This document shows, one piece after another, positions 1-64,000 of a stretch of DNA of 64,000 nt. Within the stretch, counting starts at the first letter, position 1. Each line of letters begins with the position of its first letter. This DNA is from Blastococcus colisei (GTDB taxonomy: Bacteria > Actinomycetota > Actinomycetes > Mycobacteriales > Geodermatophilaceae), in contig NZ_VFQE01000001.1 in NCBI RefSeq assembly GCF_006717095.1, forward strand, positions 744,001 to 808,000, in the 5' to 3' direction. The notes below the pieces were generated by a model. It worked only from the letters and a program-made list of their open reading frames with translations. It made no database searches and was not told the origin of the DNA. Made by a program: the position numbers and the translations under genes.

Positions 1-1
1 C

Positions 2-139
2 AAGTACAAGGACTCGTTCGAGCACTTCGAGATGCGCACGCACAAGCGGCTCATCGACATCCTCGACCCGACGCCGAAGACGGTGGACGCGCTCATGCGC
101 ATCGACCTGCCGGCCTCGGTCGACGTCAACATTCAGTAA
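2..139 (+). CDS. rpsJ: 30S ribosomal protein S10, C-terminal part
   Basis: This is the last 45 codons of S10, which binds 16S rRNA in the 30S head and, as NusE, joins antitermination complexes. The visible part includes [20 protein letters not shown] and ends VDVNIQ before TAA. The gene is cut by the window edge, so its start is not visible. It leads the S10 operon and rplC follows 15 bases later. Identity rests on the characteristic C-terminal sequence and on gene order. Confidence 0.95.
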
Positions 140-154
140 GGGCAGTCAGCAGAC

Positions 155-820
155 ATGGCGAGCACATTTCGCGGTCTCCTCGGCGAGAAGCTGGGGATGA
201 CCCAGGTTTTCGACGAGAACAACCGTCTCGTGCCGGTGACCGTCGTCAAGGCGGGCCCGTGTGTGGTGACCCAGGTGCGCACCCCCGAGGTGGACGGCTA
301 CTCGGCCCTCCAGCTCGGTTTCGGTGAGATCGACCCGCGCAAGGTGAACCGCCCCGAGGGCGGACACTTCACCAAGGCGGGCGTCACGCCGCGGCGGCAC
401 CTGGTGGAACTGCGCACCGAGGACGCCGGCGACTACACGGTCGGCCAGGAGCTGACCGCCGACGTCTTCGACGGCGTGGCCAAGGTCGACGTCATCGGCA
501 CCAGCAAGGGCAAGGGCACCGCGGGCGTCATGAAGCGTCACGGCTTCAAGGGCCTCGGCGCGTCGCACGGCACCCAGCGCAAGCACCGGTCGCCCGGTTC
601 CATCGGTGGCGCGTCCACCCCGGGCCGCGTGTTCAAGGGCCTGAAGATGGCCGGCCGCATGGGCGCGGTGAAGACGACCACGCTCTCGCTGGTCGTGCAC
701 AAGGTCGACGCGGAGCGCGGGCTCATCCTGATCAAGGGTGCTGTGCCCGGTCCGAAGGGTGGCCTGCTCCTCGTCCGCTCCGCGGTCAAGGGTGGCCCCG
801 TGGGGAGTGACAAGAAGTGA
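155..820 (+). CDS. rplC: 50S ribosomal protein L3
   Basis: L3 is an early-assembly 23S rRNA binder whose long loop reaches the peptidyl transferase centre. The 221-residue product begins [19 protein letters not shown] and carries the [15 protein letters not shown] and [15 protein letters not shown] segments typical of bacterial L3. Its length is in the normal range. The ATG at 155 is chosen because it gives the usual N-terminus. Its stop overlaps the rplD GTG by 4 bases (GTGA), so the two are probably translationally coupled. Confidence 0.97.
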
Positions 821-1764
821 GTCAGTCGATCGACACGCGCACCGACCGTCAGGTCGACGTCCGCACCCCGGCAGGGGAGACCTCCGGCAGCGTCACGCTG
901 CCCGGTGAGCTCTTCGACGCAGGAGCGAACGTCTCTCTGATGCACCAGGTCGTCGTGGCCCAGCTCGCCGCGGCCCGTCAGGGCACGCACTCGACCAAGA
1001 CCCGCGGTCAGGTCAGCGGTGGTGGCGCCAAGCCGTACCGGCAGAAGGGCACCGGCCGGGCTCGTCAGGGCTCGACCCGCGCACCCCAGTTCGCCGGCGG
1101 TGGCACCGTCCACGGCCCGACGCCGCGGGACTACACCAAGAAGACCCCGAAGAAGATGAAGGCCGCCGCCCTGCGCGGTGCCCTCTCCGACCGGGCCCGT
1201 GAGGGCCGGGTGCACGTCGTCTCCGCATTCGTGGACGGCGACGCCCCGAAGACCAAGGCCGCTCTGGCCACGCTGACCTCGGTCACGCAGGCCAAGCGAG
1301 TGCTGGTCGTGCTCGACCGGGACGACGTCCTCAACTGGGTCAGCCTGCGCAACGCGCCGCAGGTGCACCTGATCGAGGCCGGTCAGCTCAACACCTACGA
1401 CGTGCTGGTCGCCGACGAGGTCATCTTCACCGAGACCGCGCTGGCCGAGTACGTGGCCGGACCGGCCAAGGGCAAGCAGCTGCCGGACGTCTCCACCACG
1501 GAGATCACCGGCGTCCCGTCGGTCGCGCCCGCCGAGGGCGAGGGCACCGTCGAGACGACGACGGCTGCCGAGGCGCCGGCCAAGAAGGCTCCCGCCAAGG
1601 AGACTCCCACCGCGCCAGCCGCCGCCCCCGAGGACGTCGCTCCGGCCACCGCGGAGGAGGCCGCCAAGGCCCCCGCCGAGCTGGCGGACGTCGCCGATGC
1701 GGGTCCTGACGCACAGGCCCCGTCCGAGGACGGCACCACCGAGACCACCGAGGAGAAGGCATGA
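817..1764 (+). CDS. rplD: 50S ribosomal protein L4 with long acidic C-terminal tail
   Basis: L4 binds 23S rRNA and its loop lines the exit tunnel. In some bacteria it also represses the S10 operon. The core (about residues 1-220) has the [19 protein letters not shown] tunnel-loop motif. Residues from about 222 to 315 form an Ala/Pro/Glu/Thr-rich tail ending ETTEEKA that has no counterpart in the usual protein of about 205-220 residues. The GTG start lies in the rplC stop (GTGA), and the stop overlaps rplW by ATGA. The tail's role is unknown; similar tails occur on S3 and L17 here. Confidence 0.96.
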
Positions 1765-2063
1765 GCGTCCGCGACCCCCGGGACGTCCTGCTCGCCCCGG
1801 TCATCTCGGAGAAGAGCTACGGGCTGCTCGACGGCAACCAGTACACCTTCATCGTGCTGCCCGAGGCGAACAAGACCCAGATCAAGATCGCGGTCGAGCA
1901 GATCTTCGAGGTGAAGGTCCTCTCCGTGAACACGATCAACCGCCAGGGCAAGCGCAAGCGCAGCCGGGGCACGCAGATGGGCAAGCGCAAGAACACCAAG
2001 CGCGCCATCGTCTCCGTCGCCCCCGGCGACCGCATCGAGATCTTCGGCGGCCCGGGCGCCTGA
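1761..2063 (+). CDS. rplW: 50S ribosomal protein L23
   Basis: L23 sits at the tunnel exit and is the docking site for trigger factor and SRP. The 100-residue product starts [20 protein letters not shown] and contains [17 protein letters not shown] and the basic [19 protein letters not shown] segment, all typical of the family, and its length is standard. The ATG overlaps the rplD stop (ATGA), so coupling within the S10 operon is likely. About 80 bases separate it from rplB. Confidence 0.96.
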
Positions 2064-2142
2064 GCGCTGGGCATCCAGCCCACCCCACCGCCCCGGACCC
2101 AACCGACCAGGACCAGAGAGAACAGACAGGGACTCACGACCC

Positions 2143-2976
<834 letters not shown>

Positions 2977-3007
2977 GCCCGGGTAACCGGCGGTAGAGGA
3001 GAGCCGA

Positions 3008-3289
3008 ATGCCACGCAGCCTGAAGAAGGGCCCGTTCGTCGACGACCACCTGCTCAAGAAGGTGGACGCGCAGAACGAAAAGGGCACCAAGAACGTGATC
3101 CGCACCTGGTCGCGCCGCTCGACGATCATCCCCGACATGCTCGGCCACACCCTCGCGGTGCACGACGGCCGCAAGCACGTCCCGGTGTTCGTGACCGAGG
3201 CGATGGTCGGGCACAAGCTCGGCGAGTTCGCCCCCACGCGCACCTTCCGTGGGCACATCAAGGACGACCGCCGCTCGCGGCGGGGCTGA
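3008..3289 (+). CDS. rpsS: 30S ribosomal protein S19
   Basis: S19 forms a complex with S13 in the 30S head and contacts the A-site tRNA region. The 93-residue product starts [19 protein letters not shown] and carries [19 protein letters not shown] and [13 protein letters not shown], hallmark S19 blocks. Length matches the family. A strong AGAGGAGAG site precedes the ATG. It sits between rplB and rplV in standard S10-operon order. Confidence 0.97.
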
Positions 3290-3309
3290 CCAGGTAGAGA
3301 GAGATTCAG

Positions 3310-3777
3310 ATGACTTCCCAGTTGGGACAGGAGGCGCCGGTCGCCCGGGCTACGGCCCGATTCGTCCGCGTGACCCCCATGAAGGCCCGCCGGGTGGTGG
3401 ACCTGGTCCGCTACCTGCCGACCGACGAGGCCCTGGCTCTGCTCCGGTTCGCTCCGCAGAGCGCGAGCGAGCCGGTTGCCAAGGTCGTCGCCAGCGCGGT
3501 GGCCAACGCCGAGCACAACCTGCAGCTGGACCCCGCCAACCTGGTGGTCAGCGCTGCGTACGTCGACGAGGGCCCCACGCTCAAGCGGATCCGTCCGCGT
3601 GCGCAGGGCCGGGCGTTCCGCATCAACAAGCGGACCAGCCACATCACCATCGAGGTGAGCGAGGTCGCCACCAGCGACGTCCTCGCGCAGAAGTCGCGCA
3701 AGGCGCGCCGGGACACCGGCATGTCCGGCCCGGCGACCCAGCAGTCCAGGAGCAACACGAGGGGAGGGACCCGCTAG
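3310..3777 (+). CDS. rplV: 50S ribosomal protein L22
   Basis: L22 contacts all domains of 23S rRNA and its beta-hairpin lines the exit tunnel, where macrolide-resistance changes arise. The 155-residue product shows the [19 protein letters not shown] and [15 protein letters not shown] motifs. It is somewhat longer than the E. coli protein (110), with a basic C-terminal extension ending [10 protein letters not shown], which is common in actinobacteria. The stop codon overlaps the rpsC GTG by one base (TAGTG). Confidence 0.96.
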
Positions 3778-4721
3778 TGGGTCAGAAGGTCAACCCGCAC
3801 GGGTTCCGACTCGGGATCACCACCGACTACAAGTCCCGGTGGTATGCGGACAAGCTGTACAAGGACTACGTCAAGGAAGACGTCGCGATCCGCAAGCTCA
3901 TGTCCAAGGGCATGGAGCGGGCCGGCATCTCCAAGGTGGAGATCGAGCGCACCCGTGACCGGGTCCGCGTCGACATCCACACCGCACGCCCGGGCATCGT
4001 CATCGGCCGCCGCGGCGCCGAGGCAGACCGCATCCGCGGCGAGCTCGAGAAGCTCACCGGCAAGCAGGTGCAGCTGAACATCCTCGAGGTCAAGAACCCG
4101 GAGTCGGACGCGCAGCTCGTCGCCCAGGGCGTCGCCGAGCAGCTCTCCAGCCGTGTCAGCTTCCGTCGCGCCATGCGCAAGGCCATGCAGTCGGCCCAGC
4201 GCAGCCCGCAGGTCAAGGGCATCCGGGTGCAGTGCTCGGGTCGCCTCGGTGGCACCGAGATGAGCCGGTCGGAGTTCTACCGCGAGGGCCGCGTGCCGCT
4301 GCACACGCTCCGCGCGAACATCGACTACGGCATCTACGAGGCCCGCACGACCTTCGGCCGCATCGGCGTGAAGGTCTGGATCTACAAGGGCGACGTCAGC
4401 GGCTCCCGCGCCGAGCGGGCCGCTCTTGAGGCCCTGGCCGACCGTCAGCAGCGTCGCGAGCGGGCCCAGCGTCCGCAGCGTCGCTCCGGTTCCTCCGGCA
4501 CCACCGCCGGTGGCACCGAGGCCGGCCGCGCGGCCGTCGAGTCCTCGACTGGTCCCGTTGCGGACACGACCGAGAGCACCGTCGCGGTGACCTCGGGCGA
4601 GGTCGTGCCCGAGACCACCGTCGCCGAGGTCGCCGGTCCCGAGGCCACCGCGGCCGCCGAGAGCACGGCTGCCGACACCACGGCGACCGAGACTACGGCG
4701 ACCCAGAACGTGGAGAGCTGA
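3777..4721 (+). CDS. rpsC: 30S ribosomal protein S3 with low-complexity C-terminal tail
   Basis: S3 lies at the mRNA entry channel and contributes helicase activity with S4 and S5. The 314-residue product starts at GTG ([14 protein letters not shown]), directly overlapping the rplV TAG. It has a KH domain with the [16 protein letters not shown] loop and the conserved C-terminal domain. From about residue 245 a Thr/Glu/Ala-rich tail of about 70 residues extends beyond the 210-240 residues usual for S3. The upstream in-frame extension is not used because it would cover rplV. Confidence 0.96.
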
Positions 4722-4724
4722 GCC

Positions 4725-5141
4725 ATGCTGATCCCACGGCGCGTCAAGCACCGCAAGCAGCACCACCCCGACCGTGGCGGCAAGGCCAAGGGCGGCACCG
4801 CGATCAACTTCGGTGAGTACGCGATCCAGGCTCTCGAGCCCGCGTACGTGACCAACCGTCAGATCGAGTCCGCTCGTATCGCCATGACCCGGCACATCAA
4901 GCGTGGCGGAAAGGTGTGGATCTCCATCTACCCCGACCGTCCGCTGACCAAGAAGCCGGCCGAGACCCGCATGGGTTCCGGTAAGGGTTCGCCGGAGTGG
5001 TGGGTGGCCAACGTCAAGCCCGGGCGCATCATGTTCGAGCTCTCGGGTGTCGCCGAGCCCGTGGCCCGCGAGGCCATGCGCCGCGCGATCCACAAGCTCC
5101 CCATGAAGTGCCGCTTCATCACGCGTGAAGGAGAAGTGTGA
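4725..5141 (+). CDS. rplP: 50S ribosomal protein L16
   Basis: L16 organises the A-site tRNA region of the 50S subunit. The 138-residue product begins [19 protein letters not shown] and contains [20 protein letters not shown] and [16 protein letters not shown], both diagnostic. Length is standard (136-140). The ATG follows the rpsC stop by 3 bases. Its own stop TGA overlaps the next ATG (TGATG), suggesting coupled translation of rpmC. Confidence 0.97.
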
Positions 5142-5374
5142 TGGCCGCCGGTCTGACCGCTCCGGAGCTGCGCGAGCTCTCTGTCGACGAACTCGCCTCG
5201 CGGCTCCGTGAGTCCAAGGAAGAACTGTTCAACCTGCGGTTCCAGGTGGCCACCGGCCAGCTGGACAACAACCGGCGACTGCAGACCGTCCGCCGCGACA
5301 TCGCCAGGATCTACACGATCATGCGCGAGCGCGAGCTGGGTCTCTCGGTTGCCCCGAACGAGGGTGTGGCATGA
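5141..5374 (+). CDS. rpmC: 50S ribosomal protein L29
   Basis: L29 is a small helical protein near the tunnel exit, next to L23. The product (77 residues) starts [20 protein letters not shown] and includes the [16 protein letters not shown] block typical of L29. Two starts are possible: GTG at 5138 or ATG at 5141. The ATG is preferred because the GAAGGAG site at 5127-5133 is then 7 bases away and the N-terminus looks normal. The stop overlaps the rpsQ ATG by 4 bases. Confidence 0.94.
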
Positions 5375-5664
5375 GCGAGACCCAGTCGAGCGCGACAGGC
5401 CCTGGCCTGGCCGGCCGTGGGTACCGCAAGGTCCGTGAGGGCCTCGTGGTCAGCGACAAGATGGAGAAGACCATCGTCGTCGAGGTGGAGGACCGTGTGA
5501 AGCACGCCCTCTACGGCAAGGTCATCCGCCGGACGAACAAGCTCAAGGTGCACGACGAGCAGGGTGTCGCCGGCATCGGCGACCGCGTGCAGATCATGGA
5601 GACCCGGCCGACGTCGGCCACCAAGCGGTGGCGGCTGGTCGAGGTCCTCGAGAAGGCCAAGTAA
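5371..5664 (+). CDS. rpsQ: 30S ribosomal protein S17
   Basis: S17 binds 16S rRNA early in 30S assembly. The 97-residue product has a short N-terminal extension, then [20 protein letters not shown] and the [20 protein letters not shown]-terminus, matching bacterial S17. The ATG overlaps the rpmC stop (ATGA). It is the last gene of the S10-type transcription unit here: a 240-base gap with a 15-bp hairpin separates it from rplN. Confidence 0.96.
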
Positions 5665-5801
5665 GCGCAATTTGCAGGCAGTAGCGGTCCTCCGGGGCCG
5701 TAGCACGACGCTCCAGCACGTGCGAGTACGCTGGACGACTGGCGCGCATCGCACCTCTCACCAGGGGGGGGTGCGCGCCGCATCCCGGTACCCGTGCCTC
5801 G

Positions 5802-5833
5802 GACGCACCGGCGGCGCTCGCCGCCGGTGCGTC
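5802..5833 (+). terminator. Perfect 15-bp hairpin between rpsQ and rplN
   Basis: Bases 5802-5816 (GACGCACCGGCGGCG) are the exact reverse complement of 5819-5833, with a 2-base centre. No T-run follows, as is often the case in high-GC actinobacteria. It lies where the S10 cluster ends and the spc cluster begins. A terminator or attenuator is the likeliest role, but this is inferred from structure and place only. Confidence 0.6.
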
Positions 5834-5904
5834 GGCACGCGGGTATCGGACAGCCGGTTCACCGATCCGGCCCGGCTGTCACCACAAGATTTGGGAGTAG
5901 GGAC

Positions 5905-6273
5905 GTGATCCAGCAGGAGTCGCGGCTGCGAGTCGCCGACAACACCGGTGCGAAGGAGATCCTCTGCATCCGGGTGCTCGGCGGTTCCGGGCGACGCTAC
6001 GCGGGCATCGGCGACATCATCGTCGGCACCGTGAAGGACGCGCTGCCCGGTGCCGGCGTCAAGAAGGGCGACGTCGTCAAGGCCGTCATCGTCCGCACCG
6101 TGAAGGAGCGTCGTCGTCCTGACGGCTCCTACATCCGCTTCGACGAGAACGCCGCGGTCATCATCCGCGACAGCGGCGACCCGCGCGGTACGCGCATCTT
6201 CGGCCCCGTTGGCCGGGAGCTCCGCGACAAGCGCTTCATGCGGATCATCTCGCTCGCTCCGGAGGTGCTGTGA
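5905..6273 (+). CDS. rplN: 50S ribosomal protein L14
   Basis: L14 sits at the subunit interface and takes part in intersubunit bridges and RsfS binding. Starting at GTG 5905 the product is 122 residues, exactly the family length, beginning [20 protein letters not shown]. It contains [20 protein letters not shown] and ends SLAPEVL. A GGGAGTAGGG site precedes the start. Longer in-frame starts upstream would run through the hairpin and add non-conserved sequence. It is the first gene of the spc cluster. Confidence 0.97.
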
Positions 6274-6276
6274 ACC

Positions 6277-6618
6277 ATGGCTGACAACAACAAGACGCCG
6301 TCCATGAAGGTCAAGAAGGGTGACACCGTGGTCGTCCTGTCCGGCAAGGACAAGGGCGCGAAGGGTCGCGTCATCGCCGCCTTCCCGAAGGTGCAGCGCG
6401 TCCTGGTCGAGGGCGTGGGGCGCGTGAAGAAGCACACCCGCATCAGCTCGACCCAGCGCGGCGCCCAGCAGGGCGGGATCGTCACGCAGGAGGCGCCCAT
6501 CCACGTGAGCAACGTGATGGTGATCGACTCCGAGGACAAGCCCACCCGTGTCGGGTACCGCAAGGACGACAACGGCCGCAGCGTCCGCGTCTCGCGGCGA
6601 ACCGGTAAGGACCTCTGA
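6277..6618 (+). CDS. rplX: 50S ribosomal protein L24
   Basis: L24 is one of the two assembly-initiator proteins of the 50S subunit. The 113-residue product shows a KOW motif ([20 protein letters not shown]) near the N-terminus and [20 protein letters not shown] after it, typical of L24. It starts 3 bases after the rplN stop, and rplE follows 5 bases after its end, so the three are cotranscribed. Confidence 0.96.
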
Positions 6619-6623
6619 ACGTC

Positions 6624-7208
6624 ATGAGCGCACCCACCCGCGAGCTGCCCCGCATGCTCGCCCACTACCGCGAGACCATCGCGCCGGCGCTGCAGTCGGA
6701 GTTCAGCTTCGAGAACGTCATGCAGATCCCGCGCCTGACCAAGATCGTCGTCAACATGGGCGTCGGCGAGGCGACTCGCGACGCCAAGCTGATGGACGGC
6801 GCCGTCCGCGACCTCACCGCGATCACCGGTCAGAAGCCGGCCGTCGTGCGGGCCCGCAAGTCCATCGCGCAGTTCAAGCTGCGCGAGGGCATGCCGATCG
6901 GCGCCAAGGTCACCCTGCGCGGCGACCGGATGTGGGAGTTCCTGGACCGGCTGCTGTCGCTGGCCCTGCCCCGCATCCGTGACTTCCGCGGGCTGAACCC
7001 CAAGCAGTTCGACGGCCACGGCAACTACACGTTCGGCCTGAACGAGCAGTCGATGTTCCGCGAGATCGACGTCGACAAGATCGACCGGCAGCGCGGCATG
7101 GACATCACGCTGGTCACCACCGCCACGAACGACGAGGAGGGTCGCGAGCTGCTCCGCCAGCTCGGGTTCCCCTTCGCCGGCCAGCCCGTCGTGACCACCA
7201 TCCGCTGA
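6624..7208 (+). CDS. rplE: 50S ribosomal protein L5
   Basis: L5 binds 5S rRNA with L18 and contacts S13 and tRNA in the central protuberance. The 194-residue product carries [39 protein letters not shown] and the C-terminal [20 protein letters not shown], all L5 signatures. Length is slightly over the usual 180-187. It lies 5 bases after rplX and 17 bases before rpsN. Confidence 0.97.
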
Positions 7209-7225
7209 GCCGGTAGGAGACAACC

Positions 7226-7411
7226 ATGGCCAAGAAGGCTCTGATCAACAAGGCGGCCCGCAAGCCGAAGTTCGCGGTCCGCGGCTACACCCGCTGCCAG
7301 CGGTGCGGCCGTCCCCACTCGGTCTTCCGCAAGTTCGGCCTGTGCCGGATCTGCCTGCGGGAGATGGCGCACGCCGGGGAGCTCCCGGGCGTCCGCAAGT
7401 CCAGCTGGTAA
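7226..7411 (+). CDS. rpsN: 30S ribosomal protein S14, zinc-binding type
   Basis: S14 is needed for late assembly of the 30S head. This 61-residue form is type Z: cysteines C24, C27, C40 and C43 form two C-x2-C pairs (RCQRC and CRIC) that should hold zinc. The short length and ending GVRKSSW match the zinc form rather than the 101-residue cysteine-free form that zinc-starved actinobacteria induce. About 130 bases lie between it and rpsH. Confidence 0.97.
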
Positions 7412-7541
7412 CGAACAGCGCTCCACGCGGCCGGAGCACTCGCCCCGGTCGCATCACAGCTCCACCGTTCGCCGACAGGCCCACGACCACCGAAGCACTC
7501 GGGAAACGTGCGGAACCGCGGCGAGAGAGGCACCACACACC

Positions 7542-7952
7542 ATGACGATGACCGACCCGATCGCGGACATGCTGACGCGGCTGCGGAACGCCAACCAGGC
7601 GTACCACGACACCGCGGTCATGCCGTCCTCGAAGCTCAAGACGCACATCGCGGAGATCCTCCAGCAGGAGGGCTACATCGCCGGCTGGAACGTCAGCGAT
7701 GTCGAGCGGGACGGCAGCACCTTCAAGCAGCTGCAGATCGACCTGAAGTACGGCCCGAACCGTGAGCGCAGCATCGCCGGCGTCCGGCGCGTGTCGAAGC
7801 CCGGTCTCCGGGTCTACGCGAAGTCCACAGCACTGCCCAAGGTCCTCGGTGGCCTCGGCGTCGCGATCATCTCGACGTCGACCGGGCTGCTGACCGACAA
7901 GCAGGCGAACAAGAAGGGCGTGGGTGGGGAAGTCCTCGCCTACGTCTGGTAA
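7542..7952 (+). CDS. rpsH: 30S ribosomal protein S8
   Basis: S8 binds helix 21 of 16S rRNA; in E. coli it also represses the spc operon. The 136-residue product begins [20 protein letters not shown] and ends [14 protein letters not shown], with [19 protein letters not shown] in between, all diagnostic. A second ATG two codons in (7548) is an alternative start. The 130-base gap upstream contains no gene and no obvious hairpin. Confidence 0.96.
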
Positions 7953-7966
7953 GGGAGCGAACGACA

Positions 7967-8506
7967 ATGTCACGGATCGGACGACTCCCCATCGCCGTGC
8001 CGAGCGGTGTGGACATCGCCATCGACGGTCAGACGGTCAGCGTCAAGGGACCGAAGGGTGCGCTCAGCCACACGGTCGCCGCGCCCATCACGGTGGAGCG
8101 CGACGAGGACGGCACGCTGCGCGTGCAGCGTCCCAATGACGAGCGCCAGAACCGCGCTCTCCACGGGCTGTCGCGGACGCTCATCGCCAACATGATCACC
8201 GGCGTCACCGAGGGCTACACCAAGACCCTCGAGATCGTCGGTGTCGGATACCGCGTCCAGGCGCGCGGCTCGGACCTCGAGTTCGCCCTGGGCTTCAGCC
8301 ACCCGGTGCCGGTGAAGGCCCCCGAGGGGATCTCCTTCGCGGTCGAGTCCCCCACCCGACTGCGGGTGAGCGGCATCGACAAGCAGCAGGTCGGCGAGGT
8401 CGCGGCCAAGATCCGCAAGATCCGCAAGCCCGACCCGTACAAGGGCAAGGGCGTGCGGTACCAGGGCGAGGTCGTCAAGCGCAAGGTCGGGAAGACGGGT
8501 AAGTAA
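7967..8506 (+). CDS. rplF: 50S ribosomal protein L6
   Basis: L6 lies near the sarcin-ricin loop and factor-binding centre. The 179-residue product starts [20 protein letters not shown] and has two repeated alpha/beta domains, ending with [20 protein letters not shown], the L6 signature. Length is standard. A GGGAGCGA site precedes the ATG. The stop TAA shares its last base with the rplR ATG (TAATG). Confidence 0.97.
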
Positions 8507-8913
8507 TGGCTCAGGCAGAGAAGACCGCTCGGGTCCACAAGCCCGTCGGCACCGACATCAGCACGGCCCGCCGCGTCTCGCGGCTGCGCCGTCACAACCG
8601 CCTCCGCAAGCGCGTCGCCGGCACGGCCGAGCGTCCGCGCCTGGTGGTCAAGCGCTCGTCGCGCCACATCCACGTGCAGCTGGTCGACGACACCGTCGGC
8701 CGCACGCTGGCCAGCGCCTCGACGATGGACGCCGGCCTGCGCGGCGCCGAGGGTGACAAGTCCGCCCTGGCCCGCCAGGTGGGTGCCCTCATCGCCGACC
8801 GGGCGAAGTCCGCCGGCATCTCCGCCGTCGTCTTCGACCGCGGTGGCAATCGGTACGCCGGCCGCATCGCCGCGCTCGCCGACGGCGCCCGTGAGGGTGG
8901 GCTGGACTTCTGA
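8506..8913 (+). CDS. rplR: 50S ribosomal protein L18
   Basis: L18 binds 5S rRNA with L5. The 135-residue product has the basic N-terminal arm ([19 protein letters not shown]), [20 protein letters not shown] and the conserved [20 protein letters not shown] ending GGLDF. Its start overlaps the rplF stop. Its TGA (8911-8913) overlaps an ATG that opens a 16-codon micro-ORF leading into rpsE. Confidence 0.96.
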
Positions 8914-8963
8914 TGACCAGCACTCGGAACACCGTGCAGAAGCAGATCGAGAGGGACGTCTGA
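8913..8963 (+). CDS. 16-codon micro-ORF linking rplR and rpsE
   Basis: ATG at 8913 shares its A with the rplR stop (TGATG). Its own TGA (8961-8963) shares its A with the rpsE ATG (TGATG). The peptide reads [16 protein letters not shown]. The two overlaps make it a possible reinitiation relay across the 49-base rplR-rpsE gap, and the rpsE ribosome site (GAGAGGGA) lies inside it. No homolog is recognised. It may simply be a chance ORF, but the double junction is notable. Confidence 0.4.
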
Positions 8964-9577
8964 TGCCAGGACCACAGCGACGCGGCGGCGGCGCCGGCGG
9001 CGGCAACGACCGCCGCGACCGTCGTGACGGCGGGCGGGGCCCCGGGGGCGCGCCCGCCGAGAAGAGCAACTACATCGAGCGCGTGGTGGCCATCAACCGC
9101 GTGTCGAAGGTCGTCAAGGGTGGCCGGCGCTTCAGCTTCACCGCCCTGGTGATCGTCGGCGACGGCGACGGCAAGGTCGGCGTGGGCTACGGCAAGGCCA
9201 AGGAGGTGCCCGCGGCGATCGCCAAGGGCGTCGAGGAGGCCAAGAAGCACTTCTACGCCGTGCCGCGCATCGCCAGCACCATCCCGCACCCCGTGCAGGG
9301 TGAGGCGGCCGCCGGTGTCGTGCTGCTCAAGCCGGCCAGCCCCGGTACCGGTGTCATCGCCGGTGGTCCGGTGCGCGCCGTGCTCGAGTGCGCGGGCATC
9401 CACGACGTGCTCTCCAAGAGCCTCGGCTCGTCGAACCCGATCAACATCGTGCACGCCACGATGCAGGCGCTGAAGGACCTCGTCCGCCCCGAGGAGATCG
9501 CGGCCCGCCGCGGTCTGCCCCTCGAGGACGTCGCCCCGGCGGCCATGCTCCGTGCGCGTGCGGGTCAGGGAGTCTGA
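8963..9577 (+). CDS. rpsE: 30S ribosomal protein S5
   Basis: S5 works in decoding fidelity and the mRNA entry helicase site. The 204-residue product starts at ATG 8963 with a Gly/Arg-rich N-terminal extension (about 35 residues). It continues [40 protein letters not shown] and [16 protein letters not shown], the S5 hallmarks. GAGAGGGA lies just upstream. Longer in-frame starts would overlap rplR and are not used. rpmD begins one base after its stop. Confidence 0.96.
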
Positions 9578-9578
9578 G

Positions 9579-9758
9579 ATGGCACAGCTCAAGATCACCC
9601 AGGTCAAGTCGGGGATCGGTCGCAAGCAGAACCAGCGCGAGACGCTGCGGACGCTCGGCCTGAAGCGGATCCACGACTCGGTCGTGCAGGAGGACCGTCC
9701 CGAGATCCGCGGGATGGTCGCGACGGTGCCGCACCTCGTCACCGTCGAAGAAATCTGA
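9579..9758 (+). CDS. rpmD: 50S ribosomal protein L30
   Basis: L30 is a small surface protein of the 50S subunit. The 59-residue product begins [20 protein letters not shown] and contains [18 protein letters not shown], the L30 signature; length is standard for bacteria. The ATG at 9579 follows the rpsE TGA by one base, so they are almost certainly coupled. rplO starts 13 bases later. Confidence 0.96.
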
Positions 9759-9771
9759 GGAAAGACTCGCT

Positions 9772-10215
9772 ATGACTCTGAAGGTTCACCACCTGCGTCC
9801 GGCCCCGGGCGCCCACACCCCCAAGACGCGAGTCGGCCGTGGTGAGGGCTCCAAGGGCAAGACGGCCGGTCGCGGCACCAAGGGCACCGGCGCACGGGGC
9901 AACACCCACGCCCGCTTCGAGGGTGGGCAGACCCCGCTGCACATGCGGCTGCCCAAGCTCTCCGGCTTCAAGAGCCCGAACAAGGTCGTCTTCCAGGTCG
10001 TCAACCTCGACCGGATCGCGGCGCTGTTCCCGCAGGGCGGGCCGGTCACCCCGGACACGCTGGTCGAGGCCGGCGCCGTCCGCCGGGGTCAGCCCGTGAA
10101 GGTCCTCGGCACCGGTGAGCTCGGCGGTGTCAAGGTCGACGTCCAGGCCCACGCCTTCTCCGCATCCGCCGCCGAGAAGATCGGCGCGGCCGGGGGCAGC
10201 ACCACCCGTATCTGA
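9772..10215 (+). CDS. rplO: 50S ribosomal protein L15
   Basis: L15 is a late-assembly 50S protein. The 147-residue product has the Gly/Lys-rich N-terminus ([19 protein letters not shown]), [20 protein letters not shown] and a C-terminal [13 protein letters not shown], all typical. AGGAAAG precedes the ATG. A strong hairpin follows 6 bases after its stop, so it may end a transcription unit before secY. Confidence 0.97.
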
Positions 10216-10221
10216 CGCCGG

Positions 10222-10261
10222 CGACCCCCGCGAGGCACGAATCGTGCCTCCGCGGGGGTCG
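10222..10261 (+). terminator. Hairpin terminator between rplO and secY
   Basis: The arms CGACCCCCGCGAGGCACGA and TCGTGCCTCCGCGGGGGTCG pair along about 19 bp with one bulged C. The stem lies just after the rplO stop and about 70 bases before secY. It has no long T-run. A factor-independent or attenuating terminator that lowers readthrough into secY is inferred. Confidence 0.7.
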
Positions 10262-10332
10262 TCTGCTGCCCGGCGCGCGCAGGACCGCGCGGGTCCGTTG
10301 CTAACCTCACTCGACCGATCAGGGGAGGGCAC

Positions 10333-11643
10333 GTGCTGCAGGCGTTCGCCGCGGCGTTCCGGACGCCAGACCTCCGGCGCAAGCTGCTGTTCTCCCTGGC
10401 GATCATCGCCGTGTACCGGCTGGGTGCCGCGGTGCCCGGGCCCGGTGTCTCCGTCGAGGCCATCAACAACTGCCTCGAGCTCGCCCAGGCCTCCGACCAG
10501 CGCGACATCTACTCGCTGGTCAACCTGTTCTCCGGCGGCGCGCTGCTGCGGCTGAGCGTCTTCGCGCTCGGGATCATGCCGTACATCACGGCCAGCATCA
10601 TCGTGCAGCTGCTGGTGGTCGTGATCCCGCGGTTCGAGCAGTTGAAGAAGGAAGGGCAGTCGGGTCAGGCGAAGCTGACCCAGTACACCCGCTACCTGAC
10701 GATCGCCCTGGCCGTGCTGCAGAGCACCGGCATCATCGCCCTGGCGCGCAGTGGTCAGTTGTTCCCCGGCTGCCCCGACAACATCATCCCGTCGGATTCC
10801 GTCTGGTCGACGATCGTCCTGGTGGTCGCGTTGACGGCCGGGACCGCCCTGATCATGTGGCTGGGCGAGCTGCTCACCGAGAAGGGCATCGGCAACGGCA
10901 TGTCCGTGCTGATCTTCACCTCGATCGCCGCCCGCATCCCGGCCGAGGGCGGTGCGATCCTGCAGACCCGGGGTGGCCTCGTCTTCGCCGTCGTCTGCAC
11001 CTTCGCGCTGCTGATCATCGGCGCGGTCGTCTACGTGGAACAGGCCCAGCGCCGCATCCCGGTGCAGTACGCCAAGCGCATGGTCGGCCGCCGCATGTAC
11101 GGCGGGACGTCGACGTATCTGCCGCTCAAGGTGAACCAGGCCGGGGTCATCCCCGTCATCTTCGCCTCGTCGCTGCTGTACCTGCCGCAGCTGATCGTGC
11201 AGCTGCAGGGCAACGAGACCGGTGGCGTCCGGCAGTTCTTCGAGACGCACATCATCGACCAGAGCAGCCCGGTCCACATCGCGGTCTTCTTCGGCCTGAT
11301 CGTCTTCTTCACGTACTTCTACGTGTCGATCACGTTCAACCCGGAGGAGCGGGCCGACGACATGAAGCGATACGGCGGCTTCATCCCCGGTATCCGGCCC
11401 GGCCGGCCGACCGCCGAGTACCTGCAGTACGTGCTCTCCCGGATCACCCTCCCCGGGTCGATCTACCTCGGTGTGGTCGCCGTCCTGCCGAACTTCTTCC
11501 TCGCCGTCACTCAGGAGGGGCAGAACCAGAACTTCCCGTTCGGTGGCGTCGCAGTGTTGATCATGGTCGGAGTGGGGTTGGAGACGGTGAAGCAGATCGA
11601 GACGCAGCTCAACCAGCGCAACTACGAAGGGTTCCTGAAGTAG
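10333..11643 (+). CDS. secY: Protein translocase subunit SecY
   Basis: SecY is the channel of the Sec translocon in the cytoplasmic membrane. The 436-residue product starts at GTG after AGGGGAGGG and has about ten hydrophobic helices. It carries the conserved [14 protein letters not shown] segment (helix 2), [20 protein letters not shown] and [20 protein letters not shown], all SecY signatures. Length is typical. Its TAG overlaps the adk GTG (TAGTG), so secY and adk are coupled, the usual spc-operon tail. Confidence 0.97.
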
Positions 11644-12248
11644 TGCGCGTCGTCCTCCTGGGGCCGCCCGGAGCGGGCAAGGGCACCCAGGCGCAGATCA
11701 TCGCCGGCAAGCTCGGCGTCCCCGCTGTCTCGACCGGTGACATCTTCCGGGCCAACGTGAGCGGCCAGACCGAGCTGGGCCAGAAGGCCAAGACCTACAT
11801 GGACGCCGGCGACCTCGTCCCCGACGAGATCACCGTGGCCATGGTCCGGGACCGCCTGGCCGAATCGGACGCCACGGGTGGGTTCCTGCTCGACGGCTTC
11901 CCCCGCACGATCGCCCAGGCCGAGCAGCTGCGGGAGTCGCTGGCCGATCTCGGGCACGGCCTGGACCGCGTGCTGGAGCTCGTCGTGGACGAGGACGAGC
12001 TGGTCCGGCGGTTGTCGGGCAGGCGCATGCTCGTCGACGGTCAGATGGTCCAGCGCGACGACGACAAGCCCGAGACGGTGCGGCACCGCCTGCAGGTGTA
12101 CCGGGAACAGACGGCGCCGCTGTCGGGCTTCTACGAGGCCGAGGGCCTGCTCTCCCGCATCGATGCGATCGGTGAGGTCGAGGAGGTCACCGCCCGCGCG
12201 GTGGACGCGCTGGGCTCCGTGGACGGCGACGAGCCGAGCGCAGGCTGA
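11643..12248 (+). CDS. adk: Adenylate kinase
   Basis: Adenylate kinase interconverts ATP + AMP and 2 ADP. The GTG start at 11643 gives 201 residues: [20 protein letters not shown] with the P-loop, STGDIFR and [15 protein letters not shown] for AMP binding. The lid region ([20 protein letters not shown]) is short and lacks zinc cysteines, as in many actinobacteria. The start overlaps the secY stop. A much longer in-frame ORF upstream is a shadow of secY. Confidence 0.95.
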
Positions 12249-12330
12249 GCGGCGCGAACGTGGGGCGAGGCAGCGCATGAGCGCGGGCATACTGTCTCGC
12301 GTCCCGCTGCTGGCGAAGTGGAGTGGACGC

Positions 12331-13134
12331 ATGATCCAGATCAAGACACCGCACGAGATCGAACTCATGCGTGCGTCGGGGCTCATCACTGCGGGAGCCC
12401 ACGCCGCGGTCAGGGCCGCCATCCGCCCCGGGGTCAGCACCGGTGAGCTCGACGCCATCGCCGAGGACCACATCCGGTCCCACGGCGCGGTGCCGAACTT
12501 CCTCGGCTACCACGGGTTCACCGGCACCATCTGCGCATCGATCAACGACGAGATCGTGCACGGGATCCCCGACCCCGACCGCCGGCTCGCCGACGGTGAC
12601 AACATCTCCATCGACTGCGGCGCGATCCTGCAGGGCTGGCACAGCGACGCCGCCGTCACGATGACGGTGGGGGAGCCCTCACTCGAGGACGCCGCTCTCC
12701 TGGAGATCACCGAGCGCTCGATGTGGGCCGGTCTGGCGAAGGCGATCGCCGGCGGGCGGCTGACCGACATCAGCCACGCGGTGGAGCAGACCATCAGGGC
12801 CGAGTCGCACCCGTACGGCATCGTCGATCACTACGGCGGCCACGGCATCGGCACCGAGATGCATCAGGACCCGCACGTGCTCAACTACGGCCGTCCGGGC
12901 CGTGGGCCCAAGCTGGTCCCAGGGCTCGTCCTGGCCATCGAGCCGATGGTCACGATGGGCGACCCGGCGACCGTCGAGCTCGAGGACGGTTGGACCGTGG
13001 TCACGAAGGACGGCTCCCGTGCCGCCCACTTCGAGCACTCCGTCGCCATCACCCCCGAGGGCCCGTGGGTGCTGACGGCGGAGGACGGCGGCGTCGCCGG
13101 ACTCGCGCCGTTCGGCATCACCGCTCGCGCCTGA
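12331..13134 (+). CDS. map: Methionine aminopeptidase type I
   Basis: This enzyme removes the initiator Met using a dinuclear metal site. The 267-residue product contains SIDCGAILQGWHSDAAVT (metal aspartates), YGGHGIGTEMHQDP (catalytic His), LAIEPMVTMG and AAHFEHSVAI (metal glutamates). The ATG at 12331 is preferred, giving MIQIKTPHEIELMRASG. ATG 12277 would add 18 residues. A possible -10 (TACTGT) lies between the two. It follows adk by 82 bases, the classic secY-adk-map-infA order. Confidence 0.94.
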   Translation: MIQIKTPHEIELMRASGLITAGAHAAVRAAIRPGVSTGELDAIAEDHIRSHGAVPNFLGYHGFTGTICASINDEIVHGIPDPDRRLADGDNISIDCGAILQGWHSDAAVTMTVGEPSLEDAALLEITERSMWAGLAKAIAGGRLTDISHAVEQTIRAESHPYGIVDHYGGHGIGTEMHQDPHVLNYGRPGRGPKLVPGLVLAIEPMVTMGDPATVELEDGWTVVTKDGSRAAHFEHSVAITPEGPWVLTAEDGGVAGLAPFGITARA

Positions 13135-13447
13135 CGAAGGACCCCGTCGCCCCCCACCGCTCACGCCTGATCACGACCCCCGCCCCGCGGCGACGGGCCA
13201 TGGCCGGCGCAGGCGTGCTGGCTGTCACTCTTTCCCCTCCGGGGGCGGGTTGGTGACTGGTGGGGCGTCAAGGTACAGTGGCCGATGGCGTTCGCGCCGT
13301 TCCGCCGTCGTGCTGTGGCCGCACGACCCGGAGCGCCCTCGCGAGAGCGCCTGCACCACCTGTTCTGCAACCACCGAGCGCGTCCGACGGGGCTTCCCCG
13401 TGGGCGAGCGAGGACATGGACCACCGAGTCGAGGAGCGCGCTAGGGA
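13135..13447 (+). other. Intergenic region map-infA (313 bases) with hairpin and promoter
   Basis: No gene is supported here. Bases 13143-13151 (CCCGTCGCC) pair exactly with 13189-13197 and could form a map terminator with a large loop. A promoter-like pair follows at 13250-13279. The remainder, about 170 bases up to infA, would be a long 5' leader and has no conserved feature I recognise. Confidence 0.5.
13250..13279 (+). promoter_or_regulatory. Putative infA promoter
   Basis: TTGGTG (13250-13255) and TACAGT (13274-13279) are spaced by 18 bases, a good fit to a housekeeping sigma promoter. They lie about 170 bases upstream of infA, implying a long leader for infA-rpmJ-rpsM. The call rests on sequence match and position only. 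Confidence 0.5.
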
Positions 13448-13669
13448 ATGGCGAAGAAGGACGGGGCCATCGAGGTCGAGGGTCGCGTCGTCGAGCCGCT
13501 GCCCAATGCGATGTTCCGGGTCGAGCTGCAGAACGGGCACCGGGTGCTCGCCCACATCAGCGGCAAGATGCGCCAGCACTACATCCGCATCCTGCCCGAG
13601 GACCGCGTGGTCGTGGAGCTCTCGCCCTACGACCTGACCCGCGGTCGCATCGTCTACCGGTACAAGTAA
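13448..13669 (+). CDS. infA: Translation initiation factor IF-1
   Basis: IF-1 is an OB-fold protein that blocks the A site during initiation. The 73-residue product [20 protein letters not shown], with [20 protein letters not shown] and the ending GRIVYRYK, is almost identical to IF-1 across actinobacteria. TAGGGA precedes the ATG. It is followed by rpmJ after 73 bases, the conserved arrangement. Confidence 0.98.
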
Positions 13670-13742
13670 TCGCTCGGACCGCGCCTGCCCGACCGGCAGC
13701 GTGGGACCGGCACACGATCGACAGGAATGAGGGGCGGCACCG

Positions 13743-13856
13743 GTGAAGGTCCAGCCGTCGGTGAAGAAGATCTGCGACAAGTGCAAGGTGATCCGCCGGC
13801 ACGGCCGGGTCATGGTCATCTGCGACAACGCCCGGCACAAGCAGCGCCAGGGCTGA
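13743..13856 (+). CDS. rpmJ: 50S ribosomal protein L36, zinc-binding form
   Basis: This 37-residue protein starts at GTG and reads [20 protein letters not shown], then [18 protein letters not shown]11, C14, C27 and H32 form the zinc ribbon of the C+ form of L36. Length is exactly the family's. GAGGGGCGGCACC lies upstream. It sits between infA and rpsM as in most bacteria. Confidence 0.97.
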
Positions 13857-13870
13857 GGGAGTACCTGAAC

Positions 13871-14251
13871 ATGGCACGACTGGCCGGCGTCGACCTGCCC
13901 CGCGAGAAGCGGATGGAGATCGCGCTCACCTACATCTATGGCATCGGCAAGGCCCACGCCAAGGAGACCCTGGCCGCGACGGGCGTCAGCCCCGACCTGC
14001 GCGTCAAGGACCTCGGCGACGAGGACCTGCTGAAGCTCCGTGACTACATCGACGAGCACTTCCGCGTCGAGGGTGACCTGCGCCGCGAGGTCGCCGGCGA
14101 CATCCGCCGCAAGGTGGAGATCGGCTGCTACCAGGGGCTGCGTCACCGCCGTGGGCTCCCGGTCCACGGTCAGCGCACCAAGACCAACGCGCGCTCGAGC
14201 AAAGGCCCGCGCAAGACCATCGCCGGCAAGAAGAAGGCCGGCAAGAAGTAA
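13871..14251 (+). CDS. rpsM: 30S ribosomal protein S13
   Basis: S13 pairs with S19 in the 30S head and contacts L5 and tRNA. The 126-residue product starts [20 protein letters not shown] and has [17 protein letters not shown] and [20 protein letters not shown], typical of S13, with a lysine-rich end. An ATG at 13871 is used; the upstream in-frame extension covers rpmJ. A 12-bp hairpin follows before rpsK. Confidence 0.97.
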
Positions 14252-14259
14252 TCCGCGTA

Positions 14260-14303
14260 GCGCGCCGTCACGGCGACCCGTGAGGGCGGGAGTGACGGCG
14301 CGC
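14260..14303 (+). terminator. 12-bp inverted repeat between rpsM and rpsK
   Basis: GCGCGCCGTCAC (14260-14271) and GTGACGGCGCGC (14292-14303) are perfect reverse complements around a 20-base loop. It lies in the 110-base rpsM-rpsK gap. It may be an attenuator, a processing site, or a regulatory target for an alpha-operon protein such as S4. The choice cannot be made from sequence alone. Confidence 0.5.
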
Positions 14304-14361
14304 CGCGGGCTGCCTCTGGCAGCACCCCCAGGCCATAGCAACTGAAGGAAACCGGAGAGAC

Positions 14362-14769
14362 ATGCCTCCCAGGGCTCGCACCGCGGCTGGTGCCAAGAAG
14401 GTCCGCCGCAAGGAGAAGAAGAACGTCGCCCACGGCGCCGCGCACATCAAGAGCACGTTCAACAACACGATCGTGTCGATCACCGACCCGAACGGCAACG
14501 TGATCAGCTGGGCCTCCGCCGGCCACGTCGGCTTCAAGGGCTCGCGCAAGTCCACGCCGTTCGCGGCGCAGATGGCTGCCGAGAACGCCGCGCGCAAGGC
14601 GCAGGAGCACGGCATGCGCAAGGTCGACGTCTTCGTGAAGGGCCCCGGCTCCGGTCGCGAGACGGCGATCCGCTCCCTGCAGGCCACCGGCCTCGAGGTC
14701 GGGCAGATCCAGGACGTGACGCCGCAGCCGCACAACGGCTGCCGCCCCAAGAAGCGCCGCCGGGTCTGA
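14362..14769 (+). CDS. rpsK: 30S ribosomal protein S11
   Basis: S11 forms the platform and helps shape the E-site mRNA path. The 135-residue product carries [40 protein letters not shown] and the C-terminal [15 protein letters not shown], all diagnostic. Length is standard. GAAGGAAACCGGAGAG precedes the ATG. rpsD follows after 35 bases. Confidence 0.97.
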
Positions 14770-14804
14770 CCGGTCACTGACGAGACGAAACAGGAGTATT
14801 TGAC

Positions 14805-15431
14805 GTGGCCCGTTACACCGGAGCCGATTGCCGCCTCTGCCGGCGCGAGAAGATGAAGCTGTTCCTCAAGGGCAGCAAGTGCGAGTCCCCGAAGTGCCCG
14901 ATCGAGATCCGGCCCTACCCGCCGGGCGAGCACGGCCGCGGTCGCACCAAGGACAGCGAGTACCTGCTCCAGCTCCGCGAGAAGCAGAAGGCCCGCCGCA
15001 TCTACGGCGTGCTGGAGAAGCAGTTCCGCGGGTACTACGAAGAGGCCAACCGCAAGACCGGCAAGACCGGTGAGGTACTCCTCCAGATCCTGGAGTCGCG
15101 GCTGGACAACGTGGTCTACCGGGCCGGCTTCGCCGAGTCCCGCGACATGGCCCGCCAGCTGGTGCGCCACGGCCACATCCGGGTGAACGGCCGCAAGGTC
15201 GACATCCCGTCCTACCGGGTCAGCGAGAACGACATCATCGAGGTCGCGGAGAAGTCCCGCACGATGCTGCCTTTCGAGATCGCCCAGGCCCGCGCCGGCG
15301 AGCGCCCCGTGCCCGCGTGGCTCGAGGTCATCAGCAGCCAGCTGCGCGTGCTCGTGCACAGCATCCCGGCCCGCCAGGTGATCGACACCCCGGTCCAGGA
15401 GCAGCTGATCGTGGAGCTCTACTCCAAGTAA
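14805..15431 (+). CDS. rpsD: 30S ribosomal protein S4, zinc-binding form
   Basis: S4 nucleates 30S assembly and, in E. coli, represses the alpha operon. The 208-residue product starts at GTG ([20 protein letters not shown]). C9, C12, C26 and C31 form a zinc site, the C+ type of S4. The S4 RNA-binding domain is seen at about residues 98-160 ([20 protein letters not shown]). A CAGGAG site lies upstream. A strong hairpin follows before rpoA. Confidence 0.97.
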
Positions 15432-15438
15432 GCGGCAA

Positions 15439-15475
15439 CACCCGGGGGCGGAAATGGCCATTTCCGCCCCGGGTG
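15439..15475 (+). terminator. Hairpin between rpsD and rpoA
   Basis: CACCCGGGGGCGGAAAT and ATTTCCGCCCCGGGTG pair along 16 bp with one bulged G around a GGCC loop. It starts 7 bases after the rpsD stop and about 100 bases before rpoA. An intra-operon attenuator that sets the ratio of ribosomal proteins to RNA polymerase alpha is inferred. Confidence 0.65.
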
Positions 15476-15572
15476 CACGACGGCGGGGCGGGCGGACAGA
15501 TGTCCGCCTCGCCGGCACCACCCCCTCACGGCGTCATATGGCGGTCGCCGGAGGACGTGAAGGAGAACCACC

Positions 15573-16652
15573 ATGCTCATCGCACAGCGCCCCACCCTCA
15601 CCGAGGAGACGATCACCGAGTCGCGTTCGCGATTCGTCATCGAGCCGCTCGAGCCCGGGTTCGGCTACACCCTCGGCAACTCCCTGCGCCGCACGCTCCT
15701 CTCCTCGATCCCCGGTGCTGCTGTCACCAGCATCCGGATCGAGGGCACCCTGCACGAGTTCACCACCGTGCCGGGCGTCAAGGAGGACGTCACCGAGATC
15801 ATCCTCAACCTCAAGGGCCTGGTCGTCAGCTCCGACTCCGACGAGCCGGTGACGATGTACCTGCGCAAGCAGGGCCCCGGTGAGGTCACCGCCGCCGACA
15901 TCGCGCCGCCGGCCGGTGTCGAGGTGCACAACCCCGACCTGCACATCGCCACGCTCAACGGCAAGGGTCGTCTCGAGATCGAGCTGGTCGTCGAGCGGGG
16001 CCGCGGCTACGTGCCGGCGCCGCAGAACAAGCAGCCCGGCCAGGAGATCGGCCGCATCCCCGTCGACTCGATCTACTCGCCGGTCCTCAAGGTCACCTAC
16101 GCCGTCGAGGCGACCCGTGTCGAGCAGCGCACCGACTTCGACCGCCTGGTCGTCGACGTCGAGACCAAGCCGTCGATCGCTCCCCGTGACGCGATCGCCA
16201 GCGCCGGCTCCACGCTGGTCGAGCTCTTCGGCCTGCTGCGTGAGCTGAACATCGACGCCGAGGGCATCGAGGTCGGGCCCAGCCCGGCCGAGGCCGCCGA
16301 CATCGCGAACTTCTCGATGCCGATCGAGGACATGGACCTCACCGTCCGGTCCTACAACTGCCTCAAGCGCGAGGGCGTGCACACGGTCGGCGAGCTCGTG
16401 ACCCGGTCCGAGGCCGACCTGCTCGACATCCGCAACTTCGGGGCGAAGTCGATCGACGAGGTCAAGATGAAGCTGGCGGCCATGGGCCTCGCGCTCAAGG
16501 ACAGCCCGCCCGGGTTCATCCCCACCTCGATCGAGAGCTACGACGAGGGCTACGAGACCGACGCGTACCAGGGCTCGCCCGAGTACGGCAATGGCCAGTT
16601 CGGCGAGGCCGAGTACAGCGACGCCTCCTACCAGGAGACCGAGCAGCTCTGA
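15573..16652 (+). CDS. rpoA: DNA-directed RNA polymerase subunit alpha
   Basis: The alpha dimer scaffolds RNA polymerase, and its C-terminal domain contacts UP elements and activators. The 359-residue product has the N-terminal dimer domain ([20 protein letters not shown]) and the C-terminal domain ([19 protein letters not shown], then [15 protein letters not shown]). A Tyr/Glu-rich tail follows from about residue 320. AAGGAG precedes the ATG. It stands between rpsD and rplQ as in other bacteria. Confidence 0.98.
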
Positions 16653-16662
16653 GCCGGTGCGT

Positions 16663-16692
16663 GCCGGGCGGCGGGGCAACCCGCCGTCCGGC
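16663..16692 (+). terminator. GCAA-tetraloop hairpin after rpoA
   Basis: GCCGGGCGGCGGG (16663-16675) pairs with CCCGCCGTCCGGC (16680-16692), with one G-T pair, around a GCAA tetraloop. It sits 10 bases after the rpoA stop and 100 bases before rplQ. A terminator or attenuator is the simplest reading. Confidence 0.65.
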
Positions 16693-16792
16693 GCCCCTCT
16701 CCGGGCAGCCACACTGAGCGACAGCACCACAGGACGCAGCCCCACCACGGACGCAGCCGGCACTCCCTCCGGCCGCCTGAGGAAGGACCGAC

Positions 16793-17536
16793 ATGCCCAC
16801 CCCCACCAAGGGCCCCCGTCTCGGCGGGTCCCCCTCGCACGAGCGGCTGATGCTGGCCAACCTGGCCACCTCGCTGTTCGAGCACGGGCGGATCACGACC
16901 ACCGAGACCAAGGCGAAGCGCCTGCGTCCCCTGGCCGAGAAGCTGGTGACCTTCGCCAAGCGCGGTGACCTGCACGCCCGCCGCCAGGTCATGACGACCA
17001 TCCGGGACAAGGACGTCGTCCACACCCTCTTCGCCGAGATCGGACCTCGCTACGAGAACCGCCCCGGTGGCTACACCCGGATCACCAAGGTGGGTCCCCG
17101 CAAGGGCGACAACGCGCCGATGGCGGTCATCGAGCTGGTCGAGGCCCTGACCGTCGGTCAGCAGGCCGTCGGCGAGGCCGAGCGGGCCCGTGGCACGACG
17201 TTCGCGTCGGGTGCCGGCGCGGCCGCCGCGTCCGGTGAGGTCACCGCAGACGTCGTCGACTCGGCTGATTCCGCCGACTCCGCCGACTCGGCTGATCCCG
17301 CGGACAGCCCCGACGAGATCGTCGCCGACGTCTTCGTGCCCGACGGTGAGCGCCAGGACGACGGCGACGTCGACCGCGAGCCGACCGCCGAGAACGGCGT
17401 CGTCGTCGAGGGTGACAACGTCTCCCCGGAACTGGCCGACGCCGCCGCGGCGGAGATCAACGCCGCGGAGACCCAGGACGCCGCCACCGAGAGCCTCAAG
17501 GCTCCCGGCGGCGAGGCTGCGCCCGACCCCAAGTAA
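16793..17536 (+). CDS. rplQ: 50S ribosomal protein L17 with long acidic tail
   Basis: L17 lies at the back of the 50S subunit. Residues 1 to about 120 are the normal protein ([40 protein letters not shown]). A further 125 residues are Ala/Asp/Glu-rich and include a run of Asp-Ser-Ala repeats encoded by a 9-base tandem repeat at 17258-17302. The family is usually 115-200 residues. GAGGAAGGA precedes the ATG. The tail's function is unknown; L4 and S3 show comparable tails. Confidence 0.95.
17258..17302 (+). repeat. Five copies of a 9-base coding repeat in rplQ
   Basis: The unit GAYTCSGCY repeats five times with small changes (GACTCGGCT, GATTCCGCC, GACTCCGCC, GACTCGGCT, GATCCCGCG) and encodes Asp-Ser/Pro-Ala. 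Such a repeat can change copy number by slippage, so tail length may vary between strains. Confidence 0.8.
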
Positions 17537-17540
17537 GACC

Positions 17541-18389
17541 CTGGACCGCCTGCACGTCCCGGACGAGCCCGTTCCCCCCCGGGGGGACGGGCTCGTCCGT
17601 CTTCGTCTGGACGTCTCCTACGACGGCACCGCGCTGCACGGCTGGGCGCGCCAGCCCGGGCAGCGCACCGTCCAGGGTGACCTGGAGCAAGCGCTGTCCA
17701 TGGTGCTGCGCGTGCCGGTCGACCTCACCGTCGCCGGCCGGACCGACGCCGGCGTGCACGCGACCGGGCAGGCCGCGCACTGCGACGTCCCGCGGCCTGT
17801 GTGGGAGGAGCAGGGGCAACGGCTGGTCCGCCGGCTCCGCGGGGTGCTGCCGGCCGACATCGCCGTGCCGGCCGTCGCGGAGGTCTCACCGGACTTCGAC
17901 GCCCGGTTCAGCGCACTCGGCCGGCACTACGTCTACCGGCTGACCGACGACCCGGCCGGGCCGCCACCGCTGCGCCGTGCGGACACGGTCGGCTGGCCCC
18001 GCAGGCTCGACGACGGGGCGATGACCGAGGCCGCCGGGCTCCTGCTCGGCGAGCACGATTTCGCGGCGTTCTGCCGACGCCGCGAGGGGGCGACGACGAT
18101 CCGCACGCTGCTCGCCCTCGGGGTCGTCCGCAGCGGCAGCCTGGTCACGGTGAGCGCCTCGGCAGACGCCTTCTGCCACTCCATGGTGCGCAGCCTCGTC
18201 GGTGCGCTGACCGCCGTCGGTGAGGGCCGGCGTCCCCCGGAGTGGCCGGCCGCCCTGCTCGCCCGCACCGAGCGCTCCAGCGAGGTGCCGGTCGCGCCGG
18301 CCGGGGGTCTGACCCTGGTGCGGGTGGACTACCCCGTCGACGAGGAGCTGGCAGCCCGGGCGCTGGTCACCCGCGCCCGCCGCGGCTGA
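17541..18389 (+). CDS. truA: tRNA pseudouridine(38-40) synthase TruA, start uncertain
   Basis: TruA converts U38-U40 of tRNA anticodon stems to pseudouridine. The frame shows [20 protein letters not shown], the catalytic-Asp motif [26 protein letters not shown] and [19 protein letters not shown], so the enzyme is complete. No ATG, GTG or TTG lies in frame between 17411 (deep in rplQ) and the conserved core. CTG at 17541 or 17550 are the nearest candidates. A strong hairpin (17561-17598) overlaps the 5' end. The 3' end overlaps the convergent 18367-19050 gene by 23 bases. Confidence 0.85.
17561..17598 (+). terminator. Strong hairpin after rplQ, inside the 5' end of truA
   Basis: GGACGAGCCCGTTCCCCCC and GGGGGGACGGGCTCGTCC pair along 18 bp with one extra T in the 5' arm. 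It begins 25 bases after the rplQ stop and looks like the terminator of the alpha cluster. Since the conserved TruA core starts just after it, truA expression may depend on readthrough or an unusual start. Confidence 0.7.
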
Positions 18390-19050
18390 GCGACTCCTCC
18401 ACGGCCTGGGCGATCGGCGTGGGCCCCGCGACCAACTCCAGTACCGCGCCGTCCCGGCCGGCGTCGAGCAGGGCCACGAGCACCGCGGCGACGTCGTCAC
18501 GCGGGATGCTGCCCCGGTCGACGGACCGCCCGAGAGTCACCCGGCCGGTGCCGGGGTCGTCGGTGAGTCCGCCCGGTCGCAGCACCGTCGTCCGCAGGGC
18601 CGGGCGGGACAGCAGGTCCTGTTCCGCGGCGAGCTTGGCCTGCAGGTAAGCCAGGAACACGTCGTCGAGGCCGTGCGGCCGGCGTCCGTCCGCGACGGAG
18701 TCCACGCCCATCGAGGACACCAGCAGATACCGCTCCACCCCGGCCCGGACGGCTGCGTCGGCGAGCAGCACGGCGGCGCCCCGGTCGACGGTGTCCTTGC
18801 GGGCGGCGCCACTGCCCGGGCCGGCTCCGGCGGCGAACACCACCGCGTCGGCCCCCGTGACGGCACTCGCGACCTCGTCGACCGACGCCGACTCGAGGTC
18901 GAGGACCGCGGGCTCCATGCCGTCCGCCCGCACGTCGGTCGCATGGTCGGGGTTGCGGATGATGCCGACGACGGTGTCGCCGCGGGCGGAGAGGAGACGG
19001 CCGAGGCGGCGGGCGACCTGCCCGTGGGCCCCGGCGAGGACGATGCGCAT
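18367..19050 (-). CDS. NAD(P)-binding atypical short-chain reductase
   Basis: This 227-residue protein has a Rossmann fold of the atypical SDR (NmrA/YwnB-like) type: [20 protein letters not shown] with the Gly-rich cofactor loop, then [10 protein letters not shown] and a [11 protein letters not shown] strand. [11 protein letters not shown] segment stands in for the YxxxK region, followed by [16 protein letters not shown]. The substrate is unknown; such proteins act as reductases, epimerases or redox sensors. It is convergent with truA, overlapping by 23 bases at the 3' ends. Confidence 0.8.
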
Positions 19051-19089
19051 GCCGATCGCCTACCCCGGTGGCTCCCTCCGGTACACCGA

Positions 19090-19710
19090 TCAGCCGTAGC
19101 GCACGTCGATGACGATCCGGCCCGGATCGGTGAGCGCGAACGCCCGGAACGGCTGTTGGCCCCCGTCGATCCCGAGCAGGATCTCCTCGTACCCCTCGAA
19201 GAAGCCGGTCGTCAGGGCCTCGACGACCGGACCGGGGCTGGTCCTGATGCGCGACGTCGACTGGCCACCCGGCGCGGCCCCGGTTCGCAGCTGCACCCGC
19301 AGGAAGGCCTCACCGGCGATGTCGACCGGCCCTCCGCCGGGGCCGGTGGGCTCGGAGTAGCCCACCGTCCACTCCGGAACGCCGTTGGTGTTCAGGTCCA
19401 CCACCAGCCGGGTGTAGCCGTCGTGGGAGCGGAACCGCAGACCGTCGACGTGCATCGCGCCGGCGGGATCGCCCGTCCCCGGCTGCGCCGGACCCGAGTC
19501 GTCCTCGGTGTCGGCGGGGAAGGACGCGTCGTCGGGAGCCTGCTCGTCGGTCGGGGCCTGCGGGGCGGACGGCGTCGGGCTGCCGCCCGACGGAGGGGAG
19601 GTGGACGACGACGCGGGCCCGCCGGGGCTGGCGACGCCGTGCACCTCGTCCGTGCAGGCGGCGACGAGCAGGACGGCGAACACCAGGACGGTGACTCTGG
19701 GGCGACGCAT
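19090..19710 (-). CDS. AMIN-like domain lipoprotein
   Basis: The 206-residue protein has a lipoprotein signal (VLVFAVLLVAACTDEVHG, lipobox Cys at about residue 19). A Pro/Ser/Asp-rich linker of about 60 residues follows, then one beta-rich domain (LRFRSHDGYTRLVVDLNTNG to PGRIVIDVRYG). That domain resembles the AMIN-like domain of actinobacterial envelope lipoproteins. It is probably anchored on the outer face of the membrane. AGAGAGG precedes the ATG. Its partner and function are unknown. Confidence 0.7.
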   Translation of the reverse strand: MRRPRVTVLVFAVLLVAACTDEVHGVASPGGPASSSTSPPSGGSPTPSAPQAPTDEQAPDDASFPADTEDDSGPAQPGTGDPAGAMHVDGLRFRSHDGYTRLVVDLNTNGVPEWTVGYSEPTGPGGGPVDIAGEAFLRVQLRTGAAPGGQSTSRIRTSPGPVVEALTTGFFEGYEEILLGIDGGQQPFRAFALTDPGRIVIDVRYG

Positions 19711-19749
19711 CGGGGCCTCTCTGCCGGTGGGCAGGACGACGCTAGCCGC

Positions 19750-20400
19750 TCACCCCCGATCCGGGGGAGCCTGGAAGCGCGGTAGGAGGGGCGGGGCCGA
19801 GGGCCGGGGTGGTGCCAGGTGACCGTCGGCCATGGCGCGGGCCCGGGCCAGGTCGGCCGGGGTGTCGCAGTCGAGCCAGGGAGGTGGCGCGTCGGCCGGC
19901 GCCTCCGGTCGCCAGCGGCGGACCGCGATCGAACCCAGCACCCGGCGCAGCGACGTCGGCCCCTGGACGTGGCTGACCGCCGCCCGGAGTGCGTCCGTCC
20001 GCCAGGCGCCCAGCAGGTACTGATCGCGGCCGGTGTCGTCGACGACCAGGACTCCCTCGCCGGTGAGGCGTGCCCGCAGGCCGGCGACGAGGTCGGCGGT
20101 CAGGAAGGGAAGGTCACCGGCGAGGACCACCACGACGTCGGTCAGCACCTCGGCGAGGCCGGCGCGGACCGCCGCGACCGGCCCGCCCCCCGGCGGCTGC
20201 TCGCGCACCAGGACGACGTCCGGCGGAACAGGCTGGGGCGGTCCCACCACGATGCGCCGCTCGGCGGCGGCCACGGCGTCGAGGACGGCCGACAGGATGG
20301 GGCGCCCGCCGACCAGCAGCTGGGGCTTGGCCTGCCCGCCGAGACGGGCCGCCCGGCCGCCGGCGAGGATCACGGCGCTGCAGGGCGGCAGGTGGTCCAT
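19750..20400 (-). CDS. mobA: Molybdenum cofactor guanylyltransferase-like protein MobA
   Basis: MobA adds GMP to molybdopterin to make the guanine dinucleotide cofactor. The 216-residue product has the nucleotidyltransferase N-terminus [52 protein letters not shown] (metal-binding GDLP) and a C-terminal [11 protein letters not shown]. The family also includes IspD- and CofC-like NTP transferases, but divergence from fdhD, a formate dehydrogenase maturation gene, supports MobA. TACCGT lies 6 bases before the ATG with no ribosome site, so its mRNA may be leaderless. Confidence 0.8.
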
Positions 20401-20406
20401 GCCGGA

Positions 20407-20412
20407 ACGGTA
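20407..20412 (-). promoter_or_regulatory. -10-like hexamer of mobA, leaderless spacing
   Basis: On the minus strand TACCGT is followed by 6 bases and then the mobA ATG. No Shine-Dalgarno site is present. The spacing fits transcription starting at the ATG. No clear -35 was identified. Confidence 0.35.
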
Positions 20413-20436
20413 GGGCCGTCATCGCGACGCCGGCAC

Positions 20437-21285
20437 ATGGGTACCGTCCTCGGCGTGGGACGAGTCACCAGCCGGACGCCGGTGCTGCGCATCCGCGGAT
20501 CGCAGCACAGCACCCGGCCGGACACCGTGGCCGCCGAGGAGCCGCTGGAGATCCGCCTGGCCGGCACGCCGCTGGCGGTGACGATGCGGACGCCGGGTGC
20601 CGACTTCGACCTCGTGCACGGCTTCCTCGCCACCGAGGGGGTGATCGCGGGGCATGACGACGTCGCCGGCCTGCGGTACTGCGACTCCGTGGACGCGGAC
20701 GGCCGCAACACCTACAACGTCGTGGACGTCGACCTCGCGCCCGGGGTGCCGATCCCCGACACGGGGCTGGAGCGGAACTTCTACACGTCGAGCTCCTGCG
20801 GTGTCTGCGGGAAGGCGAGCATCGACGCGATCCGCACGAAGACGTCCTTCGACGTGCGCGCTGATCCCGCGCGGGTGCCGCTCGAGGTGCTGCTGGCGCT
20901 GCCGGACCGTCTGCGCGCCGAGCAGCAGGTGTTCGAGAAGACCGGCGGCCTGCACGCCGCCGGATTGTTCTCCGCGGCCGGCGAGCTGAGCGCGCTGCGC
21001 GAGGACGTCGGCCGGCACAACGCCGTCGACAAGGTGGTCGGGGACGCCGTCCGCGCGGGCCGGCTGCCGCTGGCGGGGCACGTGCTCATGGTGAGCGGGC
21101 GGGCGAGCTTCGAGCTGACCCAGAAGGCCGCCATGGCCGGCATCCCGGTGCTGGCGGCCGTGTCCGCACCGTCGTCCCTGGCGGTCGAACTCGCCCGCGA
21201 GGTGGGCATCACGCTGGTCGGCTTCCTGCGGGGTGACGGGTGCAACGTCTACACGCACACCGAGCGGATCGTCCTGCCGGACTGA
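20437..21285 (+). CDS. fdhD: Sulfurtransferase FdhD for formate dehydrogenase maturation
   Basis: FdhD passes sulfur from a cysteine desulfurase to the molybdenum cofactor before insertion into formate dehydrogenase. The 282-residue product has [33 protein letters not shown], the [14 protein letters not shown] segment with the two functional cysteines (C-x2-C), and [15 protein letters not shown]. No formate dehydrogenase subunit lies in this window. Start ATG 20437 gives a normal length; the upstream frame is antisense to mobA. The intergenic space with mobA is only 36 bases. Confidence 0.93.
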
Positions 21286-21314
21286 CTCTCGTCCGGGGCA
21301 TCACCCTGCCGAGG

Positions 21315-21644
21315 TCACGGTGCAGGTTGCGATTCGTCCGCGATTCCCTCGCCCACGTGGCGACGTCGCAGTGCGAACACCCAGACCACCGTGGCGAGAG
21401 CAGCAACGAGAATTGCCAGGTAGATCCAGGCGGGCGCACTTCGCTGGGGATCGAGCAGGCGGACAACCACAGTCACCGCGGCCAGGCCGGGGCCTACCGC
21501 CACCCATGCTGACGGCCGGTTCCTGTTCGAACGCTCGGACGACGGAGGCTCTCGGCTCGGCGGCACGAGAACGATCTTGCTCGGGGTAGGGAGTCGGTGC
21601 CACCGCGACGTCCCGGGGTGGGCCGCCCGCGGGTCCGGCATCAC
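21315..21644 (-). CDS. Small hypothetical membrane protein
   Basis: This 109-residue ORF has a hydrophilic, Pro/Arg/Ser-rich first half and two predicted membrane helices (WVAVGPGLAAVTVVVRLL and WIYLAILVAALATVVWVFAL). These are followed by the basic RRRHVGEG and a short polar tail. It resembles small two-helix actinobacterial membrane proteins of unknown role. It fills the gap between fdhD and the mog/moaB gene. The start is uncertain, and the real protein may begin later, near the first helix. Confidence 0.5.
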   Translation of the reverse strand: MMPDPRAAHPGTSRWHRLPTPSKIVLVPPSREPPSSERSNRNRPSAWVAVGPGLAAVTVVVRLLDPQRSAPAWIYLAILVAALATVVWVFALRRRHVGEGIADESQPAP

Positions 21645-21720
21645 CGCAGCCCTGGGCCGAGACGCCGACCGATGGCTGCAAGAAACCGGCCCGTCAGCCA
21701 GGAGCGCGGGTTCCGTTCGC

Positions 21721-22227
21721 CTAGGCCGGCGGGTGGTCGCCGCCGCGGAGCTGGCTGACCACGTGGGGGAGCAGCGGTCCGAGGACGGCCAGCCCGTCCT
21801 TCACGCCGCCGGTGGAGCCGGGCAGGTTCACGATCAGCGTGCGCCCCGCCGTACCGGCCAGGCCGCGGGAGAGCACCGCCGTGGGCACGCCGTTCTCGGC
21901 CCCGTACCGGCGCACCGCCTCCGCGATCCCCGGCGCCTCCCGCTCGAGCATGGCGCGCGTCGCCTCCGGCGTGACGTCGGTGGGCGAGAGGCCGGTGCCG
22001 CCGGTGGTGAGGACGACGTCGAAGCTCGCGTCGGCCGCGGCGCGCAGCACCGCCTCCAGCTCGGCGGCGTCGTCCGGCCGCACGTGCGGGCCCTCGACGT
22101 CGAAACCGAGCCGGGCCAGGCCCTCGGCCAGCACCTGCCCGCTGCGGTCCTCGTAGACGCCGGCGGCGGCACGGTTGGACGCCGTGAGCACCATCGCGCG
22201 GGCGTCGGCAGGCAGCTCGGCGGTCAT
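21721..22227 (-). CDS. mog: Molybdopterin adenylyltransferase-like protein (MogA/MoaB)
   Basis: MogA/MoaB adenylates molybdopterin before molybdate insertion. The 168-residue product has the family's MPT-binding motif VVLTTGGTGLSPTDVTPEAT, preceded by VLTASNRAAAGVYEDRSG. It ends with LIVNLPGSTGGVKDGLAVLG. The start ATG 22227 overlaps the moaC stop by 4 bases; the longer in-frame extension runs antisense to nothing useful inside moaC and is rejected. It lies in a moaC-mog pair downstream of moeA on the minus strand. Whether it acts as Mog or MoaB is not separable here. Confidence 0.9.
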   Translation of the reverse strand: MTAELPADARAMVLTASNRAAAGVYEDRSGQVLAEGLARLGFDVEGPHVRPDDAAELEAVLRAAADASFDVVLTTGGTGLSPTDVTPEATRAMLEREAPGIAEAVRRYGAENGVPTAVLSRGLAGTAGRTLIVNLPGSTGGVKDGLAVLGPLLPHVVSQLRGGDHPPA

Positions 22228-22697
22228 CGGGTCCACTCCCCGCTCTTCCCGCCGGATTTCCGCAGCAGCCGGACGTCGGTGATGGCCGCCCGCGGGTCCA
22301 CCGCCTTCACCATGTCGATCATGGTGAGCCCGGCGACGGCCACTGAGGTGAGCGCCTCCATCTCCACCCCGGTCCGGTCGGCGGTGCGGGCGGTGGCGGT
22401 GATCTCCACCGCCTCGTCGGTCACCTCGATGTCGACGGTGACGCCGTGCAGCGCGATGGGATGGCACAGCGGCACGAGGTCCGGCGTCCGCTTGGCCCCC
22501 GCGATGCCCGCGATCCGGGCGACGGCCACGGCATCACCCTTGGGTACCCCGCGCCCGCGGAGGAGGTCGACGACCTCGGGGCTGACCAGCACGCGGCCGG
22601 CGGCGGTCGCCTCGCGTGCGGTGACCGGTTTGGCGCTCACGTCGACCATCCGGGCGGCGCCGGTCTCGTCGACGTGGGTGAGCCGCTGTTCCGTCAT
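22224..22697 (-). CDS. moaC: Cyclic pyranopterin monophosphate synthase MoaC
   Basis: MoaC makes cyclic pyranopterin monophosphate, the second step of molybdenum cofactor synthesis after MoaA. The 157-residue product has THVDETGAARMVDVSAKPVT, AKRTPDLVPLCHPIALHGV (with the conserved CHP) and the GVEMEALTSVAVAGLTMIDM block. Length is standard. It is followed by mog with a 4-base overlap. moaA is absent from the window. Confidence 0.95.
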   Translation of the reverse strand: MTEQRLTHVDETGAARMVDVSAKPVTAREATAAGRVLVSPEVVDLLRGRGVPKGDAVAVARIAGIAGAKRTPDLVPLCHPIALHGVTVDIEVTDEAVEITATARTADRTGVEMEALTSVAVAGLTMIDMVKAVDPRAAITDVRLLRKSGGKSGEWTR

Positions 22698-22848
22698 CGT
22701 GCGTCTCCTGTTCGGCTCCGCGCTCGCTCCGCTCCTCGCTCCACGCCCCAGGCCGCCTCCGCGGTCGGTCCGCTCCTCGCTCGTTCCTCGCTGCGATGCT
22801 CCCTCCCTGTCGGCGGCCGCCTCGCTGCGATGCTCACTCGCTGTCGCC
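22698..22848. repeat. Low-complexity CGCTC-rich spacer with a duplicated 16-mer
   Basis: The moaC-moeA spacer is made of CGCTCGCTCC-like runs. CCTCGCTGCGATGCTC occurs exactly at 22786-22801 and 22820-22835, and the similarity continues for about 10 further bases. This resembles the short GC-rich intergenic repeats common in high-GC actinobacteria. No gene or promoter is evident. Confidence 0.6.
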
Positions 22849-24051
22849 TCACTGCAGCGCTCCTTCGATCAGCACGACGTCCACCTCGGCGCCGGCGGAC
22901 AGTTCGGTGACGTCCTGTGGAACGACGACCAGGCAGTTGGCGCGGGCCAGGTGTGCCACGAGGTGGGAGCCGGGGCCGCCGACCTGGGAGACCTGGCCGC
23001 CGTCGAAGCGGCCACGCAGGAACTGCCGCCGCCCGGCCGGTGAGCGCAGTGGTCCGGTCAGCCGGGCAGGCACGTGCAGCCGGTCGGGGGACGCGTGACC
23101 CATCGCCCGCCTCAGGGCCGGCCGGACGAACACCTCGAAGGAGACGAACGCGCTGACCGGGTTGCCCGGCAGCGTCACCACGGGAACGCCGTCCACCGTG
23201 CCGGCGCCCTGCGGACCGCCCGGCTGCATCGGCACCTTCACGAACTCCACGGTGCCCAGCTCCCGGAAGGCGTCCTTGACCACCTCGTAGGCGCCCGCGC
23301 TGACGCCGCCGCTGGTGATGAGCAGGTCCGCGCTCGCGACCTCGGCCCGCACGGTGGTGAGGAACTGCTCGACGTCGTCCGGGACGAAGTGCAGCCGCCG
23401 GGCCACGCCGCCCGCCTCCTCCACGGCCGCGACGAGCAACCGGGAGTTGGACTCGTAGATCTGGCCCGGCAGCAGCGGCTGCCCCGGTGCGACGAGCTCG
23501 CTGCCGGTCGACAGGACCAGGACCTGCGGCCGCCGGCGCACCGGCAGGACGGTGACCCCCACCGCCGCGGCCAGGCCCAGCTGGGTGGCCCCGAGCGGGC
23601 TGCCGGCCTCCAGGGCGACCGTGCCCTCGGCGATGTCCTCGCCGGCCGCGCGCAGATGGCTGCCCGCGGGGGGCGCGTCACGGATCTCCACGACGTCGGT
23701 GCCGCCGTCGGTGAGCTCCACGGGGACGACGACGTCGGCTCCCGGCGGGAGGGGAGCGCCGGTCATGATCCGTTGCACGGTTCCCGGGGCCAGCGGGACG
23801 ACGTCGGTGCGCCCGGCCGGGATGTCGTCGGCGACGGGGAGCGTCACGGGAGTACGCGACACCTCGGTCCAGCGGGCGGCGTACCCGTCCATCGCGGAGT
23901 TGTCGAAGCCCGGCAGGGCGACCGCGGCCGCGACGTCCCTGGCCAGTACGCGACCGTGCGCCTCGGCGAGGGGGACCTCCTCCTCGCCGAGCGGGGGCAG
24001 CAGCGCAGCGACCGCTGCGCGGTGTTCCTCGACGGTGCGCACGGGGCACAT
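22849..24051 (-). CDS. moeA: Molybdopterin molybdenumtransferase MoeA
   Basis: MoeA inserts molybdate into adenylated molybdopterin. The 400-residue product has the N-terminal LPGFDNSAMDGYAARW motif, IMTGAPLPPGADVVVPVE, VLVLSTGSELVAPGQPLLPG and ITSGGVSAGAYEVVKDAF. The substrate-pocket segment TLPGNPVSAFVSFEVFV is followed by a C-terminal beta domain. The start is ATG 24051 (MCPVRTVEEHR) or GTG 24045. The very long upstream in-frame extension is antisense to the sugar kinase and is rejected. Confidence 0.94.
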   Translation of the reverse strand: MCPVRTVEEHRAAVAALLPPLGEEEVPLAEAHGRVLARDVAAAVALPGFDNSAMDGYAARWTEVSRTPVTLPVADDIPAGRTDVVPLAPGTVQRIMTGAPLPPGADVVVPVELTDGGTDVVEIRDAPPAGSHLRAAGEDIAEGTVALEAGSPLGATQLGLAAAVGVTVLPVRRRPQVLVLSTGSELVAPGQPLLPGQIYESNSRLLVAAVEEAGGVARRLHFVPDDVEQFLTTVRAEVASADLLITSGGVSAGAYEVVKDAFRELGTVEFVKVPMQPGGPQGAGTVDGVPVVTLPGNPVSAFVSFEVFVRPALRRAMGHASPDRLHVPARLTGPLRSPAGRRQFLRGRFDGGQVSQVGGPGSHLVAHLARANCLVVVPQDVTELSAGAEVDVVLIEGALQ

Positions 24052-24114
24052 CCTGTCCGATCGACGGCCTGCCGGCGCCGGCAGGCCGAGAACCGCCGAC
24101 GAGGGGACGCGTGG

Positions 24115-25095
24115 ATGGCCGACGTCGTCGTCCTCGGCCAGGTGGGCCGGGACCTGGTCGTCCGCACGCGCTCGTTGCCGGAGGCGGGCGGTTCGACGAC
24201 GGCGGAGGACCTCCGCGAGCTGCTCGGCGGGAAGGGCGCCAACCAGGCGGTCGCGCTGGCGCAGCTGGGCGTGCCCGTCGCGCTCGTCGGGGTCGTCGGG
24301 GACGACGGCCCTGGACGGCAGGTCCGTGACCAGGCCGCCGCGGACGGCATCGACGTCTCCTGCGTCGTCGTCCGCCCCGATGCAGGGACGGCGCTCCTCC
24401 TGGACCTGGTCGAGGACGGTGGCCGCCGCCGACTGGTCGAGCACGTTCCTCCCGAGGTCCTCCTCACACCCGGGGACGTCGCGGCCGCTGCCGGGGAGCT
24501 CCGGTCCTGCCAGGTGCTGCTGGCCCAGCTCCAGCAGCCCGGGGACGCCATTCGCGCCGCTCTGGGGCTGGTGCCCGACACCGCCTTCGTGGTCAGTGAC
24601 GGCGCTCCCGCCGACGAGGCCACCCGTGCTGCGGTGATCGCCCGCGCCGCCGTCGTCCGTGCCGACGCCGTGGAGGCCGGACGCCTCGCCGGGCGGCCGC
24701 TCGCCGGGGTCGACGAGGCCCGGGAAGCCGCAGCCGAGCTGCTGACCGCGGGGCCGCGGCTGGTGGCCCTCTCGGTCGGGGAGGCGGGGGACCTGGTCGT
24801 CTGGCGGGCCGGTCCGACGCTGGGCGCCGCATCCCGCGACCCCGAGGTCGATCCGCGCTGGGCCGACGGCGAGGTCCTGGTGCCGCACCTGGGACCGCCT
24901 CCGATGGATCCCACGGGAGCCGGCGACGCCTACGCCGCGGTCCTGACCGCCAGCCTGCTGGGCGGGGCCGGGCCCGAGGAGGCCGCGTGGGCCGCCTCGG
25001 CGGCGGCGGCGGTCACCGTCGCCCATGCCGGGGGGCGCCCGCAGCTCGACGCCGGTGCGCTGGGTGAGGTGATCCGTCGGCACCGGGCGGCCTGA
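24115..25095 (+). CDS. PfkB-family (ribokinase-like) carbohydrate kinase
   Basis: The 326-residue product has the two PfkB signatures: GGKGANQAVALAQLGVPVAL near residue 40 and the C-terminal DPTGAGDAYAAVLTASLLGG with the catalytic Asp. The ribokinase-type GGKGANQA motif suggests a pentose or nucleoside substrate, but the substrate is not determined. GGGGACGCGTGG precedes the ATG, which starts 63 bases from the divergent moeA. The carbonic anhydrase gene follows. Confidence 0.88.
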   Translation: MADVVVLGQVGRDLVVRTRSLPEAGGSTTAEDLRELLGGKGANQAVALAQLGVPVALVGVVGDDGPGRQVRDQAAADGIDVSCVVVRPDAGTALLLDLVEDGGRRRLVEHVPPEVLLTPGDVAAAAGELRSCQVLLAQLQQPGDAIRAALGLVPDTAFVVSDGAPADEATRAAVIARAAVVRADAVEAGRLAGRPLAGVDEAREAAAELLTAGPRLVALSVGEAGDLVVWRAGPTLGAASRDPEVDPRWADGEVLVPHLGPPPMDPTGAGDAYAAVLTASLLGGAGPEEAAWAASAAAAVTVAHAGGRPQLDAGALGEVIRRHRAA

Positions 25096-25143
25096 GCGCG
25101 CCCGTTAGGGTTCGGTCGTACACGGCGAGCACGGGAGGAACGC

Positions 25144-25629
25144 GTGGCCGAGATCGACCGGATGCTGCAGGCCAACGAGGAGTGGTCGCAGCGCTTCCCC
25201 GGCAGCAAGCCGGTGCGGCCGGCCCGCCAGGTCGCCGTCGTGGCCTGCATGGACTCCCGGATGCCGCTGTTCGGACTGCTCGGACTGGACGTCGGCGACG
25301 CGCACGTGATCCGGAACGCGGGTGGCGTGATCACCGAGGACGTCATCCGGTCGCTGACGATCTCCCAGCACCTGCTGGGCACCCGCGAGATCGTCCTGGT
25401 CCACCACACCGAGTGCGGGCTGCAGGCCACCGACGACGTCTCCTTCGCCGACGTCGTCGAGCAGGCGACCGGCCGGCGCCCGCCGTGGGCCGCCCGAGCC
25501 TTCACCGACGTCGACTCCGACGTCCGCGAGTCCATGCGGCTGATCCAGGAGAGCCCGTACCTGCTCTCCCGCGAGGTCCGCGGCACCGTCTACGACGTCG
25601 GGACGGGCCGCCTGCGCGAAGTCGTCTGA
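25144..25629 (+). CDS. Beta-class carbonic anhydrase
   Basis: This enzyme hydrates CO2 to bicarbonate. The 161-residue product carries C35-x-D37-x-R39 (ACMDSRM) and H88-x2-C91 (VHHTECGL), the zinc ligands and the Asp-Arg dyad of beta carbonic anhydrases. The short length matches the actinobacterial group that resembles Rv1284. The GTG start follows GGGAGGAACGC. It lies between the sugar kinase and rplM, and no functional link is apparent. Confidence 0.92.
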
Positions 25630-25668
25630 GCTCGGGCCCGCGCCGGAAGGCGGAGAACGGGCGACTGG

Positions 25669-25674
25669 TATCGT
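25669..25674 (+). promoter_or_regulatory. Possible -10 element for rplM-rpsI
   Basis: TATCGT lies about 110 bases before the rplM GTG, inside the 154-base gap after the carbonic anhydrase gene. No good -35 was found at the usual spacing, so this is a weak call based on the hexamer and position. Confidence 0.3.
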
Positions 25675-25783
25675 CATCGGCTGGCGCGCGCAAGCCGGCT
25701 GGTGCCCGCGTGTCGCAACGTCTCCCGTGCTCGGTGAGGCGATCCCACCAGCCTTCCCGACGACGACGGAGGACACGAGCGCC

Positions 25784-26227
25784 GTGCGCACGTACTCACC
25801 CAAGCCCGGCGAGATCGCCCGGGCCTGGCATGTCATCGACGCCACCGACGTGGTGCTCGGCCGACTCGCCAGCCAGACCGCGCAGCTCCTGCGCGGCAAG
25901 CACAAGCCGCAGTACGCCCCGCACCTCGATGTCGGCGACTTCGTCGTCATCGTCAACGCCGGGAAGGTCGCGCTCACCGGCTCCAAGCGCGACGACAAGG
26001 TCGCCTACCGGCACTCCGGTCACCCGGGTGGTCTCAAGACCATCAACGTGGGCGACCAGCTGCGCACGCACCCCGACCGCGTCATCGAGCGCGCGATCAA
26101 GGGGATGCTTCCGCACAACACCCTCGGACGGCAGATGCTGTCCAAGCTCAAGGTGTACGCCGGCCCCGAGCACCCCCACGCTGCGCAGCAGCCCCAGACC
26201 TTCGAGATCAAGCAGGTGTCCCAGTGA
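25784..26227 (+). CDS. rplM: 50S ribosomal protein L13
   Basis: L13 is an early-assembly 50S protein. From GTG 25784 the product is 147 residues, starting [20 protein letters not shown], with [20 protein letters not shown] and [20 protein letters not shown], typical of L13. ACGGAGGACAC precedes the GTG. An in-frame ATG at 25727 would add 19 non-conserved residues and is rejected. The stop overlaps the rpsI GTG by 4 bases. Confidence 0.96.
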
Positions 26228-26643
26228 CCAGCGCAGCGACGCTCACCGACGCCGACGGGCGTCCCATCCAGACCGTCGGCCGCCGCAAGGAGGCCATCGT
26301 CCGGGTGCGCCTCCTCCCCGGCACCGGCAAGTTCACGCTCAACGGCCGGACCATCGAGGAGTACTTCCCGAACAAGGTCCACCAGCAGCTCATCCGTGAG
26401 CCCTTCGTGATCCTGGAGAAGGGCGAGCAGTACGACGTCGTGGGCCTCCTCCACGGTGGCGGCGTCTCGGGTCAGGCCGGCGCGCTGCGCCTGGCCATCG
26501 CCCGGGCCCTCATCGAGGTCGAGCCCGACGACCGTCCGGCGCTCAAGAAGGCCGGCTTCCTGACCCGTGACCCCCGTGTCACCGAGCGCAAGAAGTACGG
26601 GCTCAAGAAGGCGCGCAAGGCGCCTCAGTACTCCAAGCGCTGA
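26224..26643 (+). CDS. rpsI: 30S ribosomal protein S9
   Basis: S9 has a C-terminal tail that contacts P-site tRNA. The 139-residue product has [40 protein letters not shown] and the basic end [18 protein letters not shown], the S9 signature. GTG overlaps the rplM stop (GTGA), so the two are coupled. glmM follows 21 bases after, the usual actinobacterial order rplM-rpsI-glmM. Confidence 0.97.
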
Positions 26644-26664
26644 CCCGTACGGGCTGCACCGCTC

Positions 26665-28011
26665 ATGGGGGGCAGACTGTTCGGGACCGATGGCGTGCGA
26701 GGTCTGGCCAACGCCGACCTCACGCCGGAGCTGTCCCTCTCGGTGGCACGTGCTGCCGCCGGAGTGCTCGCCGACCGCGACGGGACCTCGCGTCCCGTCG
26801 CGGTCGTCGGGCGTGACCCCCGCGCCAGCGGGGAGATGCTCGAGGCCGCGGTGGTGGCCGGTCTGAGCAGCGCCGGCGCCGAGGTGCTGCTCGCCGGTGT
26901 GGTGCCCACACCGGCGCTCGCCCACCTGACCGCGGAGACCGGCGCCGACCTCGGCGTCATGATCTCGGCCAGCCACAACCCGATGCCCGACAACGGCATC
27001 AAGCTGTTCAGCCGCGGTGGCCACAAGCTGCCCGACGCCGTCGAGGCGGCGATCGAGCGCACCGTCGTCAGCGGCTCGTCCGACGGCCTGCGGCCCACCG
27101 GCGCGGCCATCGGCCGGGTGCGGCCGCTCACGGACGCCGCCGAGCGCTACGCCCAGCACGTGCTCTCGACCGTGGACCAGCCGCTCACCGGCCTCCGCGT
27201 CGTCGTGGACTGCGCCCACGGCGCTGCCGCCGCGACGGCCCCCGACGTCTACCGCCGGGCCGGGGCGACGGTCCACGCCATCGGCGACGAGCCCGACGGC
27301 TGGAACATCAACGACGGCATCGGTTCGACCCACCTCGGACCGCTGGTCGACGCCGTCCGGCAGCAGGGTGCCGACCTCGGCATCGCCCACGACGGGGACG
27401 CCGACCGGTGCCTCGCGGTGACGGCCGAGGGCGAGGTCGTCGACGGCGACGCGATCCTCGCGGTCTGCGCGCTCGCCCTGCACGAGCGCGGCGCCCTCAA
27501 GGGCGACACCGTCGTGGCGACCGTGATGAGCAACCTCGGCTTCCACCACACGATGCGCGACGCCGGCATCGCCGTGCAGACCACCGCCGTGGGTGACCGC
27601 TACGTCCTCGAGGCCCTGCGTGCCCGCGGCCTGAGCCTGGGCGGCGAGCAGAGCGGCCACCTCGTCTTCCTGGACCACGCCACGACCGGCGACGGCCTGC
27701 TGACCGGCCTCGCCCTGCTGTCGCGCATGCGGGCGACCGGTGCGTCGCTGGCCGAGCTCGCCTCGGTGGTGCAGCGGCTGCCCCAGATCCTCGTCAACGT
27801 CCCGGTCACCGACCGCCTGGCGGTGGCGGAGAGCGACGCGGTGGCCGAAGCCGTGAACGCCGTCGAGGCGGAGCTCGGGGAGACCGGCCGGGTGCTGCTG
27901 CGCCCGTCGGGCACCGAGCAGCTCGTCCGCGTGATGGTGGAGGCGCCCACTCAGGAGCAGGCGGATGCGCTCGCCGCCCGGCTCGCCGAGGTCGTCGCCG
28001 GCGTCGGATAG
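26665..28011 (+). CDS. glmM: Phosphoglucosamine mutase
   Basis: GlmM turns glucosamine-6-phosphate into glucosamine-1-phosphate for UDP-GlcNAc and peptidoglycan. The 448-residue product begins [20 protein letters not shown] and has the phosphoserine loop [20 protein letters not shown] (catalytic Ser near residue 100). The metal loop [10 protein letters not shown], the [19 protein letters not shown] sugar loop and the C-terminal [15 protein letters not shown] phosphate loop are all present. It follows rpsI and precedes glmS, the enzyme making its substrate. Confidence 0.97.
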
Positions 28012-28222
28012 CCGGCTTGTCGCGACGAGTGGGGCCCGGAGGGTCCCGCGAGGAACGACGGTGGGGCTCCGCGCAGCCGGGGAACGGCAGTCGGTCGCGG
28101 TGTCGTCCGGAGGACGACAGTGTCGGAGTGACGGACGGGGCGCACCGTGACGCGTGAGGCGGCGGTCGGCGGTCACGTGGCCGCGCCACCCTGTCCTGGA
28201 CGGACTGGTCCGCCCCCGCCGG

Positions 28223-28228
28223 TACTCT
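28223..28228 (+). promoter_or_regulatory. -10-like hexamer of glmS, leaderless spacing
   Basis: TACTCT is followed by 7 bases and then the glmS ATG, with no ribosome site between. Transcription would begin at or next to the ATG. The -35 region is not clear. The preceding 200 bases (28012-28222) hold no gene; CGTCGTCC-type short inverted motifs are the only structure seen. Confidence 0.45.
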
Positions 28229-28235
28229 GGCACCA

Positions 28236-30113
<1,878 letters not shown>

Positions 30114-30130
30114 GGCCCGGCGGGTGACCG

Positions 30131-31993
30131 CTACGGCAGCACGGTGGGGCCCGCTCCGACGGTCCGCGGCGCGTCCTCCCGGAGCGCCCGGACGGCGATC
30201 AGTGCGATGTCGTCGCTGATCTCTGGCTGCATCCGGCCGATCAGCGCGTCGCACAGCTGCTCGAGCGGGAGGTCGCGGAGCTCTCGGACGGCGTCCAGCA
30301 GCCGGTGCAGCCCGCTGTCGAGGTCCTCCGCCCGCCGTTCGACGAGCCCGTCGGTGTAGAGCAGCAGCGTCCCGGCGGGAGGCAGGTCGACCTCGTGGTC
30401 GCGGCGGGGCGGGCCGTCCACCGGCTCGTCCAGGTCGAGTCCGAGCGCCCGGTCGGGTCGGCTGTCGAGCAGGGACACCTCGCCGTCCGGGACGACCAGC
30501 ACGGGCGGCAGGTGGCCGGCCGAGGACCAGGTCACCCGGCGATGCCGTGCGGGACCGCGGTCGTCGTACCGGGAGATCTGCGCGAGCAGGGCGGTGGCGA
30601 ACACCGAGACCCCGAGCGTGCGCGTGGCGGCGTCGACGGTGGTCAACACGTCGGAGGGCCGCTGATCGCCGCTGTGCCCGGCCATCCGGAGCATCGTGCG
30701 CAGCTGCCCCATGGCGGCAGCGGCCTCGATGTCGTGGCCGGCGACGTCCCCGATGACGAGGGCGGTGGTGCCCCGCGCGTCGAGGTAGGAGTCGTACCAG
30801 TCGCCGCCGACCAGCTGGGCACTGCCGGCGGGCTGGTAGCGGGACGTGATCTGCAGGTGGTTGGGCTGCGGCACGATCCTGGGCAGCATGGACTCCTGCA
30901 GGCGCAGGGACAGCGCGCGCTCGCCCTCGTAGAGGAGCGCGTTGTCGATGGCCAGCGCGGCGCGGCCGGCGATGGCCTCGACCAGCTCGACGTCGCCGTC
31001 GTCGTAGGCCGGGGAACCGGCCACCCGGACGACGCTCAGCGCGGCGATCAGTTCGTTGCGGGCCCGCAGCGGAACGGTGACGCTGTGGACCGCGCGGAGG
31101 GTGCGGACCCCGTCCTGCTGCTCCGGCGTCAGCCCCTCGGTGGAGGCGGTCAGGTCCGTGAGGACCTCCGTCCGGCCGGTGGCCGCGACCCGGCCGGGCC
31201 CGTGGGTCTCGCCGACCCGGCGTTCCCGGACGTGCACGTAGTCCTCCAGCAGCCGCTGCTGGACAGGGTCGCCGTGCAGGACGGCCCGCGGGACGACCGA
31301 GCCGTCGCCGGGGATCGAGTAGATGAAGGCGTAGTCACCGAGCGCGGGAACGGCGAGGCGGACCACCGTCTGCCACACGGCGTCCAGGTCGAGCCCCGCG
31401 ACGAGGAGCTCACCGATGCGGGCGAGCAGTTCGGCGCGGGCTCGCTGCTTCTCGGCCTGGGCCGTCGCCTGCTCCGCAACGCGGGCGGCCTCGGCGGCCG
31501 TGGCCGCGGCGGCCCGGAGCGTCACCTCGCGGGTGGCGATCGCGGCCAGGTCGCCGAGGATTCGGACCTCGTCGTCGGTCCACTGCCGGACGACGGTGTC
31601 CACCACGCACAGGGTGCCCAGGACATGGCCGTCGGGGCCGTGCACCGGATAGCCGGCCCACGCGACGACGCCCATCGATTCGATCGACGGGTTGTTCCGC
31701 GTGCGCTCGTCCACCCGGACGTCGGGCAGCACCAGCGGCTCCCGGCTGTCGACGACGTACTGGCAGAAGGACTCCTCGAGCGTGTTCTCCCGGGGGCCGC
31801 CCTCGGCGATGCCCAGGCAGGCCTTCCAGAACGACCGCCGCTCGTCCACGACGGTGAGGAAGGCGAACGGCGCACGGAGAAGCTGCCGGGCGAGCGCCGC
31901 CAACCGGTCGAACGCTTCCTCCCTCCCGGTGTCCAGCAGGCCGGTCGTCTCGACGGCCGCCAGGCGATCGGACGAGAGGACGTACTCGTGCAC
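30131..31993 (-). CDS. GAF-domain PP2C (SpoIIE-type) phosphatase
   Basis: This 620-residue protein has two GAF domains (about residues 20-165 and 190-350: [18 protein letters not shown], and [20 protein letters not shown]). A coiled segment rich in Ala/Glu/Arg lies between them, and a C-terminal SpoIIE phosphatase follows ([13 protein letters not shown] [62 protein letters not shown]). Such proteins dephosphorylate anti-sigma factor antagonists in partner-switching pathways that sense redox or light signals. The GTG start follows GGAGGCATCG. The longer in-frame extension upstream is antisense to acpS and rejected. Confidence 0.88.
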
Positions 31994-32083
31994 CGATGCC
32001 TCCGATCGCCGCCTCGGGTGGTGGCACCCATAGTGCCTGACGTGGGAGATGCCGCCGACGGCGCGGACCGGGCATCGGCGGGG

Positions 32084-32089
32084 CAGACT
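32084..32089 (+). promoter_or_regulatory. -10-like hexamer of acpS, leaderless spacing
   Basis: CAGACT is followed by 6 bases and the acpS GTG, and no ribosome site is visible. The same CAGACT hexamer stands 7 bases before the chorismate mutase leader ORF at the other end of the window. Leaderless transcription is inferred. Confidence 0.4.
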
Positions 32090-32095
32090 GGCCCG

Positions 32096-32491
32096 GTGAT
32101 CATCGGGGTCGGCATCGACGTCGTTCCGGTCGAGCGCTTCGCCGAGTCGCTCAGCCGGACACCGGGTCTGCGGGACCGGCTCTTCACGGCGGCCGAGCAG
32201 CTCACGCCGTCCGGGAACCGGCGTACCGGCGAGTCGCTGGCTGCCCGGTTCGCGGCCAAGGAGGCGCTGGCGAAGGCCCTCGGTGCGCCGGGTGACCTGC
32301 TGTGGCACGACGCCGAGGTGACCGTGGGGGAGCACGGCCGCCCCCACCTGGAGGTCCGCGGGTCGGTGGCCGGGCGCGCGGCACAGCTGGGCGTCTCCTC
32401 CTGGCACGTCTCCCTGAGCCACGACGGCGGGATCGCCTCGGCGGTCGTGGTCGCCGAGGGCTTCCCGCGGGCGGGCCAGGAGCGCCCATGA
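32096..32491 (+). CDS. acpS: Holo-[acyl-carrier-protein] synthase
   Basis: AcpS moves the phosphopantetheine arm of CoA to apo-ACP. From GTG 32096 the product is 131 residues: [20 protein letters not shown] (metal-binding Asp8) and [20 protein letters not shown] (catalytic Glu), ending with [17 protein letters not shown]. Length is normal. The long in-frame region upstream is antisense to the phosphatase gene. Its stop overlaps the next ATG, so it heads an acpS-nnr-alr operon. Confidence 0.95.
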
Positions 32492-33954
32492 TGGGCCTGT
32501 ACACGGCCGCCGAGGTCCGGGCCGCCGAGGAACCCCTGCTGGCGGCGACCCCGCCGGGCGCGCTGATGCAGCGCGCCGCGGCGGGCCTGGCGACCGTGTG
32601 CCTGCGGCTGCTGGGGGAGACCTACGGGCGCCGGGTGGTGGTGCTGGTCGGCACCGGCAACAACGGCGGGGACGCGCTGTTCGCCGGTGCCCGTCTCGCC
32701 GCACGCGGGGCACAGGTCACCGCTGTCCTCCTGGACGTCGACCGCGTCCACGGTCCGGGTCTGGCCGCGCTGCGCCGGGCGGGCGGGCGGGTGCACCCGG
32801 CGGGGGCCGCGGCTGTCGAGCGGATCGTCACCCGCGCCGACCTGGTGCTGGACGGCATGCTGGGCATCGGCGGTTCCGGTGGCCTGCGGCCTGCAGCGGC
32901 GGAGCTGGCCGCGCTGGCCGCGCGCGGCGCGGGGATCACGGTCGCCGTGGACCTCCCCAGCGGGGTGGACGCCGCCACCGGCGCGGTCGACGGCTCCGCC
33001 TTCCCGGCGGTGCACACGGTCACCTTCGGCGCGGTCAAGCTGGGCCTGGTCGTGGGGGAGGGGCGGGGCTGGGCGGGCCAGGTCCACCTCGTCGACATCG
33101 GCCTGGACCTTCCCGCGGCGACGGTCCACCAGCTCACCGACGCCGACGCGGCCGCGCGTCTGGAACCGCCCTCGGCATCGGACGACAAGTACTCGCAGGG
33201 CGTCGTCGGCATCGTCGCCGGCTCGGCCGCCTATCCCGGGGCCGGTGTCCTCTGCACCGGGGCCGCGCTGCGGACGCGCCCCGGGCTGGTCCGCTACGCC
33301 GGCACGGCGGCCGACGGCGTCCGCGCGGCCTGGCCCGAGGCGATCGTCACCGACGGCCGGCCCGCCGACGCGGGACGCGTGCAGGCCTGGGTGGTGGGGC
33401 CGGGGATGGGCACCGACGACGCCGCCCGCAGCGTGCTGGCCGAGGTCCTCGCGACCGATCTGCCCGTGGTCGTGGACGCCGACGCCCTGACGATGCTGGC
33501 CGAGCAGCCCGCGCTGGTGCGCGACCGCGGTGCCGGCACGCTGCTCACGCCGCACGACCGGGAGTTCGCCCGGTTCGGGAGCGAGGTGGGTACCGACCGG
33601 GTGGGCGCGGCCCGGCGCCTGGCCGCCGAGCTCGGCTGCGCCGTGCTGCTCAAGGGCGACGCCACGGTCGTGGCCGACGCCGGCGGGGCCGCGTTCGTCA
33701 ACGGCACCGGGACGCCGTGGCTGGCCACCGCCGGCACCGGCGACGTGCTGTCGGGCATCGCCGGTGCCGTGCTGGCCACCGGCCTGCCCGCCGTCGAGGC
33801 CGGTGCGGTCGCCGCCCACGTGCACGGCCGCACCGGGCAACTGGCCGCCCGGCGGGGGCCACTGCTCGCCGGGGACCTGGTGCGCCGGCTGCCCGAGGCG
33901 ATCGGGCGGGTGCACGGGCTCGCGCCGGTCGGCCTGGGAGACTCGGAGGCGTGA
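32488..33954 (+). CDS. nnr: Bifunctional NAD(P)HX epimerase / dehydratase
   Basis: The enzyme repairs hydrated NAD(P)H: an N-terminal epimerase interconverts R- and S-NAD(P)HX and a C-terminal dehydratase restores NAD(P)H. The 488-residue product has [20 protein letters not shown] (YjeF N-terminal domain, residues 1 to about 215). The C-terminal kinase-like domain carries [47 protein letters not shown] and [23 protein letters not shown] 32488 overlaps the acpS TGA. The stop overlaps the alr GTG. The symbol follows the NnrD/NnrE fusion. Confidence 0.93.
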
Positions 33955-35093
33955 CCGATCCAGCCGCCCGTGCCGAGATCGTCGTCGACGTCGACGCGAT
34001 CGCCGCCAACACCGCGGTCCTGCGCGAGCGCGTCGGCCGGCCGCTGATGGCGGTGGTCAAGGCCGACGGCTACGGCCACGGCCTGCTGCCCGCCGCCCGA
34101 GCCGTGCTCGCCGGAGGGGCGGACTGCCTCGGCGTCGCCGTCCTCGACGAGGCACTGGCCCTGCGCGCCGGAGGTGTCACCGCCCCGGTCCTCGCCTGGC
34201 TGCACGGGCCGGGTGCCGACTACGCCGCGGCGCTGCGCGCCGACGTGGAGGTCTCGGTCAGCGCGGAGTGGGCACTGGAGGAGGTGGTCGCCGCCGCCCG
34301 TGCGACGGGCACCCCCGCACGCGTCCACCTCTTCGTCGACACCGGTCTCTCCCGGGAGGGCGCCACCGCCGCGGACTGGCCCGGTGTGGTGGCCGCCGCC
34401 GCCCGCGCGCAGGCCGACGTCGACATCACGGTGGTCGGGCTGTGGAGCCACATGGCGTACGCGGACGCGCCCACGCACCCGACGATCGGTGCCCAGGTGC
34501 GGGTCTTCGAGGAGGCCGTCGCCCTCGCGCGGGGAGCCGGCCTGACCGACGCGCGGCTCCATCTCGCGAACTCGGCCGCCACGGTCGCGCTGCCCGACAC
34601 CTGGTACGACATGGTGCGCCCCGGCGTCGCCCTCTACGGCCTGGACCCGCTCGGCGGTCCCGACCCGACCGCACACGGGCTGCGGCCGGCCATGACCGTG
34701 CGGGCCTCGGTCGCCCTGACCAAGCGGGTGCCCGCGGGCGTGGGCGTCTCCTACGGGCACACGTACTTCCCGGACACGGAGACCACGCTGGCCCTGGTCC
34801 CCGTCGGGTACGCCGACGGCGTCCCGCGGGCAGCGGGCAACTCCGCCCCGGTGCTCGCCGCGGGCGCCCACCGGACCATCGCCGGCCGGGTCTGCATGGA
34901 CCAGTTCGTCCTGGACGTCGGGAACGCGGCGGTGCGGCCCGGCGACGACGTCGTGCTGTGGGGTCCCGGCGACCGTGGCGAGCCGACGGCGCAGCAGTGG
35001 GCCGACGCCGTCGACACCATCCACTACGAGCTCGTCACCCGGATCGGTGGCCGGTTCACCCGCCGCTACGTCGGCTCCGCAGGGGCGGTCTGA
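33951..35093 (+). CDS. alr: Alanine racemase
   Basis: Alr makes D-alanine for peptidoglycan with PLP. The 380-residue product has PLMAVVKADGYGHGLLPAAR with PLP lysine K37, GLWSHMAYADAPTHP, VRPGVALYGLDPL, the catalytic Tyr in GVSYGHTYF, and RVCMDQFVLDVG (MDQ motif). GTG 33951 overlaps the nnr stop (GTGA). The stop TGA overlaps the next ATG (TGATG). The acpS-nnr-alr order is common in actinobacteria. Confidence 0.96.
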   Translation: MTDPAARAEIVVDVDAIAANTAVLRERVGRPLMAVVKADGYGHGLLPAARAVLAGGADCLGVAVLDEALALRAGGVTAPVLAWLHGPGADYAAALRADVEVSVSAEWALEEVVAAARATGTPARVHLFVDTGLSREGATAADWPGVVAAAARAQADVDITVVGLWSHMAYADAPTHPTIGAQVRVFEEAVALARGAGLTDARLHLANSAATVALPDTWYDMVRPGVALYGLDPLGGPDPTAHGLRPAMTVRASVALTKRVPAGVGVSYGHTYFPDTETTLALVPVGYADGVPRAAGNSAPVLAAGAHRTIAGRVCMDQFVLDVGNAAVRPGDDVVLWGPGDRGEPTAQQWADAVDTIHYELVTRIGGRFTRRYVGSAGAV

Positions 35094-36256
35094 TGGTCCG
35101 GGAGCACCGGCCGAAGCACTCCCGCGGGTACACCGCCGGCATCGTCGGGGCCGTCGTCGGCCTGGCGGCCGCGGGGACGGCGGTCGGTGTCGCCGTCACC
35201 CGCATCGCCGGACGCCGCGTGCGGGCCGCCGAGCTCGGGCCGGTCGCGGACATCGCCGAGCTCTCGGCGGCCCAGCTGCGCGAGGACGATCCGCTCGGTG
35301 TGAACTCGCGGGTCGCCGACCGGACCGCCATCGTCCACGCCGACGACGGCGTCCTGCTCGCCGTCGAGGAGATCGGGCCCACGGACGCCCCGCTGACCGT
35401 GGTGTTCGTGCACGGCTACACGCTCTCGATGGCCTCCTGGACGTTCCAGCGGCGCACCCTGGCGGCGGAGCTCGCCACCGCGAACGGCCACCGCCCCGAC
35501 GCGCGGCTGGTGTTCTACGACCAGCGCGGCCACGGGGCCTCCGGTCGGGGGGCGCCCGAGCACTCGACGATCGAGCAGCTCGCGCGCGACCTGGCCAGGG
35601 TGCTCGAGACACGGGCGCCTCGCGGGCCGGTCGTCCTGGTGGGCCACTCGATGGGCGGGATGACGATCATGGGCCTGGCCGCGCTGCGGCCGGAGCTGTT
35701 CGGATCCAGGGTCGTCGGCGCGGCGCTGCTGTCCACGTCGAGCGGTCAGCTCGCCGATCTGGACTTCGGGCTCCCGGAACTGCTCACCCGGGTGCGCGCG
35801 GCGGTGATCCCCGTGGCGGCCTGGACGATGCGCCGGCGACCGGTGCTCGCCGAGCGCACCCGGCGGCTCGCCGCCGACGTGGTCTCGGCGGCCACCCGGT
35901 CGCTGTCCTTCGCCTCGGCCGACGTGGACCCCGCGCTCGTGCGCTACGTGGACTCGATGATCGCGGGGACCCCGGTCGACGTAATCGCGGAGTTCTACCC
36001 GGCGCTGGCCGGTCTGGACGAGACGGGGTCGCTGGAGCCGCTCCGTGTCATCCCCACGCTCGTGCTCACCGGTGACAGGGACACGATGATCCCGATGCAG
36101 CACAGCGAGCTCATCCTGGAGCGGCTGCCGGACGCGGAGTTCGTCGTCGTCCCCGACGCCGGGCACATGGTGCTGCTGGAGAAGCCCGCCGAGGTGACCG
36201 AGGCGTTGACGGCCCTGCTCCGCAGGGTCGGGGCCGGGTCGCCGGCCGGCCGCTGA
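35093..36256 (+). CDS. Alpha/beta-fold hydrolase with N-terminal membrane segment
   Basis: The 387-residue product has an N-terminal hydrophobic helix (AGIVGAVVGLAAAGTAVGVA, about residues 15-35), so it may be membrane-anchored or exported. An alpha/beta hydrolase domain follows: oxyanion HGYTLS, FYDQRGHGASGRG, nucleophile elbow VGHSMGGM, acid region LTGDRDTMIP and catalytic His in PDAGHMVLLEKP. The substrate is unknown. It overlaps the alr stop (TGATG); a hydrolase directly after alr is a common actinobacterial arrangement. Confidence 0.88.
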   Translation: MVREHRPKHSRGYTAGIVGAVVGLAAAGTAVGVAVTRIAGRRVRAAELGPVADIAELSAAQLREDDPLGVNSRVADRTAIVHADDGVLLAVEEIGPTDAPLTVVFVHGYTLSMASWTFQRRTLAAELATANGHRPDARLVFYDQRGHGASGRGAPEHSTIEQLARDLARVLETRAPRGPVVLVGHSMGGMTIMGLAALRPELFGSRVVGAALLSTSSGQLADLDFGLPELLTRVRAAVIPVAAWTMRRRPVLAERTRRLAADVVSAATRSLSFASADVDPALVRYVDSMIAGTPVDVIAEFYPALAGLDETGSLEPLRVIPTLVLTGDRDTMIPMQHSELILERLPDAEFVVVPDAGHMVLLEKPAEVTEALTALLRRVGAGSPAGR

Positions 36257-36261
36257 GGAGG

Positions 36262-36927
36262 TCAGAAGCCTCCGCCGTCGCCGGCGCCGCCCTCGATGAA
36301 CCCGCCGGCCGCGGCGCCGCCGATGGCAGCCCTTCCGTCCAACGTGGCCCAGGACAGGTCGATCCGGTCCGCCTTCCGCAGCCGACGACCGATTCCCGCG
36401 CCGTCCGGGGCGACCGTCGCGGCGGGACGATCGAAGATCGCCGCCCGCAGGCCCGTGTCTGGCATGGCCTGCCGGCCGTGCAGCGCGACCCGGAGCGCGC
36501 TGCCGCCGTCCAGCGCGGGATCCGTCGGAGGCCGCTCCATCGCCCGGAGCAGGGCCTGGCGTCCCGAGCCGGTCGCCGACCAGGTCGGGCGTCTCGCGTG
36601 CCGACGGCCGAGTCGCCGCCGGCGTCGGAGGAGGCCCGCGGCGGCCAGTGACGGTCCTCGGCCGGTCAGCCGCACGTCGCCGGCCACACGCCAGTGGACG
36701 GTGTCGATCGAGCGGTGTCCGTGGGTGCCCACGGCGTCCATCACGGCCGCTTCGATGGGGTGCTGACGGCCCGGCTCCACGACCGCGAGCCGCCCGGGGG
36801 CGTGCACCCGGACGCGACCGGACTCGACCAGGGCCACCACCGCGGTGTCGACGACCCGGTCGGGTCCGCCGGCGAGGAAGGCGAGGTCGTAGAGGTCCAG
36901 GTGCGGGGTGGATCCGGGTGCCGCCAT
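36262..36927 (-). CDS. TIGR04222-like domain protein of unknown function
   Basis: The 221-residue product begins with LDLYDLAFLAGGPDRVVDTA and has repeated VVALVESGRVRV-like helices. It ends with a Gly-rich tail (GGAAAGGFIEGGAGDGGGF). These traits match the actinobacterial TIGR04222 family, whose members often have a C-terminal CGGGG-type tail and membrane helices. Here no membrane helix is seen, so it may be a short form. Function is unknown. It is convergent with the hydrolase gene and divergent from the glycosylase gene. Confidence 0.65.
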   Translation of the reverse strand: MAAPGSTPHLDLYDLAFLAGGPDRVVDTAVVALVESGRVRVHAPGRLAVVEPGRQHPIEAAVMDAVGTHGHRSIDTVHWRVAGDVRLTGRGPSLAAAGLLRRRRRLGRRHARRPTWSATGSGRQALLRAMERPPTDPALDGGSALRVALHGRQAMPDTGLRAAIFDRPAATVAPDGAGIGRRLRKADRIDLSWATLDGRAAIGGAAAGGFIEGGAGDGGGF

Positions 36928-37008
36928 GACCGCCTGCCCTTTCCGAGAGGCCCTGCGTCGACGGTCCCACGCCGAGCCGGGCGCCGGAAGAGCTGTTCCC
37001 CACCTCGC

Positions 37009-37014
37009 TAGGGT
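37009..37014 (+). promoter_or_regulatory. -10-like hexamer of the uracil-DNA glycosylase gene
   Basis: TAGGGT is followed by 6 bases (GCGGAG) and GTG 37021. The GGAG could serve as a ribosome site only at a spacing of zero, so a leaderless start is equally plausible. Confidence 0.35.
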
Positions 37015-37020
37015 GCGGAG

Positions 37021-37650
37021 GTGGCCGCCTCCCGACCGCCCCGGTTCGACGCGACCGCCGACGAGGTGGCCCGCGTCGCCGCCGCGGCTCCCGACTGGGC
37101 CGCGCTCGCCGAGGTGAACCGGCCGTGCGTCGCCTGTCCCGAGCTCGCGGCCACGCGGCAGCACGTCGTCGTCGGAGACGTCCCGGCCGGTGGCCGGCCG
37201 CGGTTCGTCCTGGTCGGCGAGGCTCCGGGCGCGACGGAGGACGAGACCGGCCGGCCCTTCGTGGGCAAGTCCGGCGCGCTGCTGGACCAGTTGCTCGGCG
37301 AGGCGGGTCTGTCGAGGGCCGAGGCCGCCGTCCTGAACATCGTGAAGTGCCGGCCGCCGGGCAACCGCACACCGAAGGCACCCGAGGTGGCGCGCTGCAG
37401 CGGCTGGCTGCGCCGTCAGCTGGAGCTGCTCGACCCGCCGGTCGTCGTCGCGCTCGGGCTCTCGTCCGCGAAGTGGTTCCTGGGCCCGCGGACGGTGCTG
37501 GCACAGGTGCGTGCCCGGCCGCACGACGTCGACGGCCGCGCCGTCTGGGCGACCTACCACCCGTCCGCGGCCATCCGGTTCGGACCGAAGGGAGCTCCGC
37601 GCGCGGGGCTGCTCGCCGATCTCACGGCGGTCGCCGGGACGTTGGCATGA
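37021..37650 (+). CDS. Family 4 uracil-DNA glycosylase (4Fe-4S)
   Basis: The enzyme excises uracil from DNA. The 209-residue product has the family 4 motif GEAPGATEDETGRPFVGKSG (residues 66-85), HPSAAIRFG near the C-terminus, and four cysteines C36, C39, C110, C126 placed as in iron-sulfur UDGs. The KRRIH insertion that marks the cross-linking UdgX group is absent. GTG 37021 is the start. Its stop overlaps tsaE by 4 bases (ATGA), so both are translated together. Confidence 0.9.
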   Translation: MAASRPPRFDATADEVARVAAAAPDWAALAEVNRPCVACPELAATRQHVVVGDVPAGGRPRFVLVGEAPGATEDETGRPFVGKSGALLDQLLGEAGLSRAEAAVLNIVKCRPPGNRTPKAPEVARCSGWLRRQLELLDPPVVVALGLSSAKWFLGPRTVLAQVRARPHDVDGRAVWATYHPSAAIRFGPKGAPRAGLLADLTAVAGTLA

Positions 37651-38099
37651 GGCGCCAGCACGTCCTGTCGACGCCGGAGGACACCCACGCGCTGGGGCGG
37701 GAACTGGCGGGCGTGCTGGCGCCCGGTGACCTCGTCGTCCTGGTCGGGCCGCTGGGTGCCGGGAAGACCGCGCTCACCCAGGGCATCGGCGCCGGCCTCG
37801 GCGTGCGCGAGCCGGTCACCTCACCGACGTTCGTCATCTCGCGGGTGCACCGGGGCGGGCGCGTGCCGCTCGTGCACGTCGACGCCTACCGACTGGGCAG
37901 CGTCGCCGACGTCGACGACCTGGACCTGGATGTCACGGTCGCGGACTCCGTCACCGTCGTGGAGTGGGGGCTGGGTCTGGTCGAGCGGCTCACCGACGAG
38001 CACCTCGAGGTCCGCCTCGATCGGCGGGACGACGACGTCCGGACGGCGGTGCTGGTGCCGCACGGTCCTGGTTGGCAGGCCCGGCTCGGCGGCTCCTGA
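37647..38099 (+). CDS. tsaE: tRNA threonylcarbamoyladenosine biosynthesis ATPase TsaE
   Basis: TsaE is the ATPase that helps TsaB-TsaD make the t6A37 modification. The 150-residue product has the P-loop VVLVGPLGAGKTALTQGIGA, VTSPTFVISRVHRG and VVEWGLGLVERL. ATG 37647 overlaps the glycosylase stop. The usual partner tsaB lies 815 bases downstream, with vapBC on the opposite strand in between. Confidence 0.94.
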   Translation: MRRQHVLSTPEDTHALGRELAGVLAPGDLVVLVGPLGAGKTALTQGIGAGLGVREPVTSPTFVISRVHRGGRVPLVHVDAYRLGSVADVDDLDLDVTVADSVTVVEWGLGLVERLTDEHLEVRLDRRDDDVRTAVLVPHGPGWQARLGGS

Positions 38100-38183
38100 A
38101 CGCCACGCCCCATGGCGGCCGGTCCGGACCCTCCGTTGCCCTTCCCGTGTGCTGAGCACGCAGCCGTTGCTGCGGCATGGGCT

Positions 38184-38600
38184 CTACAGGACGCGGAGCA
38201 GCTCGACGTCCCGGCCGGCGGCCAGCGCAGCGAGCCCCGCATCGAAAGTCACCAACCGGACGCCTCGGCGGCGGGCGAGGGTCAGCAAGTGGGCATCGGT
38301 CACCTGGCGGTGCCCGGCCGTCGCGGGCACGTCGGCATCGACCATCGATACGTCGTCGGCCAGGAACCGGTGCACGCCTGCGCTGCGCAGGCCCGTCAGA
38401 ACCTCTCGCGCGGCTGCGGTCCCGAGTGCGCTCGGCAGCACCGTGCGGTTGGACGAGACGCGCACGAAGCCGCTCTCGGTGACGGGGCACGTGGCCCAGC
38501 CATCGGCGGCATTCGTGGAGAACCAGCTCCGGATCGCGACGTGGTGGACGTGGGAGTCCCACGCCAGCGCAACCAGCGCGTTGACGTCCAGCAGCGCCAT
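38184..38600 (-). CDS. vapC: PIN-domain toxin, VapC family
   Basis: VapC toxins are PIN RNases that cleave tRNA or rRNA. The 138-residue product begins MALLDVNALVALAWDSHVHH with acidic residue D5. E42 in PVTESGFVRVSS and the DAHLLTLARRRGVRLVTFDA segment carry the further acidic residues of the site. The upstream gene is its antitoxin, 6 bases away. The pair is on the opposite strand, inserted between tsaE and tsaB. Confidence 0.9.
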   Translation of the reverse strand: MALLDVNALVALAWDSHVHHVAIRSWFSTNAADGWATCPVTESGFVRVSSNRTVLPSALGTAAAREVLTGLRSAGVHRFLADDVSMVDADVPATAGHRQVTDAHLLTLARRRGVRLVTFDAGLAALAAGRDVELLRVL

Positions 38601-38606
38601 CGCCCG

Positions 38607-38828
38607 TCAGCTCTCGTCGACGGCTCTGGCGACCATCGCCGGCGTGATCGGGGCCGTACCGGCCGGCACCCGGATCACTGGCAGCCCGTCCTCGCTCTCG
38701 ACGCGGGCGGGGGTCAGCCCGCGGCGGGCGAGCTCCGAGATGACTGCACCGAGCGAGCGGCGTCCACTGGCGGCCAGCTCGCGCGCCGCGGCGACCACGT
38801 CGTCGTCGATGTCCAGGGTCGTGCGCAT
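38607..38828 (-). CDS. vapB: Ribbon-helix-helix antitoxin, VapB family
   Basis: VapB neutralises VapC and represses their operon. The 73-residue product starts MRTTLDIDDDVVAAARELAA, a ribbon-helix-helix DNA-binding fold, with GAVISELARRGL as the second helix. An acidic or hydrophobic C-terminus (VIRVPAGTAPITPAMVARAV) would bind the toxin. It precedes vapC by 6 bases. Inverted TGATGC/GCATCA motifs lie just upstream of its ATG. Confidence 0.88.
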   Translation of the reverse strand: MRTTLDIDDDVVAAARELAASGRRSLGAVISELARRGLTPARVESEDGLPVIRVPAGTAPITPAMVARAVDES

Positions 38829-38832
38829 GAGG

Positions 38833-38856
38833 TGATGCTAACGCATCAACGCATCA
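38833..38856 (-). promoter_or_regulatory. Putative VapB operator
   Basis: TGATGC (38833-38838) and GCATCA (38843-38848) are a perfect inverted repeat with a TAAC centre. A second GCATCA follows at 38851-38856. It lies 5 bases before the vapB start, where autoregulation by VapB or VapBC would act. The role is inferred from position. Confidence 0.55.
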
Positions 38857-38900
38857 CAGCATCGTCGCAGGTCGAGAGGATCGGCGCGGGGGAGCCGCAC

Positions 38901-38906
38901 TACCCT
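38901..38906 (+). promoter_or_regulatory. -10-like hexamer of tsaB, leaderless spacing
   Basis: TACCCT precedes the tsaB GTG by 8 bases. No Shine-Dalgarno site is seen. If real, this promoter would let tsaB-rimI-tsaD be expressed independently of tsaE after the vapBC insertion. Confidence 0.4.
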
Positions 38907-38914
38907 CGGCGGAC

Positions 38915-39553
38915 GTGCTCGTCCTCGCCCTCGACACCGCGACGCCGACCCTCGTGGCCGGCCTGGCGCGATGGTCGCCGGAGAACGGGACGGCTGTGCT
39001 CGCGGAACGCGCGGTGCCGTCGGGCAACCGGCACGCCGAGCTGTTGACGCCGGCGATCCAGGGCGTGCTGGCCGACGCGGGCCGTGTGATGGGCGATGTC
39101 GACGCCGTCGTCACCGGCCTCGGGCCCGGCCCGTTCACCGGCCTGCGGGTCGGCGTGGTGACCGCAGCGGCGCTGGCCGACGCCCGTGGCATCCCCGTCA
39201 TCGGGGTCTGTTCGCTGGACGGGATCGGGTCGGGGGAGCGGACGGTCGTGACCGACGCCCGCCGCAAGGAGATCTACTGGGCGGCCTACGACGTCCAGGG
39301 CACCCGCACCGACGGTCCGGATGTCGTCCGCCCCGAGGAGCTGGGCCGGCCCGGCCCGTTCGTCGGCGACCCGGCGTTCGCCGCGCGGCTGGGTGCCGAC
39401 GTCACGCCGGCCGAGGTGACGACGGCGGGTCTGCTGCGCGCGGCCGCGCCGCAGCTGGCCGACCCGTCGTCGGCCGAGCCGCTGCGGCCGCTCTACCTCC
39501 GTCGCCCCGACGCCACCCCGCCGACCGCCATCAAGGGGGTGTCGCAGGCATGA
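38915..39553 (+). CDS. tsaB: tRNA threonylcarbamoyladenosine biosynthesis protein TsaB
   Basis: TsaB is the inactive ASKHA-fold partner of TsaD in t6A synthesis. The 212-residue product has MLVLALDTATPTLVAGLARW, AVVTGLGPGPFTGLRVGVVT (the family signature) and VVTDARRKEIYWAAYDVQG. The GTG start is used. The stop overlaps rimI by 4 bases. Order tsaB-rimI-tsaD is conserved. Confidence 0.94.
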   Translation: MLVLALDTATPTLVAGLARWSPENGTAVLAERAVPSGNRHAELLTPAIQGVLADAGRVMGDVDAVVTGLGPGPFTGLRVGVVTAAALADARGIPVIGVCSLDGIGSGERTVVTDARRKEIYWAAYDVQGTRTDGPDVVRPEELGRPGPFVGDPAFAARLGADVTPAEVTTAGLLRAAAPQLADPSSAEPLRPLYLRRPDATPPTAIKGVSQA

Positions 39554-40065
39554 CAGTCACGCTGCGGCCGATGACGACCGACGACCTGCCCGGCGTCATG
39601 CGACTGGAGGAGGAGCTCTTCTCGCCGGACACCTGGACCGAGGCCATGTACCGCGACGAGCTCTCCCGCGGCGACACCCGCTACTACGTGGTGGCCGAGT
39701 TCGACGTCAGCGGCGACGAGGACGAGCCGGTCGAGGGGCCGCCGGTCATGGTCGGCTACGGCGGACTGATCGCCTACGACGACGAGGCGCACGTGGCCAC
39801 CCTCGGCGTCACGACGGCGCTGCAGGGCGAGGGGATCGGGTCGCTGCTGCTCGACGCGCTGCTGGCCGAGGCGGACAAGCGCAGTCCGGTGGTGCTGCTC
39901 GAGGTGCGGGCGGACAACGAGACGGCCCAGCACCTCTACCGGCGTCGCGGGTTCGTCGAGATCGGCCGGCGGCGCGGCTACTACCAGCCCAGCGGGGCCG
40001 ACGCCGTCGTCATGAAGCGCAAGCGGGTGCGGGCATTGAGCCGGGTGGGAGGCGGACGTGGCTGA
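39550..40065 (+). CDS. rimI: Ribosomal-protein-alanine N-acetyltransferase RimI
   Basis: RimI acetylates the N-terminus of S18 and possibly other proteins. The 171-residue GNAT protein has [20 protein letters not shown], the acetyl-CoA motif [20 protein letters not shown] and a C-terminal [23 protein letters not shown] overlaps the tsaB stop (ATGA), and its end overlaps tsaD by 8 bases. Association with tsaB and tsaD supports the RimI assignment over a general GNAT. Confidence 0.9.
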
Positions 40066-41101
40066 GCGCGGGGAGGCCCTGGTCCTGGGGTTCGAGACCT
40101 CCTGCGACGAGACCGGCGTCGGGCTGGTCCGCGGGCACACCCTGCTCGCCGACGCCCTGGCCACCTCGATGGCTGAGCACGAGCGCTTCGGCGGGGTCGT
40201 ACCCGAGATCGCGTCCCGGGCGCACCTGGAGGCGATGGTCCCGACGGTGCACCGGGCGCTGGCCGACGCGGGCGCGACGATCGACGACGTCGACGCGATC
40301 GCGGTGACCTCCGGGCCGGGGCTGACCGGCGCGCTGCTGGTCGGCGTCGCCGCCGCCAAGGCCTACGCGCTCGCGCTCAGCAAGCCGCTGTACGGGGTCA
40401 ACCACCTGGCCGCGCACGTCGCCGTCGACGAGCTGCAGCACGGGCCGCTGGCCGAGCCGTCGATCGCCCTGCTGGTGTCCGGCGGGCACAGCTCGTTGCT
40501 GCTCGTCCCCGACCTGGCGCAGGAGGTGCAGTCCCTCGGCCGCACCGTCGACGACGCCGCGGGGGAGGCCTTCGACAAGGTGGCCCGCGTCCTCGGCCTG
40601 CCGTTCCCGGGAGGGCCGCCGATCGACCGGGCGGCGCAGGAGGGGGACCCCACCGCCATCGGCTTCCCGCGCGGTCTCACCGGCCCCCGGGACGCGCCCT
40701 ACGACTTCTCCTTCTCCGGCCTGAAGACGGCGGTGGCGCGCTGGATCGAGGCCCGGCAGCGAGCGGGGGAGGAGGTGCCGGTGGCCGACGTCGCGGCGTC
40801 CTTCCAGGAGGCGGTCGCCGACGTGCTCACCGCCAAGGCGGTGCGGGCCTGCCGCGACCACGGCGTGGACCACCTCGTGCTCGGGGGAGGGGTGGCCGCC
40901 AACTCGCGGTTGCGGGCGCTGGCCGAGGAACGCTGCGCGGCCGCGGGGATCGTGCTCCGGGTGCCCAGCCCGCGGTTGTGCACCGACAACGGCGCCATGG
41001 TGGCCGCCCTCGGTTCCCGGCTGGTGGCCGCCGGCGTCGCGCCCTCCTCGCCGGACCTCGGCGCGGACAGCTCGCTGCCGATCGAAACCGTGAGTCGCTG
41101 A
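40058..41101 (+). CDS. tsaD: tRNA N6-adenosine threonylcarbamoyltransferase TsaD
   Basis: TsaD transfers the threonylcarbamoyl group to A37 of ANN-decoding tRNAs. The 347-residue product has [40 protein letters not shown] (iron-binding HxxxH-type segment), [11 protein letters not shown] and [20 protein letters not shown], ending with the CTDNGAMVA motif. GTG 40058 overlaps rimI by 8 bases. A palindromic element follows the stop. Confidence 0.96.
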
Positions 41102-41115
41102 AAGACGATTGGGGC

Positions 41116-41170
41116 GGCCCCGTTCAGAGGCTCGCCCCGAGCCTGCGAGGGGTGAGGAAGAACGGGGTCC
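41116..41170. repeat. Palindromic element between convergent tsaD and methyltransferase genes
   Basis: CCCCGTTC (41118-41125) and GAACGGGG (41160-41167) are exact inverted repeats flanking GAGGCTCGCCCCGAGCC and a CTCGCCCC...GAGGGG inner pair. A related element lies at 62896-62939, also between convergent genes. A bidirectional terminator is likely. Confidence 0.55.
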
Positions 41171-41174
41171 TTCT

Positions 41175-42410
41175 TCACGCGCTGAGTGGATCGCAGACCA
41201 GCACGGTCGGCGCTCCGGCCACCCGGGTGACCACGACGACGGCGGAACCGCTCCCCGGCCCCCTCAGCCGGCGGGCCAGCGTCTCCGGCTCGATCGGTGA
41301 GCCGCGCTTCTTGACGACGACCCGTCCGATGCCGCGGGCGCGCAGGTGAGCCTTGAGCTTCTTGAGGTTGAACGGCAGGACGTCGGCCACCCGGTAGGAG
41401 CTCAGCCACGGGGAGCCCGACGGTCCGTCGGAGGTCAGGTAGGCGATCGTCGGGTCCACGAGCGTCGCGTCTGCGGCGACCAGCGACATCAGCCCGGACC
41501 GGATCAGCGCGGGATCGGGTTCGTGCAGCCAGCCGCGGACCGGCCCGACGGGCGCGGGGCCGGGTTCGGCGTCGGCCGTCACCTCGGAGAGGCGGCCGTC
41601 GCGCAGGAGGGTCGCTCGCCGCCAGGTGGTCGAGACGCCGCGGCCCCACAGCAGTGCCTCGACGATCGAGCCGCCGGTGGAGACCCATTCGGCCTCGATG
41701 CCGTCGGGCACGCGGTCGTGGTCGAGCCCGGGTGCCACCTTCACGACGGCGGCGGGCACACGGTCCAGCAGCGCGGTGACGGTCGACCACGGCGGAGACC
41801 AGCGGTCGGGATCAAGCTGCCGTCGTCCCCCGGCGCGGCGGGCGGGGTCCAGGACGGCGGCCCGGCAGCCGGCCACCTTCCCGTCGGTCGCGGCGGCCAC
41901 CAGGTCGACGACGTCGGCGTCGACGACCTCGACCCCGGTCAGCCCCAGCGCTGTGGTGTTCAGCCGGGTCAGCTCCCGGGCCACCGGGTCGCGGTCGACG
42001 GCGACCACCCGGGCGCCGGCCCGGGCCAGCGCGATCGTGTCGGTGCCCGCCGCGCAGCCCAGGTCGGCCACCGGCTCCGCGCCCTCGGCCAGCAGTCGCG
42101 CGGCGCGACGGTCGGCGAGCGCGGGCCGGCCGGCCTGCTCGAGGGTGTCGCCGGTGAACAGCAACCGGTCGGCGTCGGGCCCGAACGTCGACCGCGCCTT
42201 CTCCCGCTGACGCGCGACGCCCCACGCCGGTCCGGCCAGGTCCGTGCCCACCTCGGCGCGCAGGCGGGTCAGCGCGGACACCGCATCCATCCCGCCGGCC
42301 AGCAGCGTCGCCGCCCGCGACAGCGCTGCTGCGCCCTCCGGCGTGGCCAGGGCCAGCAGTTGGCGCACCGTCTCGACGGCCTGCTCCTCGGGCTCCCGGT
42401 CCACCTGCAC
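41175..42410 (-). CDS. Class I SAM-dependent methyltransferase with THUMP-like C-terminus
   Basis: The 411-residue product has a helical N-terminal part (residues 1-90), a Rossmann methyltransferase domain with [20 protein letters not shown] (SAM motif I) and [33 protein letters not shown] (DPAR in place of the catalytic DPPY-type loop) follows. The C-terminal THUMP-like region carries [20 protein letters not shown] and [20 protein letters not shown]. An RNA substrate is likely but unknown. GTG 42410 is chosen so that it does not cross the CIRCE element; GTG 42404 is an alternative. Confidence 0.82.
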
Positions 42411-42462
42411 AGGGTGGCGCACGGGCCGGCCGGTCCCGCCGTCACCCACCTCGGGGACCCGG

Positions 42463-42492
42463 TTGAGGCGTTGGCACTCTCGTGGGTAGAGT
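42463..42492 (+). promoter_or_regulatory. groES promoter
   Basis: TTGAGG (42463-42468) and TAGAGT (42487-42492) are spaced by 18 bases. The -10 lies within the right half of the CIRCE palindrome, so repressor binding would block polymerase. It stands about 120 bases before the groES start. Confidence 0.6.
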
Positions 42493-42497
42493 GCCAA
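42471..42497 (+). promoter_or_regulatory. CIRCE operator (HrcA binding site)
   Basis: TTGGCACTC-N9-GAGTGCCAA is a perfect 9-bp inverted repeat with the 9-base spacer that defines CIRCE (consensus TTAGCACTC-N9-GAGTGCTAA). It overlaps the groES promoter. Repression by HrcA with relief on heat shock is established for this element; hrcA itself is not in the window. Confidence 0.93.
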
Positions 42498-42614
42498 CCG
42501 ACACGGGCTGGCGCCCGACCCCCGCGACGGCGGGTGCCCGGATCCCGTGCCACAGCATCAGCAGCACGCACCACCATCCACCAGCCGTCCGACACCGAAG
42601 GGGGCGTCACCGAC

Positions 42615-42923
42615 GTGACGACCGCTACCAAGGTCAGCATCAAGCCGCTGGAGGACCGGGTCGTGGTCCAGGCCAACGAGGCCGAGACCACCACCGCCTC
42701 CGGTCTGGTCATCCCGGACACCGCCAAGGAGAAGCCCCAGGAGGGCACCGTCGTCGCCGTCGGCCCCGGCCGCATCGACGACAACGGCAACCGCGTCCCG
42801 CTCGACGTGAACGTGGGCGACGTGGTCATCTACTCCAAGTACGGCGGCACCGAGGTCAAGTACAGCGGCGAGGAGTACCTCGTGCTCTCCGCTCGCGACC
42901 TGCTCGCCGTCGTGGAGAAGTGA
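42615..42923 (+). CDS. groES: Co-chaperonin GroES
   Basis: GroES is the heptameric lid of the GroEL chamber. The 102-residue product from GTG 42615 reads [20 protein letters not shown], then [20 protein letters not shown] and ends with [20 protein letters not shown]. Length is slightly over the usual 97-100. A CIRCE site lies upstream. A hairpin after its stop separates it from groEL. Confidence 0.97.
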
Positions 42924-42947
42924 CCTCTCCTCAGCACTGAGCCCTAG

Positions 42948-44675
<1,728 letters not shown>

Positions 44676-44710
44676 CCTCCTCACCGACGATCAGGTGACC
44701 TGAACATCAC

Positions 44711-44749
44711 GGGTCCTCCCTCGTCGTCGACGATCCTGCTGGCCAATTC
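44711..44749 (+). repeat. Left terminal inverted repeat of the IS1182 element
   Basis: These 39 bases match the reverse complement of 46597-46635 except for GT in place of AC at positions 13-14. They mark the outer left boundary of the element. Confidence 0.93.
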
Positions 44750-44855
44750 AGCGCGGCCTAGTGATCTTGGTTGGCGTGTTGTGTTGCCAGGTGGCCGGGG
44801 TTTGATGGTCCGGCGGCCGGTCTTCCCCCGTTCTCCCGGCCGTGGGGTGGTGCTG

Positions 44856-46595
44856 ATGTGTGTGCAGCCGCAGTCATGGCCGGAGCCGGCACCGGAGGTG
44901 GCCGCCGCGGTGCGAGCGGCCTATCGGCGGCGGGAGTCGCCGTTGCCGGTGACGATTCGGGATCGGCTCGGTGAGTTGTTCCCGGACCGAGAGTTCACCG
45001 AGGCGTTCGGCGTGCGCGGCCGGCCGGGGTGGTCACCGGGTCGGCTGGCGCTGATCACGGTGTTGCAGATGGCTGAGAACCTGACCGATCGGCAGGCCGC
45101 CGAGGCGGTGCGGGACAAGATCTCGTGGAAGTACGCGTTGGGGCTGGGGCTGGATGAGGAGGGGTTCGACGCCTCGGTGCTGGCGGAGTTCCGAGCCCGG
45201 GTGCTCGCGCACAACCTGGAGCAGCGCGTGTTGGAGTTGCTGCTGGAGGTGTTGAAGGCCGAGGGGCTGGTGACCCCCCGCGGGCGTCAGCGCACCGACT
45301 CCACGCACGTGATCTCGGCGGTGCGCGACCTCAACCGGCTGGAGCTGGCCGGGGAGAGCGTGCGCGCGGCCGTCGAGGCGCTGGCGGCGGCGGCACCGGG
45401 CTGGTTGGCCGGCGTCGTGGACGTCGCCGACTGGGCGCACCGCTACGGCGCCCGGGTCGACAGCTGGCGGCTGCCGGCCTCCAAGGCCAAGCGGGCCGAC
45501 CTGGCCGGCGACTTCGGCCGGGATGCGCTGAGGCTGCTGCGCGCGGTGTACGCCGAGCAGGCACCGGGCTGGCTGCGCGAGCTGCCCGCCGTGGATGTGC
45601 TGCGCCGGGTGCTGGTGCAGAACTATGTGCTCGGCACCGACACCAGCGGGCGGGAGGTGATCAGGATGCGGGAGGCGGCCGACGGTCTCCCGCCGGGCAG
45701 AGTGCGGATCAGCTCGCCGTATGACCCTGACGCCCGATGGGCGGCCAAGGGCGCAGACCTGATCTGGAACGGCTACAAGGTGCACCTGACCGAGACCTGC
45801 GACCCGCCAGCCCAGCACCCGGCCCAGCACCCGCCCGAGGAGACGGTCGGGCAGCGGCCGAACCTCATCGTCTCGGTGACCACCACCGACGCGTCGGTGC
45901 CGGACTCGGCGATGGTCGAGCCGATCCATGCCACGCTCGCGCAGCGGACTCTGCTGCCCGGCGAGCATCTGCTCGATTCCGGTTATCCCTCGGTCGCAGC
46001 AGTGCTCCAGACCGCCCGCCGGTGGGACGTCACGCTGGTCAGTCCGCTGCGCGCCGACCAGTCCCGGCAGGCCCGCGACGGGACCGGCTACGACCGAACC
46101 GCGTTCACCCTCGACTTCGACGCCCGGCAGGCCCGCTGCCCCCAGGGTCAGACCAGCACCTGGTGGACCCCGACCCGCGCCCAGCGCGGCACCGAAAAGA
46201 TCAAGATTGGATTCACCGCCGACACCTGCCGCCCCTGCCCGGTCCGACAGCAGTGCACCCGTTCGACGCTGTCCCACGGGATCGGCCGCCAGCTCGCCGT
46301 GCCACCCCGCGAGGTCTACCAGGCCCAGCAGGCCGCCCGAGCCGAACAGAGCACCTTCGACTGGCGAACCCGCTACGCCGCCCGAGCCGGCATCGAGGGC
46401 ACCATCGGTCAAGGCCTGGCGGTCACCAACCTGCGCTACGCCCGCTACCGCGGCCTGCCCAAAACCAGGCTGCAACACGTGTTCTCCGCCGTCGCGCTCA
46501 ATCTGATCCGCCTGAGCGCCTACTGGAACGGACACCCTCTGGACCGAACCCGCACCAGCCACCTGACCCGCCTCGACCTCGCCCTGGCCGCCTGA
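44856..46595 (+). CDS. IS1182-family transposase
   Basis: From ATG 44856 the product is 579 residues. It has an N-terminal domain typical of IS1182 (FGVRGRPGWSPGRLALITVL, then MAENLTDRQAAEAVRDKISW), the first catalytic Asp in RQRTDSTHVISAVRDLN, the second in HLLDSGYPSVAAV and the Glu in RAGIEGTIGQGLAVTNLRYA. A Cys cluster (CRPCPVRQQCT) precedes the last motif. The reading frame is open, so the element may be active. GTG 44847 or the earlier in-frame 44781 start are alternatives. The stop lies 2 bases before the right inverted repeat. Confidence 0.93.
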   Translation: MCVQPQSWPEPAPEVAAAVRAAYRRRESPLPVTIRDRLGELFPDREFTEAFGVRGRPGWSPGRLALITVLQMAENLTDRQAAEAVRDKISWKYALGLGLDEEGFDASVLAEFRARVLAHNLEQRVLELLLEVLKAEGLVTPRGRQRTDSTHVISAVRDLNRLELAGESVRAAVEALAAAAPGWLAGVVDVADWAHRYGARVDSWRLPASKAKRADLAGDFGRDALRLLRAVYAEQAPGWLRELPAVDVLRRVLVQNYVLGTDTSGREVIRMREAADGLPPGRVRISSPYDPDARWAAKGADLIWNGYKVHLTETCDPPAQHPAQHPPEETVGQRPNLIVSVTTTDASVPDSAMVEPIHATLAQRTLLPGEHLLDSGYPSVAAVLQTARRWDVTLVSPLRADQSRQARDGTGYDRTAFTLDFDARQARCPQGQTSTWWTPTRAQRGTEKIKIGFTADTCRPCPVRQQCTRSTLSHGIGRQLAVPPREVYQAQQAARAEQSTFDWRTRYAARAGIEGTIGQGLAVTNLRYARYRGLPKTRLQHVFSAVALNLIRLSAYWNGHPLDRTRTSHLTRLDLALAA

Positions 46596-46596
46596 C

Positions 46597-46635
46597 GAAT
46601 TGGCCAGCAGGATCGTCGACGGTGAGGGAGGACCC
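46597..46635 (-). repeat. Right terminal inverted repeat of the IS1182 element
   Basis: The 39-base mate of the left repeat, ending GGAGGACCC at 46635. A near copy of its outer part (GGTGAGGTAGGACC, 46641-46654) follows 20 bases further out. Confidence 0.93.
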
Positions 46636-46669
46636 GCCACGGTGAGGTAGGACCTCCCGGCAACACGAA

Positions 46670-46704
46670 GAGGGCGGGTTCCGGAAGATCCGGAACCCGC
46701 CCTC
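46670..46704. terminator. Bidirectional hairpin between the IS and the whiB3-like gene
   Basis: GAGGGCGGGTTCCGG and CCGGAACCCGCCCTC are perfect 15-bp arms around AAGAT. It follows the stop of the minus-strand whiB-like gene and would originally also have terminated groEL1; the IS now separates the two. Confidence 0.75.
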
Positions 46705-46722
46705 TCGGCGTGTGTGTGGGTC

Positions 46723-47022
46723 TCAGACCCCGGCGGCGACGGCGGCGGGCTCCGCGGCGATCAGCCGGGTCCGCTCCTCCTCGCTCATGCCGCCCCAGAC
46801 CCCGTACGGCTCGCGAACCGCGAGCGCATGCTTCAGACAGGCGTCGAGGACGGGGCACCGCGCACAGACAGCCTTCGCGGCGTTCTGCCGCCGAGCCCGG
46901 GCCGGGCCGCGTTCACCGTCGGGGTGGAAGAAGAGCGACGTGTTCTCGCCACGGCAGGCGCCGTGGAGCTGCCAGTCCCAGACCTCCGCGACCGGCGTCG
47001 GGAGTCTGCGAATGTCGGCCAT
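46723..47022 (-). CDS. whiB3: WhiB-family iron-sulfur regulator, WhiB3/WhiD-like
   Basis: WhiB proteins bind a 4Fe-4S cluster and act with the principal sigma factor. The 99-residue product has C23, C53, C56 and C62, and the GVWGG turn followed by EEERTRLI. The WDWQLHGACRG and FFHPDGERGPARARR segments match the WhiB3 (mycobacteria) and WhiD (Streptomyces) subgroup. Neighbourhood agrees: groEL1-groES on one side and bldM-like, DUF5319 and guaB on the other. GGAGACATG gives the start. Redox or NO sensing is inferred from the family. Confidence 0.9.
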   Translation of the reverse strand: MADIRRLPTPVAEVWDWQLHGACRGENTSLFFHPDGERGPARARRQNAAKAVCARCPVLDACLKHALAVREPYGVWGGMSEEERTRLIAAEPAAVAAGV

Positions 47023-47370
47023 GTCTCCTCCAGGGCTCGATGAGCCGGAGGGGGCTGTCCGGCTGCAAGGGGCCGGTGCCCTTGGCCCCGCATGGTCAAA
47101 CACGTCGTGATCGCAACTTTTCGCCCGATGTTCTCCGTCACCGGCCCTCACCCCCCGGGGTGAGGGCCGCTGTCGTAGCCCGATCGTGTCGATCAAGGTG
47201 GGTTCTGGACGCGTCGGTTCCGGAGGTCGATCCATCCCGGAACCGAGCCGCGACCAGCGCAGGGGCAGTGGTTCCAGGGAAGGAGCCGCTACCCGCGCGA
47301 CGCCGGCCGGGTGTCCCCCGGCCGGTTCGGGCCCGGTCGCGAGCCGTCCGGGGGGAGCGAGGAGCAAGGC
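47023..47370. other. Divergent promoter region whiB3-like / bldM-like (348 bases)
   Basis: No gene is supported here. It must hold the promoters of both regulators. I see AT-richer stretches near 47095-47125 but no confident -35/-10 pair, and no clear dyad operator. The regulators may control each other here, which is inference from layout. Confidence 0.5.
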
Positions 47371-48096
47371 GTGATCGACGACAGGATGCGTGGGCCGGTC
47401 AACGGCGCCACTGTCTGGGTGTACGACGAGCGCCGGCGGGTCCGGGACGACGTCGCCTCACGCCTGGTGGCACTGCCCTTCGTCGGCCGGGTCGAGGTGG
47501 TGGCCGACGCCGCCTCCCTCATGTCCCGGCTGGCCACCCGGTCGCCCGACGTGCTGATCGTCGGCACCCAGCGGGCCGTCGACACCGGGCTGAGCGCCGC
47601 CACCCAGGCGCTGCGTGCCCACCCCGGGCTGCCGGTGCTGGTCCTCGGTGCCCCCGACGACTCGGAGAGCGTCCGTGCCGCCGTCGCCTTCGGTGCCCGC
47701 GGCTACCTCCGTTGGGACGCCAGCCCCATCGAGATGGGCCTGGGCCTGTCCCGCGTGGGGCTGCGTGCCGACGGTGGCCGCATCCCGCAGCAGGTCGGCG
47801 CCGGGCACTCGAACGGTGTGCCCGCGTGGAGCGTCGCCGCTCCGCTGAACGGGTCGACGCCGACCACGGTGCGTTCCACCGTCCGGGAGGCCACGCCGCA
47901 GGCGAGCCTGTCGATGCGGGAGATGCAGGTGCTCACCGGCATGAGCCAGGGCAAGAGCAACGCCCAGATCGGCCGGGAGCTCTACCTGTCCGAGGACACG
48001 ATCAAGACCCATGCGCGCCGGCTGTTCCGCAAGCTGGGCGCCAAGGACCGCGCCGAGGCCGTCGCGACGGGCTTCCGCCGCGGCATCATGACCTGA
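47371..48096 (+). CDS. BldM-like LuxR-type orphan response regulator with degenerate receiver
   Basis: The 241-residue protein starts at GTG 47371 (GGAGCGAGGAGC upstream). Residues 15-135 form a receiver-like domain in which the phosphoacceptor strand reads DVLIVGTQRAVDTG: the expected Asp is Gly, and the usual Lys is in GYLRWDAS as Arg. Residues 175-241 are a LuxR helix-turn-helix (LSMREMQVLTGMSQGKSNAQ, then LYLSEDTIKTHARRLFRKLG), close to Streptomyces BldM. Its position between a whiD-like gene and guaB matches bldM. Phosphorylation-independent action is inferred. Confidence 0.85.
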   Translation: MIDDRMRGPVNGATVWVYDERRRVRDDVASRLVALPFVGRVEVVADAASLMSRLATRSPDVLIVGTQRAVDTGLSAATQALRAHPGLPVLVLGAPDDSESVRAAVAFGARGYLRWDASPIEMGLGLSRVGLRADGGRIPQQVGAGHSNGVPAWSVAAPLNGSTPTTVRSTVREATPQASLSMREMQVLTGMSQGKSNAQIGRELYLSEDTIKTHARRLFRKLGAKDRAEAVATGFRRGIMT

Positions 48097-48188
48097 GCGG
48101 AGCGGCTTTCCTGCCGAGATGCGAATGAGGGCGGTTGTCCGATGCCGGATGACCGCCCTCGTACGCATCTCGGCGCCATGCGCGCCGC

Positions 48189-48587
48189 TCAGTCGTCGCG
48201 GGCGTGGCGGCCGCCGTGCCGGCCGGTCGGTTCCTCGTGCTCGGCGGTCGCCGCCACCCCGTCGGCGTAACCGCTGGCGTAGTCCCAGCTGACGTAGTCG
48301 TCGGGGTTCGGGTCGAACGGCGGCTCGTGCCGGCCGGTCTGCCCCTCGTCCAGCAGCTGGCGCAGGTTGGCCTGCATCAGCGCCCAGTCGACGTGGTGCT
48401 CCTCGTCGCAGTCGGGGCAGTCGACGACGATGCCCTTGATGCCCGTCGGCTCGAGCAGCGTGCGGAACACCTCGAGCTCGGCGAGGTCGTCGAGGACACC
48501 GGCACGCTCCTCCATGGTCAGCGGGGGCTGGCCCGCCGGGTCGAGGGGCCCGTAGTCGGGACCGGAGGCGTCGTCGAACGGAGTCAC
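48189..48587 (-). CDS. DUF5319 family protein
   Basis: The 132-residue acidic protein has LDDLAELEVFRTLLEPTGIK, the CPDCDEEHHVDWALMQANLR block (a C-x2-C pair) and PPFDPNPDDYVSWDYASGYA. It matches the actinobacterial DUF5319 family (Rv3412 type) located beside guaB. Function is unknown. GTG 48587 is chosen because TACCGT lies 7 bases upstream, fitting a leaderless mRNA, whereas GTG 48596 would sit in that hexamer. Divergent from guaB. Confidence 0.8.
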   Translation of the reverse strand: MTPFDDASGPDYGPLDPAGQPPLTMEERAGVLDDLAELEVFRTLLEPTGIKGIVVDCPDCDEEHHVDWALMQANLRQLLDEGQTGRHEPPFDPNPDDYVSWDYASGYADGVAATAEHEEPTGRHGGRHARDD

Positions 48588-48594
48588 GCCTCCC

Positions 48595-48600
48595 ACGGTA
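48595..48600 (-). promoter_or_regulatory. -10-like hexamer of the DUF5319 gene, leaderless spacing
   Basis: TACCGT on the minus strand lies 7 bases before GTG 48587. It is the same hexamer and nearly the same spacing as before mobA. It helps to decide the start codon. Confidence 0.4.
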
Positions 48601-48601
48601 A

Positions 48602-50236
<1,635 letters not shown>

Positions 50237-50237
50237 C

Positions 50238-51395
50238 ATGAGCGCACGCGACACCGTCGAGATCGGTCTCAACCGGTTCGCCCGGCGCGGTTACGACCTC
50301 GACGAGGTCTCGATCGTCCCGTCCCGGCGCACCCGCGACGTCGACGACGTCTCGACCGCCTGGCAGATCGACGCCTTCCGGTTCGGCATCCCGCTGGTCA
50401 CCAGCCCGTCGGACGCCGTGGTCAGCCCGGCGACGGCGATCGCCGTCGGGCAGGCCGGTGGCCTGGGCGTGCTCAACGCCGAGGGCCTGTGGACCCGGTA
50501 CGAGGACCCCGGGCCGGTCTACCGCAAGCTCCGGGACGCCGCGAGCGCGGGTGCCCCGCCGGTCGCGCTGCTCCAGGACGTCTACTGCGAGCCGGTGAAG
50601 CCGGAGCTGATCGGTGAGCGCATCCGCGAGATGCGCGACGCGGGGGTCACGACGGCGGTCCGCGTCTCCCCTCAGCACACCGAGCAGCTCGCGCCCGCCG
50701 CGCTGAAGGCCGGGGTCGACCTGCTGGTCATCCAGGGCACCATCGTCTCCGCCGAGCACGTGACGACGCACGGCGACGCCCTCAACCTCAAGCAGTTCAT
50801 CGCCGACCTCGACGTCCCGGTGATCGTCGGCGGGGCCGCGAACTACACGACCGCCCTGCACCTGATGCGCACGGGAGCCGCCGGCGTCATCGTCGGCGTC
50901 GGTGCCGACAGCTTCTCCACCGGTGACGCCGTGATGGGCATCCGCGTGCCGCTCGCCAGCGCCATCGCCGACGCCGCGGCCGCCCGCCGCGACTACCTCG
51001 ACGAGACCGGCGGCCGGTACGTCCACGTCATCGCCAACGGCCGGATCGAGACCAGCGGCGCGATCGCGAGGGCACTGGCCTGCGGAGCCGACGCCGTGCA
51101 GTTGGGGGAGTCGCTGCGGATCGCCGCGGAGGCGCCCGCCGGCGGCATCTGGTGGGACTCGGTGGCCGCCCACCCGCGGCTGCCGCGTGGCGGTACCTCC
51201 GCACCCGTCGGGCCGGTCGGCTCGCTGGAGCAGGTGCTGCTCGGCCCGGCGCAGACCTCCGACGGCCGCACCAACCTGTTCGGCGCCCTGGCCCGCACGA
51301 TGGCCAAGACCGGCTACCGCGACCTCAAGGAGTTCCAGCGGGTCGACCTCGTCATCGGCGGCTACGACGCGGCCTCGCCCGGCGGCCAGGACTGA
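50238..51395 (+). CDS. guaB3: GuaB3-family IMP dehydrogenase-related protein
   Basis: GuaB3 proteins share the IMPDH/GMP reductase barrel but lack CBS domains. The 385-residue product begins [24 protein letters not shown] and has [20 protein letters not shown]. In the loop corresponding to the catalytic Cys of IMPDH it reads [17 protein letters not shown], with no Cys. The family's reaction differs from classic IMPDH or is unknown. It lies between guaB (1 base gap) and guaA (TGATG overlap), the actinobacterial purine cluster. Confidence 0.92.
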
Positions 51396-52957
51396 TGGAC
51401 TTCCCGACGGTCCTCGTCGTCGACTTCGGGGCCCAGTACGCGCAACTGATCGCCCGCCGGATCCGCGAGGCCGGCGTCTACTCGGAGATCGTGCCGGGCG
51501 ACGTCCCGGCCGAGGAGATCGTCGCCCGCAAGCCGGCCGCGATCGTCCTGTCCGGCGGGCCGTCGAGCGTCTACGCCCCGGGTGCCCCGCAGGTCGACCC
51601 CACGCTGTTCGAGGCCGGCGTCCCGGCCTTCGGCATCTGCTACGGCTTCCAGGCGATGGCCCAGAGCCTCGGCGGAACGGTCGCGCACACCGGCGACCGC
51701 GAGTACGGCGGCACGCCCCTGACCGTCACCACCGAGGGCCGGCTGTTCGGCGCCCTCCCGGTCGAGCAGAACGTCTGGATGAGCCATGGGGACGCCGTCA
51801 GCGCGGCGCCCCCCGGCTTCACCGTCACCGCCACGTCGACCGGTGCGCCGGTGGCCGCGTTCGAGGACGTCGACCGCAAGCTCGCCGGCGTCCAGTTCCA
51901 CCCCGAGGTCCGGCACACCGCGCACGGGCAGACGGTGCTCGAGCACTTCCTCTTCGGCATCGCGGGCCTCGAGCCCACCTGGACGATGGCCAACGTCGTC
52001 GAGGAGCAGGTCGAGCGCATCCGAGCCCAGGTCGGCGAGGGCCGGGCGCTCTGCGCGCTGTCGGGAGGCGTCGACTCCGCCGTCGCCGCGGCCCTGGTCC
52101 AGCGGGCCATCGGGAACCGACTGACCTGCGTCTACGTCGACCACGGGCTGATGCGCGAGGGCGAGACCGAGCAGATCGAGCGCGACTTCGTCGCCGTCAC
52201 CGGGGTCGACCTGCGCGTGGTCGACGCCCGCGAGCAGTTCCTCGGTGCGCTGGCCGGGGTCTCCGACCCCGAGGAGAAGCGGAAGATCATCGGCCGGGAG
52301 TTCATCCGGGTCTTCGAGCAGGCCGCGCTCGACGTCGTCGGCGACGCCAAGGAGCACGGCGACTCCGTCGACTTCCTCGTGCAGGGGACGCTCTACCCCG
52401 ACGTCGTCGAGTCCGGCGGCGGCAGTGGGACGGCGAACATCAAGAGCCACCACAACGTGGGCGGGCTGCCCGAGGACCTCCAGTTCACCCTCGTCGAGCC
52501 GCTGCGGACGCTGTTCAAGGACGAGGTCCGCGAGGTCGGTCTCCAACTGGGCCTGCCCGAGGCGATGGTGTGGCGGCAGCCGTTCCCCGGACCGGGGCTC
52601 GGCATCCGCATCGTCGGCGAGGTGACCCAGGAGCGCCTGGACATCCTCCGCAAGGCCGACGCGATCGTCCGGGCGGAGCTCACGGCGGCCAAGCTGGACC
52701 GCGAGATCTGGCAGTGCCCGGTCGTGCTGCTGGCCGACGTCCGGTCGGTCGGCGTCCAGGGTGACGGCCGCACCTACGGCCATCCGATCGTGCTGCGGCC
52801 GGTGTCCAGCGAGGACGCCATGACCGCGGACTGGACCCGGCTGCCCTACGACGTGCTCGCGAGGATCTCCACGCGGATCACCAACGAGGTGCCCGAGGTC
52901 AACCGGGTCACCCTCGACGTCACCAGCAAGCCGCCCGGCACCATCGAGTGGGAATAA
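51395..52957 (+). CDS. guaA: GMP synthase (glutamine-hydrolysing)
   Basis: GuaA makes GMP from XMP, ATP and glutamine. The 520-residue product has a class I glutaminase domain ([15 protein letters not shown] with the catalytic Cys; QFHPEV with the His), then the ATP pyrophosphatase domain with [14 protein letters not shown]. The dimerisation end follows ([30 protein letters not shown]). ATG overlaps the guaB3 stop (TGATG). A series of GC-rich repeats follows its end. Confidence 0.97.
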
Positions 52958-52995
52958 CAGAAGGACCCCTGGAAGGACCTCGCTGCCCCCCTCCG

Positions 52996-53105
52996 CTCGC
53001 AAGCTCGCGGCGGGACCCTGCACCGAGGCCGTCAGACCCCTCGCAGGCTCGCGGCGGGACCCGGGACGGGGCCTGACCCACGCCTCGCAAGCTCGGCGCG
53101 AACCC
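52996..53105. repeat. Three imperfect copies of a 23-base intergenic repeat
   Basis: CTCGCAAGCTCGCGGCGGGA (then CCC) occurs at 52996-53018, 53040-53062 (one change) and, more diverged, 53084-53105. They fill the space between convergent guaA and the META lipoprotein gene. The array may act as a terminator or be a REP-like element. Confidence 0.7.
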
Positions 53106-53129
53106 CCGCAGCGAGGCCGCTCCAGCACG

Positions 53130-53897
53130 TCACGTGGCGCGGTAGACCAGTCCACGGCCGTCGGGATCGCTCAGCGTCAGCCGGTCGCCGTCGACCGATA
53201 CCTGGAAGCCGTCGCCGAGCACCGTCACCACGTGGCCGTCCTGCGCCGCGACGTCGGCCGGGCAGTCCTCGGTGCCGGCGCGGAGATCGGTCAGCCGCAC
53301 CACGTCGCCCTCGATCCTGAAGCGGCCCGTCAGGTCGCGGCAGCCGGTGGAGCCGGTGGAGCCGGTCAGCGTCCCGTCGTCGGAGAGCTCGAGCGTCGCC
53401 GGCTCGCCCACGGTCGAGCTCGCCGTCTCGCCGTCCAGCAGGGTCTCGAGCGTCCACCGGGTACCCGTCAGTTCGCTCTCGGGCACCGGCGTCACCCGGG
53501 TGAACCGCAGCTCGACGCCGTCGCCGGTGAGCACGAGGGCCTCCCCGTCGGTCACCGCGGTGTCCACGGTGCCGAGGGCGGCCAGGTAGACGCGCTCGGC
53601 GGCCATCACGTCCGGCTCGCACCCCATCTCGGTGCCGCCCAGACCGTCGACCGAGAAGGACGTACCGCTGATCCGGTAGGACGAGAAGTAGTGGTTGCAG
53701 AATGAGACGCCGCCCGCCTCGCCGCCGTCGAGATCGAGGGTGGCGCGAGCCCCCGAGGGTTGCGGCAGTGCTGCGCCGTCCGCCGTCCCCCCGCTGAACT
53801 GCCACCGCCCCTCGACATCCCCCGCGCCCGCGCTCGCGCCCGAGCCGCAGGCGGCGAGCGCCAGCACGGCGACAAGGAGCAGCACGGAGCGGTGCAC
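53130..53897 (-). CDS. META-domain lipoprotein
   Basis: The 255-residue product starts at GTG with a lipoprotein signal (SVLLLVAVLALAACGSGASA, lipobox Cys near residue 17). Two META/HslJ-like beta domains follow: VEGRWQFSGG with CNHYFSSYRISGTSFSVDGL, and LTGTRWTLETLLDGE with GSTGCRDLTGRFRIEGD, each with a conserved Gly/Cys turn. A surface-anchored lipoprotein of unknown function is likely; some HslJ proteins affect antibiotic sensitivity. It is convergent with guaA. Confidence 0.78.
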   Translation of the reverse strand: MHRSVLLLVAVLALAACGSGASAGAGDVEGRWQFSGGTADGAALPQPSGARATLDLDGGEAGGVSFCNHYFSSYRISGTSFSVDGLGGTEMGCEPDVMAAERVYLAALGTVDTAVTDGEALVLTGDGVELRFTRVTPVPESELTGTRWTLETLLDGETASSTVGEPATLELSDDGTLTGSTGSTGCRDLTGRFRIEGDVVRLTDLRAGTEDCPADVAAQDGHVVTVLGDGFQVSVDGDRLTLSDPDGRGLVYRAT

Positions 53898-54032
53898 GTC
53901 AGCTCGACGCGCGGCGGGACCGTCCGGTTCCCACGGCGACGGCGTTGCCGGCGACGGTCCCGCCGCGAATGCGGTGCTGCCGCAGCCGTGCTGGGGTGAG
54001 GCGACCTGGTCGGCGAGCGGACGGAGCACCGA

Positions 54033-55106
54033 GTGACCACCTCGCCGTGGCCGCTCGTGCCCAGCCTGCTCGCGCTGGCCGGCATGGCGGTCGTCATCGT
54101 GCTCGCCGGCGTCCGGCTCACCCGCATCGCCGACACCCTCTCCGAGCGCACCGGGCTCGGTGACGCGGTCGGTGGAGCCCTCCTGCTCGGGGCGGTGACC
54201 TCGCTGCCCGGCAACGTCACGGTGCTGACCGGCGCGCTGGAGGGCGATCCCGGATTCGCCTTGAGCAACCCGATCGGCGGCATCGCGCTGCAGACGGTCT
54301 GGCTCGCCATCGCCGACCTGGTCTATCGCCGGGCGAACCTCGAGCATGCCGCGGCATCACTGGAGAACGTGCTGCAGTCGGTGATCCTGATGGCGATGCT
54401 GGCAGTACCCGTCATCGGCTACGCGACGCCGGAACTGCGGCTGGGCTGGATCCACCCGATCACGCTGCTGATCCCGCTGCTCTACGCCTACGGCCTGCGG
54501 CTGCTCCGCCGGATGCACGAGGAACCGATGTGGCGGCCCACCCGTACCGACGAGACGGCCGACGACGACACCGGTGAGAACGGGAACGGCGGGGACGCCG
54601 GGAACGGGGGAGGTGACGGGACGGACGACGCGGACGGCGCACCCTCCACGGCCCGGCTCTGGGCCGGACTCGCCGGCCTGGGCCTGGTCGTGGGTGTCGC
54701 CGGCTGGATCGTCGGCCAGGCCGGCCTGGGCGTGGTCGCGGCGACCGGACTGGACAGCGGGCTGGTCGGGTTCACGCTCACCACGGCCATCAGCTCGCTG
54801 CCCGAACTGGTCGTACTGGTCACGGCGGTCCGCATCGGCCAGCTGACCCTGGGCGTCGGCAACATCGTCGGCGGCAACGTCTACGACGTCCTGATGATCT
54901 CCCTGGCCGACGTCGCCTACCTGGAGGGTCCGATCTACCGCGACGCCGGCCCGACCAGCCTGGTGCTGCTGGGCGGCACCGTGCTGATGACGGCCGTCCT
55001 CACCGGTGGCCTGATCATGCGCGACCGCAAGTGGATCGGCTTCGAGGGGATCTCGATCCCGCTCATCTACCTGGGCACCGTCGCCCTCGTGTTCTCCAGC
55101 GACTGA
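54033..55106 (+). CDS. Sodium/calcium exchanger family membrane protein
   Basis: The 357-residue product has about ten membrane helices in two halves. Each has the alpha-repeat motif of the cation/Ca2+ exchanger superfamily: GALLLGAVTSLPGNVTVLTG and FTLTTAISSLPELVVLVTAV. An acidic Asp/Gly/Asn-rich loop (about residues 172-205, DDDTGENGNGGDAGNGGGDG) separates them and could bind metal. The ion is not identified. GTG 54033 is the start. It is divergent from the META lipoprotein gene. Confidence 0.85.
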   Translation: MTTSPWPLVPSLLALAGMAVVIVLAGVRLTRIADTLSERTGLGDAVGGALLLGAVTSLPGNVTVLTGALEGDPGFALSNPIGGIALQTVWLAIADLVYRRANLEHAAASLENVLQSVILMAMLAVPVIGYATPELRLGWIHPITLLIPLLYAYGLRLLRRMHEEPMWRPTRTDETADDDTGENGNGGDAGNGGGDGTDDADGAPSTARLWAGLAGLGLVVGVAGWIVGQAGLGVVAATGLDSGLVGFTLTTAISSLPELVVLVTAVRIGQLTLGVGNIVGGNVYDVLMISLADVAYLEGPIYRDAGPTSLVLLGGTVLMTAVLTGGLIMRDRKWIGFEGISIPLIYLGTVALVFSSD

Positions 55107-55122
55107 GCCCCTCGACGGCGAG

Positions 55123-55150
55123 GGCCCGGGGAGCGGTTGCTCCCCGGGCC
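55123..55150. terminator. Bidirectional terminator between convergent genes
   Basis: GGCCCGGGGAGC (55123-55134) and GCTCCCCGGGCC (55139-55150) pair perfectly around GGTT. It lies 17 bases after the exchanger stop and 24 bases before the convergent membrane-protein gene end. Confidence 0.8.
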
Positions 55151-55173
55151 GTTCCGACGTCCGCGCCTCGTGC

Positions 55174-55476
55174 TCAGCCCCGGCGGCGCCGGGCCTTCTT
55201 CAGCTCCGACACCAGCAGCGCGACACCGCCACCGATCAGCAGGACCCAGACGAACCCGCCGTCCTCCCAGAACTCGAACGGCAGGTCGACGCCGGCCATC
55301 GAGACGACCGCCAGGGCGATGAACAGCAGCCCCGGGATCAGCGCACCCAGGTCGACCGGTCGCTTGCGCGGCTCGGGGGAGTCCTCGGTGGACAACGGGG
55401 TCACGGTCTGCCAGTCCTTCAACTGCTGCTCCTGCCAGGCGGTCGGCGTGGTGGGGAACTCGCTGTAGTCAGCCAC
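55174..55476 (-). CDS. Hypothetical two-helix membrane protein
   Basis: The 100-residue product has a polar N-terminus (ADYSEFPTTPTAWQEQQLKD) and two hydrophobic helices (LGALIPGLLFIALAVVSMAG and GGFVWVLLIGGGVALLVSEL). A basic end KKARRRRG closes it. It overlaps the end of the PspC/LiaF-like gene by 8 bases and is probably cotranscribed with it. No family was recognised. Confidence 0.75.
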   Translation of the reverse strand: MADYSEFPTTPTAWQEQQLKDWQTVTPLSTEDSPEPRKRPVDLGALIPGLLFIALAVVSMAGVDLPFEFWEDGGFVWVLLIGGGVALLVSELKKARRRRG

Positions 55477-56416
55477 GCCGCACCTCCACGTCCCCGAGAC
55501 CGGCGTGGATGGTCAGGACGAACTCGGGTTCACCGTCGTCGGTCCACGAGCGGTCGCCGGTGCCGGGGAAGAAGCCCTCGGTCTCGGACCCGCGGTCGAA
55601 GACCTGGACGTCACCGAGGCCGTGGTCGATCTGCAGCCGCACGTCCGCCGGGCGGGGGACGACGACCTCCAGGTCGCCGACGCCGTGCTCGATGCGGGTC
55701 GTCACCGGGTCGCCGGAGATGCCCTGGTCCAGCCGGGTCAGGTCGACGGTCACGTCGCCCAGCCCGCCCCGGTAGACCTCGCGGACCTCCGCGACGGTGG
55801 CCGGCCGGTAGGTCCGGTCGCCCACGCCGGAGCCGGACACGTCCACCGTCGACACGGTGACCAGCGCCAGCGAGAGGACGACGCCGAGGGCGACGAGGCC
55901 ACCGCGGGAGCTCCGGCCACGGGTGAAGGCGGCGGCCACGAGACCGAGGCCGACGACCAGGAGCGCGGTGCCGAGGAAGACCCGACCGCCGAGATCTGAG
56001 TCCGTGACGTTGTTCAGCAGGGTCAGGAAGCCCATCGCGATCAGCAGGCCGGCGATGGTCAGGCCCGGGACCGGCGACCGCGGTCCGGCCGGCTGCTTCG
56101 CCACCGCGGTGCCCGCCGGTGCGCCCGCGGTGGAGGGGGGCCCGGCAGGCATCAGCACCCAGAGCAGCAGGTAGACGATCACGCCGGTGCCGGCGGCGAG
56201 GGTCAGGGCGACGAAGCCGACCCGCCAGAGCAGCGCGTCGATGCCGCTGTACTCGGCCAGGCCGCCGTTGACACCACCGAGGATCTTGTCGGTGCGGCTG
56301 CGGCGCAGCTGCGGGCGGACCGGCTGCGGTCCCTCCGGTGGGGGCGGCGGCCAGGACGGCGGCTCCATCGGCGGCGGCAGGGGAGGGGGAGCTGCGGGAG
56401 GCGGTGCGGATGTCAT
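55469..56416 (-). CDS. PspC-domain protein with LiaF-like C-terminus
   Basis: The 315-residue product has a Pro-rich N-terminus (residues 1-35), a PspC domain (RSRTDKILGGVNGGLAEYSG, with its helix VGFVALTLAAGTGVIVYLLL) and further membrane helices. A C-terminal beta domain (about residues 205-315) has repeated VDLTRLDQGISGDPV and LQIDHGLGDVQVFDRG segments, as in LiaF-type regulators of envelope-stress kinases. It is divergent from a PspC-histidine kinase and its response regulator, completing a LiaFSR-like set. Confidence 0.85.
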   Translation of the reverse strand: MTSAPPPAAPPPLPPPMEPPSWPPPPPEGPQPVRPQLRRSRTDKILGGVNGGLAEYSGIDALLWRVGFVALTLAAGTGVIVYLLLWVLMPAGPPSTAGAPAGTAVAKQPAGPRSPVPGLTIAGLLIAMGFLTLLNNVTDSDLGGRVFLGTALLVVGLGLVAAAFTRGRSSRGGLVALGVVLSLALVTVSTVDVSGSGVGDRTYRPATVAEVREVYRGGLGDVTVDLTRLDQGISGDPVTTRIEHGVGDLEVVVPRPADVRLQIDHGLGDVQVFDRGSETEGFFPGTGDRSWTDDGEPEFVLTIHAGLGDVEVRRG

Positions 56417-56551
56417 GTCACAGAGCCTGCCGACCGGGCGGGCCGGAATCCATCAGGGAACGCCCCCATCCGACCCTGGATCGGCCGGGACTGCTCTTCC
56501 AGGGTGATCACCCGTGTCGGAGCGGGGGGCAGCGGTGCGACGATCGAGTAC

Positions 56552-57757
56552 GTGACCACCACTGCGACCGGGGCGCTGCCCGGCACGACGGCCGCCCGGC
56601 CGCCGCTGGTGCGCCCACGGTCCGGGCGGCTGGTGGCAGGCGTCGCGGCGGGGACGGCCGCGCACCTGCGTCAGGACCCACTGGTGGTCCGGGTCGCCTT
56701 CGTCGTCCTGGCGAGCTTCGGCATCGGCGTCGTCATGTACGCGCTGCTGTGGCTGACCATGTCCGTGGCCGCGCCGGGGGAGGACCCGACCCCGGGCGCC
56801 GTGCAGCTGATGCGGCCCACCGGCCGCCGGCAGCTGATCACCCTGGTGCTGCTCGGGATCGCTGCCGTCACGGTCATCGGCCAGGTGGCCAGGCTCAGCA
56901 GTGGCGACCTGGTGCTGCCGCTGATCGTGGTCGCCGTCGGCATGACCGTCATCTGGCGGCAACTGGACAGCGACCGCACGCTCAACGTGCCCGGCGTCCG
57001 CTGGGCCCTCGCCGGGGGTGCCGCCCTGGCGGCGGGCGGCGTGATCCTGCTGCTGGCGACGACCGGACAGCTCGCCAACGCCCGCAACGGCTTCGCCGCC
57101 ACCCTGGTCATCCTCACCGGCGTCGTCCTGGCGACGGCGCCGATCTGGCGGCGGCTGCTGGACTCCCGGGCCGAGGAGCGCACGGCGCGCATCCGGTCGG
57201 AGGAGCGGGCCGCCGTCGCCGCCCACCTGCACGACTCCGTGCTCCAGACGCTGGCGCTGATCCAGCGCCATGCCGAGGAGCCGCAGGCGGTCGGGCGGCT
57301 GGCCCGCAGCCAGGAACGGGAGCTGCGCGCCTGGCTGTACGACCCGCAGGTGGTCCGCGAGGGCGGTACCTGGGCCGGGCTGGTGGCGCAGATGGTGTCC
57401 GACGTGGAAGCCGACCACGCCCTGCTGGTGGAGCCGGTCGTCGTCGGGGACGCCCCGGTGGACGAGGCGCTCGCGAATCTGGGCTCGGCGACCCGCGAGG
57501 CGCTGGTCAACGCGGCCAAGCACTCCGGGGCCACGGCGGCCGACCTGTACACGGAGGTCACGCCCGACCGGGTGTCGGTCTACGTCCGCGACCGCGGCAC
57601 GGGGTTCGATCCGGCGGAGGTGCCCGACGACCGCCGGGGGCTGCGCGACTCGGTCAGCGGCCGGCTGGCCCGGCTCGGGGGGACGGCCGTGGTGCGGTCC
57701 GCGCCCGGCGAGGGAACCGAGGTGGAGCTGGTGCTCCCGAGAGGAGCAACCCCATGA
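56552..57757 (+). CDS. PspC-domain sensor histidine kinase
   Basis: The 401-residue product (GTG 56552; in-frame GTG 56504 is also possible) starts with a PspC domain (LVAGVAAGTAAHLRQDPLVV, helix AFVVLASFGIGVVMYALLWL). Four further helices come next, then a HisKA_3 dimerisation helix with the phospho-His in AHLHDSVLQTLALIQRHAEE. The ATPase domain follows (NAAKHSG, YVRDRGTGFDPAEVPDDRRG). It senses envelope stress in LiaS-like fashion by inference. Its stop overlaps the response regulator start (ATGA). Confidence 0.9.
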   Translation: MTTTATGALPGTTAARPPLVRPRSGRLVAGVAAGTAAHLRQDPLVVRVAFVVLASFGIGVVMYALLWLTMSVAAPGEDPTPGAVQLMRPTGRRQLITLVLLGIAAVTVIGQVARLSSGDLVLPLIVVAVGMTVIWRQLDSDRTLNVPGVRWALAGGAALAAGGVILLLATTGQLANARNGFAATLVILTGVVLATAPIWRRLLDSRAEERTARIRSEERAAVAAHLHDSVLQTLALIQRHAEEPQAVGRLARSQERELRAWLYDPQVVREGGTWAGLVAQMVSDVEADHALLVEPVVVGDAPVDEALANLGSATREALVNAAKHSGATAADLYTEVTPDRVSVYVRDRGTGFDPAEVPDDRRGLRDSVSGRLARLGGTAVVRSAPGEGTEVELVLPRGATP

Positions 57758-58413
57758 TCTCCCCGCGCGTCTTCGTGGTCGACGACCACGCCATGGTCCG
57801 TGCCGGTGTGCGCGCCGAGCTGGGGGACGACGTCACGTTCGTCGGTGAGGGTGTCGACGTCCCCTCGGCCGTCGACGGCATCCGCGCCACGCGACCGGAC
57901 GTCGTCCTGCTCGACGTGCACATGCCGGGCGGGGGTGGCCGGACGGTGCTGGAGACGCTGCGCACCGAGCTGCCCGACGTGAAGTGGCTCGCGCTCTCGG
58001 TGTCCGACGCCGCCGAGGACGTCATCGCGGTCATCCGGGCCGGCGCGAAGGGCTACGTCACCAAGACCATCTCCGGACCGGACCTGCTCGACGCCGTCCG
58101 CCGGGTGGCCGACGGCGACGTCGTCTTCAGCCCCCGGCTGGCCGGGTTCGTGCTGGACGCGTTCTCCGCCGGCGGGCCGTCGGCGCCGGAGCCGGAGGAG
58201 GAGGCGACCGACCCCGGGCTGGACCTGCTCAGCGCGCGTGAACGCGAGGTCATGCAGCTCCTGGCCCGTGGCTACACCTACCGCGAGATCGGCTCCCGGC
58301 TGTTCATCTCGGTGAAGACCGTCGAGTCCCACGCGTCGAACGTGCTGCGCAAGCTCCAGCTGTCCAACCGCAACGAGCTCACCCGCTGGGCGGCGACCAA
58401 CCGCCTGCTCTGA
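57754..58413 (+). CDS. NarL/LuxR-family response regulator, partner of the PspC kinase
   Basis: The 219-residue product has an intact receiver (FVVDDHAMVRAGVRAELGDD; phosphoacceptor in VVLLDVHMPGGGG; Lys in GAKGYVTK) and a LuxR helix-turn-helix (LLSAREREVMQLLARGYTYR, VKTVESHASNVLRKLQLSN). Overlap with the kinase gene (ATGA) shows a two-component pair. It likely controls the divergent PspC/LiaF-like operon and other envelope genes. Confidence 0.93.
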   Translation: MISPRVFVVDDHAMVRAGVRAELGDDVTFVGEGVDVPSAVDGIRATRPDVVLLDVHMPGGGGRTVLETLRTELPDVKWLALSVSDAAEDVIAVIRAGAKGYVTKTISGPDLLDAVRRVADGDVVFSPRLAGFVLDAFSAGGPSAPEPEEEATDPGLDLLSAREREVMQLLARGYTYREIGSRLFISVKTVESHASNVLRKLQLSNRNELTRWAATNRLL

Positions 58414-58512
58414 CCGGTCCGCCCCGGGCGCCCGCCGAGCGCCGACTCACGGTCACCCCCATGATGCTGAGGGCGGGGGTGAACCAGGTCACGCCCGCAG
58501 CCCCGTGAGGAG

Positions 58513-59865
58513 ATGACGCCGATGCTGCGCACCTTGTCCCGCCCGCTGGTTGCCGGCGTGGAGCGTTATCTCCCCGGCGCCTTCGTCTTCGCGGTGGTCC
58601 TCACCGTCATCGTGGCCGTGCTCGCGCTCGTCTTCGGCGACGTCGGACCCGCGGAGCTGACGCGGGCCTGGGGCGACGGGCTGGCCGGCCTGCTGGCGTT
58701 CATGACGCAGGTGGCCCTCGTGCTCCTGCTGGGCTACACGCTGGCGCTGACCCGGCCGGTCAAGGCGGGCCTGATCCGCATCGCCGATCTGCCCAAGAGC
58801 CCCCGCGCGGCGTACGCGTTCGTCGCGTTCGTCTCCGCGGTGGCGTCGCTGATCAGCTTCGGGCTGGGGCTGGTGGTCGGTGGCGTCATCGCCCTCGAGG
58901 TGGGTCGCGCCGCTCGACGCCGGGGCACGAAGCTGCACTACCCGCTGCTCGTCGCCAGTGCCTACTCCGGCTTCGCCGTCTGGCACATGGGGTACAGCGC
59001 CACCGGTCCCCTCGCCGCCGCGACGCCCGGCAGCTTCGTCGAGGAGGCGATCGGCCGGACCATCCCGATCAGCGAGACGGTCTACTCGCCGTGGAACCTC
59101 ATCGCGATCGTGGTCGCCGTCGCGGCGATCCTCGGGACCGTCGTCCTGATGGCCCCGAAGGGCAAGGACCGGATCATCGAGCTCCCCGAGCGGATGGGGG
59201 AGGAGGAGCCCGACGTCGCGCTGAAGGACCCGGAGACCCCCGCCGAGCGCATGGAGGCCTCCCGGCTGGTCACCCTGATCCCCGGCCTCGCGCTGCTGGC
59301 CTACCTGGGGGTCTACTTCGCGCAGGAGGGCTTCGATCTCACCCTCGACATCGTCAACTGGAGCTTCCTCGCCGCCATCCTGCTGATCGTGCGCAGTCCG
59401 GCAGAGCTCGCCGAGCTCGTGGGCGGGGCGGTGCGGACGGTCGGCGAGGTGCTGCTCCAGTACCCGCTCTACGCCGGGATCATCGGGATGATGACCGCCT
59501 CCGGGTTGGCGGCCCAACTCAGCGGCTGGTTCAGCGACATCTCCAGCCCCGGCACTCTGGGGCTGTGGGCCTTTCTCTCGGCCGGCCTGCTCAACATGTT
59601 CGTCCCGAGCGGCGGCGGGCAGTTCGCCGTCCAGGCGCCGATCTTCCTGAACGCTGCCGACTCGCTCGGGGTCGATCCGGCCGTCATCACGATGGCGATC
59701 GCCTACGGCGACCAGTGGACCAACATGATCCAGCCGTTCTGGGCGCTGCCGCTGCTCGCCGTCGCCGGGCTCGGGGTCCGGGACATCTTCGGGTTCACCG
59801 CGATCACCTGCCTGATCACCGGGATCGTGTTCGGCGGGACGATGCTCGTTCTCGGAGCCGGTTGA
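58513..59865 (+). CDS. AtoE-family short-chain fatty acid transporter
   Basis: The 450-residue membrane protein has about a dozen helices and AtoE signatures (VERYLPGAFVFAVVLTVIVA, HYPLLVASAYSGFAVWHMGY, FVPSGGGQFAVQAPIFLNAA, ITMAIAYGDQWTNMIQPFWA). The family takes up short-chain fatty acids such as butyrate or acetoacetate in E. coli; the substrate here is inferred. GAGGAGATGACG precedes the ATG. It follows the response regulator by about 100 bases. Confidence 0.88.
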   Translation: MTPMLRTLSRPLVAGVERYLPGAFVFAVVLTVIVAVLALVFGDVGPAELTRAWGDGLAGLLAFMTQVALVLLLGYTLALTRPVKAGLIRIADLPKSPRAAYAFVAFVSAVASLISFGLGLVVGGVIALEVGRAARRRGTKLHYPLLVASAYSGFAVWHMGYSATGPLAAATPGSFVEEAIGRTIPISETVYSPWNLIAIVVAVAAILGTVVLMAPKGKDRIIELPERMGEEEPDVALKDPETPAERMEASRLVTLIPGLALLAYLGVYFAQEGFDLTLDIVNWSFLAAILLIVRSPAELAELVGGAVRTVGEVLLQYPLYAGIIGMMTASGLAAQLSGWFSDISSPGTLGLWAFLSAGLLNMFVPSGGGQFAVQAPIFLNAADSLGVDPAVITMAIAYGDQWTNMIQPFWALPLLAVAGLGVRDIFGFTAITCLITGIVFGGTMLVLGAG

Positions 59866-59869
59866 GCGG

Positions 59870-60604
59870 TCAGGCGGTGTGGACGACGTGGAAGGCCTCG
59901 GCGAGCCTGCCGTCGGCCAACCCGAAACGCTGCGCCGTCTGACCCATCCAACCCGTCACGAACTGCTCCAGCTCGGGCATGTGGCCGACCTGCGTCACGT
60001 GGCAGCGCAACGCGGCCATCTTGCGGTCGAGCACGTCGGTGACGTCCACGGGGTGGTCGGCCCGCGGGCTGGCGCCCAGCCACACCTCCGACACCGTCCA
60101 GGCCTCCAGCCCCTCCTCGTCCAGCAGCTCCGGGAACGCGAACGGATTGCGGGCGTCGGGGTAGACCGCGCGCATCGTCGCCTCGCCGACGGTCATGTGG
60201 TCGGGGTGGCTAGCGGCGACCCGCTCCCAGAACCGCTCCGGCGAGGTGGTCAGGACGCGCTGCGGCTTCACCTGCCGGATGACCCGGCTGATGTCCCGGC
60301 GCAGGTCGAGGGTCAGCTCCAGCCGCCCGTCGGGGTAGCCGAGGAAACGCACGTCGCTCACTCCGACCGCGGCTGCGGCGGCCTGCTGCTCGGCCCGCCG
60401 GAGGATCGGCATCTGCTCCCGAGGTGTCTCGTCGAAGCCGCCCGCGTCGCCGTCGGTCACGATGCAGTAGACGACCTCGGTGCCGGCCGACGTCCAGGTC
60501 GCGACGGTCCCCGCCGACCCGAAGTCCACGTCGTCGGGATGGGCGAGGACGCAGAGGACCCGCTCGACGTGCTCGGCCGGATTGCGGGGGAGGGGCGGGG
60601 TCAC
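59870..60604 (-). CDS. PIG-L family N-deacetylase
   Basis: The 244-residue product has the LmbE/PIG-L zinc motif VLCVLAHPDDVDFGSAGTVA (His-Pro-Asp-Asp), then VVYCIVTDGDAGGF and SHPDHMTVGEATMRAVYPD with the third metal His. Such enzymes remove acetyl groups from sugars, for example MshB and Mca in mycothiol metabolism. Specific substrate is not determinable; it could be an MshB/Bca-like enzyme. GTG 60604 is used, as the longer in-frame ATG start at 60946 runs antisense into the sigma factor gene. It is convergent with atoE. Confidence 0.85.
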   Translation of the reverse strand: MTPPLPRNPAEHVERVLCVLAHPDDVDFGSAGTVATWTSAGTEVVYCIVTDGDAGGFDETPREQMPILRRAEQQAAAAAVGVSDVRFLGYPDGRLELTLDLRRDISRVIRQVKPQRVLTTSPERFWERVAASHPDHMTVGEATMRAVYPDARNPFAFPELLDEEGLEAWTVSEVWLGASPRADHPVDVTDVLDRKMAALRCHVTQVGHMPELEQFVTGWMGQTAQRFGLADGRLAEAFHVVHTA

Positions 60605-60614
60605 CCGCGCGAGC

Positions 60615-61526
60615 CTAGAAGTCGTTCGCGGCGGCGGAGAGGCCGGAGAGCTTGTCCGGGTTCCGCACGATGAGGACCTGCTCGACGACGCCGTCGGCCA
60701 CGACCAGCGACATCGCCAGCAGCGGCTCCTCCCCGGCCCAGGCCACGATCCCGGGGGCGCCGTTGACCTCGGCGACCTCGACCCGCAGGCCGGGAAGGCT
60801 GAAGCCCTGCGTCGCGGTCGCGGCGACGAACCGGGCGACCTTCTCCGCACCCAGGATGGGGCGGAGCGCGGCCTTCGCCTTGCCGCCGCCGTCGCTGACC
60901 AGCACGACGTCCGGCGCGAGGACGGCCAGCAGCGCCGCCAGATCACCGGAGGCGCAGGCGGCGAAGAACCGCTCGGTCACCTCCCGCTGCGACTGCCGGT
61001 CGGTGTCGAAGCGAGGACGGCGGGCGCGCACGTGCTCGCGGGCGCGGTGGGCCATCTGGCGGACGGCGACCTCGGTGCGGCCCAGCGTGCCGGCCACCTC
61101 GGCCATCGACATGCCGAACACCTCGCGCAGCACGAAGACGGCCCGCTCCGTGGGGGAGAGCGTCTCCAGGACCACCAGCAGAGCCAGCGACACCTGCTCG
61201 CCGACCTCGGCGGCCTCCGTCGGGTCGACCGGTGCGGACCCGGAGGCGACCAGTCCCGCGCCGGTCAGGAGCGGTTCCGGCAGCCACGGACCGACGTAGC
61301 TCTCCCGCCTGCTGCGGGCCGAGGTCATCCGGTCCAGCGCGAGCCGAGTAGCGGTCTGCACGAGGTAGGCCCGCTCGTCCGCCACCTCGCTCCGGTCGGC
61401 CGCAGACCAGCGCAGCCACGCGTCCTGCACGACGTCCTCGGCGTCGGAGACGCTGCCGAGCATCTGGTAGGCCACCGAGAACAGCAGCCGCCGGTGGCGG
61501 TCGAACGGAGCGAGCGCCGAGGTCAT
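60615..61526 (-). CDS. ECF41-type RNA polymerase sigma factor (SigJ-like)
   Basis: The 303-residue product has sigma2 (LLFSVAYQMLGSVSDAEDVV) and sigma4 (SPTERAVFVLREVFGMSMAE), then a SnoaL/NTF2-like C-terminal extension. The three ECF41 signatures are present: WLPEP between sigma2 and sigma4, DGGGK in the extension, and NPDKL near the end. ECF41 factors have no separate anti-sigma factor; the extension controls activity. Its ATG overlaps the stop of the upstream carboxymuconolactone decarboxylase-like gene. Confidence 0.94.
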   Translation of the reverse strand: MTSALAPFDRHRRLLFSVAYQMLGSVSDAEDVVQDAWLRWSAADRSEVADERAYLVQTATRLALDRMTSARSRRESYVGPWLPEPLLTGAGLVASGSAPVDPTEAAEVGEQVSLALLVVLETLSPTERAVFVLREVFGMSMAEVAGTLGRTEVAVRQMAHRAREHVRARRPRFDTDRQSQREVTERFFAACASGDLAALLAVLAPDVVLVSDGGGKAKAALRPILGAEKVARFVAATATQGFSLPGLRVEVAEVNGAPGIVAWAGEEPLLAMSLVVADGVVEQVLIVRNPDKLSGLSAAANDF

Positions 61527-62095
61527 GCCGGGCGGCCGGGGATCTCGCAGCGGTCCCTGAAGCCCTGGCTGGTCAGTCCGAGGGCGCTGTTGAACCGCGA
61601 CCGGCTGTTCTCCACGGACACCATCATCGTGAGCTCGACCAGTTGGGCGTCGTCCAGCCGGCGACGCAGTGCAGCGACCATCTCGTCGGTGACCCCGACC
61701 GGCGTGGTGCTCATCGCCTCGGCGTAGGCCATCACCTGGCGCTCCAGGTCGGAGTAGACGTCGCTGTCGCGCCAGCGCGGGACGTCGCGGAGCTTGGCCG
61801 GGTCGACGCCGTCCTCGGCGCTCACCCAGTAGCCGAAGTCCATGCACCAGGAGCAGCCGATCGTGGCGGCCGAGGACATGACGGCCAGCGCCTTCAGCGT
61901 CGGGTCGAGGTGGTTCCACCGGGCGAGCGACTGCTCGTACCGGATGTAGGTGCGCAGGACGCGGCCGTTGTGCGCGATCGCCGCACCCGGGTCGAGAACC
62001 GTGCCGTAGGTGCGGCGCGAGTACCACTGGGTGAGCCGGTTGAGCAGCGTGCGGGGCGGGTCGAGGGGGATGCGGGCGTCGTCGGTCGCGGTCAT
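61523..62095 (-). CDS. Carboxymuconolactone decarboxylase-family protein, ECF41 partner
   Basis: The 190-residue product has the AhpD-like CSWCMDFG (C-x2-C) motif in a helical fold. ATIGCSWCMDFGYWVSAEDG shows the active-site pair, but no His follows at the usual place. Genes of the carboxymuconolactone decarboxylase, oxidoreductase or epimerase type are the usual partners and targets of ECF41 sigma factors. It is the first gene of this operon. ATG 62095 follows GGAGAGGAACC; the extension to 62314 would run over the promoter. Its substrate is unknown. Confidence 0.9.
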   Translation of the reverse strand: MTATDDARIPLDPPRTLLNRLTQWYSRRTYGTVLDPGAAIAHNGRVLRTYIRYEQSLARWNHLDPTLKALAVMSSAATIGCSWCMDFGYWVSAEDGVDPAKLRDVPRWRDSDVYSDLERQVMAYAEAMSTTPVGVTDEMVAALRRRLDDAQLVELTMMVSVENSRSRFNSALGLTSQGFRDRCEIPGRPA

Positions 62096-62587
62096 GTCGG
62101 TTCCTCTCCATCGGGTGGGTGCACTCATGGAGACGGAACAGCGCAGCCGGATGTGACACGGCCGGGAGATCAGGGCCGGAGCCGGTCGGGTCCAGCCCCT
62201 GGCGACCCGACCGGCCCGGCGACCGGATGCACCCTCGGCCCCTCGGAGAGCGGCGAAGCGGTGGCGCCCGGTCCCCGGCAACATCCGGGCGCTCCGCGGG
62301 GTCACGGCGGACACGCCCGGTCGCGCCGGACGTCGGGATCAGCAGAGGCCGGGTGCGATACGTCGCACCCGGACGGGCGCACGGGCGCAGTGACGGGACG
62401 CGGGTGCAGATGCTGTCGCCCGGAACCTGGCGGCGACGTCGGCGGGCAGGCGGTGCCCGAACGGCGGCACGGGCATCGGTTCGTGCATCGGCCTCACGTC
62501 CTTCCGGTGGGCGGTGACCGGAGGAGGCGCGGGACGGGACGCCGGATACAGCGCCCGCCGCGAGAGGCCGGCGGGCACACTCTCGCG
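62096..62587. other. Intergenic region (492 bases) with ECF41 promoter and a 10-bp hairpin
   Basis: The left end holds the ECF41 promoter. CCGGGTGCGA-TACG-TCGCACCCGG (62349-62372) is a perfect 10-bp palindrome of unknown role. A 49-codon minus-strand ORF (62339-62488, starting MHEPMPVPPFGHRLPADVAA, after GGAAGGAC) is possible but unsupported. Nothing else stands out. Confidence 0.5.
62132..62158 (-). promoter_or_regulatory. ECF41 promoter (TGTCACA-N16-CGTC)
   Basis: On the minus strand TGTCACA (62152-62158) and CGTC (62132-62135) are separated by exactly 16 bases. This agrees with the published ECF41 promoter elements as I remember them. It lies about 40 bases before the decarboxylase-like gene start. 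The operon should be autoregulated by its own sigma factor. Confidence 0.8.
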
Positions 62588-62881
62588 GTGGACACCTTCA
62601 CCCTCTTCCTCGCGCTGCGTCCCGAACCACCGCTGGACCAGGCGGCCGTCGACGCGCTGGGTGGAGTACTGCGCCCCGGGGACGACGACCTGCGCGTGTG
62701 GCGCGAGGAGGGGCGCGGCCTCCTCCGGGTGTCGACGGAGACATCCGCCGAGGGGCTCGAGGCGGCGCTGGAGCTCGCGCACGGGCTGGGCGCCGAGGTG
62801 CTGGCGGAGTGCCCGGGGACGCTGCTCGAGGTCTCGGCCCTGGGGGACGAGGACTCCCTGGTCTGGCGCGCGGTCCCCTGA
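62588..62881 (+). CDS. Small hypothetical protein
   Basis: The 97-residue product from GTG 62588 is soluble and acidic: MDTFTLFLALRPEPPLDQAA, EGLEAALELAHGLGAEVLAE and a final SALGDEDSLVWRAVP. It has a beta-alpha-beta look but no recognised family. CACACT lies 6 bases before the GTG and there is no ribosome site, so the mRNA may be leaderless. It is convergent with the chorismate mutase gene and shares a palindromic terminator-like element. Confidence 0.65.
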   Translation: MDTFTLFLALRPEPPLDQAAVDALGGVLRPGDDDLRVWREEGRGLLRVSTETSAEGLEAALELAHGLGAEVLAECPGTLLEVSALGDEDSLVWRAVP

Positions 62882-62895
62882 CGGTCCCGCTGTAC

Positions 62896-62939
62896 GGCCC
62901 CGTCCCGAGGCTCGCCCTGAACGTCGAAGGACGGGGACC
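62896..62939. repeat. Palindromic element between convergent genes
   Basis: CCCCGTCC (62898-62905) pairs with GGACGGGG (62929-62936), and the interior includes GAGGCTCGCCC, as in the element at 41116-41170. It probably terminates both the small hypothetical gene and the chorismate mutase gene. Confidence 0.6.
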
Positions 62940-62943
62940 TCGT

Positions 62944-63234
62944 TCAGAGCCGGCCGCGACCCTGACGGAGCAGCATCATGCCGAGCGCGGCGCCGTCGGC
63001 ACCCAGCGCCGCCTCGAACCGCGCGAGCACCTGCTGCTCACGGGAGAGGTTGAGTCGCGTGCCGCCGCTGGCCGACCGCAGCGCGCCGATCTCCTGCGAG
63101 ATGGCCAGCCGGCGCCGGACGAGCTCGATGATCTCGGCGTCGCACGCGTCGATCGCGGACCGCAGTTCGCCGATGCGCTCGATCTCGGTGCCGGTGACGG
63201 CGACGGGCGCGGAGGAGGCGGTGAGGGCGCTCAT
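62944..63234 (-). CDS. Chorismate mutase, AroQ type
   Basis: The enzyme converts chorismate to prephenate, the first step of Phe and Tyr synthesis. The 96-residue all-helical product has IGELRSAIDACDAEIIELVR (active-site Arg), RRRLAISQEIGALR with the second Arg, SGGTRLNLSREQQVLARF and LLRQGRGRL. This pattern is like the intracellular chorismate mutase Rv0948c, which also lies beside uvrD1. No secretion signal is seen, so it is cytoplasmic. Its minus-strand leader carries an attenuator-like array (see leader ORF). Confidence 0.93.
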   Translation of the reverse strand: MSALTASSAPVAVTGTEIERIGELRSAIDACDAEIIELVRRRLAISQEIGALRSASGGTRLNLSREQQVLARFEAALGADGAALGMMLLRQGRGRL

Positions 63235-63283
63235 GGGATGTCCTTCGGGTGCTGGTGGCCCGTAGGTCCCCGGAAACGAGAAA

Positions 63284-63313
63284 ACGCCCCGGGGCTCTTC
63301 GGGCCCGGGGCGT
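63284..63313 (-). terminator. Terminator-like hairpin with T-rich tail in the chorismate mutase leader
   Basis: Read on the minus strand, ACGCCCCGGG (63304-63313) and CCCGGGGCGT (63284-63293) pair perfectly. The stem is followed by TTTTCTCGTTT, and the chorismate mutase ATG is about 50 bases further. No minus-strand gene ends just before it, so it acts as a leader attenuator rather than a gene-end terminator. Confidence 0.75.
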
Positions 63314-63330
63314 CTGTTGCGGCGGAGTGC

Positions 63331-63393
63331 TCAGCCAGCGGTGACGGACACCGGATCCCGGTGACCGTAGTAAAAGCTGACCGTGGCGAGCAC
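63331..63393 (-). CDS. Putative leader peptide of the chorismate mutase gene (Phe-Tyr-Tyr)
   Basis: GTG 63393 to TGA 63331 encodes MLATVSFYYGHRDPVSVTAG. Codons 7-9 are TTT TAC TAC, the two end products of the chorismate mutase branch; there is no Trp. TTT is a rare codon choice in a genome this GC-rich. A hairpin (63344-63368) begins at the last Tyr codon, and the T-tailed hairpin follows. CAGACT lies 7 bases before the GTG and there is no ribosome site, so the transcript may be leaderless. Ribosome-stalling attenuation is inferred. Confidence 0.6.
   Translation of the reverse strand: MLATVSFYYGHRDPVSVTAG
63344..63368 (-). promoter_or_regulatory. Pause/antiterminator-region hairpin in the chorismate mutase leader
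   Basis: On the minus strand ACGG-T-CACCGG and CCGGTG-T-CCGT form a 10-bp stem with one T-T mismatch around GAT. It starts at the last base pair of the Tyr-Tyr codons, so a ribosome stalled there would prevent its 5' arm from pairing. That is the layout of segment 1:2 in classic attenuators. Confidence 0.55.
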
Positions 63394-63494
63394 GGACCGG
63401 AGTCTGCCACAGGTCCGACGCGATCGCCACGATCGGCTCGTGGGACGGGTGGGGTGGACGTGGACGGCGCCCGGGGAGTGTCCCCCGTCCGGCT

Positions 63495-63500
63495 TACAGT
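63495..63500 (+). promoter_or_regulatory. -10-like hexamer of the helicase gene
   Basis: TACAGT lies 9 bases before ATG 63510, the start of a 20-codon ORF, and about 70 bases before the helicase ATG. The infA promoter here also has TACAGT. No convincing -35 was seen. Confidence 0.4.
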
Positions 63501-63509
63501 GATGTGGTC

Positions 63510-63572
63510 ATGAACCCACCCCACGAAAACGCTCCGCTGGCGCTCCACGTCTCCGCGGGGACCCCGGGATGA
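63510..63572 (+). CDS. 20-codon ORF overlapping the helicase start
   Basis: ATG 63510 to TGA 63570-63572 encodes [20 protein letters not shown]. The stop overlaps the helicase ATG (ATGA). Its start is 9 bases after a -10-like hexamer, fitting a leaderless mRNA. It may serve for translational coupling. No homolog is recognised and it may be chance. Confidence 0.35.
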
Positions 63573-64000
63573 GCGTCCAGGAGGCCCTGACCGGGCCGCA
63601 GCAGTCCCTGCCCGGAACCGAGGCCCTCCAGCGCACCGCCAAGGGCCCCGTCGGGCGCGAGCTCGAGCGGATGCTCGCCGGTCTCAACGGCCCACAGCGC
63701 CAGGCCGTCGTCCACGAGGGCGGGCCGCTGCTCATCGTGGCCGGCGCGGGCTCGGGGAAGACCCGGGTGCTCGCGCACCGGATCGCCTACCTGCTGGGTG
63801 CGCGCCACACCCAGCCCGGCGAGATCCTCGCGATCACGTTCACGAACAAGGCCGCCGGCGAGATGAAGGAGCGGGTGGCCCACCTCGTCGGGCCGCGCGC
63901 CCGCGCGATGTGGGTCTCGACGTTCCACTCCATGTGCGTGCGCATCCTCCGCGCCGAGGCCGCCAAGCTGGGCCTGAAATCGTCGTTCACGATCTACGAC
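63569..64000 (+). CDS. UvrD/PcrA-like ATP-dependent DNA helicase, N-terminal part
   Basis: The helicase unwinds DNA in repair and replication. The first 144 residues are visible, to the window edge. After a 40-residue extension come the Q-motif [12 protein letters not shown], Walker [21 protein letters not shown], motif Ia [20 protein letters not shown] and [20 protein letters not shown]. Adjacency to the chorismate mutase gene matches the Rv0948c-uvrD1 order. ATG 63569 overlaps a short upstream ORF (ATGA). PcrA and UvrD1 names cannot be told apart from this part. Confidence 0.93.

Follow-up and report, generated by a model that had tools for sequence, protein, structure and literature searches.

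A candidate phenylalanine- and tyrosine-sensing attenuator upstream of the chorismate mutase gene of Blastococcus colisei

Chorismate mutase (CM) commits chorismate to phenylalanine and tyrosine, and the locus described here raises the question of whether its gene responds to the supply of these two end products. The analysis started from a stretch of 64,000 nucleotides of the Blastococcus colisei genome (the window), in which an earlier note, made from the sequence alone, had read a Phe/Tyr attenuator in front of a CM gene. Direct reading of the minus strand from 63406 to 63234 gives a leader block composed of a -10 hexamer, a GTG-started ORF, two hairpins and a T-rich tail, followed by the CM gene (Table 1). 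The claimed hexamer CAGACT, the seven bases after it, and the ORF of 20 codons with TTT TAC TAC as codons 7 to 9 were confirmed base for base, and reading also bore out the GC hairpin with its T-rich tail and the ATG of the CM gene downstream. The hairpin described as 10 bp long (P1) does begin, as claimed, at the control codons, namely at a Tyr codon, but its ten pairs are not continuous, skipping an internal U.U mismatch. In the minimum energy fold, the outer helix P0 joins the first 13 nt of the leader ORF to its end and stop region. The predicted antiterminator is capped by a predicted hairpin around the leader stop codon, and this antiterminator overlaps the pairing of CCGGTGTC with GACGCCCCGG that the earlier note had suggested.

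Table 1. Coordinates of the leader and of the CM gene in the window.
Feature	Position	Strand	Remark
-10 hexamer CAGACT	63401..63406	-	TGG precedes, extended -10 like; seven-base gap to GTG (63393)
Leader ORF VLATVSFYYGHRDPVSVTAG (mRNA probably leaderless)	63331..63393	-	GTG start, 20 codons, TGA 63333-63331
Control codons 7-9, TTT TAC TAC (Phe Tyr Tyr)	63367..63375	-	
Hairpin P1 (segments 1:2)	63344..63368	-	10 pairs and one U.U mismatch
Outer helix P0	63327..63393	-	Minimum energy fold; 63393-63381 pairs with 63341-63327
Predicted antiterminator (2:3)	63304..63354	-	63354-63343 pairs with terminator 5' arm 63314-63304
Terminator hairpin (3:4), GC	63284..63313	-	Sequence and folding
T-rich tail TTTTCTCGTTT, imperfect	63274..63284	-	Sequence
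Shine-Dalgarno-like GAAGGA of the CM gene	63241..63246	-	Sequence
CM gene (AroQ, Rv0948c type), 96 aa	62944..63234	-	ATG at 63234; the regulated gene

The region from 63400 to 63270 folded with -65.1 kcal/mol in RNAfold against a mean of -49.6 kcal/mol for dinucleotide-shuffled sequences (z -3.94; 0/200 shuffles as good). A stock terminator scan of positions 44001-64000 returned four sites and the leader terminator was not among them, which we suppose to be due to a loop longer than the 8 bases to which the scan is limited. The gene behind the leader was confirmed as an Rv0948c-type CM: it scored 44.3 bits with Pfam CM_2, above the cut-off, exceeded the cut-offs of NCBIfam PRK07857 and TIGR01808, and its product had Rv0948c as top PDB match. 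It is also the only CM_2 match of the genome at E<=0.001. Within the same 5.16 Mb genome, the pattern TTYTWYTAYGGNNACCGG had one exact match, the leader itself; when up to two mismatches were allowed, 14 matches were obtained versus 28 for the reversed control pattern. The leader was likewise the only good match of its genome to the second covariance model described below, and no similar leader was seen upstream of the two DAHP synthase genes found there. On the other side of the leader, a gene recognised by eye as UvrD/PcrA-like helicase starts divergently at 63569 (63569-64000), and a comparable divergent start is apparently present in some relatives too, again by eye.

CM was present in 109 of 112 genomes of the family Geodermatophilaceae. 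Leaving out one locus at a contig edge, 108 upstream regions were compared, 30 of them obtained in the search itself and 78 retrieved separately, and all 108 carried a Phe-x-Tyr-Gly anchor. Hexamer and start could be read by script in 106 leaders, which form the parsed set; the other two (L057 and L065) have altered hexamers in an unchanged layout, as judged by eye. In 103/106 leaders, a hexamer CANA[CA]T precedes the GTG by 7 nt (78 leaders) or 6 nt (25 leaders); L057, L065 and L108 are not in this count, the last of them having been parsed later for the codon count. This short distance fits a leaderless mRNA, which is probable for the window ORF; the aroR leader of Corynebacterium glutamicum, taken up below, is reportedly leaderless. 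The leader peptides have variable ends and a nearly fixed core, F-x-Y-G-x-R-x-P, whose conservation at the amino-acid level holds within the family and for the most part between families. The GC core of the terminator hairpin was found in all 106 parsed leaders, and at least five T occurred among the 12 bases after it in 100 of them. These tails hold a median of six T in 12 nt, and the longest T run is of two or fewer in 29/106. Just past the terminator tail of the window lies CCGGGG (63268-63273); a GGGG-type element, defined by a loose pattern, follows the terminator in 80/106 family leaders. Two records titled Bacillus sp. AZ43 (L186) and Propionibacteriaceae UBA6122 (L209) have a CM and a leader that look like those of Blastococcus and Micromonospora, respectively; the DNA of the former is identical to that of L019, from the genus of the window, and both records are probably mislabelled.

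The control codons were the most constant part of the parsed leaders. The first was TTY in 106/106 (TTT 101, TTC 5) and the third TAY in 106/106 (TAC 103, TAT 3), and the short aromatic-codon ORF that the earlier note had suggested looking for across the family did prove to be conserved. The middle codon varied (TAC 53, TCC 20, TTC 18, GCC 6, CCC 5, TTT 3, CTC 1), coding for Tyr or Phe in 74 of the 106. The claimed absence of Trp codons held for all parsed family leaders, with none in their 2170 codons, and a single one was found when the final 18 codons were counted in 50 leaders from other families. TTT accounts for only 1/235 Phe codons in 32 heuristically chosen ORFs of the window, and codon frequencies from the same ORFs give a probability of about 7e-6 for F-[FY]-Y at a given place. 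According to the sections of PMC1183508 available to us, high sensitivity needs a particular choice among synonymous regulatory codons, a point that may bear on the conserved TTT.

For covariation, 61 leaders from across the order were aligned by fitting them to the structure of the model, a procedure that favours the model; 95.0% of the alignment cells pair, 6/17 pairs have changes on both sides, and the covariation score was reached by 0/500 shuffles. The covarying stems anticipated by the earlier note are thus present. Both-side changes affect 4/9 pairs of P1 across the order and, within the family, a change of C-G to U-A in P1 accompanies a His to Tyr codon, and one of A-U to G-C a His to Arg codon.

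The note had further proposed mutually exclusive 1:2, 2:3 and 3:4 pairings. In predicted folds with a ribosome placed at the Tyr codon and the terminator cut back to its 5' half, segment 2 paired with that half in 106/106 leaders (7-11 pairs), and partial transcripts with the ribosome at the Phe or middle codon also folded into the antiterminator in 106/106. The ribosome-free leader formed P1 in 98/106 and lacked the antiterminator in 99/106. A ribosome set at the stop codon allowed the core of the terminator to form in every leader. Once the whole terminator was included, the equilibrium fold of the Tyr-stalled RNA showed no antiterminator pair in 82/106 leaders; 23 leaders retained two to four pairs, and a single one the full helix. 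The model therefore depends on kinetics, and a switch that works kinetically would be expected to show this loss at equilibrium. When the spacer was shuffled and the terminator arm left intact, folds were as good as the native one in 1170 of 3600 shuffles (36/106 leaders, mean z -0.69, not significant), so that fold energy alone is no evidence for the antiterminator.

In a swap of arms between families (67 leaders), the native antiterminator had a mean of -20.4 kcal/mol versus -16.3 kcal/mol for the swapped arms. The set comprised 18 family leaders (every sixth of the 106) and 49 others, L167 having been dropped for want of a Tyr-Gly. The native pairing was better than the mean swap in 56/67 leaders (f1 18/18, f13 10/10, f14 15/20, rest 13/19), and not in 11/67; some of these failures are attributable to the script, which misplaced the terminator in some leaders (e.g., L134, L137 and L138), kept in the averages all the same. 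Ten of 11 family means favoured the native antiterminator, those of f4 and f8 by less than 1 kcal/mol, and it was not favoured in the single f11 leader. A clear case is found in f13, with GGACTCCGG in P1 versus CCGGAGTCC in the terminator arm. Hence, the exclusive pairings are supported by folding and by the swap test, but not by the spacer-shuffle control. For P0, native pairing was better than the mean swap in 17/24 family groups and in 35/41 leaders of other families (the other 9/50 had doubtful starts and were excluded). On average, 36% of the swaps did equally well in the 106 family leaders, and support for this helix is modest. Start calling across families was heuristic and came out too early for several leaders (e.g., L126, L127, L147 and L165).

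Taken together, most comparative tests agree with the Phe/Tyr attenuator and one control, the spacer shuffles, gave no support. We estimate at roughly 87% the probability that the leader is a ribosome-mediated transcription attenuator sensing Phe and Tyr, a reading made from sequence comparison and folding, and we infer that the leader ORF is translated and that ribosome stalling and readthrough respond to these two amino acids. Under this model, RNA polymerase would start at the GTG or right beside it, and translation would begin directly on the leaderless 5' end. With Phe-tRNA and Tyr-tRNA charged, the ribosome would reach the UGA stop and either cover segment 2 or leave, letting P0/P1 re-form; in either event the terminator hairpin would form and transcription would end before CM. 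If Phe or Tyr were short, the ribosome would stall on UUU UAC UAC, covering the 5' arm of P1, and segment 2 could pair with the 5' arm of the terminator during its synthesis, which would block the terminator and allow CM to be transcribed. Without translation P0/P1 would form, making termination the default. Further points against the attenuator are that it has two or three control codons only and that its T tracts are imperfect, as well as the deviating leaders L164 and L275 and the class genomes without a match, all described below.

A leader of this kind could act in a different way, with stalling exposing or hiding downstream sites so that translation, mRNA decay or Rho, and not intrinsic termination, is affected. 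Such a mode of action would suit those members of the family whose T tracts are weak, and mycobacterial cysteine leaders without a clear terminator figure in the part of PMC1262725 available to us. We nevertheless regard it as unlikely, given the GC hairpin core in 106/106 leaders, the five or more T in the next 12 bases in 100/106, and predicted pairings that engage the 5' arm of the terminator and not the Shine-Dalgarno region of CM. A reading of the ORF as the gene of a functional small protein, equipped with a terminator of its own and with CM reached by ordinary readthrough only, appears quite improbable. The conservation of F-x-Y-G-x-R-x-P as amino acids would be in line with it, but the peptide ends are variable, the changes of His to Tyr or Arg coincide with compensating base changes in P1, CM or DAHP synthase accompanies the ORF throughout the loci examined, and Trp additions occur mostly at DAHP synthase.

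The G-x-R-x-P conserved after the aromatic codons could also belong to an arrest peptide, that is, a peptide-specific ribosome arrest, perhaps with a small-molecule effector, in place of hungry codons. The residues before the aromatic codons vary, however, and the conservation of G-x-R-x-P is explicable by the overlap of those residues with P1 and the antiterminator, which leaves an arrest peptide highly improbable. As to a chance ORF next to an ordinary terminator, GC-rich DNA commonly contains short GTG ORFs and many chance ORFs appear in the list for the window, but an anchor in 108/108 family regions and covariation across the order make its probability practically nil: conservation, the strongest evidence against chance, rules it out. 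Searched against Rfam at E<=1, positions 62700-63700 gave one match, to a microRNA model and below the gathering score, and none to a T-box model. Five homologues searched at E<=0.5 gave five matches, all below gathering scores and none to a leader family.

The spread of the attenuator-like leader was followed with a covariance model, R1, which was built from 56 leaders and searched against 49 genomes picked from the order, that of the window included. Matches at E<=0.1 were obtained in 44/49 genomes. Among the best 30, one was the window and CM adjoined the leader in 29/29 others. The leader was beside CM in 10 of 13 other sampled families of the order (f2, f4-f8, f11-f14); matches in f9 and f10 (E 5e-6 to 1e-5) lie outside the 29 loci checked for CM. 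Reading by eye of 20 CM upstream regions, six of them repeats of loci already counted, added 14 new loci, 13 of which had an aromatic leader, including L167 and L168 in f3; in L172 and L167 the aromatic codons come in a different order. At the remaining one of the 14, L164, hexamer, GTG ORF and terminator are kept without the aromatic codon cluster, as judged by eye, possibly a loss or change of sensing. When 99 CM loci were searched, 70 of the 75 from the order matched the model at E<=1 (18 of the 70 come from the alignment of the model itself, and L174 and L204 are one contig) and five did not (L164, L168, L219, L224 and L230). None of the 24 loci from elsewhere matched at E<=1; most of these belong to other phyla, but Ornithinimicrobium (L241) and a Thermoleophilia genome (L251) are also among them.

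With a second covariance model, a match at E<=1e-4 was obtained in 47 of the 158 class genomes searched, leaving 111/158 without a match at this threshold and under strict filters. Among 28 class loci (L255-L282), the gene beside the leader was CM in 21 and a type Ib DAHP synthase in seven. The CM group includes a genus with large genomes (f28), taken to be Streptomyces, in which the leader starts with ATG, e.g., MLTHPTFLFTYGNRPTGCHGRAA; in two additional families of the class, f23 and f27, the match lies beside CM and the aromatic clusters are shorter. Of 20 weaker matches to the model, nine adjoin CM or DAHP synthase by tblastn. Two single loci were noted besides: at L275 (CM) the leader ORF LSKQRRFFYGYRSAVPVV is kept and the GC terminator hairpin is seemingly deleted, by eye, and L298 combines a strong GC hairpin with a short ORF, VVGLMFEFYTGQNTTGREH, which a hexamer precedes by 7 nt. 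At the DAHP synthase genes, which belong to other families of the class, 10/12 distinct loci (L273, L274, L277, L278, L280, L281, L282, L302, L306, L307, L309 and L310) have Trp beside Phe and Tyr codons in the leader, e.g., MQRNFWRFYGYRPDTPVACRALR, the exceptions being L306 and L307; Trp was judged by eye in L282, where the hexamer spacing differs. Since Trp codons occur mostly there, the codons tend to follow the end products of the enzyme. Recurrence of this arrangement in several other actinobacterial families suggests a feedback switch that is old and, it seems, not yet described. More tentatively, and with the odds somewhat against all of it holding jointly, one ancestral leaderless module (core F-x-Y-G-[YH]-R, P1 and terminator) may control aromatic biosynthesis in a large part of the Actinomycetes, with lineages attaching it either to CM, for sensing of Phe and Tyr, or to type Ib DAHP synthase, where Trp codons are usually added for sensing of all three products, and with the conserved, otherwise avoided UUU sharpening the response.

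The nearest described system is aroR of C. glutamicum, a Phe-Tyr-Phe leader before aroF, which encodes a DAHP synthase (Neshat 2014, as presented in the available parts of PMC11802643 and PMC4046766). Both are short leaders with Phe and Tyr codons before an enzyme of the aromatic pathway in an actinobacterium, and for aroR a response to Phe limitation is reported: in the part of PMC11802643 at hand, this limitation raises aroF expression, whereas Tyr is without effect. The two differ in the regulated enzyme, DAHP synthase versus CM, and in the codons, Phe-Tyr-Phe versus Phe-Tyr-Tyr, and the likeness is drawn from published descriptions of aroR. In Escherichia coli, pheL-pheA also places a leader before a gene with CM activity, regulated there by charged Phe-tRNA (same source, in the part at hand), but the enzyme is bifunctional, the phylum is another one, and the window has no matching Rfam leader. 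The actinobacterial trp and ilvB attenuators (Seliverstov 2005, PMC1262725, available sections) share with the CM leader the leader peptide, a triple of complementary segments (trp) and a GC-rich terminator, and sense other amino acids; according to those sections, the regions upstream of Phe or Tyr operons in Actinobacteria showed no conserved RNA structures. The ilvB1 attenuator of Mycobacterium tuberculosis likewise has a uORF with control codons, a terminator and an antiterminator, and differs in responding to branched-chain amino acids (PMC13236596, available part). In the portions at hand of their main texts, PMC13236596 mentions neither Rv0948c nor chorismate, and PMC4633059, PMC9094748 and PMC2965389 do not mention Rv0948c; the attenuator table for S. 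lividans in the available part of PMC8079986 lists eight leaders, none of them for CM. The literature found contained no description of transcriptional control of an Rv0948c-type CM and, supplementary tables aside, no CM attenuator in actinobacteria, although a premature terminator at CM may exist there undiscussed.

Ribosome-mediated attenuation of the trp/phe type is itself already known, and the leader upstream of CM would be one more instance of it. In C. glutamicum, CM acts as the partner of AroG, a DAHP synthase, in a complex, according to the part of PMC11802643 available. If the reading is true, a widely conserved attenuator would explain how the level of CM follows the supply of Phe and Tyr, would offer a native sensor for producers of aromatic amino acids, and would provide natural variants in which to study how codon choice sets specificity.
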